48,136 nucleotides of DNA from positions 1 to 48,136 of IMG/VR virus record IMGVR_UViG_3300027896_000066. One strand, written 5' to 3'. The stretch is from a virus. Both the position numbers and the translations under genes were made by a program. The notes under the pieces were generated by a model, which searched no databases, was not told where the DNA came from, and saw only the letters and a list, made by a program, of their open reading frames with translations. This document shows, piece by piece, positions 1-48,136 of the stretch (its first letter is position 1; each line of letters opens with the position of its first letter).

Positions 1-31
1 TAAGTAAAACACTAAAGTTCAAGGGAGCCAT

Positions 32-283
32 ATGGCAAAATTATCAGCAGAAAATGTTATTCGTCTAAAGCAATTAGTAAAAGACGGAGTAAGTATTTTA
101 CAAGAATGTGAAGACCTTAAGGGTGGACTATCCGATACTATTAAGGCAGTAGCCGAAGAATTGGAAGTGAAACCGGCACAATTAAATAAACTTATTAAGA
201 TCTGCCAAAAAGGTAAGATGAATAACACTCGAGAGGACTGGGACGAGTTAGAGGAGTTGTATAAATCCGGAGGGTTGGGTTAA
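32..283 (+). CDS. dsbA: DsbA-like small dsDNA-binding protein
   Basis: An 83-residue charged, helical protein. From memory, its second half (LSDTIKAVAEELEVKPAQL, then LNKLIKIC and ELEELYKS) resembles T4 DsbA, a double-stranded DNA-binding protein linked to late transcription. The start has a good ribosome site (AAGGGAG) 6 nt upstream. Its stop overlaps the start of the DNA polymerase gene (TAATG at 281-285), so the two are translationally coupled. The family call is by pattern only; a generic small DNA-binding protein is the alternative. Confidence 0.6.
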   Translation: MAKLSAENVIRLKQLVKDGVSILQECEDLKGGLSDTIKAVAEELEVKPAQLNKLIKICQKGKMNNTREDWDELEELYKSGGLG

Positions 284-3225
284 TGTACATTGATAGTTTT
301 TTTAAACGCAGTGGAGAAAGTGAAGTAATTAGGGTCGTAGAACGTATAAATGGTAAACGTGTATACAAAGAATATGCGCCGGATTATCATTTCTATCTAA
401 GTGACCATAAAGGAATACATAAGACTATCTATGGCGATACTGTAAAGAAGATTATCCCAAAATCTTATACAGAAAAACAAAAGCTAATGAAAACAATGTC
501 AAGCAATGTTAGGAAATGGGAATCTGATGTAAATCCTATCGCTCGTTGTTTAGAAAATAACTATCATTCAGGTGAGGCACCTGCGTTACATGTAGCATTT
601 TTCGACATCGAGACAAGTTTTGATAAGGAGCTAGGATGGTCCGAAGCGTCTGATGCCAACAATTATATTACGGCAATATCTGTACATTTACAGTGGATTG
701 ACGAAATTGTTTGTTTGTCAGTGCCACCCGAGACATTAACATGGGAAGAAGCAAATATAATTGCCGACAAAGTAGGAAGTACTGTATTATTTAAAACTGA
801 AGCAGAAATGCTTAATGCATTTATTGACGTTATAGAAGATGCAGATGTATTGTCTGGGTGGAATTCAGAAGCATATGATATACCTTACACTATAAATCGT
901 ATTAAAAGAGTGCTTGGTAAAAATGAAGCAAGACGTTTATGCCTCTGGGAGCAAATGCCAAAAGAGCGTACATTTGAACGTGGTGGCAGGGAAGCTCTAA
1001 CTTATGACCTTGTTGGGCGAGTTGCTATGGATTATATGCAGATTTATAAGCAATATAACTACGAAGAACGGCATAGTTATGCACTAAATGCAATTGCTGA
1101 AGTTGAGTTAGATGAAACAAAACTTGCTTACGAGGGTACTTTAGATGAACTATATAATGATGACTACGAACAGTTTTTACAATATAATCTTCAAGATACA
1201 CGATTGCTAGATAAGTTAGATAAGAAATTACAATTTATTGATTTAGCAAATTCTATTGCACATTCTAGCTGTGTACTGATCCCTGCAGTTATGGGAGCAG
1301 TAGCAGTTACTGATCAGAACGTATTAATGGAAGCACACAATCGTAATATGATATGTCCAGATAAAAAACACGGGCATACATCTGATGATGCAAGAGCAGC
1401 AGGTGGATGGGTGGCAACTCCGCGTAAAGGATTCCACAGATGGATCGGATCAACAGACATGAAATCCCTGTATCCATCTGTTATTAGAACTTTTAATATG
1501 AGTCCAGAAATGATTATTGGGCAGATTAGATTAGACCGTACTAATCAAGCAATTACAGACTATATGAAGAAGGGTGCGAAATATACGTTTGCAGCATGGT
1601 GGAATGATAGATTTAATGTTCTGGAAATGGAAGATTTCTATAATCAAGATATTGGCACCAAATTAATTCTTGATATGGAAGATGGGTCTGAATTTAGTGT
1701 TACTGGAAAAGAACTACACGATTTAATATTTAAAAGTGACCAACCTTGGTGTATTAGTGCTAATGGCACAATTTTTAAAACAGATACAGACGGAGTTATT
1801 CCTAGCTTGCTAACACGTTGGTATAGCGAACGTAAAACTCTACAAGGTATAATGACAAACTATGAGGATGTTAAAGACAATGCTAAAATTACTGGTGTAA
1901 GTATTCCGTCAGAATTATTTTCTAACGACGATATCAGTGATGTAGAAACAAAGGCAAATCCATATTTAGATGCAGAAGCATACAAACCTAAAAAGTTGAA
2001 AGAAATTATATCCGAAGGTCATACAAAGCGTGTTGTACAATACATGAATCAACACAATTTAATGGTTAAGGATGGTAAAGCAATACATCGTGATCAGGAT
2101 ACGTTAGGTCGCATTGTTGGCTTCTGGGACAAACGTCAGTTGGTTAAGAAAATTAACTTGAACTCTGCATACGGTGCGTTATTGAATGCTGGTAGTAGAT
2201 TTTTTGATCAACGCTTAGGACAATCAACTACACTAACTGGTAGGACAATTACCAAGCATATGGCAGCTGAAACTAATCAAATGATTACCGGCGAATATGA
2301 TCACTACGGTAAGGCAATTGTATATGGAGATACCGACTCCAGTTATTTTTCAGCATATCCAATTCTTAAAGATGAAATTGCACGGGGTGATATTGAATGG
2401 ACTAAAGAAAGTGTTGTAGATTTATACGATGATTTGGCTAAAGCAGTATCCGCTACATTCCCAGAATTCTTGTTGAAGAACTTACACGTACCGATCAAAC
2501 GTTCGACTGGTGTTATTGCAAGTTCACGTGAAACAGTTTCTGAAACAGGTATTTGGATGGTTAAGAAACGCTATGCTTGTTTGATGTATGATAAAGATGG
2601 AATCCGTTTAGACGTAGGCGGTAAGGTCGGTAAAGTAAAAGCGATGGGGCTAGATTTAAAACGTGCAGATACTCCAAAGTTCGTACAAAAGTTCTTATCA
2701 GAAATTCTTATGGACACACTTACAGATAAAGGCGAAAATACTGTTATTGAAAAAGTAAGATTGTTTAAAGAGAAGTTTGAAGATATGAAACCGTGGCAGC
2801 AAGGTACTCCGCGTGGTGTGAATAAACTTACACATTACAGGGAAAAGTTAGAAGATGCTGGCCGAAAGAAGTTAAAAGGCATCGAAGTCGGTAACTTGCA
2901 TGTCCCGGGGCATGTAACAGCAAGTCTAGCATGGAATAGACTTAAAGAAATACATATGGATCAACATGCAATGCGTATTATTGACGGCCAAAAAATTATC
3001 GTGTGCAAACTTCGAGAGACAAGTGAAAATAGACTAACTTCAATTGCATATCCTGTGGATGAAGATCGACTTCCTGATTGGTTTACTTCATTACCGTTTG
3101 ATAGTGAGGGTATGATGACCGGCATTGTAGATCAAAAAGTTCGAAATTTACTTTCAGTGCTTAATTGGGACTTGACTGCAACAAGTAAAGAATCTGTTCA
3201 TTTTAATTCTTTATTTGGATTTTAA
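283..3225 (+). CDS. 43: Family B DNA polymerase (T4 gp43-like)
   Basis: Replicative DNA polymerase with proofreading exonuclease, 980 residues, a little longer than T4 gp43 (about 900). Exo I is visible as FFDIETSF (D108, E110), Exo II as SGWNSEAYDIPY near residue 195, and Exo III as YNLQDTRLLDKL near 305. Polymerase motif A is STDMKSLYPS (D392), motif B is KKINLNSAYGALLN near 625, and motif C is YGDTDSS (D683, D685). All catalytic residues are present and the frame is intact, with no intein or intron. It lies one gene from the sliding clamp, as expected for a T4-like replisome block. Confidence 0.97.
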   Translation: MYIDSFFKRSGESEVIRVVERINGKRVYKEYAPDYHFYLSDHKGIHKTIYGDTVKKIIPKSYTEKQKLMKTMSSNVRKWESDVNPIARCLENNYHSGEAPALHVAFFDIETSFDKELGWSEASDANNYITAISVHLQWIDEIVCLSVPPETLTWEEANIIADKVGSTVLFKTEAEMLNAFIDVIEDADVLSGWNSEAYDIPYTINRIKRVLGKNEARRLCLWEQMPKERTFERGGREALTYDLVGRVAMDYMQIYKQYNYEERHSYALNAIAEVELDETKLAYEGTLDELYNDDYEQFLQYNLQDTRLLDKLDKKLQFIDLANSIAHSSCVLIPAVMGAVAVTDQNVLMEAHNRNMICPDKKHGHTSDDARAAGGWVATPRKGFHRWIGSTDMKSLYPSVIRTFNMSPEMIIGQIRLDRTNQAITDYMKKGAKYTFAAWWNDRFNVLEMEDFYNQDIGTKLILDMEDGSEFSVTGKELHDLIFKSDQPWCISANGTIFKTDTDGVIPSLLTRWYSERKTLQGIMTNYEDVKDNAKITGVSIPSELFSNDDISDVETKANPYLDAEAYKPKKLKEIISEGHTKRVVQYMNQHNLMVKDGKAIHRDQDTLGRIVGFWDKRQLVKKINLNSAYGALLNAGSRFFDQRLGQSTTLTGRTITKHMAAETNQMITGEYDHYGKAIVYGDTDSSYFSAYPILKDEIARGDIEWTKESVVDLYDDLAKAVSATFPEFLLKNLHVPIKRSTGVIASSRETVSETGIWMVKKRYACLMYDKDGIRLDVGGKVGKVKAMGLDLKRADTPKFVQKFLSEILMDTLTDKGENTVIEKVRLFKEKFEDMKPWQQGTPRGVNKLTHYREKLEDAGRKKLKGIEVGNLHVPGHVTASLAWNRLKEIHMDQHAMRIIDGQKIIVCKLRETSENRLTSIAYPVDEDRLPDWFTSLPFDSEGMMTGIVDQKVRNLLSVLNWDLTATSKESVHFNSLFGF

Positions 3226-3256
3226 TATTTTACTTATTGGACAGTAAATAAAACTG

Positions 3257-3285
3257 TTGACTTTCTATGTGAAGTCCTATATAAT
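3257..3285 (+). promoter_or_regulatory. sigma70-like promoter
   Basis: TTGACT at 3257-3262, a 17-nt spacer, and TATAAT at 3280-3285. It sits just after the polymerase stop and about 20 nt before the ATG at 3305, so it would express the small gene and the sliding clamp independently of the polymerase. Confidence 0.8.
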
Positions 3286-3304
3286 AAGTGAAAGGGAGAT
3301 TATT

Positions 3305-3514
3305 ATGTCGTGGTTTAAAAAGCAAGCTATTATTACTCCACATATCAATCCACTTAATATAGTATCTAGCATTGGCATATATCCAGTGTATGATCTAGAC
3401 GGTAGATTTTTGTGTGATGAATTACAAGTTACTATCGATAACCGATTAATATCACTAACAGATTATATTAATACATTAGTAGATGAAAAAATTAAAAATA
3501 AGGAAATTAAATGA
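3305..3514 (+). CDS. Small protein of unknown function upstream of clamp
   Basis: A 69-residue protein starting MSWFKKQAIITPHINP. I chose the ATG at 3305 because AAAGGGAG stands 6 nt upstream and because the promoter ends at 3285; the longer frame would begin inside the -35 box. Its last codons overlap the clamp start (ATGA at 3511-3514), so it is coupled to the clamp. No family recognised. Confidence 0.7.
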   Translation: MSWFKKQAIITPHINPLNIVSSIGIYPVYDLDGRFLCDELQVTIDNRLISLTDYINTLVDEKIKNKEIK

Positions 3515-4263
3515 ATATTTTAGATAGCATGAAAGACATTATTAAGCATACTAATTCTCTAGGATTTGTAGAGATGGTAAAAATCGTAGGTACATCAACT
3601 GATGCAACGATTGAATCAATCGATGCCGATAAGACTGTTGTTATTTTTGGTAGTATGTATCAACCAATTACAGGCATTGAATCAACTGTAGGGCTATCTC
3701 GTATTGCGATATTAAAGGGATTTATTGACTTTCCACCATTTGCAAGTGATAAAGCAAAAATTAGTACTGCTACCGAAGTTCGTAACGGTATTACTGTGCC
3801 GACTGAAGTTAATTTTAATAGTGGATCAGGACATAAAGCAAGTTATCGGTTTATGAGTGAAACTATGGTAAATGAACAGATTAAAGTTCCGCCATTTAAA
3901 GGTGCAACTTGGAATGTTACCATTACCCCAGAGAAAAAGAAAATTTCAGAATTAGCATATATGCAAGGCACATTAGGAGGTTTTGAAAAACGTTTTACAG
4001 TAAGTGTTGATTCTACAAATACTCTAATGTTTAATGTTGGAAACGGGCCCGCAGATAAAACAGAATTACCTTTTGCAGATAATGTAACGGGCACATTAAA
4101 GCATCAATGGTCCTGGCCTTTGACTCAAGTTCTTAGTATTCTTAAACTAAGTGATACTGCATCTACATGTTCGATGAGTTTCTCGGATATGGGTGTTATG
4201 AAGATAGAAGTTGATTCGGGTATCGGAATTTATCAATATATTTTACCAGCAGGTCAGGGTTAA
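3511..4263 (+). CDS. 45: Sliding clamp, T4 gp45-like
   Basis: A 250-residue protein of about the size of T4 gp45 (228), with the usual pattern of alternating strands and no enzymatic motif. In T4 the trimeric clamp tethers polymerase to DNA and also activates late transcription at TATAAATA promoters together with gp33 and gp55; nine such octamers occur in this window. The final residues (IYQYILPAGQG) look like the clamp C-terminus. The start overlaps the preceding small gene by 4 nt. Confidence 0.85.
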   Translation: MNILDSMKDIIKHTNSLGFVEMVKIVGTSTDATIESIDADKTVVIFGSMYQPITGIESTVGLSRIAILKGFIDFPPFASDKAKISTATEVRNGITVPTEVNFNSGSGHKASYRFMSETMVNEQIKVPPFKGATWNVTITPEKKKISELAYMQGTLGGFEKRFTVSVDSTNTLMFNVGNGPADKTELPFADNVTGTLKHQWSWPLTQVLSILKLSDTASTCSMSFSDMGVMKIEVDSGIGIYQYILPAGQG

Positions 4264-4292
4264 TTTAATGAGTGTAATATTAAAGGAAAATA

Positions 4293-5903
4293 ATGACAAT
4301 TAATTTAGGAGAACGGCATGATCACGGAAGATGGGCCCGATATCTTCCTGCTATTTCGGGATTCTACACAACACATTTGGGTAAGGATTTATCGGATCCG
4401 GCATTTATTCCTGAATCTCGTGTTCCTGAAAAATTCGAACATGGAATGCAAGGGTTAAATTTCTTAGATCCAGTAAATTCATATTATCATTATCCTTATG
4501 GGTTATTTTCCGCAGGTCATGCAGAGCGTAAATTAACCAAGTGTGACGAAAGAGAACCTATGATTCATAAGCGTGATAGAGAAAAGACTATCATTATTGG
4601 TGACTCCGGTGGATTTCAGATTGCTACGGGTGTTATCAAGTTAGATTGGAAAACAGTAAAAGGTCCAGAGGGCGACAAATTAAGAGAAGAAATTCTTAGA
4701 TATTTAGAACATACATCCGATTGGTCGATGACACTTGATGTACCTGCATTTGCTGCATTACCTCCTTTTACTGAAAAAACTGGATTGACTAAATTTGAGG
4801 ATTGCTTAGATGTAACAGAACATAATCTTCATTATTTTATGAAAAACCGTATACCAGGTGCAACTAAGTTCTTAAATGTATTATCGGGTAGTGATAGTGA
4901 AAACTCTAAGCAATGGTATGATTCTGTAAAAGTATTTAGTCAGCCCGATATTGTAGAAGCACTAGGTTATACACGTGACCGTACATTAGAAGGTTGGGCA
5001 TTTGCTGGTTGCAATATGAGACAAATGAAAACTACTTTACAACGTTTGCTCAATTTGCGCGATGACGGATTATTAGAAGGTAAAGATTGGATTCATTTTC
5101 TAGGTATCGGTAGATTAGACTGGGCATGTTATTTAACGTCTATTGAAAGACAGATTAAGAAACACTATAATCCGAATATAAGCATTAGTTTTGATGCTGC
5201 ATCGCCATTCGTTGCAGCAGGCGGGTATGCATTATCTTATGATTATACTCATTTTAGTGCAGACAGACTTACATATTCTATGGGCAAAGGTATCGATGAT
5301 AAAAGTATGAAAGGAAGTAAGAATTGCATGCCATACGGCGGACCAATTAATGGTAGACTAGTTGTTGGAGACATGTGTGTAATGGGCCCAGGCGATGTAA
5401 ATAAGCATGGTAAAGAAGGTAAAACAAGTTGGGATACAACCTCCTATGCACTTGCTATGGCACATAATGTTTTTAATCATATTGATGCCGTCCAGGAAAT
5501 TAATCGTCTGGCCGATATTGCATATGCTACACTTGGTCCAGTCGATACATCCGAATGGTATCGTTACAATGGTAAAAAAAGAAATACAAATAAAAATGAT
5601 TTCGTGCCTAATAACATAATTTATTTTAATTCTTTTGTTGAAAAACTATTTGATCCAACTAATGTAGACCCATATAAAATGTTAGATGAATATACTGACT
5701 TTTTAAATAGTATTAGTTTTGGTAATAAAAAAGTTGTATCCACAATGGGACACGAAGATATGTGGGGTAAGGTAGAGGATACATCGACTCAGGGATTACC
5801 AGACTCTCAAGATATGGCTGATATGGATAATATGAGTCTTGCAGAAGAAGAACATGATCTAGAAGAACATGAATATAGCATTGTAAAAAATTTAGTGCTT
5901 TAG
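4293..5903 (+). CDS. dpdA: DpdA-like 7-deazaguanine DNA transglycosylase
   Basis: A 536-residue tRNA-guanine-transglycosylase-fold protein. TGT enzymes exchange guanine for a 7-deazaguanine base; phage DpdA members do this in DNA. The TGT general-base motif IIGDSGGFQ (D104) and a second aspartate in SFDAASP (D301), in the place of the TGT nucleophile, are visible. The TGT C-terminal zinc site is not obvious, consistent with a DNA-acting member. The C-terminus is acidic (residues about 495-530). A ribosome site AAAGGA precedes the start. QueE (14041) and a QueD-like gene (12038) in the same window support the role. Which base is inserted cannot be read here. Confidence 0.85.
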   Translation: MTINLGERHDHGRWARYLPAISGFYTTHLGKDLSDPAFIPESRVPEKFEHGMQGLNFLDPVNSYYHYPYGLFSAGHAERKLTKCDEREPMIHKRDREKTIIIGDSGGFQIATGVIKLDWKTVKGPEGDKLREEILRYLEHTSDWSMTLDVPAFAALPPFTEKTGLTKFEDCLDVTEHNLHYFMKNRIPGATKFLNVLSGSDSENSKQWYDSVKVFSQPDIVEALGYTRDRTLEGWAFAGCNMRQMKTTLQRLLNLRDDGLLEGKDWIHFLGIGRLDWACYLTSIERQIKKHYNPNISISFDAASPFVAAGGYALSYDYTHFSADRLTYSMGKGIDDKSMKGSKNCMPYGGPINGRLVVGDMCVMGPGDVNKHGKEGKTSWDTTSYALAMAHNVFNHIDAVQEINRLADIAYATLGPVDTSEWYRYNGKKRNTNKNDFVPNNIIYFNSFVEKLFDPTNVDPYKMLDEYTDFLNSISFGNKKVVSTMGHEDMWGKVEDTSTQGLPDSQDMADMDNMSLAEEEHDLEEHEYSIVKNLVL

Positions 5904-6085
5904 AGAATCTTATACAAGTACGAAAGGATTGTATACCCTAGTAATTAGTATATAGATTATATGTATGGTATGGCGAATGGGACGATATCGTCCCATTCGA
6001 TTTTGCAGACAATAGTGCTGCCTTTCTAAAATTATCTCCTAAGAATAATATAAAGGTATGGTACAAATCTAAAAAAGGAATATAG
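5904..6085 (+). other. 182-bp gap: long palindrome and start-less ORF
   Basis: This gap holds a perfect 26-bp palindrome at 5974-5999 (arm CGAATGGGACGAT). It also holds an open frame in the register ending at TAG 6083-6085, which reads YVWYGEWDDIVPFDFADN and then ...KVWYKSKKGI. The frame looks protein-like but has no ATG, GTG or TTG start before the upstream TAA. It may be a decayed gene or chance. An AAAGGATT ribosome-site-like sequence at about 5922 opens a different, short frame. Confidence 0.5.
5974..5999. repeat. Perfect 26-bp palindrome
   Basis: CGAATGGGACGAT followed directly by its reverse complement, centred between 5986 and 5987. It could be a dimeric-protein operator. As RNA it would form a stem followed by ATTTTGC, a weak terminator after the dpdA-like gene. 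No loop separates the arms. Confidence 0.75.
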
Positions 6086-6913
6086 ATGAATAATATTATT
6101 GTAATTTTCCATGGCAACTGTGCAGATGGGTTTACCTCTGCATGGCTCGTGAATAAAGTATATCCCGGTGCCGAGTTTGTAGCAGGGTTCTATCAAACGA
6201 CCCCGCCTAACGTAACAGGCAAGATTGTGTATATGGTTGACTTTAGTTATACACGACCGGTAATGGAAGAACTTGCAAGTAAAGCATTAAAAATAATACA
6301 CATTGATCATCATGATACTGCTATTAGAGCATTAGAAGGATTTGATCCAGAAAACTTAGAAAAATTCTATAGTCCAACAAATACAGAAAGTGGTGCAATG
6401 CTTACATGGCGTTACTTCTGGCCAGACACAGAGGTACCTATGTTTGTTAAACACATTGACGACAGAGATCGATGGAAGTTTCTATTACCTGGTACACGTG
6501 AAATTCAAGCCAATGTATTCAGCTACGATTACACATTTGAAAACTGGGACATGTTGTTCACTCAGAACGTAGATGAACAGATTAAAGACGGTACAGCAAT
6601 TGAGCGAGCACAGGCAAAAAATATTAAAGAACTAATGGATGTAGTAGTTCGTAGGGTAAACATATCGGGATATAATGTTCCGTGTGCAAATATTCCTTAT
6701 ATGTTTGGTTCCGATATGTGCTCCATACTTGCGAAGAACGAGCCTTTTGCTGTATACTACTATGACACACTTGGTAGTCGTATATTTGGCTTACGCTCCG
6801 ACCTAAATGGAGTGCATGTAGGCGATATTGCTAAACAGTTTGGTGGTGGCGGGCACGAACATGCATCTGGGTTTAAGATAAGTTACAAAGATGCGCATAA
6901 ATTTGAAATTTGA
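6086..6913 (+). CDS. DHH-family phosphoesterase
   Basis: A 275-residue protein with the DHH superfamily layout. It opens with HGNCADGFTSAW (residues 9-20, metal-binding D), then VDFSY near 52, then the signature HIDHHDTA near 73. A C-terminal DHHA1-like glycine-rich loop FGGGGHEHASGF lies near 252-263. DHH enzymes hydrolyse phosphodiesters such as nanoRNA, cyclic dinucleotides or pAp; the substrate here cannot be told. Ribosome site AAAAGGAA precedes the start. It is followed after 10 nt by a run of small phage proteins. Confidence 0.88.
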   Translation: MNNIIVIFHGNCADGFTSAWLVNKVYPGAEFVAGFYQTTPPNVTGKIVYMVDFSYTRPVMEELASKALKIIHIDHHDTAIRALEGFDPENLEKFYSPTNTESGAMLTWRYFWPDTEVPMFVKHIDDRDRWKFLLPGTREIQANVFSYDYTFENWDMLFTQNVDEQIKDGTAIERAQAKNIKELMDVVVRRVNISGYNVPCANIPYMFGSDMCSILAKNEPFAVYYYDTLGSRIFGLRSDLNGVHVGDIAKQFGGGGHEHASGFKISYKDAHKFEI

Positions 6914-6923
6914 AAGGATTTAA

Positions 6924-7277
6924 ATGAACCTGTATAATATGTTAGCTGGATATAATCCTAGTAGCGAGCAAATACTCAATCTCTTGGAGCTAAATTCTGA
7001 AGTTTTTGGTAGATACCGTGATGTATTTATTGACGGCAACTATATTGTAGTGCATACTCGTTGTGGAGGAGGAAATAGGGAAGACTATCAGCATGTATTC
7101 GACGATGTCTCAACTCATAAATGGTATAGTCATGATGTAGATTGTGATTATGATTCCACATATGCAGATATCTATTTTTCAATACCATATGGACCAGACC
7201 ACTCGGCAGCAGCACTACTTAACCAAGGTATTCCATCGACGCAAAGATGGGATGAAATTTTAAAGGTATTAAAATGA
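6924..7277 (+). CDS. Conserved small phage-type protein
   Basis: 117 residues. The segment FGRYRDVFI..NYIVVHTRCGGGNREDY followed by TYADIYFSIPYG matches a small protein I recall from many phages and some bacteria, with no known function. AAAGGA lies 7 nt before the start, and the end overlaps the next start (ATGA at 7274). Confidence 0.65.
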   Translation: MNLYNMLAGYNPSSEQILNLLELNSEVFGRYRDVFIDGNYIVVHTRCGGGNREDYQHVFDDVSTHKWYSHDVDCDYDSTYADIYFSIPYGPDHSAAALLNQGIPSTQRWDEILKVLK

Positions 7278-7573
7278 CTGAGAATAAATTATTTATAGTA
7301 GAAACTATTTCAACATTTCGTCATCGCTATGTTGTTGAAGCTAAAGAATTGACACATGCATATGACGAAGTAACAATGCGTGATGCAACCGAAGACAAAT
7401 ATCAATTCGATGAAGTTACTCAGAAACACTTGGGTGAGAATATTATTCAGGGAAGGGAGATTACTAAAGAAGAATTTGATCAGATGTTAGTAGATCTAAA
7501 AGACGATAAAGATGAATTAGCCTCTTACTGGATGGGCGATAAGTTAATTCGTAAAATTAACTATGACGAATAA
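7274..7573 (+). CDS. Conserved small phage-type protein
   Basis: 99 acidic residues beginning MTENKLFIVETISTFRHRY. The IVETISTFRHRYVVEAKE start is a pattern I associate with widespread phage proteins of unknown function. It overlaps both neighbours, so it is part of the 6086-8100 run. Confidence 0.6.
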   Translation: MTENKLFIVETISTFRHRYVVEAKELTHAYDEVTMRDATEDKYQFDEVTQKHLGENIIQGREITKEEFDQMLVDLKDDKDELASYWMGDKLIRKINYDE

Positions 7574-7877
7574 GATAAAAATAGAAAAACATGCTATTGG
7601 TCCCAGAACTCATACATTATCAGCAAAATGGTCAGTAGAGGAAGTCGTAGACAGCGGGTTTTTTTGCCCGATACTACCTAAGCCGGTCAGTAAAATGACT
7701 AAACATGAGGAAGCTGACGAGATTGTTCGCCGACTTTCTACACCTCCAAGAACTCAAAAAGAAATAGAAATAGATATAGATGCATTAATGAGTACCATGG
7801 CAGCTGAAATATCTAAAGAAATAGATAATGAAATGCTTGAAAAAATTAGAGAGGTATATGCTAAAGATAGAAGCTAA
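7563..7877 (+). CDS. Small protein with weak gp23-like segments
   Basis: 104 residues. Two segments, THTLSAKWSVEEVVD (about 16-30) and MAAEISKEIDNEMLEKI (about 79-95), recall stretches from T4-like major capsid proteins (the LKAxWxxE and EIxxEIDxE patterns). The protein is far too short to be a capsid protein, so this is a weak resemblance only. It overlaps both neighbours. Confidence 0.5.
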   Translation: MTNKIKIEKHAIGPRTHTLSAKWSVEEVVDSGFFCPILPKPVSKMTKHEEADEIVRRLSTPPRTQKEIEIDIDALMSTMAAEISKEIDNEMLEKIREVYAKDRS

Positions 7878-8100
7878 ACATATAGACATATTAGGTCAAC
7901 CATTATCAGTTAATAACTACATAGCAGTTGCACACCACAATAATTTATATATTTGCTCCATAATTAAAATAACACCAAAACAGGTAAGAGTAAAACCAAT
8001 AAGCAGCAGTGGTAAAGGCTGGTTAAAATACCCATCTGAAATGGTTTTATTATCGGGACCAGATGCATTAGTATATATTTTAAAACACGCAGGAGCATAA
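7858..8100 (+). CDS. Small hypothetical protein
   Basis: 80 residues from ATG 7858 (MLKIEAKHIDILGQPLS). This start has an AGAGAGGT ribosome site and overlaps the previous gene by 20 nt; a longer frame from 7828 lacks such a site. The mix of short beta-like segments (NYIAVAHHNNLYICSIIKIT) suggests a small barrel. It ends one base before the next gene. Function unknown. Confidence 0.55.
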   Translation: MLKIEAKHIDILGQPLSVNNYIAVAHHNNLYICSIIKITPKQVRVKPISSSGKGWLKYPSEMVLLSGPDALVYILKHAGA

Positions 8101-8964
8101 ATGAAAGCATTATTAGCAGGATTTGGCGGAATAGGTGCCAACGTCTATTATCCAGAATTAAAGAAATTAGGATATGAAGTATATATCTTAGACGCAGTTG
8201 CACAACAAGCAAATTACAAAGATGTAATGCAAATTTATAATGCATTTGATATTGCTGTAGTATGTACTCCAAACTTTACACACAGTAAAATTGCAGAAAG
8301 GCTTGCATATACAGGCACACAGCAGATCTTCGTAGAAAAGCCTGGTGTAGAAGATTCCTTGAGCTGGAAAAATTTGTGCGAAACATATCCAAACACAAAG
8401 TTTCATATGGTTAAGAATAATATGTATCGCGATAGTTACGGCGATATATTTAATCATAAAGATAAAGAATTAATCGGAGTAGATATTAATTGGCTAAACG
8501 ACAATCGTATCCCAAACCCGGGTAGTTGGTTTACAACAAAAGTAAGGGCGTATGGGGGTATTTCTAGAGACCTTATGCCACATCTATATTGCTTTGCTGT
8601 TAAATTGTTTGGACTAGAAGCTATGAAGAATGCAAAAATTGAACAATCGTGTTATCAGCGTTGGGATTTATCATCCATCTCCACAACTGATTATGGACAA
8701 GTATCTGCAAATGGGATATACAACGTTGACGACAACGCACTTGTTTCGACAAAGATCGGTAATGTATCTTTACGCATGAATGCTTCCTGGAAAGAGGGAT
8801 ACAATAAACAATCAATTACATTATTCTTTAAAGATGGCACAACATATGAATGGGAATTTGGGTTATGTCCTGCAGAAGCTTACGGTAAGATGTTGCAAGA
8901 TACTACAGATACATATGATATGGATGTACAAATACATGAATTCTTAGAGAGATTTAATGACTAG
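8101..8964 (+). CDS. Gfo/Idh/MocA-like NAD(P) oxidoreductase
   Basis: 287 residues. The N-terminal Rossmann fold is visible as LLAGFGGIGANVYYPELKK (residues 4-22). It is followed by VVCTPNFTHSKIAERL (about 58-73) and the family signature IFVEKPG near 81. These enzymes oxidise or reduce sugar or inositol hydroxyls. It leads an overlapping four-gene set (8101-11887) with a dehydrogenase and a glycosyltransferase, suggesting synthesis and transfer of a modified sugar. It is shorter than typical members (about 330-380). Confidence 0.82.
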   Translation: MKALLAGFGGIGANVYYPELKKLGYEVYILDAVAQQANYKDVMQIYNAFDIAVVCTPNFTHSKIAERLAYTGTQQIFVEKPGVEDSLSWKNLCETYPNTKFHMVKNNMYRDSYGDIFNHKDKELIGVDINWLNDNRIPNPGSWFTTKVRAYGGISRDLMPHLYCFAVKLFGLEAMKNAKIEQSCYQRWDLSSISTTDYGQVSANGIYNVDDNALVSTKIGNVSLRMNASWKEGYNKQSITLFFKDGTTYEWEFGLCPAEAYGKMLQDTTDTYDMDVQIHEFLERFND

Positions 8965-9871
8965 ACTATTCTACACAACAGGCAAACAAGATATTATTCA
9001 CGAAGAGTGGGATAAGCCTGAAATTACTAATAATGAAATCGAAGTACAGTCTGTATTTACTGGCATGTGCAGATCCGATATTGATATGTACTGTGGTACG
9101 TTCCAACTATTACCTAAAACTATACAAGGACACGAAAGTGTTGGTATTGTAACAAAGGTAGGTAAAGATATTAAAGATGTTAAAGAAGGCGATTATGTTG
9201 CAACACGTGGCGAACCTGCTTTTGCAGATTTCTATAATTGTCCACATCGAATGTTTGTAAAGATTCCCGAGTTATCACCTAAATATATTATTGAACCGGT
9301 CGCATGTGCAATTAATATTGCCGAATCCGGAATCGCTGCAAGGTTTGGTAACGACGAAGTACTAATATTAGGATCTGGATTCTTATCTACGATAGTATAT
9401 ACTTATTATAAAAACAATAATAGAGTACAACCGGGACAAGTAACTGTTGTTGGAAATGCTAATAGAGATTTCTGGACTAAGCAAGGCATCGAATTAGTAA
9501 ATGCTTTAGATATAGCTGGAAAAAAGTTCAAGAACGTAATTGATATTTCAGAGAAACCAGAATACCTCGACTTGAATTTTTATGCGGAAGGTGCTAATAT
9601 TGTGTTAGCAGCAGAGAAGCACCCAGCTGCTAATTTAACATTTGGACAATTCTTATGGAACGCAACTAATATTAAATTTCCTAGTCCACGCAATTATTAC
9701 TTTTATGATTGTATGGTAGATGCTGTAGCATCAATTAAAAGCGGGGAGATTGATGTTAGCACACTATGGACAAAATCTTACGATAGAGAAACAGACGTGG
9801 AATTAGCGTTTAAGGAAGGGTTACATAGAGCACCTGGATATGGAAGAGGATATATAGAATGGCAACATTAA
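8957..9871 (+). CDS. Zinc-type (MDR) alcohol dehydrogenase-like protein
   Basis: 304 residues, shorter than classical members (about 340-380). The GroES-like catalytic domain shows GMCRSDIDMYCG (residues 35-46) and GHESVGIVTKVG near 55, with VKEGDYVA. A Rossmann loop EVLILGSGFLSTI lies near 135. The structural zinc cysteine cluster of classical alcohol dehydrogenases is not seen. The start lies inside the previous gene (8-nt overlap) and the end overlaps the glycosyltransferase. It probably acts on the same sugar-like substrate as the 8101 enzyme. Confidence 0.8.
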   Translation: MTRLFYTTGKQDIIHEEWDKPEITNNEIEVQSVFTGMCRSDIDMYCGTFQLLPKTIQGHESVGIVTKVGKDIKDVKEGDYVATRGEPAFADFYNCPHRMFVKIPELSPKYIIEPVACAINIAESGIAARFGNDEVLILGSGFLSTIVYTYYKNNNRVQPGQVTVVGNANRDFWTKQGIELVNALDIAGKKFKNVIDISEKPEYLDLNFYAEGANIVLAAEKHPAANLTFGQFLWNATNIKFPSPRNYYFYDCMVDAVASIKSGEIDVSTLWTKSYDRETDVELAFKEGLHRAPGYGRGYIEWQH

Positions 9872-10980
9872 AACCTACAATTTGGATTTTCGGTATCGAA
9901 CCGATCGCTAGCCGCTATACAATTCAGTGGCACACACATATTATAGAACTCTTAACTGAAAAGTGTGGTGATAAATTTAATATTATGCAGATAGACGGCA
10001 TACAAAATAATACAGTACCTACACCTGGTGCATTTTTAAATTTCTCTGATACAAATTACTGGAAGAGTTCTCAGTTATGTAAGTGGCTAGAATACTATAA
10101 TAAAGGAAAAGTATCACCGGAAGATCAATTTCTATTTACTGATGCATGGAATCCAGTAATTACTCAAATCAAATATATGAACGACTTACTTGGGTATAAT
10201 TGGAAATTACATGGACTATGGCATGCAGGTAGCTGGGATAAAGAAGATTTCTTAGGACGGCTAATTGGAGATAAACCTTGGGTAAAAAATATTGAAAAAT
10301 CAATATACAGTGCATTAGACCATAATTATTTTGCAACTGATTTCCATGTTCGAATATTTATGGAAAATTTACTTAATAATGGGCTGGTTAGTGAAAATCC
10401 ATGGTTTGAGGAAGATTGGGCAGAACGTTACGATGATGGTAAAATAGTTAAAACTGGCTGGCCATTGGAATATATGGAAGATGTATTACTTCCATATAAA
10501 ACCCTAGTTAAACGAAATCTTATTTTATTCCCTCATCGCATAGCACCCGAGAAACAGGTAGAAATTTTTAGAGATTTGGCATTATCGTTGCCTCAATATG
10601 AGTTCGTTGTATGTCAGGATAAACAGCTTAGTAAGCACGAATATCACACACTTTTAGGTGAATCTAAGATGGTATTTAGTGCAAGTAAACAAGAGACACT
10701 TGGACTGTCACCGATGGAAGGGATTATCCTGAATTCTATTCCGTTCTTACCAAATCGACTAAGCTATACAGAAATGTATTCGAAAGAATATTTATATCCA
10801 TCGGAGTGGACCGATAGTTATGATAGTTATATAACCCATAAATTAGAAATTGTGAATAAAATTATATATATAATGGAAAATTATGATATATACAGTACAC
10901 AACTAAAAGAGTATGCGTCGACTCACTTATTAAAATATTCGACAGCAACAGCCTTAACAAACAAATTATCAGGAATATAA
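9859..10980 (+). CDS. GT-B-like glycosyltransferase
   Basis: 373 residues. The C-terminal half has the family GT4-like pattern: LFPHRIAPEKQVEIFRDLA (about 218-236), a central YEFVVCQD strand, and SASKQETLGLSPMEGIILN (about 274-292) with the usual glutamate-rich donor-sugar loop. No signal peptide or membrane segment, so it is cytoplasmic and could act on phage DNA or a cytoplasmic acceptor. It overlaps the dehydrogenase by 13 nt. Confidence 0.72.
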   Translation: MATLKPTIWIFGIEPIASRYTIQWHTHIIELLTEKCGDKFNIMQIDGIQNNTVPTPGAFLNFSDTNYWKSSQLCKWLEYYNKGKVSPEDQFLFTDAWNPVITQIKYMNDLLGYNWKLHGLWHAGSWDKEDFLGRLIGDKPWVKNIEKSIYSALDHNYFATDFHVRIFMENLLNNGLVSENPWFEEDWAERYDDGKIVKTGWPLEYMEDVLLPYKTLVKRNLILFPHRIAPEKQVEIFRDLALSLPQYEFVVCQDKQLSKHEYHTLLGESKMVFSASKQETLGLSPMEGIILNSIPFLPNRLSYTEMYSKEYLYPSEWTDSYDSYITHKLEIVNKIIYIMENYDIYSTQLKEYASTHLLKYSTATALTNKLSGI

Positions 10981-10981
10981 A

Positions 10982-11887
10982 ATGACAACATTTACAAGAA
11001 ACGGGCACGAAGGCGTTAAATTCTTTATCGGCGGAGAAATCGAGCATACCCCTGCATTCAATAAGAAAACACTTTTTGTTGTAGGTTTGCAAGATATTGA
11101 TACAATCCTAAGACTTACACAAGAACATAATATTAAACATGTTTTCTTAAGTGCAAATAGATCGTTCGACACTGTGTCTAAAGTTAATGGGGTGTATATG
11201 GTCGAGAATACACTTGCAAGCGACTGGGAAAAACAAATTCATTTGCTACTCGATAGCGGATATATGGTATCACTAGATTATCCTGCACACAAACACGTAA
11301 TGGTATTAGAGATACTTAATAAAGGTATCTGGCAATCGCGTAATTTTGTACCAATCCTTAGTGTAGCAATTCCACATGTAAGTACATCTAGTGTTAACTT
11401 AACTATTAAAATTGATGATAGTAACTTTGGTGCAACTAATCCGGGGGTATGGTGCATTAATCATCACGAAATTACAGACAGTAATCGTTTTACAGGATGG
11501 AATGAATACGGTGATGATCTAGTTCTTGATTTTGATGGATCCGAAACAGCCAATCCCGCAGTTATCGAAACACAGGACCGCAGAGTATATACTATCGATA
11601 TTGACAATATGGATGCAGATCAGGCATTAGAAGTAGTTACTACGGCAATGAAAGATGCAGATACTCTCAATCAAACTGAACTCGGGCTCGATGTTTCGGC
11701 AGTATCTTCGTTAAAATCGATACCAGAGAGTTTAAAGGCAATGGTACCGGCTACACCTGTTGCTGCCGCTGAAGCTTATGCAGCCGGTGCAACTTCGGAT
11801 CCTTTGTCAGAAAAAGAATCTAAAAAACCGGAATCGGCTAAACCTGCTGCTAAAGTAGTATCTAAAATCTCTAAAGCAACAAAATAA
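10982..11887 (+). CDS. Unknown protein ending the sugar-type operon
   Basis: 301 residues. The first two thirds look globular (MTTFTRNGHEGVKFFIGGEIEHT; a segment with NPGVWCINHHEITDSN near 155). The last 60 residues are Ala/Lys/Ser/Pro-rich (VAAAEAYAAGATSDP, then SKKPESAKPAAKVVSK), a flexible basic tail. It starts 1 nt after the glycosyltransferase stop. It may be a carrier, acceptor or partner for that enzyme, but this is only inferred from position. Confidence 0.55.
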   Translation: MTTFTRNGHEGVKFFIGGEIEHTPAFNKKTLFVVGLQDIDTILRLTQEHNIKHVFLSANRSFDTVSKVNGVYMVENTLASDWEKQIHLLLDSGYMVSLDYPAHKHVMVLEILNKGIWQSRNFVPILSVAIPHVSTSSVNLTIKIDDSNFGATNPGVWCINHHEITDSNRFTGWNEYGDDLVLDFDGSETANPAVIETQDRRVYTIDIDNMDADQALEVVTTAMKDADTLNQTELGLDVSAVSSLKSIPESLKAMVPATPVAAAEAYAAGATSDPLSEKESKKPESAKPAAKVVSKISKATK

Positions 11888-12037
11888 AAATATATTTCTA
11901 AAGTTGTTATATAATAAGAGATTGTATATGTGAAAATTAGCTGCTACAAACTAGACGAGTACATTAACTAGCTAGTGCAGCTAGTTAATAATTTCGATAA
12001 CAATAATTTAGAAATTAAACTAATAGGTATTAAACAA
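11888..12037 (+). other. 150-bp intergenic region with 11-bp hairpin
   Basis: Contains TATAAT at 11910-11915 without a clear -35, and a perfect hairpin at 11963-11989 (arm ATTAACTAGCT, loop AGTGC) with no T-run after it. The frame from GTG 11975 into the next gene starts inside this hairpin, so I place that gene's start downstream. Confidence 0.6.
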
Positions 12038-12394
12038 ATGATAAAAACGTTTATAAAAGTCAGAACCGAATTTGAAGGATTTCACTTTTACCCAAACGCA
12101 GGTGATATAGACGAGAAAATTAAGTTCTTAGAATATACACACAGGCATACTTTTAAAGTAGAAGTAAAGATCCAAGTAACCCATTTAGATAGAGAATTAG
12201 AATTTTTCTTAGTAAAGTGGGCATTAGCTGATTTTATTAAAGCAGGAAATTATAATCATAAATCCTGTGAAATGATTGCGTGTGACCTATTAAATAATCA
12301 TTTAATCCCTACATATGGCAATAATAGGTACTACGAAATTGTTGTGTCAGAGGACGGCGAGTCTGATGGTATAATAGAATATCACAATTGCTAA
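12038..12394 (+). CDS. QueD/PTPS-like T-fold protein
   Basis: 118 residues from ATG 12038 (MIKTFIKVRTEFEGFHFYPNA). The segments FEGFHFYPNA, YTHRHTFKVEVKIQV (about 35-49), KSCEMIACDLL (about 79-89) and VSEDGESDGIIEY (about 104-116) recall a phage family related to 6-carboxytetrahydropterin synthase (QueD). HRH would correspond to the zinc-binding HGH and the Cys of SCEM to a possible catalytic Cys. QueD feeds QueE, which is encoded at 14041, supporting the call. The homology is distant and the classical first zinc histidine pair is unclear. FHFYP may supply one. Confidence 0.55.
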   Translation: MIKTFIKVRTEFEGFHFYPNAGDIDEKIKFLEYTHRHTFKVEVKIQVTHLDRELEFFLVKWALADFIKAGNYNHKSCEMIACDLLNNHLIPTYGNNRYYEIVVSEDGESDGIIEYHNC

Positions 12395-12411
12395 AATTAA
12401 TATGGTAAATT

Positions 12412-12711
12412 ATGGGAATTCTGTTGCAACTCTTAAGTTCGATTCAGAAGTTGTTTGAGGCTAAAGTGGAAATTAGTGAAATAATATACCCAGTACCCGA
12501 GTTTGATGGAAAATATAAAATAATTATTAAACACGGGTACGATTTCGGTAATGGGTACGATAATGCACATATGACAGAAGTATTTGAATGGATAAATCTA
12601 CATAGTAACGGAAGCGTTGATGTAAAATTATCAGAGACTTCTAGACACTGTTATATAGCATTCGAAGATCTAGACGATGCACTTGTATTTAAAATAATAT
12701 ATTCAACATGA
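12412..12711 (+). CDS. Small protein with terminal D-x-AL-x-FK motif
   Basis: 99 residues. The C-terminus CYIAFEDLDDALVFKIIYST shares a motif with the proteins at 18506, 30895, 45339, 45562 and 45786. No strong ribosome site precedes the ATG. The end overlaps the next start (12708). Unknown function. Confidence 0.55.
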   Translation: MGILLQLLSSIQKLFEAKVEISEIIYPVPEFDGKYKIIIKHGYDFGNGYDNAHMTEVFEWINLHSNGSVDVKLSETSRHCYIAFEDLDDALVFKIIYST

Positions 12712-13025
12712 CAACAGAAAATACTCCCGTACCCAATACATCTGTATATACTACTCTTAGTACAGCTACAAATGGTTCTATTTTAACGAATAATATTACC
12801 GGAACGACAACAGGTGTAAGCTGGTCGAATTATAATATACCCATAATTCCGACTGCAGAAGAATTTAAAAACTTGGCAGATTGTATAACAAGGATAGAAG
12901 CCCGACTTGCTATTTTACATCCAAATCACCTATTGCAAGATAGATTTCCGGCATTGCAAGAAGCATATGATACATATAAGATGGTAGAAAAACTAGTACA
13001 AGATCCAATAAAGGAAAAATTATGA
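12708..13025 (+). CDS. Conserved T4-like hypothetical protein
   Basis: 105 residues: a Thr/Ser/Asn-rich, low-complexity first half, then a helical segment RIEARLAILHPNHLL with FPALQEAYDTYKMVEKL. The second half matches a pattern I recall from T4-like phage proteins (RLxIL.P ... ALxxAYxxYKxxE) without known role. Overlaps the next gene by 4 nt. Confidence 0.6.
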   Translation: MTTENTPVPNTSVYTTLSTATNGSILTNNITGTTTGVSWSNYNIPIIPTAEEFKNLADCITRIEARLAILHPNHLLQDRFPALQEAYDTYKMVEKLVQDPIKEKL

Positions 13026-13321
13026 AACAAGTAACTGACCATCAATCCGAATGTCTGCTTATATTAATGGAAGAGTGTGCCGAAGTAATTCAAGTAGCAT
13101 CTAAGATTAAACGGTTCGGACTAATCGGTAAAAGATTAGATTCTTATACAAATTTAGAAGCACTAGAAATGGAAATCGGGGACTGTCTGGCCCTAATAGA
13201 TTTAGTTAGAGATGCTGGACTGGGTTTAACTGCTCAAGGTATCGAGCAAGCAAAACAGAACAAATTATTACGAGTATCCAAGTATATGCATACGTGGAAC
13301 GATGTAAAAACTGGGGAATAA
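13022..13321 (+). CDS. MazG-like nucleotide pyrophosphohydrolase
   Basis: 99 residues, all-helical. LMEECAEVIQVASKIKRFG (residues 16-34) carries the EExxE metal site, and LEMEIGDCLALIDLV (about 48-62) the ExxD pair of all-alpha NTP pyrophosphohydrolases. Such enzymes hydrolyse nucleoside triphosphates to monophosphates; phages use them for nucleotide-pool or alarmone control. Ribosome site AAAGGA lies upstream. It sits in the run leading to QueE and might also remove non-canonical NTPs. Confidence 0.78.
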   Translation: MKQVTDHQSECLLILMEECAEVIQVASKIKRFGLIGKRLDSYTNLEALEMEIGDCLALIDLVRDAGLGLTAQGIEQAKQNKLLRVSKYMHTWNDVKTGE

Positions 13322-13322
13322 T

Positions 13323-13859
13323 ATGCTTGATTGGTTTAGAAAACTAGTAGTATCTAAGTTTAATATGACAGCAAATACGCGCACCAGTAATACTAGAGAA
13401 AAATCTAGTAAAGATACTACAGCACTATTTACCGGGGCATCCTACGCTACAATTGGTAATAATTATTCTACTACAACGGGTACTGCATCCTATACCGGAT
13501 ATAAAAATCAGGTATTTAATGTAACCCAACCGGTATTTACATTCTCTACTCCTGTTACTAATATTATTACCCTTAATGGGGCAAATAATGTAGAAATCGT
13601 TCGTTTAAATATCGATGGTTCAGTAACTTGGCCTAATGGTGAAGATATTAATGCTGCTGCTAAAGCATTTTCGACTGCATTATCTTTAGGTGCAGAACAA
13701 ATAGCTGGTATAACATCGGGTGTAAAAATCAGAATGCGAGATAGTGTGTTTGAAGACTTAATAAGTATTGCTAAAGATAAAGGCTCTCTTACATCAGCTG
13801 ACTTGACTTATCTGCTAGAAGCAAGTAAAATAGTTGAAAAGTTACAAGGGGCTGAATAA
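13323..13859 (+). CDS. Conserved T4-like hypothetical protein
   Basis: 178 residues. A Thr/Ser/Asn-rich N-terminal two thirds (about 15-90) precedes VEIVRLNIDGSVTWPNGED and INAAAKAFSTALSLGAEQIAGIT (about 95-140). The RLNxDGSVxWPxGxD block with the following helix recurs in T4-like phages, function unknown. GGGGAA ribosome site. Its stop overlaps the next start by 1 nt. Confidence 0.62.
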   Translation: MLDWFRKLVVSKFNMTANTRTSNTREKSSKDTTALFTGASYATIGNNYSTTTGTASYTGYKNQVFNVTQPVFTFSTPVTNIITLNGANNVEIVRLNIDGSVTWPNGEDINAAAKAFSTALSLGAEQIAGITSGVKIRMRDSVFEDLISIAKDKGSLTSADLTYLLEASKIVEKLQGAE

Positions 13860-14038
13860 TGGAAGATATTAAAAACCTTCTATACCGTGCGTGGATAGAC
13901 GGGTTTATACATGGTTTAGAACCTGGGTTAACAAATAATCCATTTGAAAAGTGGTTTATGACTATAGATCTAGCGGCATGGATTATTGCAGGTAAACTAA
14001 AAAGTAAAGATGTAGACACAATAATTTATAAAGAGTAA
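13859..14038 (+). CDS. Small hypothetical protein, 59 residues
   Basis: An uninterrupted 59-residue frame starting at the TAATG junction with the previous gene: MEDIKNLLYRAWIDGFIHGL, later KWFMTIDLAAWIIAGKL. It ends 2 nt before the QueE start, so it fills the gap exactly as expected of a real gene. Possibly amphipathic; function unknown. Confidence 0.65.
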   Translation: MEDIKNLLYRAWIDGFIHGLEPGLTNNPFEKWFMTIDLAAWIIAGKLKSKDVDTIIYKE

Positions 14039-14040
14039 AT

Positions 14041-15018
14041 ATGAGCAAAGATAAAAAATATAAATATTCGGAAATATTCGGAAAAACAATTCAAGGTGAA
14101 GGGAAATATACGGGATCACCGACTGTATGGATTCGATTCTGGGGATGCAATTTTGAATGTAGTGGGTTTGGCCAAGATAATCCAGAAGATAAAAATACGT
14201 ACAATTTAGATTATCAAACTATAGATGTTAGTTCTATAAAAAGAATGGAGGATCTTCCAGTGTTTAGCAGAGGATGCGATAGTTCTTACAGCTGGTCGAA
14301 AAAATTTGCACATTTAGCACATACAGACACAGTTGAAGAAATATGTAATAAATTAGAATCGTATCTAAGTTCGGACAGTAATCCAGACGGAAAATTTTTA
14401 CATCCAGTTAGTAATCAGTGGATACACTTAGCATTTACTGGTGGTGAGCCAATGATGAATCAAAATGGTATTGTCGATATTTTAAAAGAATTTAGTCGCC
14501 GAAAGAATAATCCAAGATATATAACAATAGAAACAAATGGTACGCAGAATGCAAGATCTAAATTTGAAATTTATATGTCTAAACAGGAAAAAGAAGTTGT
14601 TATAGAAAAAGGCACATCTATAGAAGATATAGAATATTTCATGGACGAAACATTTCATAATACTATGCCTGATAGAGAATTATTCTGGAGTGTTAGTCCT
14701 AAACTATATTTAAGTGGCGAATTTAAAGCAGATACATTATTGCCAAATATATTGGAACAATATAAGAATATCTCAAATCACGGACAGTTAAAATATGTTT
14801 CTAATGGAACTGAAAGGTCTTGGAAAGAAGTAAAAGAATTTACAGACGAATACAGAAAGAAAAATGTAGACTGGGAAGTATGGATTATGCCTGTTGGTGC
14901 TGATATCGAAGGCCAGAATAAAATATCTGCTAAAGTCACTGAAGGTGCAGTTGAGCGCGGATACAATGTAGCAGCTAGAGTTCATACATATATTTTTGGT
15001 AACTCCATTGGTAAATAA
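14041..15018 (+). CDS. queE: QueE-like radical SAM 7-carboxy-7-deazaguanine synthase
   Basis: 325 residues. It opens with YSEIFGKTIQGEGKYTGSP (residues 9-27), the QueE substrate/SAM N-terminus. The cluster cysteines appear as WGCNFEC (C36, C40) and RGCDSSYSW (C79), giving CX3CX38C instead of the usual CX3CX2C. AFTGGEPMM near 140 is the SAM-binding GGEP, and TIETNGTQ near 170 is the next QueE strand. QueE makes the 7-deazaguanine core (CDG) from carboxytetrahydropterin. Together with the DpdA-like gene it implies 7-deazaguanine DNA modification. Confidence 0.88.
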   Translation: MSKDKKYKYSEIFGKTIQGEGKYTGSPTVWIRFWGCNFECSGFGQDNPEDKNTYNLDYQTIDVSSIKRMEDLPVFSRGCDSSYSWSKKFAHLAHTDTVEEICNKLESYLSSDSNPDGKFLHPVSNQWIHLAFTGGEPMMNQNGIVDILKEFSRRKNNPRYITIETNGTQNARSKFEIYMSKQEKEVVIEKGTSIEDIEYFMDETFHNTMPDRELFWSVSPKLYLSGEFKADTLLPNILEQYKNISNHGQLKYVSNGTERSWKEVKEFTDEYRKKNVDWEVWIMPVGADIEGQNKISAKVTEGAVERGYNVAARVHTYIFGNSIGK

Positions 15019-15086
15019 TCCAGATGGATTTTCCTGCAGGATTTTCGAGACCAGATTTGGTTTTTAAAATAGCCAGGTCAGATTAA

Positions 15087-15094
15087 CATAAATA
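15087..15094 (+). promoter_or_regulatory. Late-type promoter octamer CATAAATA
   Basis: CATAAATA, one base from the T4 late promoter core TATAAATA, ending 25 nt before the ATG at 15119. Part of a set of nine such octamers placed before genes. Confidence 0.55.
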
Positions 15095-15118
15095 AACAGC
15101 ATACATTATAGGAATAAT

Positions 15119-15751
15119 ATGGCAAAATTACCATTTAAATTAATACCAGGGTCGTGGGGAGTAAAGGGCAGGACAAGAGCAATAATGCAGGCAGAATATG
15201 AGCTTAATGGATATGAACTTGACCGTGCATTAATACAAATCAATGCTGAGGATTTTACTTCAGAAGAAAACACAAGAAAATATATTGAAGCTCAACGAAA
15301 ATATAACAAGATTACTGAAGCACAATATCATCGAGAACTTGCTACACTAATTAAAGATGAAAAGCAACGTACATTTGCTATACTCGAACTTGATTGGCGT
15401 GAAGGTAAGATTACAGAATTAGAGTATCAAAAAACTACAGCAACACTTAGAGACGAGCCATGGGTCATTGTATTGAACATGGACTTTGGTGGCAAGAGTG
15501 CGTTAGAAGGTAGTTTTGAACTTGATTGGAATGAACAGTTCGTAGAAAAACTTAAAGCAGAAGGCTATGTTGGTGTTTCCGATGATGTCATTGTGAATCA
15601 GTGGTTCATGGAAGTTTGCAGGAATGTAGCTATGGAAGAATTTGATGGTACCGGCAACTTTACAGCTGATTCGGAAGCCAATCTGGATGCTGTGAAACGT
15701 TGGAGTGCAGATTCGAAATCCTTTGGCGATGGTCGAAAAGGTTATAAATGA
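15119..15751 (+). CDS. Conserved T4-like hypothetical protein (probable late)
   Basis: 210 residues. Starts MAKLPFKLIPGSWGVKGRTR. Two similar segments, NKITEAQYHRELATL (about 62-76) and GKITELEYQKTTATL (about 96-110), form an internal repeat. The N-terminus matches a protein I recall from marine T4-like phages. GGAA ribosome site; a late-type octamer lies upstream. Function unknown; a virion or assembly protein is possible. Its stop overlaps the next start (ATGA). Confidence 0.62.
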   Translation: MAKLPFKLIPGSWGVKGRTRAIMQAEYELNGYELDRALIQINAEDFTSEENTRKYIEAQRKYNKITEAQYHRELATLIKDEKQRTFAILELDWREGKITELEYQKTTATLRDEPWVIVLNMDFGGKSALEGSFELDWNEQFVEKLKAEGYVGVSDDVIVNQWFMEVCRNVAMEEFDGTGNFTADSEANLDAVKRWSADSKSFGDGRKGYK

Positions 15752-16002
15752 TACGTCAGGGATTCTACGCAATGAAACGTCGACTCGGCGGATCGAAACT
15801 TACTCCAAGAGAAAAACTCTTAGTAAATTGGTATCCTTGCCCTGGATGCCAACCTCATCCGATACCCGATGGAAGACGTAAAGATATACTTTTCGAACAT
15901 TATCATAATCGTCCACGGAAATCCTGGAGTGTCTATTGGCGTTCACATAAGAAAGAGTATACCGATCTACTGTATAAACTAAATATACATCACTCGACCT
16001 AA
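15748..16002 (+). CDS. Small basic protein with Cys-x2-Cys
   Basis: 84 residues, basic and aromatic: MIRQGFYAMKRRLGG, then PREKLLVNWYPCPGCQPHP (two cysteines spaced CPGC) and HYHNRPRKSWSVYWRSHKK. The CxxC and several histidines could bind zinc. It overlaps the previous gene by 4 nt. Family not recognised. Confidence 0.6.
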   Translation: MIRQGFYAMKRRLGGSKLTPREKLLVNWYPCPGCQPHPIPDGRRKDILFEHYHNRPRKSWSVYWRSHKKEYTDLLYKLNIHHST

Positions 16003-16037
16003 GTATATGTAAAATATTATAGTTGCACAACCGAAGA

Positions 16038-16066
16038 TAGACTTAGTTATTAAAATATAGTATAAT
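16038..16066 (+). promoter_or_regulatory. sigma70-like promoter, leaderless type
   Basis: TAGACT at 16038-16043, 17-nt spacer, TATAAT at 16061-16066, then five bases and the ATG at 16072. The predicted transcription start coincides with the start codon. Confidence 0.65.
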
Positions 16067-16071
16067 AATAT

Positions 16072-17109
16072 ATGAAAAAATTTATCTTAACAGACGCTTC
16101 AAACTTGTTCTATAGACAAGTGAAAATGACCAATCCGGCATTGGGTATTGATAGTATGATAGGCATGGGTCTACATATGATATTCCATAGCACTAAAAAA
16201 GAATATAATAAATGGCAGGGAGATCATCTTGTATTCTTTATGGAAGGCCGAAGCTGGCGTAAAAAACTATACCCCGGTTATAAAGCCGATCGCGCAGTTA
16301 CTTTTGCCAAACAAACACCTAAAGAACAAGAAGATCATGTAGTACTAGTAGAAGCATTTGACGACTTTGTCGAATATCTTAATACTAGTACTAATGTCAC
16401 TGTACTACAGAATCCTCGGGCAGAGGCGGACGACATGATAGCTATATTTATTGAAGCTCATCCAGATGACCAACATATTCTAATTAGCTCAGATTCGGAC
16501 TTTTTTCAGTTATTAAAATATCCTAATGTTATGCTGTATGATCCTGTTAAAGATATACAGATTCGGCAAGATGGTGTATTTGATGACGATGGTAACAGGC
16601 TCGAATTTAAACTTACATCAGATGCTAAGATTAAAGCAGGCGGTAAAGACCCAGATTTTGTATGCGAAAAGGAATGGTATAACTATGCATTATTCCTAAA
16701 ATGTGTACGTGGAGATAAAACTGATAATATATTCAGTGCATATCCGGGAGTTCGAGAGAAAGGTACCAAGACTACAGTAGGAATTCGCGAAGCCTATAGT
16801 GACACTGCTAGAGGCTACAGTTGGAATAATTTTATGTTACAAAAGTGGGTCGATCATGATCAGATAGAACATAGAGTTAAAGAAAAATATGAATTTAATC
16901 GTAGTCTAATCGATCTTTCTTTAATCCCCGAAGATGTTAAGACTGAGTGTCTGGTATCCATTGCTGAAAAAACTGGTGTAAAATCTGTACCCGGGGTCGA
17001 AATTGGTATGGCCTTCTTTAGATTCTGTGGAAAATGGGCACTTAAGAAAATCGGTGATAATTCGCAAGATTTTATGCCAATGCTAAAGGCCAAATACTCA
17101 GCTGACTAA
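16072..17109 (+). CDS. rnh: FEN-family 5'-3' exonuclease / RNase H (T4 Rnh-like)
   Basis: 345 residues. Metal-binding acidic motifs of the FEN family are in order: LTDASNLFYR (residues 5-14), RAEADDMIAIF near 118, ISSDSDFFQLLK near 138, and VRGDKTDNI near 216 (helix-hairpin-helix entry). In T4 this nuclease removes RNA primers from lagging-strand fragments. The start has no ribosome site but follows a -10 box by 5 nt. The frame is intact. Confidence 0.88.
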   Translation: MKKFILTDASNLFYRQVKMTNPALGIDSMIGMGLHMIFHSTKKEYNKWQGDHLVFFMEGRSWRKKLYPGYKADRAVTFAKQTPKEQEDHVVLVEAFDDFVEYLNTSTNVTVLQNPRAEADDMIAIFIEAHPDDQHILISSDSDFFQLLKYPNVMLYDPVKDIQIRQDGVFDDDGNRLEFKLTSDAKIKAGGKDPDFVCEKEWYNYALFLKCVRGDKTDNIFSAYPGVREKGTKTTVGIREAYSDTARGYSWNNFMLQKWVDHDQIEHRVKEKYEFNRSLIDLSLIPEDVKTECLVSIAEKTGVKSVPGVEIGMAFFRFCGKWALKKIGDNSQDFMPMLKAKYSAD

Positions 17110-17141
17110 TACACAATAAATAAAAATAAGGAATGTTACAA

Positions 17142-17630
17142 ATGATTAAACTTAAACCTATAACTGATACCGCATGGCTAGTAATCGGTGATGCCGATGA
17201 TACTCGTATTGGGCTATTAACTGAAATACAAAATAAGTATGTATTAATGGTAAAAGGTGAAAAGCAACAATTCCTAAATCGTAAGGAAGTAAATAAATTC
17301 TTTGATGAAGATATTTTTAATAATGTAGTAGAAAATATTCCTGATGCAGAAAGCAGAAAGGATTACTATATTAATGGCTATCCGGTTGATTTTGATAATC
17401 CAAGTGAAGTCTTTATTAAAGGTAATAAACTTCCGCTTTTTAGTAAAAAAGCATCTAGTGATGTGTTTTACAGCGCCGGATATTATTGCCTTAATTTTAC
17501 AAAAAATTGGATGCCCGCATTTTGCCCCAAGTTATCTACACTCGGTACATACGAATATACAGGACCTTTTAAAAACGAGTTAGAAATGAAAAACTCTTTA
17601 ACTAAAATGCGTAAAGAAAAAATAAAATAG
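17142..17630 (+). CDS. Hypothetical protein
   Basis: 162 residues from ATG 17142 (MIKLKPITDTAWLVIGDADD). This ATG is 10 nt after AAGGA, whereas the ATG at 17133 directly abuts it. The start resembles a small beta domain (DTRIGLLTEIQNKYVLMVKG). Not recognised. Followed 10 nt later by a 65-residue gene. Confidence 0.6.
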   Translation: MIKLKPITDTAWLVIGDADDTRIGLLTEIQNKYVLMVKGEKQQFLNRKEVNKFFDEDIFNNVVENIPDAESRKDYYINGYPVDFDNPSEVFIKGNKLPLFSKKASSDVFYSAGYYCLNFTKNWMPAFCPKLSTLGTYEYTGPFKNELEMKNSLTKMRKEKIK

Positions 17631-17640
17631 AGGTCCAAGT

Positions 17641-17838
17641 ATGAACGAAACAGAAAAATTAAGATCAAGATTAAAAAATATTCAAAGAAATTCGACGGAA
17701 TATAAAATGACTGTAAAAGAAGCACAATCCTTATTAAGCGAGATTGATAGCTTGCTAATTCCACCAAAAGTCAGTATTACAGAAATTAGTACACCAATTA
17801 CTACTACTTTAAGAATATTAGACGGTGGTACTTTTTAA
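17641..17838 (+). CDS. Small hypothetical protein
   Basis: 65 residues with a charged helical first half (TEKLRSRLKNIQRNSTEYKM). AGAGG lies 9 nt before the ATG. Its stop overlaps the stop of the convergent minus-strand gene. A terminator-like hairpin follows at 17890-17911, inside that gene. Confidence 0.55.
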   Translation: MNETEKLRSRLKNIQRNSTEYKMTVKEAQSLLSEIDSLLIPPKVSITEISTPITTTLRILDGGTF

Positions 17839-18050
17839 GAACTAACCACTGAAATTTTTAGCCTATTATTTTTCATATATAGACTTTCGGCCGCTTTCAT
17901 AGCGGCTTTTTCTGTTTTAAAATTACCCCATTTTTTACCATTTACAGACAGTGAATACTTCTTGTCCTCTCGTGCTGCTGCCGAATAATATGTATTATTA
18001 TCTAGTGCTCGTTTAACTGCACCTTCGTTAAATAGTTCTTTTAATGTCAT
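17835..18050 (-). CDS. Small basic protein, late-type promoter
   Basis: 71 residues from the minus-strand ATG at 18050 (MTLKELFNEGAVKRALDNNT). This ATG has AAGGA about 9 nt upstream and a GATAAATA octamer 20 nt upstream, so I prefer it to the longer frame from 18167. The middle, KKYSLSVNGKKWGNFKTEKAAMKAAESL, looks like a small DNA- or nucleic-acid-binding fold (strand-strand-helix). Converges on the 17641 gene with overlapping stop codons. Confidence 0.62.
   Translation of the reverse strand: MTLKELFNEGAVKRALDNNTYYSAAAREDKKYSLSVNGKKWGNFKTEKAAMKAAESLYMKNNRLKISVVSS
17890..17911 (+). terminator. Rho-independent terminator inside an antisense gene
   Basis: GCCGCT, loop TTCAT, AGCGGC, then TTTTT on the plus strand, 52 nt after the stop of the 17641 gene. 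The same bases encode the KAAMKAA stretch of the minus-strand gene. Confidence 0.7.
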
Positions 18051-18070
18051 ATAAAAATTCCTTATGCATG

Positions 18071-18078
18071 TATTTATC
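18071..18078 (-). promoter_or_regulatory. Late-type promoter octamer GATAAATA (minus)
   Basis: GATAAATA on the minus strand, 20 nt from the ATG at 18050. It faces away from a second GATAAATA on the plus strand at 18113-18120, making a divergent late-promoter pair. Confidence 0.6.
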
Positions 18079-18112
18079 GATATATCCAATAACCAATAAA
18101 AGAAGATTTTTT

Positions 18113-18120
18113 GATAAATA
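18113..18120 (+). promoter_or_regulatory. Late-type promoter octamer GATAAATA (plus)
   Basis: GATAAATA followed by a CTGGAG ribosome site and ATG at 18148. The octamer plus CTGGAG arrangement recurs at 34671 and 41820. Confidence 0.6.
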
Positions 18121-18147
18121 TGGATGTATTCCAACTGGAGATTTAAA

Positions 18148-18441
18148 ATGGCAAGACCAAAACCCACAATTTTGTTAGAAAATGTTAATAAGCAATATAA
18201 AGCTGAGCAAGTACTCGACGCCGGAGCTATTTATGCAGTGTTTTATCAAGGTAAACCCATCAACCTTCGTACACTTAGCCATTTAGTATCTTATCCGGGC
18301 CCTAAATATAAGAAAGTGAGTTTTTCAAATTCGGGTCATGCATTAAATTTAGCAGACAGAATGAATAAAATGTTTAAGACCACAGACTTTGCAGTTTATA
18401 AGTTAACGGTAGGGGAGATTTTCTTAGAAGATGACAAATAA
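18148..18441 (+). CDS. Hypothetical late protein
   Basis: 97 residues from ATG 18148 (MARPKPTILLENVNKQYKAE), chosen because CTGGAG stands 8 nt before it. The middle (AIYAVFYQGKPINLRTL...GPKYKKVSF) resembles a protein I recall from T4-like phages; function unknown. A long hairpin follows directly after the stop. Confidence 0.65.
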   Translation: MARPKPTILLENVNKQYKAEQVLDAGAIYAVFYQGKPINLRTLSHLVSYPGPKYKKVSFSNSGHALNLADRMNKMFKTTDFAVYKLTVGEIFLEDDK

Positions 18442-18483
18442 TATTAAGATACTATGTCTTTATATAAGCATAGTATCTTAATA
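18442..18483. repeat. 15-bp perfect inverted repeat after stop codon
   Basis: Arms TATTAAGATACTATG and its complement at 18442-18456 and 18469-18483, loop of 12 nt that can itself pair (CTT/AAG). It begins the base after a stop codon but lacks a clean T-run, so it may be an RNA 3'-end stabiliser or a weak bidirectional terminator. Confidence 0.7.
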
Positions 18484-18505
18484 ATTATAGATATAAGTAA
18501 ATTTA

Positions 18506-18835
18506 ATGAATATTACATACATCGGTAAAATAGTAGAAAACGGCAATGAGTATTCATCATTTCTTTTAGGAGTGGTGGATTCTTTCTGGATGGATAAGTT
18601 TAGAAGAGAAGTAGAAATACAGTTTTTCGATCGAACACATTATATATATTATCTTATGGTAAGATATTATGTTAGGACAAGTAAGACTGAACTGTGGAAA
18701 TGGATAAATGAAGTAGAATTACCTTACGGAGGTGATATACAAATACTAAATGATAAACATCAAATAATTCTACTATTAACTGCTGATTCGCCAGAAGAAA
18801 CTGCTTTTAGACTAAAACATAATATTAAGGAATAG
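18506..18835 (+). CDS. Small protein with terminal D-x-E-x-A-FRL motif
   Basis: 109 residues: MNITYIGKIVENGNEYSSFL, a middle with WKWINEVELPYGGDI, and the end LTADSPEETAFRLKHNIKE, which shares the C-terminal motif seen in the 12412 and 45339-46109 proteins. The start has no clear ribosome site; TATAAG lies 8 nt before it. Its end overlaps the zincin gene on the other strand. Confidence 0.6.
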   Translation: MNITYIGKIVENGNEYSSFLLGVVDSFWMDKFRREVEIQFFDRTHYIYYLMVRYYVRTSKTELWKWINEVELPYGGDIQILNDKHQIILLLTADSPEETAFRLKHNIKE

Positions 18836-19199
18836 TATTAAGAAAGGATTGCGGATATTTTTCTCCAAATTTCCGCATTATTATACCAGCTATACTATTT
18901 GCTGCATTCTCAATATCACTGCCATCTGCTCCGTCCATGTCATATCCTTCCATTTTCTGTTTCCAGTGAACTAATTCGTGTGCTAAGGTCCTTAATGTAT
19001 CAATTGGGTGCCTATTAGTAGATATAACTTTTATACTTTTACCGTCAAACTCACCAAAGGATGACTTCTTTCCAGATCTAATTGAAGGCTGATCACTAAT
19101 AATTTTTATTTCCGGTAGATCGTTAATTTCTAACTCTTCTTTACATAATTCTATTAAATGCGAAATCATTGGTTCTAAAATTACATCATGAATTTTCAT
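18825..19199 (-). CDS. Small zincin metallopeptidase (HELVH)
   Basis: 124 residues. TLAHELVHWKQKMEG carries the HExxH zinc site (H74, E75, H78), and ENAANSIAG about 20 residues on could supply the third ligand. The fold resembles SprT/minimal gluzincin-type proteins. It is the last of three minus-strand genes and starts 4 nt inside the lysozyme gene's end (overlap ATGA-type). Its N-terminus MKIHDVI resembles MRLIDIQ and MRLNDIK of the two genes before it, hinting at a shared targeting signal. Confidence 0.75.
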   Translation of the reverse strand: MKIHDVILEPMISHLIELCKEELEINDLPEIKIISDQPSIRSGKKSSFGEFDGKSIKVISTNRHPIDTLRTLAHELVHWKQKMEGYDMDGADGSDIENAANSIAGIIMRKFGEKYPQSFLNTIP

Positions 19200-19873
19200 T
19201 TTGCTGCTCCAATATATTTTTTATAAAGTTGATCTCTTCTTTCGAGTTTATCTAGACCCGAATTAATTTGCTTTGTAACTGACTTAGTATCAGAAAAATT
19301 CGAAACGTGTGGCTGAACTTTCTTCTTCCAATACCATACTGCTAAATCGGCACCGACACTGATGTCATTTGCTAACTCTGGATGATGAAGTAGCGGGATA
19401 CCTAACTCTTTTTCTGCTTGAGTAAACCAATATTTACCAGATACTTGCAAACCGCCTGCACCTCTATAACTTTCACCATCACCCGAGTGTGTATTACCTA
19501 GAAGTTTAGCAATGATTGGCGCGTATTTCGGGTCATATTTTTTAGCAAAATATGCTGCTGTACCTTTTTCTCTTGTGCGAGTAAATCCCATAGTCTCATG
19601 AGCGCATTGTGCTAAAAATTGTGCCAATTCTTCGCCTTGTATGCCTGCTTTAACAGCTTTCTTATGCAGTATATCTTCCATTCTTGTACCAGAAAGATTA
19701 GGTACGGAAATGATTGTAGGTGCTTGTTGAATATGATGTGTCGGTGGCGGAGTTTCCGGCGGAGTTACTTTACTGCCGCCACTTAGTCCTCCTAGTGCTA
19801 GCGCCCCTGCAGCTACCGCGTGTTTCCAGTCTTCGTCTATTTCTTTTTGTGGCTGTATATCAATTAATCTCAT
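19196..19873 (-). CDS. GH19-type lysozyme/endolysin
   Basis: 225 residues. A GH19 (chitinase-like lysozyme) domain spans about 62-222: FLAQCAHETMGF (catalytic Glu E93), then GDGESYRGAGGLQVSGK (about 131-147), and the C-terminal SVTKQINSGLDKLERR. The N-terminal part is unusual: MRLIDIQPQKEIDEDW, a hydrophobic stretch AVAAGALALGGLSGG (about 19-33) and a Pro/Thr linker. It could be a virion-carried wall hydrolase, or an endolysin with a signal-arrest-like segment. It overlaps both neighbours. Confidence 0.83.
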   Translation of the reverse strand: MRLIDIQPQKEIDEDWKHAVAAGALALGGLSGGSKVTPPETPPPTHHIQQAPTIISVPNLSGTRMEDILHKKAVKAGIQGEELAQFLAQCAHETMGFTRTREKGTAAYFAKKYDPKYAPIIAKLLGNTHSGDGESYRGAGGLQVSGKYWFTQAEKELGIPLLHHPELANDISVGADLAVWYWKKKVQPHVSNFSDTKSVTKQINSGLDKLERRDQLYKKYIGAAK

Positions 19874-21336
19874 CCTATCACCTGAAAATTTTCAAAACGC
19901 CATGGGTGTCTTGGATCTGTATCTACTTTAAATAATGAACTTCTATCTGCTAAAGGTGTCCAATTAGTTTGCACACTCGCCATTGTTCCTAGAAATGGCT
20001 CAGCCATTTCTAGTATATAATCAAATGGCAGATCCTCCGGTTCAACATAACCCATATTTGGATTTTCTATCATCCATACTATTCCTGCCAGCATATTAGC
20101 AACAACTTGAACAGTAGTTGGTCCTTCACCGGGCATAATTGCTATCGCTTCTTTAATCGACATCTGTGATCCATACCACCAACCATTTTCTCCATGTCCT
20201 AATAATAGTACACCTAGTTCGTCTATACCACTGACAATTTCTGTCTTAATAATACGTTTCTTATCCTGTATTCTAAGTTCTCTGCCTCTAAATTCATGCA
20301 CTGATGCAAGTGCCGCATCGCAAGGACAATATGCATAATGAACAGTTGGCCGATAAACTGGATTTCCGTCTTTATCAAACAACGTAAAATAGTCACTCAT
20401 TGTTACTGATTCGCTATGTTGTACTAAGAAGCCATTAAATGATCCACCTCTTGGAACCCACGACTTGACCATAGTAGCTACTCCCGGCGCATTTAAATAA
20501 GCTGCATTACCTGGTCCTTCTCGATGTAGAGCGCCGCCCTTTGGTATAGACTTTTCGTGAGTACCCCAACCCAGTTCGGCCGGAGCTCGGCCTTCAGCCC
20601 AAAAACCTTCACAACTCCATGTATTCACAAACTCGCCTTTCATCTTAGGCTTATCGATAACTTGTGTATCACGCTCTGCAATATGTATAACTTTAGTTCC
20701 GGTTAGCATCATTAAGTATGCCCATTCTTTACGAGACTTGGGTATATTAAATTCTAAGTTCATTGCAGATGCGATATCAAGTAGTGCTGCCTTAGTAAAT
20801 TGACTTACGAGCCCCGGGTTAGCACCATTAGTCACCAAGGAAGTAGCACCTATATTCTTCCAAGGCCTAGTAGCTTCTCTCATTTTTCCATGTGCGCTGT
20901 ATAAAGTTCTTTCAGATAAATCGGGTATTAATTCATCTGGTTCATCGGCCCAACACTCGATGGAAGTATCTGTATAAAGAATATCGTTAGCTAAACACCA
21001 TGTAACAATTTCTATACCGTCAATATTAAGCGATAAATTTATTATAAGTCCGCCCGGGCTTATATAACTAGATAATTCCTGTGCCATATTATCTTTTACT
21101 ATTTCTTTAATAATATATTTTACGCCAGTATGTCCGTATTTTTTATGAAACATATCTAAATGGTTATCTTTCTCTAATACGGTGATTTTTCCAGGGTTAA
21201 CATTTATATGTTTCAACAACATAGGAAGCATAGTTTGTCCTACCGCACCAAACCCTAATAATAAAATTTCGCCGTTGAAGGTTGCCATCTTATTGTTACC
21301 ACCGAACTCCATACCTTTAATATCGTTTAATCTCAT
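19870..21336 (-). CDS. hss: Homospermidine synthase
   Basis: 488 residues, about the length of bacterial homospermidine synthase (about 477). The NAD-binding loop is ILLLGFGAVGQTMLPML, followed by ATSLVTNGANPGLVSQFTK, IHIAERDTQ, PAELGWGTHEKSIP, VYRPTVHYAYCPCDAA and GIDELGVLLLGHGENGWWYG, all family hallmarks. The enzyme makes homospermidine from putrescine with NAD. The ATG at 21336 has AAAGGC upstream and adds 16 residues (MRLNDIKGMEFGGNNK) before the usual start; a second ATG lies at 21288. A GATAAATA octamer drives it. Confidence 0.95.
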   Translation of the reverse strand: MRLNDIKGMEFGGNNKMATFNGEILLLGFGAVGQTMLPMLLKHINVNPGKITVLEKDNHLDMFHKKYGHTGVKYIIKEIVKDNMAQELSSYISPGGLIINLSLNIDGIEIVTWCLANDILYTDTSIECWADEPDELIPDLSERTLYSAHGKMREATRPWKNIGATSLVTNGANPGLVSQFTKAALLDIASAMNLEFNIPKSRKEWAYLMMLTGTKVIHIAERDTQVIDKPKMKGEFVNTWSCEGFWAEGRAPAELGWGTHEKSIPKGGALHREGPGNAAYLNAPGVATMVKSWVPRGGSFNGFLVQHSESVTMSDYFTLFDKDGNPVYRPTVHYAYCPCDAALASVHEFRGRELRIQDKKRIIKTEIVSGIDELGVLLLGHGENGWWYGSQMSIKEAIAIMPGEGPTTVQVVANMLAGIVWMIENPNMGYVEPEDLPFDYILEMAEPFLGTMASVQTNWTPLADRSSLFKVDTDPRHPWRFENFQVIG

Positions 21337-21356
21337 AGTACGCCTTTGTTTTTTTA

Positions 21357-21364
21357 TATTTATC
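21357..21364 (-). promoter_or_regulatory. Late-type promoter octamer GATAAATA (minus)
   Basis: GATAAATA on the minus strand, 20 nt before the ATG at 21336. It would make the homospermidine synthase, lysozyme and zincin a late operon, consistent with virion or lysis roles. Confidence 0.6.
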
Positions 21365-21375
21365 TAAGTTATAAC

Positions 21376-21404
21376 TTGCTACTTAATTTTTTATATGCTA
21401 TAAT
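21376..21404 (+). promoter_or_regulatory. sigma70-like promoter, leaderless type
   Basis: TTGCTA at 21376-21381, 17-nt spacer, TATAAT at 21399-21404, then five bases and ATG at 21410. Confidence 0.7.
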
Positions 21405-21409
21405 AACTT

Positions 21410-21676
21410 ATGAAAAAAATTATCGAGTATACATCTCTTATTACTGCTATGGTTGCATCTCTGTTGCTTGCTCTACACTTACCTTTTGCAGGATGGGCAT
21501 TTATTTTATATCTTATTTCTAATATTACTTCACTTTATGTACTAAAAGGTAGCGATACTCCAAAAGTAATAATTTATCAAATACTGTTCTTTACTATAAT
21601 TAATCTTGTTGGTATTAAAGAATGGCTACTCGACGGGCACGAAGAACAGAAAATTATTTGTATTCAAGCTAAATAG
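21410..21676 (+). CDS. Small three-helix membrane protein
   Basis: 88 residues with hydrophobic segments at about 8-28 (TSLITAMVASLLLALHLPF), 29-47 and 56-72. The end ILFFTIINLVGIKEWLL recalls the terminal helix of small PnuC- or SemiSWEET-like proteins (Q..FF..N..GI..W), so it may be a half-transporter; this is a resemblance only. There is no ribosome site: the ATG follows a -10 box by 5 nt. Confidence 0.65.
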   Translation: MKKIIEYTSLITAMVASLLLALHLPFAGWAFILYLISNITSLYVLKGSDTPKVIIYQILFFTIINLVGIKEWLLDGHEEQKIICIQAK

Positions 21677-21680
21677 CATT

Positions 21681-22025
21681 ATGTTGCCACTTAAAGAACT
21701 AATTTTTAATGAAGTAAGAGTTAATCACGAAAAGTCAACGACTTATACCGATGAACAACTTGATAAACTTATCTTTCGTCGTATTGACGGGCTAAGACTT
21801 ACATTAAGTGGTTTTATAATTATTAAAAATATATTTACTGCTTATTCTTTTAAAATACCGTCTACGCTTAAATCCCGACATCAAATGTCAATGTCTAACA
21901 TGGAATTTCCGTACTTTCTTACAAGTAAACGGTTAGTCTTATTTTCTGAAATAGATGCATCAGTAATTGCATTATCAGGCGGAATTGAAATTTTTTTAGA
22001 AAATTGCAGTCATATTGGAAAATAA
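21681..22025 (+). CDS. Hypothetical protein
   Basis: 114 residues from ATG 21681 (MLPLKELIFNEVRVNHEKST), the first ATG after the membrane-protein stop; the longer frame overlaps that gene by 70 nt. Not recognised. Ends 1 nt before the next ATG. Confidence 0.5.
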   Translation: MLPLKELIFNEVRVNHEKSTTYTDEQLDKLIFRRIDGLRLTLSGFIIIKNIFTAYSFKIPSTLKSRHQMSMSNMEFPYFLTSKRLVLFSEIDASVIALSGGIEIFLENCSHIGK

Positions 22026-22026
22026 A

Positions 22027-22470
22027 ATGGAAGATACTGATCGATCAGCTGAGGCACTATTTGAAGCTCTACTGATATCTCGAGAGTTTAGAGAAGCAAC
22101 CAGACCGTCATACTATTATCGTGGAAAAATGCATAACGATTGGTGGTATGCTACTAAAGACAGAGATGATATTGTATATTATAATACAGAAAGCAAGTTA
22201 CACAGAATATATGGACCATCCTATATTAGTTTAAACTACGATATAGAAGCATGGCATAAAGATGGATTACTACATCGTACAGATGGTGGACCAGCATATA
22301 GGCATAAAGAATGCCGTTACTGGTTTCAGGAAGGAAAACTACATCGTACGGATGGCCCAGCTGTGGAAGCGCCTGGCCATCCAAAAGAATACTGGATTAA
22401 CGGGCAGAAGTGGCCAGTGAAGTTTTACAAAAAAGAAATCGCTCGCAGAATGCATAAAGGATTATTATGA
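22027..22470 (+). CDS. LHRTDGPA-repeat protein
   Basis: 147 residues. Contains imperfect repeats: SKLHRIYGPSYI, DGLLHRTDGGPAYR and EGKLHRTDGPAVE, followed by KEYWINGQKW. Such LHR-DGPA repeats (a short beta-hairpin, MORN-like repeat) are common in phage proteins of unknown role. Start chosen at ATG 22027, 1 nt after the previous stop. The stop overlaps the next start as ATGA. Confidence 0.72.
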   Translation: MEDTDRSAEALFEALLISREFREATRPSYYYRGKMHNDWWYATKDRDDIVYYNTESKLHRIYGPSYISLNYDIEAWHKDGLLHRTDGGPAYRHKECRYWFQEGKLHRTDGPAVEAPGHPKEYWINGQKWPVKFYKKEIARRMHKGLL

Positions 22471-22652
22471 GTGAAGAAGAAACGGTCTGAATCTTATGTA
22501 GAGATCCGTATAATAATATACTAGTCATCCTAAATGACAAACATGGCAGTTCAAACCCTGACTTTGAAGGTTGGCTAGCTACATTGGGATGGATATTAGA
22601 TGAATTTGTAAAAGAATACAATAAGAGACAACAAAATGAAAAATCCAATTAA
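22467..22652 (+). pseudogene. Small gene with in-frame TGA at codon 8
   Basis: An ATG coupled to the previous stop (ATGA, with AAAGGA upstream) opens MSEEETV and then meets TGA at 22488-22490. The same frame then runs on for 53 codons (ILCRDPYNNILVILNDKHG, then FEGWLATLGWILDEFVKEYN) to TAA 22650-22652, overlapping the next gene. If TGA were Trp (one base from TGG), the protein would be a normal 61 residues. Either a nonsense-mutated gene or stop-codon readthrough; the frame is otherwise well formed. Confidence 0.6.
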
Positions 22653-23577
22653 AACTTTTGAACCTAATTTGCTCGGCTCCGACTACTGTATCGGCGATCT
22701 TCACGGATCGTTTTCCGTATTTGAAAATCTGATCAAGAACCTTAAATTTAATCCTGCGGTCGACCGTATGTTTTCTGTAGGAGATTTAGTCGATCGAGGG
22801 CCAGATAGTCTTAAATGTTTAGATCTAATTCGACGGCCGTGGTTCCATGCTGTATTAGCTAATCACGAAAAGATGATGCTTGGTAAGTTTGATAGACAGT
22901 GGGAGGGAGAATATTGGTTTCAAAATGGCGGTCATTGGGGTATGGAAGCATTTAATGATTTCGGTCGACCTAATTATACACCATCGGATGATAGTTTCGA
23001 ATTACACGATTTGTTACCACTTGTAAGGGAATTACCTTTTCTTATTACAGTAAATACAAAGAGTGGAAAAAAGTTTCACATCTTACATGCTGAATTGCCA
23101 TCTGGAGTTGCAAATATTACAGACGAAACATTAGCTGATCCTGTAAAATTAATGAACTTAGCTACAACACAACGTGGTGACGGAGAAGCTTTCCTTTGGG
23201 CAAGAAGTTTGTTCTATGATTTCTATGAACGTTCTTTAAAAAATAAAGAAAAGATTATTAGATCTATTGCATATGGTAGTAACTACAATGTATTCAACGA
23301 CGAGTTGTCACATATCATTTCTGGACATACCATTGTGCAAAGACCATTGACTATTATTGGGCAGACGAATATTGATACAGGGGCATACGAATCATATGAC
23401 CGACCAGCTGTCCCGGGTTCGGACTGCACAATTCTTGCAAGAGAAGGCACAGGATTAACATGCGTTGAATTAGATACATGGAAATTCTACAAGGCAACTG
23501 AAGATACTTTCCAAGAAGTAGAGCCATTTGTTGTAACAAGGGCTGATATAGACAATATAACTGATTATATTCCATAA
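22636..23577 (+). CDS. PPP-type metallophosphatase
   Basis: 313 residues with all signature metal motifs: YCIGDLHGSF (about 17-26), SVGDLVDRGPDS (about 48-59), VLANHEKMM (about 77-85), HILHAELP (about 148-155) and HIISGHTIV (about 231-239). It belongs with lambda-type Ser/Thr protein phosphatases and Ap4A hydrolases; it could dephosphorylate proteins, RNA ends or dinucleotides. It lies near the RtcB ligase and macro-domain genes, which fits RNA-end or nucleotide processing. Confidence 0.88.
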   Translation: MKNPIKTFEPNLLGSDYCIGDLHGSFSVFENLIKNLKFNPAVDRMFSVGDLVDRGPDSLKCLDLIRRPWFHAVLANHEKMMLGKFDRQWEGEYWFQNGGHWGMEAFNDFGRPNYTPSDDSFELHDLLPLVRELPFLITVNTKSGKKFHILHAELPSGVANITDETLADPVKLMNLATTQRGDGEAFLWARSLFYDFYERSLKNKEKIIRSIAYGSNYNVFNDELSHIISGHTIVQRPLTIIGQTNIDTGAYESYDRPAVPGSDCTILAREGTGLTCVELDTWKFYKATEDTFQEVEPFVVTRADIDNITDYIP

Positions 23578-23583
23578 AATCAA

Positions 23584-23612
23584 TTGACGGCATATTTGTG
23601 CTGCACTATACT
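23584..23612 (+). promoter_or_regulatory. sigma70-like promoter
   Basis: TTGACG at 23584-23589, 17-nt spacer, TATACT at 23607-23612. About 40 nt of leader then AAAGGGAG before ATG 23661. It would drive the small membrane protein, the 23833 gene and RtcB. Confidence 0.75.
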
Positions 23613-23660
23613 TAGCTATAGAAATGAAATAAATGCCGTAAACTTAAAGGGAGCAAGAAA

Positions 23661-23831
23661 ATGAACGTAACTAAAATTAGAATGTGGTTATACCGTAATC
23701 AATCAAAAATTACTTGGTTTATAATCGGTTCTCTAGTTACTACTGGAATCCGCGATTTACTCATGGGTAATATTGTTGGTGCATTGATTTCATTTGTAAT
23801 TGCATTTTTAAATTATGTAATGGCGGCCTAA
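23661..23831 (+). CDS. Small membrane protein, 56 residues
   Basis: Begins MNVTKIRMWLYRNQSK, then two hydrophobic stretches: ITWFIIGSLVTTGI (about 17-30) and NIVGALISFVIAFLNYVMAA (about 37-56). Basic N-terminus suggests the N-terminus stays inside. Strong ribosome site AAAGGGAG. Resembles small phage membrane proteins of unknown role. Confidence 0.72.
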   Translation: MNVTKIRMWLYRNQSKITWFIIGSLVTTGIRDLLMGNIVGALISFVIAFLNYVMAA

Positions 23832-23832
23832 C

Positions 23833-24129
23833 ATGCTATTATCTGAGGACGTTTTAAGCCGAGTCGACTATTATACATGTAACCGTTTTACGGAAGGTGG
23901 TAAAATGTCTTCTGTAACATTATATTGGAAAACAACATGGTGGCAGTTTTGGCTAGAACGGAAGCAGGTAATATCTATGTCTACTGTGCAATCTACTGGG
24001 GCGTCTATGAGATGTGCTGATAATGAGTGGATTGAGCTGGTAGAACAGTTAAAACATTGGTTTAATAACTTAACACCCAAGACACATACGGCAAAATTAA
24101 TAATATTTAAAGGTGGAAAAAATGAATAA
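23833..24129 (+). CDS. Hypothetical protein
   Basis: 98 residues beginning 1 nt after the membrane-protein stop (MLLSEDVLSRVDYYTCNRFT). Trp-rich in the middle (YWKTTWWQFWLERK). Its last 8 nt overlap the RtcB start. Not recognised. Confidence 0.55.
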   Translation: MLLSEDVLSRVDYYTCNRFTEGGKMSSVTLYWKTTWWQFWLERKQVISMSTVQSTGASMRCADNEWIELVEQLKHWFNNLTPKTHTAKLIIFKGGKNE

Positions 24130-25372
24130 CGAAAACGACTTACCATATAACCTTATTAAAGGATCGAACAATCACATAATAAAAGTATGGAATAAATTTG
24201 TTCCTATGGAATCTGGTGTGTTCGATCAGGCAAGATCCATAACTGAATTAAATGGTGTTGTAGGTCTATCGTTGATGCCTGACGCACATGTGGGTGCTGG
24301 CTCGTGTATCGGAACTGTTATTGCAACGACAAATATTGTCATTCCGGCAACAGTTTCGGTAGATATTGGTTGTGGTATGATTGCAGTTCAGCTTTCATTA
24401 AAAGCAACCGATCTACCAGACAACTTACATAAGCTTCGTACCGAGATTGAAATGATGGTACCAGTTGGCCAAGACGAGCACTCTATTTCTCGACTAAATC
24501 AGTCGGGACATCAAAATACACGAACAGTATTAAACAATCAATTTCGACAATTAGACAAGCAGTTGGATACAATAACGCTAAAACATTTACCAATCGAAAA
24601 GATGGTAAAGAATAGTGCAGAAAAAGCGTATCGCCAATTAGGATCACTTGGCGGGGGGAACCATTTTATTGAAATTTCTTTGGATGAAAATCAAAATGTA
24701 TGGGTAATGTTGCACTCTGGTAGCCGAGGTATTGGTAACGCAATAGGTCGTTACTTTATCGATTTGGCTAAAAAAGATATGGAGAAGAATAATATTCATT
24801 TGCCCGATAAAGATTTGGCATACTTACAGGAAGGTAGTCAGCACTTCGATGATTATATCGAAGCTGTCGAATGGGCTCAAGAATACGCTAAACGAAATCG
24901 TGATGCTATGTTAGAGCTTGTTATTACGGCTATGACACGGCATTTACCACCCTTTACTATTACTAAGAATGCCGTGAACTGTCATCATAATTATATCAGT
25001 AGGGAGGTACACTATGGGCAGAATGTAATTATTACTCGAAAAGGTGCTGTATCTGCACAGCACGGCGAGCTCGGAATAATTCCAGGTTCGATGGGTGCAA
25101 AAAGCTTCATTGTAGAAGGACTTGGAAACCAGGATTCCTTTTGCTCTTGTAGCCATGGTTCGGGCAGGGTAATGAGTCGCACTGCTGCTAAAAAGCTCAT
25201 CACAGTTGAGGATCATATCAAAGCAACCGAAGGGGTCGAGTGTCGTAAAGACGAGGGGATGATTGATGAATCTCCTGCTGCTTACAAAGATATTTTACAA
25301 GTTATGCGCTCACAGGAGGATTTGGTACGTATCGTACATACCTTAAAACAATGCCTCTGCGTTAAGGGTTAA
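24122..25372 (+). CDS. rtcB: RtcB-type RNA ligase
   Basis: 416 residues from ATG 24122, 6 nt after AAGGTGG; a GTG 9 nt earlier is the alternative. RtcB joins 2',3'-cyclic-phosphate and 5'-OH RNA ends using GTP and Mn. Visible motifs: LMPDAHVGAGSCIG, VDIGCGM (metal Cys), GSLGGGNHFIEI, MLHSGSRGIGNAIG, and the guanylylated His in CSCSHGSGRVMSR (H345). The length fits the shorter RtcB2-like group. All catalytic residues are present, so it is likely active, repairing tRNA or rRNA cut by host defence nucleases. Confidence 0.95.
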   Translation: MNNENDLPYNLIKGSNNHIIKVWNKFVPMESGVFDQARSITELNGVVGLSLMPDAHVGAGSCIGTVIATTNIVIPATVSVDIGCGMIAVQLSLKATDLPDNLHKLRTEIEMMVPVGQDEHSISRLNQSGHQNTRTVLNNQFRQLDKQLDTITLKHLPIEKMVKNSAEKAYRQLGSLGGGNHFIEISLDENQNVWVMLHSGSRGIGNAIGRYFIDLAKKDMEKNNIHLPDKDLAYLQEGSQHFDDYIEAVEWAQEYAKRNRDAMLELVITAMTRHLPPFTITKNAVNCHHNYISREVHYGQNVIITRKGAVSAQHGELGIIPGSMGAKSFIVEGLGNQDSFCSCSHGSGRVMSRTAAKKLITVEDHIKATEGVECRKDEGMIDESPAAYKDILQVMRSQEDLVRIVHTLKQCLCVKG

Positions 25373-25373
25373 T

Positions 25374-25592
25374 ATGCAAAAATGGAATGAAACACTATGG
25401 CTATTCACTACAGAAGAATTTAATAAACTTCCAGATGGCACAGTTTTAACATCTATCGATAATAACAGAGCAGTTAAAGGGATTGATAATATTGATCTTG
25501 ACACACGTTATGGACATATTGCGTGGGGAGTACAGGAACCACTAAGTGACCATCCTTTAGCTGAACTTTTTATTGTATTTAAATTAAATTAA
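25374..25592 (+). CDS. Small hypothetical protein
   Basis: 72 residues directly after RtcB (MQKWNETLWLFTTEEFNKLP). The LPDGTVLTSIDN stretch looks like a small beta-barrel loop. The run ends with a terminator 17 nt later, so this is probably the last gene of the RtcB transcript. Confidence 0.55.
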   Translation: MQKWNETLWLFTTEEFNKLPDGTVLTSIDNNRAVKGIDNIDLDTRYGHIAWGVQEPLSDHPLAELFIVFKLN

Positions 25593-25608
25593 TACCGGTT
25601 GTTTAGAC

Positions 25609-25643
25609 AGGGGTTATACGCTATTATGTGTATAACCTCTTTT
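25609..25643 (+). terminator. Rho-independent terminator after rtcB operon
   Basis: Stem AGGGGTTATAC with GTATAACCTCT (11 bp, one G-T pair), 10-nt loop, then TTT. Confidence 0.72.
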
Positions 25644-25660
25644 ACTTTAAGTGAGACAAA

Positions 25661-25903
25661 ATGACTAAGAAAATAATAAATGCTATAGAAAAAATTATTT
25701 CTCCGTACGACTTTAATGGTGATCTGAAAAACGTAAAGAAGAAAATAGCTGATCTGATAGCTATATACGGCGCGGGATATGGTTACAGATGCGATGATTG
25801 TGGTGCTGTTATTGGAAGCATTAGCATGCCGCGTTCTTGTGCTATACTGTATAAACAGGAAGAAGAAATGAAGCAAGTTGTAGATAGACTGAACGGTGTG
25901 TAA
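25661..25903 (+). CDS. Small protein with Cys cluster
   Basis: 80 residues. YGYRCDDCGAVIGSISMPRSC contains a zinc-ribbon-like CxxC and a later Cys (residues about 45-65), with a helical N-terminus. Ends on the next start (TAATG). Function unknown. Confidence 0.58.
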   Translation: MTKKIINAIEKIISPYDFNGDLKNVKKKIADLIAIYGAGYGYRCDDCGAVIGSISMPRSCAILYKQEEEMKQVVDRLNGV

Positions 25904-26145
25904 TGACTGACGAAGAATGGGCGGCAATGATTCAGCAAAATGCCGATGCGCTGGTAGCACAGGGCTTTGTACGCCATCAGGCAAAGATAGATGCCCACTG
26001 GGAAAGTCATGTCGATGTCAGTTGGGAAGATTTAAACTTCTTCTTAGACAAATGCAGACGTGATAAGGATGAGGAATCTTTTAATACTGCCATGCGAGTG
26101 TTAGAAGCATTACGCAAACAAATTTTAGAGAGAAAGTCAAAATGA
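25903..26145 (+). CDS. Small hypothetical protein
   Basis: 80 residues (MTDEEWAAMIQQNADALVAQ), helical and charged. Coupled to both neighbours by 1- and 4-nt overlaps. Not recognised. Confidence 0.55.
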   Translation: MTDEEWAAMIQQNADALVAQGFVRHQAKIDAHWESHVDVSWEDLNFFLDKCRRDKDEESFNTAMRVLEALRKQILERKSK

Positions 26146-26624
26146 AACAATTAAACTTTAGTGTGAACAGCTGGCATTATTGGTTTGCTACTCGTGTAAG
26201 TTATGATCCACGATGTGATAACGAGAATATTTGCACATATTTGCGGCATGTTCTGGGTGGCATGTTGTTGGTTACTGTGCTTACTATAATAGGTACAATA
26301 GTTGCATACGGCTTAATTGCAATGCTTCTTGGTATTGGTTTTAGTTTGTTATATGGCGCATGGATATTTAGTGAGATTGGCGTAACAACATTCATTCTTA
26401 CAACAATAATGTCGGTATGGGCTGTTACATATTTTCTATTTACAGGAATAGGCGAATACAGGCACAACAGAAACGAAGCTTATAGGGATGCAATACGGAA
26501 TGGCACAATTCCACGACCGATTGACGGATTTGTTAAAAATGCTTACAAAAGTTGGAAACAAAAGTATTGCGTAAAGATTAATTTTATCGATAAGTCCACC
26601 GAAACAAAATGGGACGGCACTTAA
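26142..26624 (+). CDS. Membrane protein with two helices
   Basis: 160 residues. Hydrophobic segments at about 38-69 (LGGMLLVTVLTIIGTIVAYG, then LIAMLLGIGFSLLYGAWIF) and about 80-106 (TFILTTIMSVWAVTYFLF). Basic, polar N- and C-terminal tails. Function unknown; the 4-nt overlap ties it to the upstream small genes. Confidence 0.65.
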   Translation: MKQLNFSVNSWHYWFATRVSYDPRCDNENICTYLRHVLGGMLLVTVLTIIGTIVAYGLIAMLLGIGFSLLYGAWIFSEIGVTTFILTTIMSVWAVTYFLFTGIGEYRHNRNEAYRDAIRNGTIPRPIDGFVKNAYKSWKQKYCVKINFIDKSTETKWDGT

Positions 26625-26626
26625 TC

Positions 26627-27271
26627 ATGTTGCCAAAATACTTAAAAGATAATAGATACGTACATCGTACAAAAATGATAGCACTATACGGCAAAGAACC
26701 CGAAACATTGAACGAACTTGCTGAATGTGTTATTAAGTATATTAGTGTAAAAAGTCCTGTTGCTGGATTTTCATGGCATGTTACACACTACGATGTAAGC
26801 AATAGCCATGCTGCACCAATCGAAGGCGAAACTAACTGGGGTGGGCGGAAAAAAGATGTACCAAGATCGTATCCCGGCTGGGAAGGTCGAGTGTTTATTA
26901 GATATGCAGATAAATTCAAAGACTCCGGCAGTACACCATTTGGCAGCACACTAACATATCCGGGTTCAGGCGGTTGGGGCGGGTATGATGGACCATTTCA
27001 AGCTATATCATCTACAAGGTATAAACGATATGGCAATTATTACAAAGGGGCAGATGCTTATCCGGAACCACAGGTATATAGTTGGGATTATAGATTTTTT
27101 GATTCCGACTGGCCGCTGATAAACAAAGACTGCGAAGCCGATGACATCATTAGGAAATTATCAGGCAAGGGCGATGCAAGATGGGTACATAAGTTTGTTT
27201 GGCATGATCCAGAATTTGTAGCAAAGGATGCAGCATTTGTTGAAGATTGTAAAGCTCTTTCGGTTGTATAA
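26627..27271 (+). CDS. Hypothetical protein, Gly/Tyr/Trp-rich
   Basis: 214 residues from ATG 26627, 2 nt after the previous stop; ATG 26609 is an alternative and neither has a clear ribosome site. The middle is rich in Gly, Tyr, Trp and Pro (TNWGGRKKDVPRSYPGWEGR; YPGSGGWGGYDGPF), as in extracellular or substrate-binding proteins, but there is no signal peptide. Not recognised. Confidence 0.6.
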   Translation: MLPKYLKDNRYVHRTKMIALYGKEPETLNELAECVIKYISVKSPVAGFSWHVTHYDVSNSHAAPIEGETNWGGRKKDVPRSYPGWEGRVFIRYADKFKDSGSTPFGSTLTYPGSGGWGGYDGPFQAISSTRYKRYGNYYKGADAYPEPQVYSWDYRFFDSDWPLINKDCEADDIIRKLSGKGDARWVHKFVWHDPEFVAKDAAFVEDCKALSVV

Positions 27272-27292
27272 TTTTACTTCTCGCTGTATTAT
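27264..27292 (+). promoter_or_regulatory. Possible sigma70-like promoter
   Basis: TTGTAT at 27264-27269, 17-nt spacer, TATTAT at 27287-27292, with AAAGGA and ATG 27315 downstream. Confidence 0.5.
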
Positions 27293-27314
27293 ATAGTATG
27301 GCTAAAGGACACAA

Positions 27315-27803
27315 ATGAAAATTATCACTAAAGTAGGTAACTTGCTGGATATTAAAGCTGGACACATTGTCCACGGTTGCAACTCGCTTGGCGCAATGGG
27401 TAGTGGTGTTGCGTTAGCAATTCGCAACATGTATCCAGGTGCGTACGAAAGTTATCGTGCAACCTTTGACAACGAAGGTTTGGAAATGGGATGGGCATAT
27501 CCTTACTGTCCAACACCAGAGCTTGTTATTTGGAATGCTATTACACAAGAATTTTATGGATCAGATGGCCGGAGATATGTTTCTTACGATGCAGTACAAT
27601 ATGCATTTAAAGAAATTAATGAAGCTATTCTTCACCCAGATGGACCTGCAAGTATTCCACAAGAAATACATATTCCGTTCATAGGTTCAGGTTTAGGAGG
27701 AGGATCGTGGGAAATTATTAAAGCTATCATCGAAGATACTTGTACTGTTCCTGTAACATGCTGGTCAATTAATGGTAAAATGCCAGACGGTAGTCCAGTT
27801 TAA
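27315..27803 (+). CDS. Macro-domain protein (ADP-ribose binding)
   Basis: 162 residues. Macro-domain landmarks: GNLLDIKAGHIVHGCNSLG (about 8-26), GSGVALAIRNMYP (about 31-43) and HIPFIGSGLGGGSWE (about 118-132, the phosphate-binding loop). These domains bind ADP-ribose and remove ADP-ribose 1''-phosphate or ADP-ribose from targets, resembling Poa1p-like members. Near RtcB and a phosphatase, it could clear ADP-ribosylated RNA or protein, or NAD-derived signals. Ribosome site AAAGGA. Confidence 0.88.
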   Translation: MKIITKVGNLLDIKAGHIVHGCNSLGAMGSGVALAIRNMYPGAYESYRATFDNEGLEMGWAYPYCPTPELVIWNAITQEFYGSDGRRYVSYDAVQYAFKEINEAILHPDGPASIPQEIHIPFIGSGLGGGSWEIIKAIIEDTCTVPVTCWSINGKMPDGSPV

Positions 27804-27840
27804 CAATTTTTACAACCAACTATTTAATAAAAGGAAATAT

Positions 27841-28947
27841 ATGTCTTACTATTTGAAACGTGGCGAAATTTTGTGGCCAACAGAAGAAGGCCAATTTGAT
27901 GTTCGCAGCCAACTTCCAGCAGGCACATACACTGTTGGGCATGATGTGGAAAAGGGTTGGTTCCTGAGTCCAATCACTGATTTTGTTATCACTGGTAAAA
28001 TCTATGGTAAAACAACACAGCAAGCCGAACGTATTATGAATACATTTCATAATCGGCCAAATAGTACCGGAGTATTACTGAACGGCGAAAAAGGTAGCGG
28101 TAAAACAATGCTAGCCAAAATGATTTCGCAAAAAGCTGCCGAGGAAGGCATTTCTACTTTGGTAATCAATACGCCATTCTGTGGCGACAGTTTTAATACT
28201 TTTATCCAATCAATCGACGAACCATGCGTTATCCTGTTTGACGAATTCGAGAAAGTATTTGATGACAAGCAACAAGAAGCCACGTTGACATTACTAGACG
28301 GTGTTTATCCAACCAAGAAATTGTTTGTGTTGACAGTAAACGACAAGTATCGCATCAACTCACATATGCGTAATCGCCCGGGCCGTATTTTTTACATGCT
28401 GGAATATAAGGGACTAGATGCAGCATTCATCGAAGAATACTGCAATGACAATCTAAATGCAAAGGAATACATTCCACAAATCATTCGCTTGACAATGCTG
28501 TTCGACTCCTTCAACTTTGATATGCTCAAAGCATTGGTTGAAGAAATGAATCGTTACAACGAAACGCCGAATCAAGCAATGGAAATGTTGAATGCTAAAC
28601 CGTTCGATGCAGGCTCTGTTCGTCACCATGTTAGTTGCTTTATCGATGGCAAAGAAATTACAAGTGGTTTCTGGCCCTTGTCTATTCGTGGCAATCCAAT
28701 TGCACAAGATGACTTGGAATTTTATATCGACCTTCCAACAAGCGACGACGACGACGACGACGAAGAAGAAGATAGCACTAGTGACCGGATTGAGCTGCAT
28801 GTTAGCCAAAACAATTTGAAGAAGATTGATGCTGAAGCTGGCACTTTTACTTATATCATGAATGAAGATAAACCAAATACAACAGTATTAGTATTTACTC
28901 GTGAAAATCAATCTAAATCAACGTATAAATGGACGGATGCATTTTAA
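27841..28947 (+). CDS. AAA+ ATPase, BCS1-like single domain
   Basis: 368 residues from ATG 27841 with AAAGGAA upstream; a longer frame from 27772 overlaps the macro gene without a ribosome site. Walker A is GEKGSGKT (82-89) and Walker B is CVILFDEFEKVF (129-140, D134 E135), followed by VLTVNDKYRINSHMRNRPGR (sensor and arginine region). After the ATPase domain there is an acidic run of six Asp, three Glu and an Asp (about 302-311). The N-terminal YYLKRGEILWPTEEGQFD recurs in T4-like phages. First gene of the AAA/TPR/PspA group. Confidence 0.85.
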   Translation: MSYYLKRGEILWPTEEGQFDVRSQLPAGTYTVGHDVEKGWFLSPITDFVITGKIYGKTTQQAERIMNTFHNRPNSTGVLLNGEKGSGKTMLAKMISQKAAEEGISTLVINTPFCGDSFNTFIQSIDEPCVILFDEFEKVFDDKQQEATLTLLDGVYPTKKLFVLTVNDKYRINSHMRNRPGRIFYMLEYKGLDAAFIEEYCNDNLNAKEYIPQIIRLTMLFDSFNFDMLKALVEEMNRYNETPNQAMEMLNAKPFDAGSVRHHVSCFIDGKEITSGFWPLSIRGNPIAQDDLEFYIDLPTSDDDDDDEEEDSTSDRIELHVSQNNLKKIDAEAGTFTYIMNEDKPNTTVLVFTRENQSKSTYKWTDAF

Positions 28948-28976
28948 TTAACAATAGGGCAGTAATGTCCTATAAT
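28948..28976 (+). promoter_or_regulatory. sigma70-like promoter
   Basis: TTAACA at 28948-28953, 17-nt spacer, TATAAT at 28971-28976, with AAAGGAA and ATG 29008 downstream; starts just after the AAA gene stop. Confidence 0.65.
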
Positions 28977-29007
28977 TTTATTACTTACTAAACAACTAAA
29001 GGAAATT

Positions 29008-30126
29008 ATGTACCGTAAACTAATCTTTCTCGCTAGCTTACTCTGGTGTATGAATGTATATACAATGCCGAAACCTTCGGAAGTTAATGCAGCAGAAGCA
29101 CACGGTGATTTTGCTACAGCAGAAGTACTATTAAAACAAGTGATTACCGAAAAACCAATGTCAAGTAGAGCTCATAGTGATCTAGGTGTATTATACGCCC
29201 GGGAAGGTAAGGTGGACTTTGCAACAATTGAGGCAAACAAAGCAAGACAGCTAGATACAGATGCGTTAGCAGTTATAGAATCTAAGAAGGTTTTAGATTC
29301 AAAAGCAAGTTCTGAATTATTATATGTATTGTTTGGAATCCCATTTGTAGGTATCGGAATCTGGTGTTTATATATGCTATACACTAGGTTTCGTAAAGTC
29401 CAAAAGGTACAAGATTTAGAAATTTTAGAATCCAAAGGTAAGATGATTAAGTTGCTTGATATGATTAAACAGCTAGATGATTCTGCATTAATTGCAAAGA
29501 CTGCTACCTACCCCGATGCAGAAAAAGTTCAAATTGTCAAACTTATTACTTCTTTACAGGTACAAGTGCGTAATATGTTAGCTGACATGAAAGATGGAGA
29601 TAATATTACACAAAATCGACTTTCTACAATGAAATCATATGTTGATGCTTCTGTAAATCAAGCAATTAATGGGTTACCTGCTGCAATTAAACAAGCTGTT
29701 GATAAAGAAGAGGACACAACAGCATGGGGCGCGCCACGTTTTACAGGTGGCGGCGACTTTGGTGGACCAGGGTATCGTAAGTATGGACATACTGTTGTTC
29801 ATAACGAACCTGCCCCAACTGTTATTCATCACTATCACGACACAGCACCTGCACAAGTTGCTCCAGTAATTGTGAACAACAGTGGCTCAGATATGTTGAC
29901 AGGAATGATGATTGGTGAAATGTTGAGTGATCATCACGACAGGGCAGTAGTTGTTGAACGTGAACGTGATTCCTACGAACGTTCGCCACGTAGTTCACGT
30001 GACGACGATAGTGATTCAAGCTCTAGTAGCGATAGTTACTCATCTAGTTCAAGTGATTCAAGCTCTAGTAGCGATAGTTACTCATCTAGTTCAAGTGATT
30101 CAAGCTCTAGTAGCGATAGTTACTAA
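29008..30126 (+). CDS. Exported TPR-like membrane protein, Ser-rich tail
   Basis: 372 residues. Signal-type start MYRKLIFLASLLWCMNVYT, a TPR-like helical repeat (about 25-85: AHSDLGVLYAREGKVDFAT), a transmembrane helix at about 105-128 (LLYVLFGIPFVGIGIWCLYM), then a coiled/charged region, a Gly/His-rich patch near 245-290, and a Ser/Asp/Tyr tail. The tail is built from a 42-bp exact tandem repeat (30013-30123). Membrane-anchored, tail probably cytoplasmic if the signal is cleaved. It is followed by a PspA-like gene, suggesting a membrane partner. Confidence 0.75.
   Translation: MYRKLIFLASLLWCMNVYTMPKPSEVNAAEAHGDFATAEVLLKQVITEKPMSSRAHSDLGVLYAREGKVDFATIEANKARQLDTDALAVIESKKVLDSKASSELLYVLFGIPFVGIGIWCLYMLYTRFRKVQKVQDLEILESKGKMIKLLDMIKQLDDSALIAKTATYPDAEKVQIVKLITSLQVQVRNMLADMKDGDNITQNRLSTMKSYVDASVNQAINGLPAAIKQAVDKEEDTTAWGAPRFTGGGDFGGPGYRKYGHTVVHNEPAPTVIHHYHDTAPAQVAPVIVNNSGSDMLTGMMIGEMLSDHHDRAVVVERERDSYERSPRSSRDDDSDSSSSSDSYSSSSSDSSSSSDSYSSSSSDSSSSSDSY
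30013..30123 (+). repeat. 42-bp tandem repeat, 2.6 copies, in coding frame
   Basis: Units begin at 30013, 30055 and 30097 (third partial, ending before TAA). Each encodes DSSSSSDSYSSSSS. Copies are identical at the nucleotide level, implying recent duplication or correction. Confidence 0.95.
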
Positions 30127-30153
30127 TAATTAATTCAATATAAAGGAAATATT

Positions 30154-30807
30154 ATGTCTTTACTGAGTAAAATGTTTAACTCACTAAGTGGTGCAGCCAA
30201 CGATGTAGTAGATGCACATCAGAATTTGGGTGCTAATGCACGTCAAAGTGTACGTGAGCTAGATACACAGCTTCAAGAAGCGGATTCTGCATTAATTGAT
30301 GTACGTGCTGAAGCAGAAATTCTAAAAGGTAAGAAAGAAAAAGGTGAAGCTGAGGTAGCTAAATGGCTACAAGCTGCAACGAATTCTGCAGGTAAGGATG
30401 ACGGGCTAGCTAAAGAGTGTTTAGTTAAAAAGGCAAATGCTAAAACTGCACTTGATGCAATCGTATCTTCTATTAATAAGTTCCAACCAACTGTAACTGC
30501 TTTAGAAACTCGTATTACAGATTTACGTAGTCGTCGAGATAGCTTGTCTAATCAAGCTGATTTGATCGGTGTACGTAGTGAAGTAGCAGATGTCGAACTT
30601 AAAGCTGCAACTATATTAGGTGCAGTAGGATCAGCTACGAGCCTGTCATCACAAGAAGATGCACTAGTACGTAAGGAAGCAAAAGCTCATGCTGCCACTT
30701 CAGTTGTAGCAGATCGTTCGGGCGAATCCCTTGAGGCGCGTGTTGCTGCATTGACATCGGGTCCAAGCATTGACGACGAACTGGCAGCACTAAAGGCATC
30801 TAAGTAA
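30154..30807 (+). CDS. PspA/IM30-like coiled-coil protein
   Basis: 217 residues, close to PspA (222). Starts MSLLSKMFNSLSGAANDVVD, then a long helical hairpin with QSVRELDTQLQEADSALIDV (about 31-50), DDGLAKECLVKK (about 83-94), a second long helix, and the end SIDDELAALKASK. The amphipathic N-terminus and C-terminal DDELAALK are PspA features. PspA oligomers bind stressed inner membrane; a phage copy could seal membrane damage or control lysis. Ribosome site AAAGGAAA. It is downstream of an AAA ATPase and a membrane protein. Confidence 0.85.
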   Translation: MSLLSKMFNSLSGAANDVVDAHQNLGANARQSVRELDTQLQEADSALIDVRAEAEILKGKKEKGEAEVAKWLQAATNSAGKDDGLAKECLVKKANAKTALDAIVSSINKFQPTVTALETRITDLRSRRDSLSNQADLIGVRSEVADVELKAATILGAVGSATSLSSQEDALVRKEAKAHAATSVVADRSGESLEARVAALTSGPSIDDELAALKASK

Positions 30808-30817
30808 TCATTACCAC

Positions 30818-30846
30818 TTGACTGCATAACAGTCGTATTATATAAT
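30818..30846 (+). promoter_or_regulatory. sigma70-like promoter
   Basis: TTGACT at 30818-30823, 17-nt spacer, TATAAT at 30841-30846. The predicted RNA begins inside a 12-bp hairpin (30846-30875). Confidence 0.78.
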
Positions 30847-30879
30847 TAGGGCATGTATTAAGTTACATGCCCTAATTTT
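30846..30879 (+). terminator. Hairpin plus TTTT at the transcription start
   Basis: Arms TTAGGGCATGTA and TACATGCCCTAA, loop TTAAGT, followed by TTTTG. It is a terminator shape overlapping a promoter -10, so it could end the PspA transcript, and as RNA form the 5' end of the next one. Confidence 0.65.
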
Positions 30880-30894
30880 GTATAAGGAACGGAA

Positions 30895-31413
30895 ATGATA
30901 GTATCTGCTTATAAATGTCCACACACTGGTAAACTGTTTAGTTTAGCAGACAAAGCCGAATATAAGAAACATGTCAATCACCATGCTGCTATATTGCGTA
31001 AGGAAATAAAATTTGCAAAAATAAAAGTAGGATTTGCTAATTGGCTTTCTGCGGAAAAATTAAATATTCCTACCGTCGAAGATATTGCTCCATGGTTCAT
31101 GAAAAATCAGCAAGAGATAATGGCCGGGCATACAAGAAACAATTATTGTTCAAAAACTCAAAGGACTAATATGATTACTATCCCAATCAATGAAGTATTG
31201 TATCAATATTGTTGTGCTACTCAATATCATATTAAAGAAGCGGAAGCAAAGAATGAAGATCCCGACTTTACAAAGTTGGATGATGTAAATGTACTGTTCA
31301 TATGTGATTCAAATACAGGATTAGAATCAGCAGAAACATTAGAATTTCCGGACGAGCAATCGTTATTATTTTTTAAACTAAAGTGGGAAGTATTAGCAGG
31401 TAAAGTGAAATGA
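30895..31413 (+). CDS. Hypothetical protein with N-terminal zinc-finger-like start
   Basis: 172 residues. The start MIVSAYKCPHTGKLFSLADKAEY with KKHVNHHAAIL looks like a treble of Cys/His ligands (C8, H10, H26, H29, H30). The C-terminus LEFPDEQSLLFFKLKWEVLAGK carries the D-E-x-(A/S)L-x-FKL motif shared with other small proteins of the window. Coupled to the next gene by a 4-nt overlap. Confidence 0.6.
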   Translation: MIVSAYKCPHTGKLFSLADKAEYKKHVNHHAAILRKEIKFAKIKVGFANWLSAEKLNIPTVEDIAPWFMKNQQEIMAGHTRNNYCSKTQRTNMITIPINEVLYQYCCATQYHIKEAEAKNEDPDFTKLDDVNVLFICDSNTGLESAETLEFPDEQSLLFFKLKWEVLAGKVK

Positions 31414-31814
31414 GTGCCTGGGATCACTTACCTAATTCAGAACATATAGATCGAATTATCAGGATAATCATGACTTCTACTGATTATTGGAAGAAACGGG
31501 GTAACAAAGAATACATCAAAGTTTGGGATCTGGTCGCGGCGGAATCAACAAAAAGTGGTAGAATGAAGTACGTATTTATTGCCTGGGAAGAAATTTGGGA
31601 TATACTTGAACGTCAAGACATCAACGAATATAATGACCTTACTTACGAATATAGCCGTGGAATAATTCTTGCATTGGCTACATTTGATGACTGTGCATAT
31701 ATGATTGACAGTGATCCCGATGAGCTTGACTTGCTTGGTATGCTTGGAGACTATCGAGCAGTATTATTGAAACCTTATGCCGAATATTTATTGACTATCA
31801 ACGCTGAACTATAG
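31410..31814 (+). CDS. Hypothetical protein
   Basis: 134 residues, helical (MSAWDHLPNSEHIDRIIRII). Trp-rich: VFIAWEEIWDILERQDI. Its stop overlaps the stop of the convergent endonuclease gene by a few bases, as expected if that element inserted just after this gene. Function unknown. Confidence 0.55.
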   Translation: MSAWDHLPNSEHIDRIIRIIMTSTDYWKKRGNKEYIKVWDLVAAESTKSGRMKYVFIAWEEIWDILERQDINEYNDLTYEYSRGIILALATFDDCAYMIDSDPDELDLLGMLGDYRAVLLKPYAEYLLTINAEL

Positions 31815-33353
31815 CTTGGTCCAAACATACACAGCATTGCCTGAATTCCAATATCGATCAAACTCATTATTCTTCATATTATCCCACTCCGATAATTCTG
31901 GGTCAAAGTTAGTTAATATATTCGCTAATTTGTGTTTTTGGTATTTAATTCTACTCTCAAATGTTCGATAATTATGTGTATAAGAGTACGATGCTCCGTT
32001 ATTTCTTATATGCTTAAATCCAAGTTTTTCATAGACAGTACCTGTTCCCCATCGTAGATCACAGAATGATACTATATCGCTAGCACCCAAATTATTTATT
32101 GCAAATTTAAACATTTTAGATGCTCCGCCAACTACATTAATATTCTTAAGATTACAAAATCTTAGTAGTTCGTATTGATAATTATTATATCTAGATTTAC
32201 CAAAGCTCATTGCTGCAACAATCTGATTATCGTGTTTTAAGCCCACATAAAAAGATGCTCCTGTATTACCTTGTATATGATTGTCTTTGAAAAATTTAAT
32301 TGCATCTTTTTTATCTAAAATCGAAATAACGGTCTTTCTTCCATACAAAGTAGTGTTTACTCCAACAAATGATGAAATACGTGATTTTACTAGTTCCTGC
32401 TTATCTTTCCACTCCAAATCTAAGATATGATATAATTTTATACCTTTAGATTTAGCTAAGACATCTTTTTCAATATGGTAATTTACTTTACCAGAAGAAT
32501 TTTCTGAATGCCAGAAAATACCATCATATTCAATTCCAATATTTAATTCCGGTAGGTAGATATCAATTTCTTTACCGTCTAAAACTTTCCGATCATTTAG
32601 TAATATAGTGCCACTATATATCGATTTAATAAAATCAAATACTTGCTGCTGTCCAACATTTGGGTGAATATCGATGCCAAAGTTTTTAAATTGTATGCAT
32701 AATTGAGTATGACCTATATTTAATTTGTTTGCAATATCCTTTATACTTACACCGGGCTTGTATAATTCAACTAATTCTAATTTATTGTATTTAACAAAAT
32801 ACGATTCGTCACTAAAATGCGATTGGCACTGACGTATCCTACCATATTTTTTCTGATGTGTAGAAGTAATTTTATCTTTGGTCTCTTGTAAATAACTAAT
32901 ATTCGTTACTCCATATTTTACAAGTATAGTATCTTTAATATCGTCTTGAACGATTTTTGAAAGGAAAGGATTATTAACACCAAATTTTTCAATCATTTTT
33001 TCTTGATAGTTTGTTTTGGCTGTGTCTGTTATTAAATATGTCTTTTTACCATATTTTTTAATACATGTTGCTACTATCTTATCTTTTACAGTATCACTGT
33101 TATGAGCACATTTTGATGAGCAAAAAAATCTATAGGAGTTATTCTTTATATTCCAGTTGACTTGCTTGCCACAGATACAGTACTGTATATGCATATTGTT
33201 TAGCAAATGCCACAACCTCTGTTTGGTGGTGGCAGAAGATAAGAAATTTGTATTATCGATAAGAAATTTCATAAAATCTTTATTTTTTATAAAATTTCTT
33301 AACTCGATATAATCGGAGTTAGCTAGTTGTAATTGTTGTATAGTAGGTATCAT
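31809..33353 (-). CDS. Homing-type endonuclease (EDxHD/Vsr-like)
   Basis: 514 residues. A Cys cluster (CICGKQ ... CSSKCAHN, about 57-82) is followed by repeats of the K-YG-N type (KYGVTNISYLQETKDKI; KFGVNNPFLSKIVQDDI), a helix-turn-helix stretch (GVSIKDIANKLNIGHTQLC), and a nuclease core GKEIDIYLPELNIGIEYDG with FWHSEN (about 261-285), matching the EDxHD layout. The last third (HIQGNTGASFYVGL ... VVGGASKMFKF) is shared with the 34995 and 37790 proteins. A free-standing mobile element on the opposite strand to its neighbours. Confidence 0.82.
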   Translation of the reverse strand: MIPTIQQLQLANSDYIELRNFIKNKDFMKFLIDNTNFLSSATTKQRLWHLLNNMHIQYCICGKQVNWNIKNNSYRFFCSSKCAHNSDTVKDKIVATCIKKYGKKTYLITDTAKTNYQEKMIEKFGVNNPFLSKIVQDDIKDTILVKYGVTNISYLQETKDKITSTHQKKYGRIRQCQSHFSDESYFVKYNKLELVELYKPGVSIKDIANKLNIGHTQLCIQFKNFGIDIHPNVGQQQVFDFIKSIYSGTILLNDRKVLDGKEIDIYLPELNIGIEYDGIFWHSENSSGKVNYHIEKDVLAKSKGIKLYHILDLEWKDKQELVKSRISSFVGVNTTLYGRKTVISILDKKDAIKFFKDNHIQGNTGASFYVGLKHDNQIVAAMSFGKSRYNNYQYELLRFCNLKNINVVGGASKMFKFAINNLGASDIVSFCDLRWGTGTVYEKLGFKHIRNNGASYSYTHNYRTFESRIKYQKHKLANILTNFDPELSEWDNMKNNEFDRYWNSGNAVYVWTKL

Positions 33354-33405
33354 ACCAGTACTTATCTCTTTTACCTATTGCGGGCGCTAATACAGAATTT
33401 ACCAG

Positions 33406-33434
33406 TTGACAGTATTAACTGTAAGTAGTATTAT
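33406..33434 (+). promoter_or_regulatory. sigma70-like promoter for moxR
   Basis: TTGACA at 33406-33411, 17-nt spacer, TATTAT at 33429-33434. A leader of about 55 nt follows, with CGGAG near the ATG at 33496. Confidence 0.7.
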
Positions 33435-33495
33435 ACATACATACAGAACAGTAACACAAAGAAGTTTTTATTTTTAACACAACGGAGAACACATA

Positions 33496-34587
33496 ATGGC
33501 ATTAGATACACATCGCACTGAACGTCCAAAGGATGTACGTACACTTTTAACACGTTGTATGAAAGTTGGTCGACCAGCAATGATATGGGGGCCACCGGGC
33601 ATTGGTAAGTCCGAACTGATTGCAGAAATTGGTATTGAGACAGGTCGACCAGTTATCGATATGCGTTTGTTGTTGCTTGAACCAACTGACATTAAAGGTA
33701 TCCCATACTTCGATCCAGATACAAAAACAATGAAATGGGCACAACCTGCAGACTTGCCAACAGATGAATACATGGCAGATGCAATTTTGTTTTTGGATGA
33801 AATTAATGCTGCACCACCAAGTGTACAGGCCGCAGCATATCAATTGATTCTAAATCGTCGTGTTGGTGAATATCATTTGCCAAAAGGTGTGTCGATGGTA
33901 TGTGCAGGTAACCGTGATAGCGATAAAGGTGTTACATATCGTATGCCAAGTCCGTTGGCTAATCGACTGGTTCATATCGAAATGAGTGCAAATTTTGAAG
34001 ATTGGCAAAAATGGGCAATCGGTGCTCGTGTACATCCAGATGTAGTTGGTTTCTTGACACATCATAAACAGAAATTGTTTAACTTTGATTCCAAATCACC
34101 CGAAAAGGCATTTGCCACACCGCGTTCGTGGGTATTTGTATCGCAGCTAATTGGTGATGATTTGCCAGAGTCAATGAATACTGCACTAGTGGCAGGAACA
34201 GTAGGAGATGGTCTTGCGGTTGAGTTTGCACAGCATCGTAAGGTTGCATCGCGTATGCCTAAGTCAGAAGATGTATTGATGGGTAAAGAAAAGACTCTGA
34301 ATGTTAAAGACTTGAGTGCAATGTATTCGTTGACGATTTCTATGTGTTACACACTACAAGAATGGGTAGCAAAGTCTAAAGAAAAAGAAGACGGGTTTGG
34401 CGTCAATGAATGGCATGAATGTGTCGATAACTTCTTTACTTTCATGATGGATAACTTCCAGACTGAAATGATCGTGCTTGGTGCTAAGACAGCTTTGCGC
34501 GATTACCAACTTCCGATTAATCATCGACAGTTAAAGACGTTTAAAACATTCCATGAGAAATTTGGAAAATATATTTTAGAGGACTGA
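33496..34587 (+). CDS. MoxR-family AAA+ ATPase
   Basis: 363 residues. Walker A is WGPPGIGKSE (31-40), then MRLLLLEPTDIKGIPYFD, Walker B is ILFLDEINAAPPSVQ (about 95-109) and the sensor region NRDSDKGVTYRMPSPLANR. This is the MoxR/YehL pattern. MoxR ATPases act as chaperone-like remodellers with a vWA-domain partner, which here is encoded at 39321, displaced by 4.7 kb of endonuclease and small genes. Preceded by a clear promoter and followed by a strong terminator. Confidence 0.92.
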   Translation: MALDTHRTERPKDVRTLLTRCMKVGRPAMIWGPPGIGKSELIAEIGIETGRPVIDMRLLLLEPTDIKGIPYFDPDTKTMKWAQPADLPTDEYMADAILFLDEINAAPPSVQAAAYQLILNRRVGEYHLPKGVSMVCAGNRDSDKGVTYRMPSPLANRLVHIEMSANFEDWQKWAIGARVHPDVVGFLTHHKQKLFNFDSKSPEKAFATPRSWVFVSQLIGDDLPESMNTALVAGTVGDGLAVEFAQHRKVASRMPKSEDVLMGKEKTLNVKDLSAMYSLTISMCYTLQEWVAKSKEKEDGFGVNEWHECVDNFFTFMMDNFQTEMIVLGAKTALRDYQLPINHRQLKTFKTFHEKFGKYILED

Positions 34588-34617
34588 AATTCCATCCAAA
34601 ATATTTTCTTAAATATT

Positions 34618-34644
34618 AAAAAGCCCGCCCTTAGCGGGCTTTTT
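34618..34644 (+). terminator. Rho-independent terminator after moxR
   Basis: AAAAAGCCCGC, loop CCTTA, GCGGGCTTTTT. Canonical. Confidence 0.93.
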
Positions 34645-34670
34645 CTTTAGTATAGAATTTGACTTATCAT

Positions 34671-34678
34671 GATAAATA
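34671..34678 (+). promoter_or_regulatory. Late-type promoter octamer GATAAATA
   Basis: GATAAATA, 31 nt before ATG 34710, with CTGGAG between them. Confidence 0.5.
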
Positions 34679-34709
34679 TGCTATATGTATGTTACTGGAG
34701 AAAAATTAA

Positions 34710-34919
34710 ATGCCACGAATAAAATATGCCGGGGCCGATGGAAAGAATCATTATTATTTTCCTGACATTTATATCCCAAAAGATAATTTATTAGTAGAAG
34801 TAAAGAGCCAATATACATATGATGGATTTACCGGTTGGTTAGATACAAATCTTGCTAAACAAAAATATTCCATACTAGCCGGATACAATTTCAAATTTAT
34901 GATTATGACACAGAAATAA
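34710..34919 (+). CDS. Nuclease-domain fragment related to endonuclease cluster
   Basis: 69 residues. YYFPDIYIPKDNLLVEVKSQ followed by YTYDG is the PD...ExK core, similar to YLPDFELLDTIIEVKSDYTY in the 34995 protein. It lacks the accessory domains of its neighbours, so it is either a minimal nuclease or the remnant of a larger one. It has its own octamer and CTGGAG ribosome site, which argues it is expressed. Confidence 0.65.
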   Translation: MPRIKYAGADGKNHYYFPDIYIPKDNLLVEVKSQYTYDGFTGWLDTNLAKQKYSILAGYNFKFMIMTQK

Positions 34920-34959
34920 CCACTTATCTTATCATAATTTACTTGTTCAAAGATCTAAG

Positions 34960-34988
34960 TTGACACCGGTAGTCGAATGTGTTATAAA
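34960..34988 (+). promoter_or_regulatory. sigma70-like promoter, leaderless type
   Basis: TTGACA at 34960-34965, 17-nt spacer, TATAAA at 34983-34988, then six bases to ATG 34995. Confidence 0.75.
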
Positions 34989-34994
34989 TACAGT

Positions 34995-36968
34995 ATGATA
35001 GAAAAATTAAGAGAAGCATGGCAACAATTTCAACCGAACTCATTTACAGTAAGCCTGCGGAAACAGATGCCCGATGTATATGCGTGGGTAATCGATCAGC
35101 CATATATAATTGCGACAAAAACAGTCGCAGCCAAGGCATATACACTCTTGTACCCAGTAGCACCTAAGTGCGAAAATACAAATTGTGAAAACACCGTAAC
35201 CACATTAAGCGGCAGCAAATGGTCAAGTTATTGTTCTAACCAATGCAGGGGCCAGTACAATTCACTTAAGAGCAGAGATAAGGCAAAATTAACATCTCAG
35301 CAGAACTGGGGAGTCGATAATCCAATGCAACATCAAGTAGTTAAAGATTTAGTAACTACATCTATGTTAGCAAATCACGGAGTCGCTCATGCCCTTCAAT
35401 CGACTACAATTTATGCTGAACGAACTAAGACTATGCTTGCCCGACACGGGGTTGAACATGCTGCCCAATCCCCTGTAATTCAGGCGCAAACACAGAGTGA
35501 CTGGATTAAGAAATATGGTGTAGATAATCCGATGAAGCTTATAATAATTAAGGATAAGGTGTGTACAACATGTCGGGATCGGTATGGAGTCGACCATGCC
35601 CAGCAGGATCCTGCAATAAGATCTGCCACTGAAAATACAAATATGGAAAGATATGGACATAAGTGCGCTTTTCAGAATGAGGAAGTTAAAGCAAAGTCGA
35701 GTGCAACAATCTATAAAAGATACGGGGTAGCAAATGTATCCCAGTCACCCATAATACATAGAAAAAAACTGATTACTTCATTCAAATCTAAAACATTTGT
35801 ACTACCGTCGGGAAAAATAATAAAACTTCAAGGTAATGAACCACAGGCTCTAAAAAGATTATTGGCCTATTTTGCCGAGAATCTTTTCTCGTTCGACTGC
35901 GAGACATTTGCGTATATATTAGATGGTAAGGCGCACATTTATCTCCCAGATTTTGAATTGTTAGATACAATTATAGAAGTAAAAAGCGATTACACATATT
36001 TGGCCGATCTAAATAAAAATTTACAGAAATTTAATGCCGTGATAGACAAGCGTGGCCATATGATATTGATTATGATTGAAGCCGGCCATATGCAAATTAT
36101 CCCGCTTTCGAAAGATATCCAAAATTTCGCCAGTCAATTCGAAGATTGCAAACAGCTTTATATAGTAGATGATACTTTTGTAAATCTATATTTCGAAAAT
36201 TCAAAATTAGCAGTAAAATTTTTTGATCCACGATTTGAGAATGATAAAATATATACCGATATATACGATAAGAGTAAACTAATTACTAAGTTTGAAGACT
36301 TGGGAATTCAACTAATGTTTGTAGATATAAATTACCTTAAGAATAATTTTTTATCGTTGTCTAACACATTACGGGCGAAAACCAATAAAAATATCGAAAG
36401 GCTATTTGCAAGAAAATGTATAGTAAGGAGTTTGATTGCATCTGAGGCTCGAACCTTTTACAACGCCCATCACATACAAGGATTTGCCGCCGGAACATAC
36501 CATTACGGGTTATTCTTCCAGGATCAGTTAGTCTCTGCCATGAGTTTCTCTACCCCCAGAAAAGGCATCGGTAGAGCCCGGGTGAATGGTTCATACGAGC
36601 TAAGCCGATTTGCGTCGTCTGTGCAGGTGATCGGTGGGGCAAGTAAACTAATGAAATATTTTGTAAAGGAAATTTCTCCTGTCGCTATATATTCCTTCTC
36701 TAATAATTTCTATAGTAAGGGTGATCTTTACCAAAAACTAGGGTTTACATTAGAGTCGAATGTACTGCCGTCGTATTCATATCTTGCACCAAATTCGTCA
36801 ATTTTAGAACATCGATTCGGATATACCAAACATAAATTAAAAAATATGCCGTACTATTCTGACGATATATCGGAAAAAGAAATAATGGAAAAGAACGGAT
36901 ATGTAAGAGTATATGACGCCGGTAAGAAATCTTGGATACTATATTTTTTATCACTTGATCTATCTTAA
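34995..36968 (+). CDS. Large homing-type endonuclease
   Basis: 657 residues from ATG 34995; the start aligns with the 37790 protein (MIEKLREAWQQFQ vs MLEQLKQLWTTIS), which rules out the longer frame. Order: Cys cluster (CENTNC ... CSNQC, about 57-85), five or more repeats of the form YGVxNPxQxxxIK (about 100-250), a PD-ExK-like core (YLPDFELLDTIIEVKSDYTY, about 315-334), and the shared C-terminal domain (HHIQGFAAGTYHYGLFF ... VIGGASKLMKYF ... GDLYQKLGF). A mobile nuclease between moxR and its vWA partner; its richer use of Cs differs from neighbours. Confidence 0.8.
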   Translation: MIEKLREAWQQFQPNSFTVSLRKQMPDVYAWVIDQPYIIATKTVAAKAYTLLYPVAPKCENTNCENTVTTLSGSKWSSYCSNQCRGQYNSLKSRDKAKLTSQQNWGVDNPMQHQVVKDLVTTSMLANHGVAHALQSTTIYAERTKTMLARHGVEHAAQSPVIQAQTQSDWIKKYGVDNPMKLIIIKDKVCTTCRDRYGVDHAQQDPAIRSATENTNMERYGHKCAFQNEEVKAKSSATIYKRYGVANVSQSPIIHRKKLITSFKSKTFVLPSGKIIKLQGNEPQALKRLLAYFAENLFSFDCETFAYILDGKAHIYLPDFELLDTIIEVKSDYTYLADLNKNLQKFNAVIDKRGHMILIMIEAGHMQIIPLSKDIQNFASQFEDCKQLYIVDDTFVNLYFENSKLAVKFFDPRFENDKIYTDIYDKSKLITKFEDLGIQLMFVDINYLKNNFLSLSNTLRAKTNKNIERLFARKCIVRSLIASEARTFYNAHHIQGFAAGTYHYGLFFQDQLVSAMSFSTPRKGIGRARVNGSYELSRFASSVQVIGGASKLMKYFVKEISPVAIYSFSNNFYSKGDLYQKLGFTLESNVLPSYSYLAPNSSILEHRFGYTKHKLKNMPYYSDDISEKEIMEKNGYVRVYDAGKKSWILYFLSLDLS

Positions 36969-36982
36969 ATATATGTTATACT
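36955..36982 (+). promoter_or_regulatory. sigma70-like promoter, leaderless type
   Basis: TTGATC at 36955-36960, 16-nt spacer, TATACT at 36977-36982, then six bases to ATG 36989. Overlaps the endonuclease stop. Confidence 0.65.
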
Positions 36983-36988
36983 ACAAGT

Positions 36989-37195
36989 ATGACTAAATCA
37001 GAACAATTTAAGCAAGAATTCCTGGCACTGTTGTCTAAATACAATGCCGAAATGAGGGTACGCGAATATTCTGCATCATGGCATACTTGTGCAGATGGTG
37101 TTGATTTTGATTTGGATGGCGAAACTATCGACGATGAATATGTAATCTATCCAACCGTCGAGTTTGGTATGTATACTACCGGAAATACAAAATAA
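36989..37195 (+). CDS. Small acidic protein
   Basis: 68 residues (MTKSEQFKQEFLALLSKYNA), acidic: DGVDFDLDGETIDDEY. Similar small proteins with a helical N-terminus and beta C-terminus occur in phages. No ribosome site; the ATG follows a -10 box. Overlaps the next gene by 1 nt. Confidence 0.6.
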   Translation: MTKSEQFKQEFLALLSKYNAEMRVREYSASWHTCADGVDFDLDGETIDDEYVIYPTVEFGMYTTGNTK

Positions 37196-37437
37196 TGGCA
37201 CAATACTCACTTAAGGTGTTTTACGAAACAGAGCAACTAGAGCGTTTCGAACATAGAACAAAGGCTAAACTTGTTTCTATACTATCCCACCCAAAATATG
37301 ATCGAGTGGGACAAACAGGTCCATTTGGTGAGGAGATGAAACATCCAAACAGATTTGAAATTTTTGATACAGTACGAGAAAAACTTTATCAAGGAAATAT
37401 AAAAGAAACATTGGCATTCATTGGGACACTGAAATGA
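37195..37437 (+). CDS. Small hypothetical protein
   Basis: 80 residues (MAQYSLKVFYETEQLERFEH). Coupled to both neighbours. A short ferredoxin-like or beta-alpha fold is possible; not recognised. Confidence 0.55.
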   Translation: MAQYSLKVFYETEQLERFEHRTKAKLVSILSHPKYDRVGQTGPFGEEMKHPNRFEIFDTVREKLYQGNIKETLAFIGTLK

Positions 37438-37610
37438 TAAAAGTGGGCAACAAGATAAAGATCTTACGTAAAGATATTTTTCATTTACAGCACCGATCAA
37501 ATAGGAACGGTACTGTGACTAATATCAATGGCGGATACATCACAGTTAAACCAACCTGGGTTAAGTGGGAAATTGGATTATTAATAAATGAAGTTAAAGG
37601 ATTAAAATGA
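37434..37610 (+). CDS. Small KOW-like protein, 58 residues
   Basis: Starts at the ATGA overlap with the previous gene: MIKVGNKIKILRKDIFHLQH, later NGTVTNINGGYITVKPTW. The VGNKIKIL and GTVTNINGGYITV segments look like a small KOW/SH3-type barrel. The end overlaps the next start by 4 nt, so it belongs to a coupled run. Confidence 0.6.
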   Translation: MIKVGNKIKILRKDIFHLQHRSNRNGTVTNINGGYITVKPTWVKWEIGLLINEVKGLK

Positions 37611-37786
37611 CAACAGCAGTAAAGTATATAATTTTGGAAGGCCGTGACAGATTTACATTTACGAACAATGTAAATACACACTTGGACGAAGGATGGCAAT
37701 TATATGGCAGTTCTACTACGACTACAGTAGTTCTAGGACATAATACTGTAACAACTTACTTCCAGGCATTAACTCATACTAAATAA
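37607..37786 (+). CDS. DUF1737-like small protein, 59 residues
   Basis: MTTAVKYIILEGRDRFTFTN, then VNTHLDEGWQLYGSSTTTTV. The pattern Y-I-x-L ... VNxxLxEGWxLYG is the DUF1737 signature seen in many phages. Coupled to the previous gene; ends 3 nt before the next endonuclease. Confidence 0.7.
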   Translation: MTTAVKYIILEGRDRFTFTNNVNTHLDEGWQLYGSSTTTTVVLGHNTVTTYFQALTHTK

Positions 37787-37789
37787 CTA

Positions 37790-39289
37790 ATGTTAGAACA
37801 ACTTAAACAATTATGGACAACCATATCGCATAGATCATTTTCTATAGTATTAAGAGCAAAGCATCCGCTCATTTATGCGTGGGTATTAGAATCCACTGAC
37901 GAGAATTTTGAAACATTCAGCGAAAGAGTCCAGTGGCTCATTAATCCGATTGAGCTAATGTGCATCAATGGAAAAAGAAAAAAATTCTCTGCCGCGAGAA
38001 GTGAATACGGTTTTTGCGGTAAACCGGGCGCCTGTGAATGTCATATGAATGCAATCGCGTTGAGATCGGGCAGTAGTGTATTCGGAACAGATGCTTTTTT
38101 GGAAGACCGTAAAACAACATGGACAAAAAAATACGGTACCGATAATCCACAAAAATTAAAATCATATAAAGATGCTGCGATTCTAAGAAATACGGGTAAA
38201 AAACATGCAGATAACAAAATAAAAGAATATGTAGAAAAAGGGTATGACACTGTAGTAGAAAGACTAAAAGATGTAGTAACGCCAAAGTTCATAATTAATG
38301 AATACAATGGATCATCGAGGCATAATGTTTATAGATGGGAATGTGTTAAGTGTAAGAAGGAGATATTGTCTCATATCGACTACGGGACAGTACCGAGATG
38401 TTCTGCATGTAATCCAAAGCAAATATCAACCGGTGAGCAGGAGTTATCGGATTATATTAAATCACTGGGTATAGATGTTGAAACAAATACAAAGAAAATA
38501 ATTGCACCGCAGGAATTAGACATATTCATACCCTCGGCTGGTATAGCGTTCGAATATAATGGATCCTATTGGCACTCGTCAGCAAAAAAGGATAAATTTT
38601 ATCATGTTGACAAATATCTTTTGTGTAAAGAAAAAAATGTCCATCTTATACAGATTTTCGAGGATGAATGGCTAACTAAGAAGGATATAATTAAATCGCG
38701 AATACGCAGTATATTAGGTGTCAGCGATAAAATATACGCCAGGAAGTGTGAAGTACGGTCTATAAATGGTACAACGTCACGAAATTTCCTTACCCAATAT
38801 CATTTACAAGGGTATGTATCATCTTCCGTAAATCTAGGTTTATATTTCGAGGACAGATTAGTTGCACTAATGACATTTGGTCTTTCGAGATTCAATAACA
38901 GAGCCGGATACGAATTGTTGAGGTACTGCTCTGCCGGGACAATTGTGGGCGGTGCCTCAAAATTATTTTCTTATTTTATATCTACATTTAATCCTAACTC
39001 AGTCATATCATATGCCGACAGATGTTGGTCCAATGGTAACTTATACCGGAAGATGGGTTTTATCGACGTCACAAAAGACTCAAGGAATACTGGATTTTTT
39101 TATGTGAAGGGCAACTCTAGGTATCACCGATCATCTGTAACAAAACAATTACTGGTTAAAAATGGTGGCGACGCGACGCTAACAGGCGACAATTTAGCTA
39201 CGCAGGCTGGCTATCACAAAATTTATAATTGCGGAAATTATAAATTTTTATACGAATCGCCTGTTGACAATAAGAGTAAAATCAACTAA
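37790..39289 (+). CDS. Homing-type endonuclease (EDxHD/Vsr-like)
   Basis: 499 residues. N-terminal helical domain similar to the 34995 protein, one KKYGTDNPQKLKSYKDAA repeat, a zinc-type pair (CVKCKK ... CSACNP, about 188-215), then the nuclease core LDIFIPSAGIAFEYNGSYWH (about 243-262) with KEKNVHLIQIFEDEW. The C-terminal domain (YHLQGYVSSSVNLGLYF ... IVGGASKLFSYF) is shared with the other two. Third large nuclease inserted beside the moxR-vWA pair; its end overlaps the vWA promoter. Confidence 0.82.
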   Translation: MLEQLKQLWTTISHRSFSIVLRAKHPLIYAWVLESTDENFETFSERVQWLINPIELMCINGKRKKFSAARSEYGFCGKPGACECHMNAIALRSGSSVFGTDAFLEDRKTTWTKKYGTDNPQKLKSYKDAAILRNTGKKHADNKIKEYVEKGYDTVVERLKDVVTPKFIINEYNGSSRHNVYRWECVKCKKEILSHIDYGTVPRCSACNPKQISTGEQELSDYIKSLGIDVETNTKKIIAPQELDIFIPSAGIAFEYNGSYWHSSAKKDKFYHVDKYLLCKEKNVHLIQIFEDEWLTKKDIIKSRIRSILGVSDKIYARKCEVRSINGTTSRNFLTQYHLQGYVSSSVNLGLYFEDRLVALMTFGLSRFNNRAGYELLRYCSAGTIVGGASKLFSYFISTFNPNSVISYADRCWSNGNLYRKMGFIDVTKDSRNTGFFYVKGNSRYHRSSVTKQLLVKNGGDATLTGDNLATQAGYHKIYNCGNYKFLYESPVDNKSKIN

Positions 39290-39292
39290 AAT
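39264..39292 (+). promoter_or_regulatory. sigma70-like promoter for the vWA gene
   Basis: TTGACA at 39264-39269, 17-nt spacer, TAAAAT at 39287-39292, inside the end of the endonuclease gene. AAAGGAG precedes ATG 39321. This makes the vWA gene independent of the disrupted moxR operon. Confidence 0.75.
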
Positions 39293-39320
39293 ACATCATA
39301 TACAAACAAAGGAGTAGCAA

Positions 39321-40505
39321 ATGGCAATCGATAACAGTCCAGAAGCAGTTAAAGAACAACTTGTAAGAGCTCGTATTTCATTACTTTTGCAACAACCTTT
39401 CTGGGGTAACTTGGCTACAAGACTTATTTTAAAAGATGCTACAGATGATGACTGGTGCCCAACAGCGGCAACGGACGGTCGTTATTTTTACTATAATCGA
39501 AATTTTATCAGTAAATTAAATAAAGCTGAAACAGTATTCTTGGTAGCTCATGAGGTTGAACACTGTGTTTATGATCATATGAGTCGTCGAGGAAGTCGTA
39601 AACCTAAAATGTGGAATGCTGCCGCAGACTATGTTATTAATTACGAGCTGTACGAGCATAATGTTGGTAAACTTCCAGATCCAAAAACATCTGGTGTACA
39701 GGCATGTTTTGATGCAAAGTACAAAGGAATGTTTGCAGAAGAAGTTTATGAACTGTTGTTGCAAGATCCGAATAGTAATTTCCCAGAGTTCGATATACAT
39801 CTTGAGCCGGGTGACGGTAAGGGCGAGCCGATGACAGCAGAAGAACGTCGAGTATTGGGCGATGAGATTCGTTCTGCTGTTATGCAGGCAGCAAAGGCAG
39901 CAGGTGCTGGTAATACTCCTGGCGGCGTAAAACGCATGTTAAAGGATTTGGTTGAGCCACAGATGGACTGGCGAGAAGTACTAAATATGAAAATTCAATC
40001 TATGATTAAGAATGATTTTACATGGAGTCGTTGTTCACGTAAAAGTCAATCAAGTGGAATTTATCTACCTGCATCTAAAGAAGATGTACGTGTAGAAGCA
40101 GCAGTATCAATTGACTGTTCTGGCTCAATGAGCGAACCTATGTTACGTGATTTACTAAGCGAAACTAAAGGTATTATGCAGCAATTTCGAGACTTTAAAC
40201 TACGAGTATGGTGTTTTGATACTAAGGTATATAATGAAGTATTGTTTACACCGGACAATATTGATGAAATCGATGACTATGATATTAAAGGTGGTGGTGG
40301 TACTGACTTCATGTGTAATTGGACTTATATGAAAGAAAATGATATTGTGCCAGAGCGGTTCATTATGATGACTGACGGATATCCTTACGGATCATGGGGC
40401 GACGAGAATTATGTAGACACTTTGTTTTTGATTCATGGTGATCCTGGTCATCGATTGGTGGCACCGTTTGGCATGACAGCATGGATCGACGCTCCTAGCA
40501 AGTAA
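39321..40505 (+). CDS. Zincin-like + vWA protein, MoxR partner
   Basis: 394 residues. The N-terminal part has AHEVEHCVYDHM (H77, E78, H81), an HExxH metallopeptidase-like site found in the DUF2201-type proteins that pair with MoxR. The C-terminal vWA domain has the MIDAS motif AVSIDCSGSMSE (D265, S267, S269), then GGGGTDFM and MMTDGYP. Such proteins are activated or remodelled by their MoxR ATPase and act in protein or metal-centre assembly. It is the natural partner of the 33496 ATPase. Confidence 0.9.
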   Translation: MAIDNSPEAVKEQLVRARISLLLQQPFWGNLATRLILKDATDDDWCPTAATDGRYFYYNRNFISKLNKAETVFLVAHEVEHCVYDHMSRRGSRKPKMWNAAADYVINYELYEHNVGKLPDPKTSGVQACFDAKYKGMFAEEVYELLLQDPNSNFPEFDIHLEPGDGKGEPMTAEERRVLGDEIRSAVMQAAKAAGAGNTPGGVKRMLKDLVEPQMDWREVLNMKIQSMIKNDFTWSRCSRKSQSSGIYLPASKEDVRVEAAVSIDCSGSMSEPMLRDLLSETKGIMQQFRDFKLRVWCFDTKVYNEVLFTPDNIDEIDDYDIKGGGGTDFMCNWTYMKENDIVPERFIMMTDGYPYGSWGDENYVDTLFLIHGDPGHRLVAPFGMTAWIDAPSK

Positions 40506-40533
40506 TATTTTCATCTAAGAGATATTTAATAAT

Positions 40534-40573
40534 AAAACACTTGCGATCCTTGTATAGAATCGCAAGTGTTTTT
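40534..40573 (+). terminator. Rho-independent terminator after vWA gene
   Basis: 14-bp stem (arm AAAACACTTGCGAT), 11-nt loop, trailing TTTT. Confidence 0.9.
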
Positions 40574-40709
40574 CGCAGGAAGCAGAATATTGCTAGTAGT
40601 ATCTAACTTAGATAAAAATTTAATATGTATAACAACCCTAATATATCGAGAAGATACTGTAGTAATCATATTATTAATATAAAATTGTTACTAACAACTA
40701 TCTAATGAC

Positions 40710-40717
40710 GATAAATA
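40710..40717 (+). promoter_or_regulatory. Late-type promoter octamer GATAAATA
   Basis: GATAAATA, 16 nt before ATG 40734, with AAAGGA between. The gap 40506-40733 also holds the terminator; otherwise nothing convincing. Confidence 0.6.
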
Positions 40718-40733
40718 TCGTAAAGGATAGCTA

Positions 40734-41003
40734 ATGTCAACATCATTATTTTATAAAATTAAATCAAATATTAACGAAGATAAGCATCGTATTATAGAAT
40801 TATTCTTTATGGACTTTATAGATAATATTTGTGGTAATAAAACTTTTTATAAAGTTGAAAGAGATGTATATCAACATTGGGCCCAGCTTCCATATCGAGA
40901 AACTTTTCGTATAGACTTTGAAAGAAATGAAGACAAACTTGCAATTTGTCTCAGAGGTATACCTCCCGAATTTCAATTATATTTAGAACTTGTTGATCAG
41001 TAA
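40734..41003 (+). CDS. Hypothetical protein
   Basis: 89 residues (MSTSLFYKIKSNINEDKHRI). Mixed helix and strand, no known motif. Ribosome site AAAGGA and late-type octamer upstream. Followed by the HNH nuclease. Confidence 0.6.
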   Translation: MSTSLFYKIKSNINEDKHRIIELFFMDFIDNICGNKTFYKVERDVYQHWAQLPYRETFRIDFERNEDKLAICLRGIPPEFQLYLELVDQ

Positions 41004-41066
41004 TTCTACAAAATATTTAATTAAACTACCAAATACTAAAATTACCAGGAGAACGAAATCGATGTT

Positions 41067-41645
41067 TTGATCTTAAATGCAGATGGCCAACCATTATCGT
41101 GTGTCCCACTATCTGTTATATCTTGGCAAGATGCAATGCGATTAGTTTTTCAAGGTAAGGTTAAAGTTATTAAATCTTATGATAACTGGAAAATACGGTC
41201 GCAATTTTTAGAAATAGATGTACCGTCCATTGTAATTATGTCTCAGCAGGCTAAATGGAATAAAGAATTAAAATACAGTCGTACTAATGTATATTTACGC
41301 GATAGCTTTACTTGCCAGCTACAGATTACTAATAAATGCAAAGAATTACATGGAAAGGTTAAGGTATCGGAGTTAACACTTGATCATATTGTTCCTAGAT
41401 CTTTAGGTGGTAAAACAAATTGGCTTAATATAACGACCTCATGTAAAAACTGTAATGGCGAAAAAGGTGCAGATGAAACTATTGTTCCTAAAAAGAAACC
41501 TCATCGACCAACCTATTATGAAGTTTTATCAAAAAGAAAGAATTTACCAATACATATTCGAGATGAGGAATGGAAACACTATTTAGGCTGGTCTGATGAG
41601 TTGGTAAAGATTATACCTCAACCAACCGGATATGCTAATAAATAG
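41067..41645 (+). CDS. HNH endonuclease
   Basis: 192 residues if it starts at TTG 41067. N-terminal LILNADGQPLSCVPLSVISW (the usual start of this phage/bacterial HNH family), then the HNH core: FTCQLQ, LTLDHIVPRSLGG (the H-N-H metal site, residues about 100-114) and NITTSCKNCNGEKG, with a Cys-rich zinc site. The family normally begins with M-x-V-L-x-LNAD, and here the matching codon is ATC at 41058, ideally spaced after AGGAG; see findings. May be a packaging-associated or free-standing homing nuclease. Confidence 0.88.
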   Translation: MILNADGQPLSCVPLSVISWQDAMRLVFQGKVKVIKSYDNWKIRSQFLEIDVPSIVIMSQQAKWNKELKYSRTNVYLRDSFTCQLQITNKCKELHGKVKVSELTLDHIVPRSLGGKTNWLNITTSCKNCNGEKGADETIVPKKKPHRPTYYEVLSKRKNLPIHIRDEEWKHYLGWSDELVKIIPQPTGYANK

Positions 41646-41659
41646 TTTTGTAAATAATG

Positions 41660-41682
41660 AAAACCCCTTAAAGGGGTTTTTT
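41660..41682 (+). terminator. Rho-independent terminator after HNH gene
   Basis: AAAACCCC, short A/T loop, GGGGTTTTTT. Confidence 0.93.
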
Positions 41683-41819
41683 ATTATAGAAAATTTCACA
41701 ATTCGGTAAAAATATAAAAATTTATTGCCAATAAATCTTTATATTTAATATTATTTCATTATATCGTTGAAATAAATGCCAATTTATGCCACGAATATAG
41801 CCTATTACTATTCATAAAG

Positions 41820-41827
41820 TATAAATA
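41820..41827 (+). promoter_or_regulatory. T4 late promoter consensus TATAAATA
   Basis: Exact T4 late-promoter core TATAAATA, upstream of ATG 41884 with CTGGAG just before that start. The rest of the gap 41683-41819 is very A/T-rich with no gene. Confidence 0.7.
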
Positions 41828-41883
41828 AGTGTGTACAGAATCATTCTTACACTTAATTTTATAAACCCACTGGAGAAGTAAAA

Positions 41884-42210
41884 ATGGCAAAAAATAAAAA
41901 AGCAGCAGCACACGAAGTAGATACAACAGTAGACACAGTAGCAGAGACAGTAGCAGAGACAGTAGCAGAGACAGTAGCAGAACCTACGACATCAGTAGAA
42001 CCAGTTCAGCTTACAATCGCTGATTTGCAATTGCTTGCTCGTATTGTTGATTTGGCTTCGCGTCGTGGCGCATTCCAAGCGGCCGAGATGTCACAAGTCG
42101 GCGATGCATATAATAAGTTGACTGGATTTTTGTCGTATGTCGAAAGTACTCAGACTGCAGAATCAGTATCAGAAGATACGACAGTAGAAGACGAAGCGGT
42201 ATCAGCATAA
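41884..42210 (+). CDS. Conserved T4-like late protein with TVAE repeats
   Basis: 108 residues. An Ala/Val/Thr/Glu tract with tandem TVAE repeats (about 15-34; 12-bp units in DNA) leads to LTIADLQLLARIVDLASRRG and AFQAAEMSQVGDAYNKLTGFL, a segment I recall from T4-like marine phages. The exact TATAAATA promoter and CTGGAG site mark it as late, so a minor virion or assembly role is possible. Function unknown. Confidence 0.7.
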   Translation: MAKNKKAAAHEVDTTVDTVAETVAETVAETVAEPTTSVEPVQLTIADLQLLARIVDLASRRGAFQAAEMSQVGDAYNKLTGFLSYVESTQTAESVSEDTTVEDEAVSA

Positions 42211-42212
42211 TC

Positions 42213-42231
42213 AAAGGGGTTCGCCCCTTTT
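42213..42231 (+). terminator. UUCG-loop hairpin between coupled genes
   Basis: AAAGGGG, loop TTCG, CCCCTTTT, sitting 3 nt after a stop and overlapping the AAGGAG of the next gene region. It may be a partial terminator or an RNA-processing/stabiliser element. Confidence 0.7.
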
Positions 42232-42243
42232 AAGGAGACCTCA

Positions 42244-42981
42244 ATGGCCTTGGAAAATTTAAAAAAACACGCTGGTGTGTTAGGAAACACCGGAGTTCGT
42301 GTAGCAGTAGTATTTAGAAAACTTCCTAATGATGAAGCTAACTGTCTTATTGTTGAAACTGAAAGGTTACCTGATAGTTATCATGACTATTTAATTCAAT
42401 GTTTAAATTCCAGAGAAGCAGTAGAAACTAATGACTTCTACGAAATTCTTAATCGAAGAAGTTTTCCCGATGGGCTAAACTGTTTGACAGCTTTACACCA
42501 GCGTGGATACTTACGTAAAGAACCGGTAACAAATATTAAAATGATTCCGTTACCCGGGCAAGAAGTTCCGTTAGCTCTTATCAATGCCACTATCGATAAA
42601 AAGGTGGACGAGTATATAGCTAAACAACAGAATGCTGTAATAGCGGCGCCTGTTGATAATGCAGAAATTATCGAAGCATCTGTTGCAGACCCTGTATCCC
42701 TTGCAAAAGGTCTTATCTTACAGGCCGAACTACTTGAAAAGGATGCTCTAGCTAAACGCGAAGAAGCTTATACGTTAGATCCGGAATCGAGACCAGGTCG
42801 AGGACGTCCTGCATTGCAAGAAGATGCAAAAGCAGCTTCTTTAGAAGATCGAAAGATTAAACGTAGAGAGCGTGACCGTGCTAAAGCGGCGGAACTTAAA
42901 GACTCGAAGAAAGAAGCTATCATCGATAGTAAAGTTGCTGCAAAACTTAAACGTGATGCTGCAAGAGTTACACTGGGTTAA
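42244..42981 (+). CDS. Conserved T4-like protein
   Basis: 245 residues. The first half, GNTGVRVAVVFRKLPNDEAN with LIVETERLPDSYHDYLIQCL and RRSFPDGLNCLTALHQRGYL, matches a protein I recall in T4-like marine phages. The C-terminal half (about 150-245) is helical and Lys/Arg/Ala/Glu-rich (RKIKRRERDRAKAAELKDS), a likely extended helix or nucleic-acid-binding tail. Strong AAGGAG site. Function unknown. Confidence 0.68.
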   Translation: MALENLKKHAGVLGNTGVRVAVVFRKLPNDEANCLIVETERLPDSYHDYLIQCLNSREAVETNDFYEILNRRSFPDGLNCLTALHQRGYLRKEPVTNIKMIPLPGQEVPLALINATIDKKVDEYIAKQQNAVIAAPVDNAEIIEASVADPVSLAKGLILQAELLEKDALAKREEAYTLDPESRPGRGRPALQEDAKAASLEDRKIKRRERDRAKAAELKDSKKEAIIDSKVAAKLKRDAARVTLG

Positions 42982-43017
42982 TATATAAAACAGGGAGATT
43001 AATCTGTCCTGTGTTTA

Positions 43018-43025
43018 CATAAATA
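43018..43025 (+). promoter_or_regulatory. Late-type promoter octamer CATAAATA
   Basis: CATAAATA, 27 nt before ATG 43053, with CGGAG between them. Confidence 0.5.
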
Positions 43026-43052
43026 CATATATAGGTATCCGGAGATGGTGAA

Positions 43053-43388
43053 ATGGAAAAAAAATCAACCACGAGTTTTAACATAGATCGTGCTATTAGC
43101 AGAATTACTAAACCTTCCGTTTTTGATAGAATAGTAAAAGAAATAGAAGCTAAAGAAATTCCTGTTAAGTATATAGAGCAAATCCTTGTACAATATCATG
43201 ACGGTAACGTTGTTGAATTAAAAGGCGACGAGTTAATGCATCCTATCCCAGTTAATAAAAATGCTAATTGGGAAGAAGTTGGAGATTCATTTAAAAAGAT
43301 GAAAGATGTAAAAATCTTTGTAAATACAGATAAATTAGAAAAAGATATAAACGAATTAGTCGAAGGTATTTTAGGCAAGTTCTGTTAA
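43053..43388 (+). CDS. Conserved T4-like late protein
   Basis: 111 residues. VKYIEQILVQYHDGNVVELKG with GDELMHPIPV and DVKIFVNTDKLEKDINELVE are segments I recall from T4-like phages; function unknown. CGGAG ribosome site. A hairpin terminator follows. Confidence 0.66.
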   Translation: MEKKSTTSFNIDRAISRITKPSVFDRIVKEIEAKEIPVKYIEQILVQYHDGNVVELKGDELMHPIPVNKNANWEEVGDSFKKMKDVKIFVNTDKLEKDINELVEGILGKFC

Positions 43389-43407
43389 TATAAATTTATT
43401 TGAATAT

Positions 43408-43436
43408 AAATGACCCATGTAATTATGGGCCATTTT
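43408..43436 (+). terminator. Rho-independent terminator, one mismatch
   Basis: AATGACCCAT, 6-nt loop, ATGGGCCATT, then TT; one A-C mismatch at 43413/43430. Confidence 0.65.
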
Positions 43437-43466
43437 CATATCTTATAATTTCCCATTATAGTATTG

Positions 43467-43496
43467 TTGACTTTATCACTTAAAGTATGCTAAATT
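43467..43496 (+). promoter_or_regulatory. Possible sigma70-like promoter
   Basis: TTGACT at 43467-43472 with TAAATT at 43491-43496 (18-nt spacer); overlapping TATGCT and TATAAT alternatives are at poorer spacing. AGGAAA precedes ATG 43522. Confidence 0.5.
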
Positions 43497-43521
43497 ATAA
43501 TCTATTTCAGGAAATAAATTT

Positions 43522-43800
43522 ATGAATGAAAAAGTTTATGTTGAATTCTTATTTGATAAAAATAACTTAAACAAAATGTCTAGTTCACTTGTTGATCTAG
43601 GTGACGATTTTATACTTATATCATCAGATACTGATATCCAAATTGCTGACATATACGGTAATTTTATTTCATACTGGAGAATAACTGGTAAAATTAGCCT
43701 GTTAATGGTATCAGTAATTAAACTTAGTGACTCCTTTTTAAATAATTATATGAAAATATCATATATATCTTCCGAATTTAAAGATAGATATCGATCATGA
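43522..43800 (+). CDS. Hypothetical protein
   Basis: 92 residues (MNEKVYVEFLFDKNNLNKMS), beta-rich with DDFILISSDTDIQIADIYGN. Ends with an ATGA overlap to the next gene. Not recognised. Confidence 0.58.
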   Translation: MNEKVYVEFLFDKNNLNKMSSSLVDLGDDFILISSDTDIQIADIYGNFISYWRITGKISLLMVSVIKLSDSFLNNYMKISYISSEFKDRYRS

Positions 43801-44093
43801 AATATTTCTGGACATGCTGGATGACTAAAAGTCAACTTGAATCTTGTGGTGCAATAAATCTTAAACCCAGTAACTTCTCTGGGTCACTGTTTAGTCCATT
43901 ACACTTAGTTTACGAAAACCATAGCTTTTGGCTATTTTGCGCTGATAATAGTTTTCCGGTATTTGTCAAACTTAAATTAGACAAAAGTGTTGCTGAAATT
44001 TCTGTCGATAGTTATTACAACGGAGTAAATTCGGAAAATGGATGCGATATTATAACATCTCAAAATATAATGACCTGCCAGCTAGATTTTTGA
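43797..44093 (+). CDS. Hypothetical protein
   Basis: 98 residues (MKYFWTCWMTKSQLESCGAI). Aromatic and Ser-rich, with HSFWLFCADNSFPVFVKLKL. Coupled to the previous gene. The GATAAATA octamer at 44092 overlaps its stop. Confidence 0.58.
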   Translation: MKYFWTCWMTKSQLESCGAINLKPSNFSGSLFSPLHLVYENHSFWLFCADNSFPVFVKLKLDKSVAEISVDSYYNGVNSENGCDIITSQNIMTCQLDF

Positions 44094-44099
44094 TAAATA
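44092..44099 (+). promoter_or_regulatory. Late-type octamer GATAAATA, leaderless type
   Basis: GATAAATA followed by five bases and ATG 44105. Confidence 0.5.
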
Positions 44100-44104
44100 A
44101 TAAT

Positions 44105-44494
44105 ATGACTATTATTACTTCCATAAATGCACTACCAACAAGCCCATATGCTGGGTCCGGACTAGTCGCGATCGTTATAACTCCAGGCGTACCAAGTTTC
44201 TTTCAAGTACTTGGTGTCGGTCTAAGTGATATTAGATCTGTTAGTTGGTACCCGGAACATCCTTCTAGCGTAAAATTCGAAACTCGACAACTAATTTTGG
44301 TAGATGATACTGAAGCCACATTTATGATAAGAGTAATAGATAATTATTTAAATATTAATGATCGTGCTGGTAAAGTTAGTTTTCAAATGAAAGACGGGTC
44401 GGCGTGGTCAGCTCCTGTAGTAACCTACGGACCAATTTCTAAAGGACCGCTTCAACAAAGTCCTGAATCAGGTTTAGTCACTGGGCTCGATTGA
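44105..44494 (+). CDS. Probable virion protein, beta-rich
   Basis: 129 residues from ATG 44105 (MTIITSINALPTSPYAGSGL); the longer frame from 44042 overlaps the previous gene. Beta-sandwich-like: VSWYPEHPSSVKFETRQLIL, then FMIRVIDNYLNINDRAGKVS and VVTYGPISKGPLQQSPESGL. Segments such as NYL..NDRAG and TYGPIS recall small virion proteins of T4-like phages. Function inferred only. Confidence 0.6.
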   Translation: MTIITSINALPTSPYAGSGLVAIVITPGVPSFFQVLGVGLSDIRSVSWYPEHPSSVKFETRQLILVDDTEATFMIRVIDNYLNINDRAGKVSFQMKDGSAWSAPVVTYGPISKGPLQQSPESGLVTGLD

Positions 44495-44518
44495 CAAACT
44501 TTAGTACCGTTGTATAAT
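44491..44518 (+). promoter_or_regulatory. sigma70-like promoter, leaderless type
   Basis: TTGACA at 44491-44496, 16-nt spacer, TATAAT at 44513-44518, then six bases to ATG 44525. The -35 overlaps the previous stop. Confidence 0.75.
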
Positions 44519-44524
44519 GCTAAT

Positions 44525-45298
44525 ATGAAGAAATTATTATTTACATGTATTCTAATATTACTTACGGGAAACGTTAATGCTAAAGTTCGACGGTATGTTC
44601 GACCTATGTTAACACCTTCAGTTATTGTAAAAAGTTTTCTTGTTGCTACTAACGATGGTACAATATTAAAAGAACAAGGGATTAATACTGTAAGGCCGAT
44701 TGCGTCTATTTCAAAACTAATGCTTGCACTACTGGTATCTAATCAAAATCTTAGCGAATCATTAGCAATACCTGCAGCTAGATCAGTTCAAAGTGGAATA
44801 CCTAAGTATGCTAAGTATCTTACTCGGTATGAATTATTAAATCTTGCACTTATTAAGTCTGATAATTTTGCTGCACAAATTCTGTGCCTCAATCTTCCAA
44901 GATGTGTTCAGAGTATGAATGATAAAGCATTTGAGTTGGGGATGATAAACACCCACTACAATGAACCTACAGGATTAGATAGAGGTAATGTTAGTACCGC
45001 AAGTGATTTATTAAAACTTATTATTGCGGCCACATCTAATAAAACTATAACCGACATATCCAGTCGGCCTTCGGTAGAAATAATTATTTATAATAAGTCA
45101 ATTATTATACATAATACTAATCCACTTACGAATACATTAAATATAGTGCTGTCTAAAACAGGTTTTACCGATCCGGCAGGCGGATGTCTAGTAATGGTAG
45201 TGAATACCGGGCAGACTAGCCGTATATATATTTTACTTGGTAGTAGAAATTCTCATACAAGAATCCCTGATATGTTAGCACTAATTAAAGAATCTTAA
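44525..45298 (+). CDS. D-Ala-D-Ala carboxypeptidase/endopeptidase (S11, PBP7-like)
   Basis: 257 residues from ATG 44525; the TTG start at 44510 would put residues before a clean signal peptide (MKKLLFTCILILLTGNVNA) and falls inside the -10 box. Active-site triad of S11 enzymes: SISK (S61, K64), SDN (S112-N114) and KTG (211-213). The sequence between (LALIKSDNFAAQILCLN; GMINTHYNEPTGLD) is PBP7/DacA-like. It would act in the periplasm on peptidoglycan, perhaps for lysis or wall remodelling. A single small domain, with no C-terminal membrane anchor. Confidence 0.9.
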   Translation: MKKLLFTCILILLTGNVNAKVRRYVRPMLTPSVIVKSFLVATNDGTILKEQGINTVRPIASISKLMLALLVSNQNLSESLAIPAARSVQSGIPKYAKYLTRYELLNLALIKSDNFAAQILCLNLPRCVQSMNDKAFELGMINTHYNEPTGLDRGNVSTASDLLKLIIAATSNKTITDISSRPSVEIIIYNKSIIIHNTNPLTNTLNIVLSKTGFTDPAGGCLVMVVNTGQTSRIYILLGSRNSHTRIPDMLALIKES

Positions 45299-45304
45299 TT
45301 CCTA

Positions 45305-45333
45305 TAGACACTGACCTATTGCTGCTATACAAT
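45305..45333 (+). promoter_or_regulatory. Possible sigma70-like promoter, leaderless type
   Basis: TAGACA at 45305-45310, 17-nt spacer, TACAAT at 45328-45333, then five bases to ATG 45339. Confidence 0.5.
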
Positions 45334-45338
45334 AAGCT

Positions 45339-45572
45339 ATGTTTAAAATAACTTACATTACCACATTAGATAAAAAAGATAACGAGTTAGCATGGCTTAA
45401 AAGTATCAAAGTTTATCCTGCTTACAGAGATATATTTCGAAATGGAACTATTGTAGCAGCATTTGGTGTAATTGTTAATGACGAAACTGCACTTACTATT
45501 AAACTACGTCATAAATTAGATACACAACAGGAATACCCAAGATCTAGAGGGGCTAAAAGTAATGAGCTATAA
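45339..45572 (+). CDS. Small protein with NDETALxIKL motif
   Basis: 77 residues (MFKITYITTLDKKDNELAWL). The segment VIVNDETALTIKLRHKL shares the D-x-x-AL-x-(F/I/M)-(K/R)-L motif of a small-protein set in this window; two more members follow directly. Overlaps the next gene by 11 nt. Confidence 0.6.
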   Translation: MFKITYITTLDKKDNELAWLKSIKVYPAYRDIFRNGTIVAAFGVIVNDETALTIKLRHKLDTQQEYPRSRGAKSNEL

Positions 45573-45789
45573 TCAGTATTATGTTAGGGTAGATACGAGA
45601 GAATTCGAAGATTATTGCCAATCTCAGAATTTACTTCATCTATTTAGAAGTATAGACTGGAATAGTAAAAAAGGAGACAGTTTCCTTTACTCAGTAACTA
45701 TGCATGACGACGAAGCATTAAGAATGAAACTAACTTTTCAGTCAATTAGTATGTCAAAAATTTATAAACAACTAAAGGAATTAGTATGA
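45562..45789 (+). CDS. Small protein with HDDEALxMKL motif
   Basis: 75 residues (MSYNQYYVRVDTREFEDYCQ). VTMHDDEALRMKLTFQSIS is the shared motif. Overlaps both neighbours, middle gene of a three-paralogue run. Confidence 0.6.
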   Translation: MSYNQYYVRVDTREFEDYCQSQNLLHLFRSIDWNSKKGDSFLYSVTMHDDEALRMKLTFQSISMSKIYKQLKELV

Positions 45790-46109
45790 CCGAATACACA
45801 TTTACATTTAATCCGGATGAAGAAGGCAAATTTCATCGATGTTTAGATCGTCTGGACCCGGATGAATATAAAACTATTAAAGATGTATTTCAAGTAAAAC
45901 CTGAGGATGGTAAGTATAGCGATAAAGAAACAGTTTTGGAAATGGATGCAGAAGCTGCACTTACTTTTAGGTTAGGTATGAAGAATGTGAAAATTCGAAG
46001 GGCTCGTACTGAGGAAGAACTAGTAGAAGAAAAGCGTATTGAAGATCAACATAAGATTACGATTAATGTAAAAGTAAATGATATCGATGATATCGATAAA
46101 GTAGTATAA
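45786..46109 (+). CDS. Small protein with DAEAALxFRL motif
   Basis: 107 residues (MTEYTFTFNPDEEGKFHRCL). LEMDAEAALTFRLGMKNVK is the shared motif, then a charged tail ending VNDIDDIDKVV. AAAGGA lies upstream. Third of three adjacent members. Confidence 0.6.
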   Translation: MTEYTFTFNPDEEGKFHRCLDRLDPDEYKTIKDVFQVKPEDGKYSDKETVLEMDAEAALTFRLGMKNVKIRRARTEEELVEEKRIEDQHKITINVKVNDIDDIDKVV

Positions 46110-46163
46110 TTAACTAATTCTTTTAATAGTATCTTTCTTATTAAATATAAGGTAAATAGTTTT

Positions 46164-46649
46164 ATGAAATCATATATAAGTCTTTTAGTACTACTGGTAT
46201 TTACTACGTCATCGCTTGCTATCAATCCGGCTATTTTGCAAATAAAGAATAAAGTATCTACAGAGACTAATTGGGTTCCTGTGTATTCTTATCATAGTGA
46301 GTATAATAAGCTATTTGTGGATACGAATAGTATAGATAGAGTAGAAGTAAAGGATAACGAAATTACTAGTGCATCTATTCTTGTAGTTCAAAATCAAGAT
46401 AATTACGTAGAAGTTAGAGATACCAACAAGATTAAAAAAGTGTTATTCAAAAGTGTGCTGGTATTTGTAGCTGTAGATTGCAAACATAAAACTATGATGA
46501 ATATTATTAATCTTTATTTTAGTATTAATATGCCACTTTCGTCTACAGTACCTATCTCAGTATACGAACATCCTACTACTAAAGATTCTGTAATTCAACT
46601 TGGTCGAGATAATTTTCTTTACAAAACCCTCTGTAATACCTCGACCTGA
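46164..46649 (+). CDS. Exported protein, surface-adhesin-E-like
   Basis: 161 residues. Signal peptide MKSYISLLVLLVFTTSSLA, then NWVPVYSYHSEYNKLFVDTN with SIDRVEVKDNEITSASIL, and a late Cys pair (VAVDCKHKT; YKTLCNTST). This W..V......VD..SI pattern with a terminal Cys resembles the surface-adhesin protein E-like domain of proteobacterial exported proteins. Periplasmic; possibly a host-derived gene affecting superinfection. A terminator follows. Confidence 0.65.
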   Translation: MKSYISLLVLLVFTTSSLAINPAILQIKNKVSTETNWVPVYSYHSEYNKLFVDTNSIDRVEVKDNEITSASILVVQNQDNYVEVRDTNKIKKVLFKSVLVFVAVDCKHKTMMNIINLYFSINMPLSSTVPISVYEHPTTKDSVIQLGRDNFLYKTLCNTST

Positions 46650-46673
46650 AAATCATTTACTAAATTCTTACAT

Positions 46674-46707
46674 AAAACCTATTCTGGAATTTAAAGAATA
46701 GGTTTTC
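46674..46707 (+). terminator. Rho-independent terminator
   Basis: AAAACCTATTCT, 9-nt loop, AGAATAGGTTTT, then C; 12-bp perfect stem. Confidence 0.8.
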
Positions 46708-46744
46708 ATTCTTAGATAAATTTCTAAATCTAAATTTTTATGTA

Positions 46745-46773
46745 TTGACCTATTTAACTTTATTTGTTATACT
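46745..46773 (+). promoter_or_regulatory. sigma70-like promoter
   Basis: TTGACC at 46745-46750, 17-nt spacer, TATACT at 46768-46773; AAGAGG then ATG 46798. Confidence 0.78.
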
Positions 46774-46797
46774 ATAAGTTAAATAAGAGGTATAACT

Positions 46798-47313
46798 ATG
46801 AATTTTAAACTAATTACTTCTCGACAATTTGAAGACTTAGCCAAACTTTACCCTGTAATATTCGAAAAAAGTAAATTAGATTCATTTGATGTTGGGTTAG
46901 GATGGTATCCTATAATTGAGAATTTATTACAGTTAATATATGATGACTTAGATAATGCTAATATTAGATTGTCTTACATACGTGAACACAACACAAACAA
47001 AATGACGTTCGGGCAGTTTAACAGCGAAGTAGTAAAATGGGAATCAAAAGTTAAGACACTTACTGACGAAATTCCAGTAATTGTAGAAGTAAGAGAAAAA
47101 TTTGGGGGACTAAGGTTTAGTGTTACACATGGATCAGAAGAACTAAAATCATATATAAAATTTGCCGAATCATTATCATTACGTACATGCGAATATTGTA
47201 ATAATCCGGGTAAACCACGAAATAATGGTTATATAAAGACTCTATGTGATAAGCATGATCGATTAAGGGACTCGACAGGTAATTACGATGTATATGACGA
47301 GGATTTTGAGTAA
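46798..47313 (+). CDS. Conserved phage protein with C-terminal zinc site
   Basis: 171 residues. GLGWYPIIENLLQLI near 34, VREKFGGLRFSVTHG near 101, then CEYCNNPGKPRNNGYIKTLC with H (about 141-162), a CxxC...CxxH zinc site. The GWxPLI / KFGGLRF / CExCGxPG order matches a widespread small phage and bacterial protein of unknown function. Own promoter and ribosome site. Confidence 0.75.
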   Translation: MNFKLITSRQFEDLAKLYPVIFEKSKLDSFDVGLGWYPIIENLLQLIYDDLDNANIRLSYIREHNTNKMTFGQFNSEVVKWESKVKTLTDEIPVIVEVREKFGGLRFSVTHGSEELKSYIKFAESLSLRTCEYCNNPGKPRNNGYIKTLCDKHDRLRDSTGNYDVYDEDFE

Positions 47314-47367
47314 ATCACCTAGCTCGATCGAGTTTGATCGAAGAATTTCGAATTTATTTTATTTTCT

Positions 47368-47396
47368 TTGGCAAATCTGCAAAAATTAGTTATAAT
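47368..47396 (+). promoter_or_regulatory. sigma70-like promoter
   Basis: TTGGCA at 47368-47373, 17-nt spacer, TATAAT at 47391-47396. The gap before it (47314-47367) holds a short CTCGATCGAG palindrome and no gene. CGGAG precedes ATG 47468. Confidence 0.7.
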
Positions 47397-47467
47397 TAGC
47401 TCTATCTAGCAATTTAAGATTATAAAAGAATTGTGTTCTACCATAGAAAATTTACCGGAGATATATT

Positions 47468-47869
47468 ATGAGAAAAGTGTTTAATACAATTATAGAAGTT
47501 CGTGATATGATCGATTCCTTAGATAATAGTAAAAAATATATTGTAGATATTCAGGAACTCGAAAACGATACTGGGTTCGAAGTAAATTGGCAAGAAGAAA
47601 AAATGTACACGTCGTTAGATGGACTTGTGTATCCTGATGAGTTTTGGATAACTGAAGCAGGAGATATGCTGCAAATCCAGGATATTACTCCGGAACATTG
47701 TAGAAACATTCTTCGTATGCTTATTCGAAATAATCGAAGTATTGCTGAATCAATTGAGGATTTTCAGTCTCAGATTGCAGATGTTTTACTTGCAATTTCG
47801 GCTGATGATCCTGGAGACGGAGTCGGATTTGGTATTCTACCACATGACGCCAAGCCAACACTGCATTAA
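47468..47869 (+). CDS. Hypothetical protein
   Basis: 133 acidic residues (MRKVFNTIIEVRDMIDSLDN). Not recognised. Own promoter; a tiny coupled frame and a truncated gene follow. Confidence 0.6.
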   Translation: MRKVFNTIIEVRDMIDSLDNSKKYIVDIQELENDTGFEVNWQEEKMYTSLDGLVYPDEFWITEAGDMLQIQDITPEHCRNILRMLIRNNRSIAESIEDFQSQIADVLLAISADDPGDGVGFGILPHDAKPTLH

Positions 47870-47870
47870 T

Positions 47871-47969
47871 ATGATCACTTTACTTCCCGGATTTATTGCT
47901 ATTAAAGATCCAAGAGCAATATTATTACCAGCATGTAAAATTTTTAACAAAGAAAGGGAATTATTATGA
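47871..47969 (+). CDS. Possible 32-residue peptide gene
   Basis: From ATG 47871, 1 nt after the previous stop, to TGA overlapping the next ATG (ATGA): MITLLPGFIAIKDPRAILLP and 12 more residues. Exact fit between neighbours favours it, but there is no ribosome site. Confidence 0.4.
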   Translation: MITLLPGFIAIKDPRAILLPACKIFNKERELL

Positions 47970-48136
47970 CAGTAACTACATTTCGACATGTGTGTATTAA
48001 AGGCGAAGACGGAAATCAATATATTGTCCCTGTAACAATGGAACAACAATTTATTTCATCAAAAGAAAATATTATCGAATCAATGTGTGGATCGGACGTG
48101 TGGTTTGAAGCAACTGACGAGTTCAATGATATATTC
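47966..48136 (+). CDS. Hypothetical protein, cut by window end
   Basis: 57 residues visible from ATG 47966 with AAAGGGAA upstream: MTVTTFRHVCIKGEDGNQYI. No stop before the window ends. Not recognised. Confidence 0.6.
   Translation, partial: MTVTTFRHVCIKGEDGNQYIVPVTMEQQFISSKENIIESMCGSDVWFEATDEFNDIF

Follow-up and report, generated by a model that had tools for sequence, protein, structure and literature searches.

We found that a virus carries a PspA/IM30-family gene directly beside a gene for an exported single-pass membrane protein, that such a pair recurs in other viral contigs, and that the same pair is present in bacteria. In the window (the whole stretch analyzed, 48,136 nucleotides of record IMGVR_UViG_3300027896_000066), the pair lies among five genes, all present and intact within 27841–40505, that the original prediction joined into one envelope-control system. 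The identities it assigned (AAA ATPase, TPR/TM protein, PspA-like protein, MoxR, and zincin-vWA) are borne out by domain and PHROG matches and intact motifs, and comparison with relatives gave pN/pS values of 0.08–0.55, indicating purifying selection and therefore that the genes are coding. The five genes are three units on one stretch rather than one five-gene system. No nucleotide match to this 12.7-kb stretch was found among isolate phages. PspA is named for its response to phage; to our knowledge, the use of PspA by phages for themselves is almost unexplored.

The PspA protein and its exported partner

The PspA gene (30154–30807, + strand) encodes a protein that matches PF04012 over its full length (2.3e-13; 50.7 bits, with Pfam's curated threshold at 33.9; residues 3–216 of 217) and aligns by phmmer at full length with Vipp1 (8qbv, 2e-7), including the C-terminal DDELAALKA match. 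Its score against the TIGR02977 equivalog (42.5 bits) does not reach the cut-off of 242.95. We conclude, on these profile scores, that it is a genuine PspA/IM30 family member and no orthologue of E. coli PspA. The AlphaFold model predicts an ESCRT-III-like long helical hairpin (helices 3–78 and 83–157; pLDDT 73, hairpin core 88–96), for which the best Foldseek matches were Vipp1/PspA (E 3.5e-5). Unrelated or generic helical hairpins scored as high when the model was compared by VIA-align, with PspA itself unlisted; a predicted fold matched by whole-chain alignment is not PspA-specific, and the fold alone is weak evidence.

The upstream gene (29008–30126, + strand) encodes a protein, TPR-TM, with a signal helix, two TPRs, a transmembrane segment, a helical bundle, and a tail. 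Its N-terminus is signal-like, with a noncanonical signal peptide; the single transmembrane segment (approximately residues 100–126) is followed by basic residues, and the last 60 residues are 72% S/G/D. An exact 42-bp tandem repeat (30010–30124, + strand; 2.7 copies, 100% match) encodes this Ser-rich tail. The window protein gives a weak TPR signal (TPR_16 0.0012), and its relatives a stronger one (L088, TPR_19 1e-6). Foldseek with the model returned TPR matches only, none below E 0.001, and no informative structural match for the bundle. In vivo, the TPR pair would be periplasmic, and the helical bundle and disordered Ser/Asp-rich tail cytoplasmic. Homologues are present in L002, L003, L087, L088, L018, and L024, and also in Burkholderiales.

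All seven viral contigs found with such a PspA (window, L002, L003, L087, L088, L077, and L158) encode an adjoining exported one-TM protein that has an S/G/D-rich tail and lies on the same strand, within ~55 bp or overlapping; because the IMG/VR search was pattern-based and narrow, with further scans returning the same contigs, seven is a lower bound. The partner carries TPR in five of the contigs and TPM in two, L077 (PF04536 2.6e-7) and L158 (by sequence). Lineages differ in the order of the two genes, an indication that a link in function, and not inheritance of a frozen arrangement, keeps them together. Among bacteria, PspA adjoins a TPR-TM protein of the same type in Paraburkholderia fungorum and in another Burkholderiales genome, one pair coming from plasmids and one from a Burkholderiales sweep (1 of 200 genomes). 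In a tree, the window, L002, and L003 PspAs group with the two TPR-linked Burkholderiales PspAs (support 93/96, just under the usual bar). The closest PspAs from a class-wide sweep, of which nine were inspected, had no TPR or TPM neighbor within the available 1.5 kb, and one scan of genome contigs for the TPR protein, with a profile check, yielded three loci, none of them with an adjacent PspA. L018 and L024 encode a TPR-TM-like protein with PspA nowhere in their records; thus, the TPR-TM-like protein may have another job.

By tblastn of 50,697 phages, neither the window PspA nor the window TPR-TM had a match, leaving no close isolate relatives of the PspA; the L088 and L077 PspAs likewise had none. 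For the L087 and L003 PspAs, the matches were weak and confined to proteins of the Saclayvirus type and a pair of faecal scaffolds that carry no annotation. We set the scaffolds aside as probable host DNA because their genes look bacterial by eye (a PcrA-like helicase; a Tgt-like enzyme with a YajC-like protein).

TPR-TM and PspA (28948–30807) probably form a two-gene transcription unit. A sigma-70-like site, TTAACA-17-TATAAT (28948–28976, + strand), lies wholly in the intergenic space directly before TPR-TM and is an 11/12 consensus match only; a second intergenic consensus match, TTGACT-17-TATAAT (30818–30846, + strand), lies directly after PspA, where it would open the next unit and mark the end of this one. 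None lies between the two genes. Promoter matches of at least 11/12 are + strand only (window and seven relatives), and the whole scan is not enriched over shuffles (65 versus 64.8).

The neighboring AAA and MoxR–vWA modules

The AAA gene (27841–28947, + strand; PF00004 5.8e-9; phrog_2376 4.8e-94) encodes a classical AAA domain with a Walker A motif (GEKGSGKT), nearest in sequence to p97/Cdc48 and with no MIT match listed by Pfam. An alternative upstream ATG at 27772 is possible. The AAA gene adjoins one for a DarG-like macro-domain protein (27315–27803, + strand; PF01661 4e-5; PADLOC DarG 8e-15), a conserved neighbor in the clade that holds the same position in L002 and L017–L024. The MoxR-type AAA+ ATPase (33496–34587, + strand; phrog_1297 7.4e-97) lies outside the PspA pair, with its own promoter-like site (33406–33434, consensus scan) and a terminator-like hairpin after it (34618–34644). 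Its partner, the zincin metallopeptidase-vWA protein (39321–40505, + strand; phrog_1314; PF13203 1.1e-37, PF09967 3.3e-11), has HEVEH and DxSxS intact as checked by eye, and a promoter-like site at 39264–39292 (consensus scan). MoxR and vWA are near-adjacent in L003 and L017, whereas the window pair is split by homing endonuclease genes at 34977–36968 (+ strand; phrog_3339 3e-84) and 37790–39289 (+ strand; phrog_3339 1.4e-115). PA5oct has one homing endonuclease in the same gap. A further mobile homing endonuclease gene (31809–33353, – strand; phrog_3339 2.9e-105) is absent from L003. The five genes fall into about four putative promoter-bounded units.

MoxR occurs in 824, vWA in 750, and AAA in 376 isolate phage records, compared with none for the window TPR-TM and PspA; hundreds of phages carry AAA and lack PspA. 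AAA, MoxR, and vWA occur together in nine related contigs, of which only three also carry PspA and TPR-TM, and PspA with a membrane partner is present in four other viral contigs outside the nine. The co-conservation expected of the five genes in relatives therefore held for AAA–MoxR–vWA and for the PspA pair separately, and failed for the full set. Phage MoxR and metallopeptidase-vWA, widespread among large phages, are a described chaperone pair with a proposed role in virion assembly (Iyer et al. 2021, PMC7824862). Virion assembly is most likely what the pair serves here, and envelope control by MoxR–vWA is unsupported.

Proposed role of the pair and rival readings

For PspA with an exported membrane partner, in contrast, envelope control is the natural reading and a plausible one. 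By analogy with B. subtilis, we propose, giving it about an even chance, that TPR-TM and PspA are a co-transcribed membrane-maintenance cassette, a virus-borne counterpart of the PspA and membrane-anchor half of pspA-ydjGHI, that protects the inner membrane in infection. The phage-made PspA, with its ESCRT-III-like fold, would be cytoplasmic and peripheral on the membrane. TPR-TM would sense or mark stressed membrane and recruit PspA to the inner face, the part that YdjH (with YdjG/YdjI) plays in B. subtilis, and the recruited PspA would polymerize and plug or stiffen the membrane. Proton-motive force would thereby be held during large-phage replication, and the infection guarded against pore-forming or depolarizing abortive-infection effectors, envelope damage and leaks, or a second phage (superinfection). 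In this scheme we infer the in vivo topology, PspA–partner binding, membrane protection, and purpose; PspA could equally serve virion assembly or lysis timing.

Proximity is what speaks for one integrated five-gene system, in which AAA and MoxR–vWA would remodel membrane complexes jointly with PspA and TPR-TM. In five of the seven contigs, AAA and PspA are no more than 10 kb apart, and in L003 AAA is the third gene of the inferred TPR-TM/PspA transcription unit; MoxR–vWA is likewise no more than 10 kb from PspA in the window, L003, and L088, and is in its vicinity in L002. The E. coli MoxR–vWA pair RavA–ViaA, moreover, acts at the inner membrane (PMC9489729). These colocalizations are suggestive only: AAA is missing from the entire L088 contig and not near PspA in L158, MoxR–vWA is 76–100 kb from PspA in L087 and L077, and the promoter-like sites are separate, while MoxR–vWA is found in ~800 isolates that include none with the window PspA/TPR-TM. 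We rejected the five-gene system on co-occurrence and transcription-unit layout and hold it to be very unlikely. AAA might act on the PspA polymer, though it is usually found without PspA; a viral ESCRT-III/Vps4-like machine, in which neighboring AAA would assemble and disassemble a PspA polymer anchored by the exported TPR/TPM sensor to remodel or seal the host inner membrane in infection, seems to us highly improbable.

Two further readings place the pair, or PspA, in other roles. As a counter-defense decoy, viral PspA would replace host PspA in immune signaling; a type II CBASS cyclase, for instance, would stay PspA-conjugated and inactive, or depolarizing Abi systems would be blocked. An anti-Abi role has been suggested before for a phage PspA (PMC9409062), and the DarG-like protein is encoded directly upstream of AAA, but the constant exported partner would be left unexplained, and we consider this reading unlikely. 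An acquired host cassette without strong phage function could instead swap in and out of the slot between AAA and MoxR, which across nine relatives is either empty or filled by TPR-TM with PspA, by TPR-TM without PspA, or by an exported TM protein of 204 aa. The sister grouping with Burkholderiales fits such a passenger, but the pN/pS of PspA (0.27, window versus L002, with dS nearly saturated), retention across 48–73% protein identity, and the pair's own promoter-like site make it decidedly unlikely. With its constant partner in the membrane, phage PspA offers a compact two-gene system for asking how PspA is recruited and whether phages use it for holding proton-motive force, for resisting membrane-directed immunity (Abi, CBASS), or for excluding rivals.

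Comparison with known systems

The full five-gene set matches no phage system we know to be described, as originally claimed, but descriptions exist of MoxR–vWA in phages and of phage PspA by itself. MoxR and zincin-vWA in the window belong to the same kind as the jumbo-phage pair (PMC7824862; phrog_1297 and phrog_1314, PF13203 with PF09967), differing in that they are interrupted by a small gene as well as by two homing endonucleases; the pair as such holds no novelty. Nor is a phage PspA on its own new, given the Saclayvirus PspA/IM30 annotations, phrog_26980, and Kuttervirus SeF3a gp125 (phrog_1203), for which an anti-Abi hypothesis is published. The window PspA had no match at E 0.01 to the PHROGs of these proteins, and the Saclayvirus genes examined (TaPaz, D22) differ in having no comparable membrane partner beside them. 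Phage PspA with a paired membrane partner appears undescribed.

PspC (PF04024), which accompanies PspA in the pspFABC phage-shock operon, had no match in the window or in five PspA-bearing viral contigs, possibly fragments (E. coli control positive). B. subtilis pspA-ydjGHI (PspA, YdjG, YdjH with TPM, and band-7 YdjI) is closer: there, too, PspA is encoded with a membrane protein that has a folded domain and a low-complexity segment. YdjH acts as a PspA-binding anchor (PMC8581546), and PspA–TPM–band-7 operons are documented (PMC11237479). An adjacent membrane partner, with a putative anchoring role, accompanies PspA in all seven viral contigs, and in L077 and L158 it is a TPM protein like YdjH. 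The window differs in being phage-borne, in having a TPR rather than a TPM partner (no PF04536 match, compared with L077), and in showing no YdjG counterpart. Band-7 (PF01145) had no match in the 48-kb window and is present 2–5 kb upstream of AAA in three clade members (L002, L017, and L024).

The Burkholderiales pair (Paraburkholderia fungorum plasmid, NZ_CP099644) is bacterial and has the reverse gene order, and we found no functional study of it in the literature. It is otherwise alike: adjacent, on the same strand, homologous (40% identity to the L003 PspA), and of the same TPR-TM-tail architecture. The 2024 survey seems, in its main text, not to present this TPR-TM protein as a partner of PspA; the bacterial pair provides a cellular handle on the viral one.

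Gene content and predicted transcription units of the window

All five genes of the original prediction are present and intact in the linear, 48,136-base virus record, and all were identified via curated profiles: an AAA ATPase (27841-28947, phrog_2376), an exported single-pass TPR protein (TPR-TM, 29008-30126), PspA/IM30 (30154-30807; PF04012, 50.7 bits versus a cut-off of 33.9), MoxR (33496-34587, phrog_1297), and a zincin+vWA protein (39321-40505; PF13203, PF09967, phrog_1314). Three phrog_3339 homing endonucleases are dispersed among them. Pairwise comparison with relatives gave pN/pS values from 0.08 (vWA) to 0.55 (TPR-TM), indicating purifying selection that is weakest on the membrane protein.

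To call transcription units, we relied on the strongest sigma-70-like sites, as relaxed matches were not commoner than in shuffles. In the window and in seven relatives, every site scoring at least 11/12 is on the + strand. In the window, one (28948-28976, +) immediately precedes TPR-TM and another (30818-30846, +) immediately follows PspA, with none of this strength between them; further sites precede MoxR and vWA. Because such sites flank TPR-TM and PspA without separating them, sequence supports a two-gene unit well and does not support a five-gene operon. In the related contig L003, one promoter-bounded inferred unit covers TPR-TM, PspA, and AAA. A perfect 12/12 site (44491-44518) also stands at the start of an S11 D-Ala-D-Ala carboxypeptidase-like gene (44510-45298; PF00768, 1.8e-29); because it overlaps the called start, the gene may really begin further downstream.

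PspA is modelled as a long helical hairpin whose core has a pLDDT of 88-96 and whose top Foldseek matches are Vipp1 and PspA; sequence alone matches Vipp1 over the full length at 2e-7. In the TPR-TM model, a signal helix is followed by two TPRs and then by a long TM helix that runs on into a cytoplasmic bundle of three helices (pLDDT mostly >90); the tail is disordered. The Ser-rich tail is encoded by an exact 42-bp tandem repeat (30010-30124, 2.7 copies), whose exactness suggests recent slippage.

A variable slot in the AAA-MoxR-vWA locus

Nine IMG/VR contigs, including the window, share a local AAA, MoxR, and vWA cluster in which the AAA-MoxR interval varies. It holds TPR-TM and PspA in the window and L002, TPR-TM alone in L018, TPR-TM with a 204-aa exported TM protein in L024, the 204-aa protein alone in L017, L019, and L021, and none of these in L022; in L003, TPR-TM and PspA lie immediately ahead of AAA and the 204-aa protein behind it. 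Thus, AAA, MoxR, and vWA are constant and PspA is optional. The proposal that all five genes form one envelope-control system is partly supported, such a role being plausible for PspA with its membrane partner. The slot-filling 204-aa protein is multi-TM (phrog_19575; L003 5255-5869).

The best isolate matches for MoxR (56%) and vWA (49%) are in the Pseudomonas jumbo phage PA5oct and its kin. PA5oct keeps the order QueE-like, RNase H/exonuclease-type, MoxR, homing endonuclease, vWA, HNH; no TPR-TM or PspA is annotated at this locus, and PspA and AAA of the window's family are absent from its entire record. MoxR with a metallopeptidase-vWA partner is known from a jumbo-phage survey that proposed virion assembly (PMC7824862), which nothing here contradicts. 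The AAA, with an ATPase core similar to that of classical p97-type AAA proteins, occurs in 376 isolate records; we found no known role for it.

Several neighbouring genes were also observed. A macro-domain protein (27315-27803; PADLOC DarG match, 8e-15), directly upstream of AAA here and in most relatives, may counteract DNA ADP-ribosylation of the DarT type. Upstream of it across the clade is a protein with hydrophobic membrane stretches (26142-26624, FNxxSWHF...AYKSWKEKFCV) and no family match, found in L087 just behind TPR-TM. The window also encodes an RtcB RNA ligase (24113-25372; PF01139, 6e-123); L022 has an RtcB-like gene between MoxR and vWA, and RNA ligase/RtcB genes occur close to MoxR-vWA in Phosso and to AAA in Pumpernickel. 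A saccharopine dehydrogenase-like protein (19873-21336, - strand; PF16653, PF03435) is unusual in phage.

PspA and its partner in viruses and bacteria

In each of the seven viral contigs where PspA of this kind was detected, its neighbour is an exported one-TM protein whose tail is rich in S/G/D; five of these partners have a TPR and two a TPM extracytoplasmic domain. PspA-only scans found PspA followed directly by TPR-TM in L087 (296 kb) and L088 (178 kb). In L077, reached via the AAA scan, and its relative L158, from a PspA scan, the PspA gene overlaps that of a partner with a signal peptide, TPM domain, one TM, and S-G-rich tail. Basic residues follow the TM in the partners checked, implying a cytoplasmic C-terminus. 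TPR precedes PspA in the window clade (the window, L002, and L003), and PspA comes first elsewhere. AAA lies within 10 kb of PspA in 5/7 contigs, with none near PspA in L158 and none in the whole L088 contig. MoxR-vWA was present in every record tested, but in L087 and L077 a distance of 76-100 kb separates it from PspA. L088 also carries two tandem zincin-vWA copies (17383-18618, 18957-20270) behind a single MoxR; its PspA is preceded by a DUF2828/DUF7788 protein.

The PspA-then-TPR-TM pair also occurs in Paraburkholderia fungorum and one other Burkholderiales genome. In a 38-sequence tree, the window-clade PspAs group with the PspAs of these two bacteria (support 93/96); the placement of L087 and L088 was not resolved. 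The window-clade pair is likely a host-derived cassette. Two conjugative plasmids, from Citrobacter and Serratia, carry PspA/IM30 genes followed by small hypothetical genes of similar size, another mobile-element use of PspA.

Proposed function and comparison with known PspA systems

In B. subtilis, PspA is bound by the TPM membrane protein YdjH, which acts with YdjG and the band-7 protein YdjI to recruit it to the membrane (PMC8581546). The phage pair resembles the PspA-and-anchor half of this system, and three relatives also have a band-7 gene at the locus. From this likeness and these genes, we infer that viral PspA would be recruited to the inner membrane under stress and, once there, would hold the proton-motive force. 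The band-7/SPFH protein of L002 (4041-5306; PF01145, 2.9e-8; phrog_11908) is encoded 2-5 kb upstream of AAA, and the records of L017 and L024 have one too. The phage would probably benefit by withstanding membrane-active abortive infection, an idea put forward before for the PspA of Kuttervirus SeF3a (PMC9409062), by interfering with PspA-linked CBASS control (PMC11153139), or by excluding other phages.

A 2024 PSP survey lists PspA-TPM-band-7 operons, and its main text names neither a TPR partner of PspA of this type nor a virus (PMC11237479). We conclude that the novelty is a PspA carried by viruses whose membrane partner is interchangeably of the TPR or the TPM type, a variation on the PspA-plus-anchor theme.
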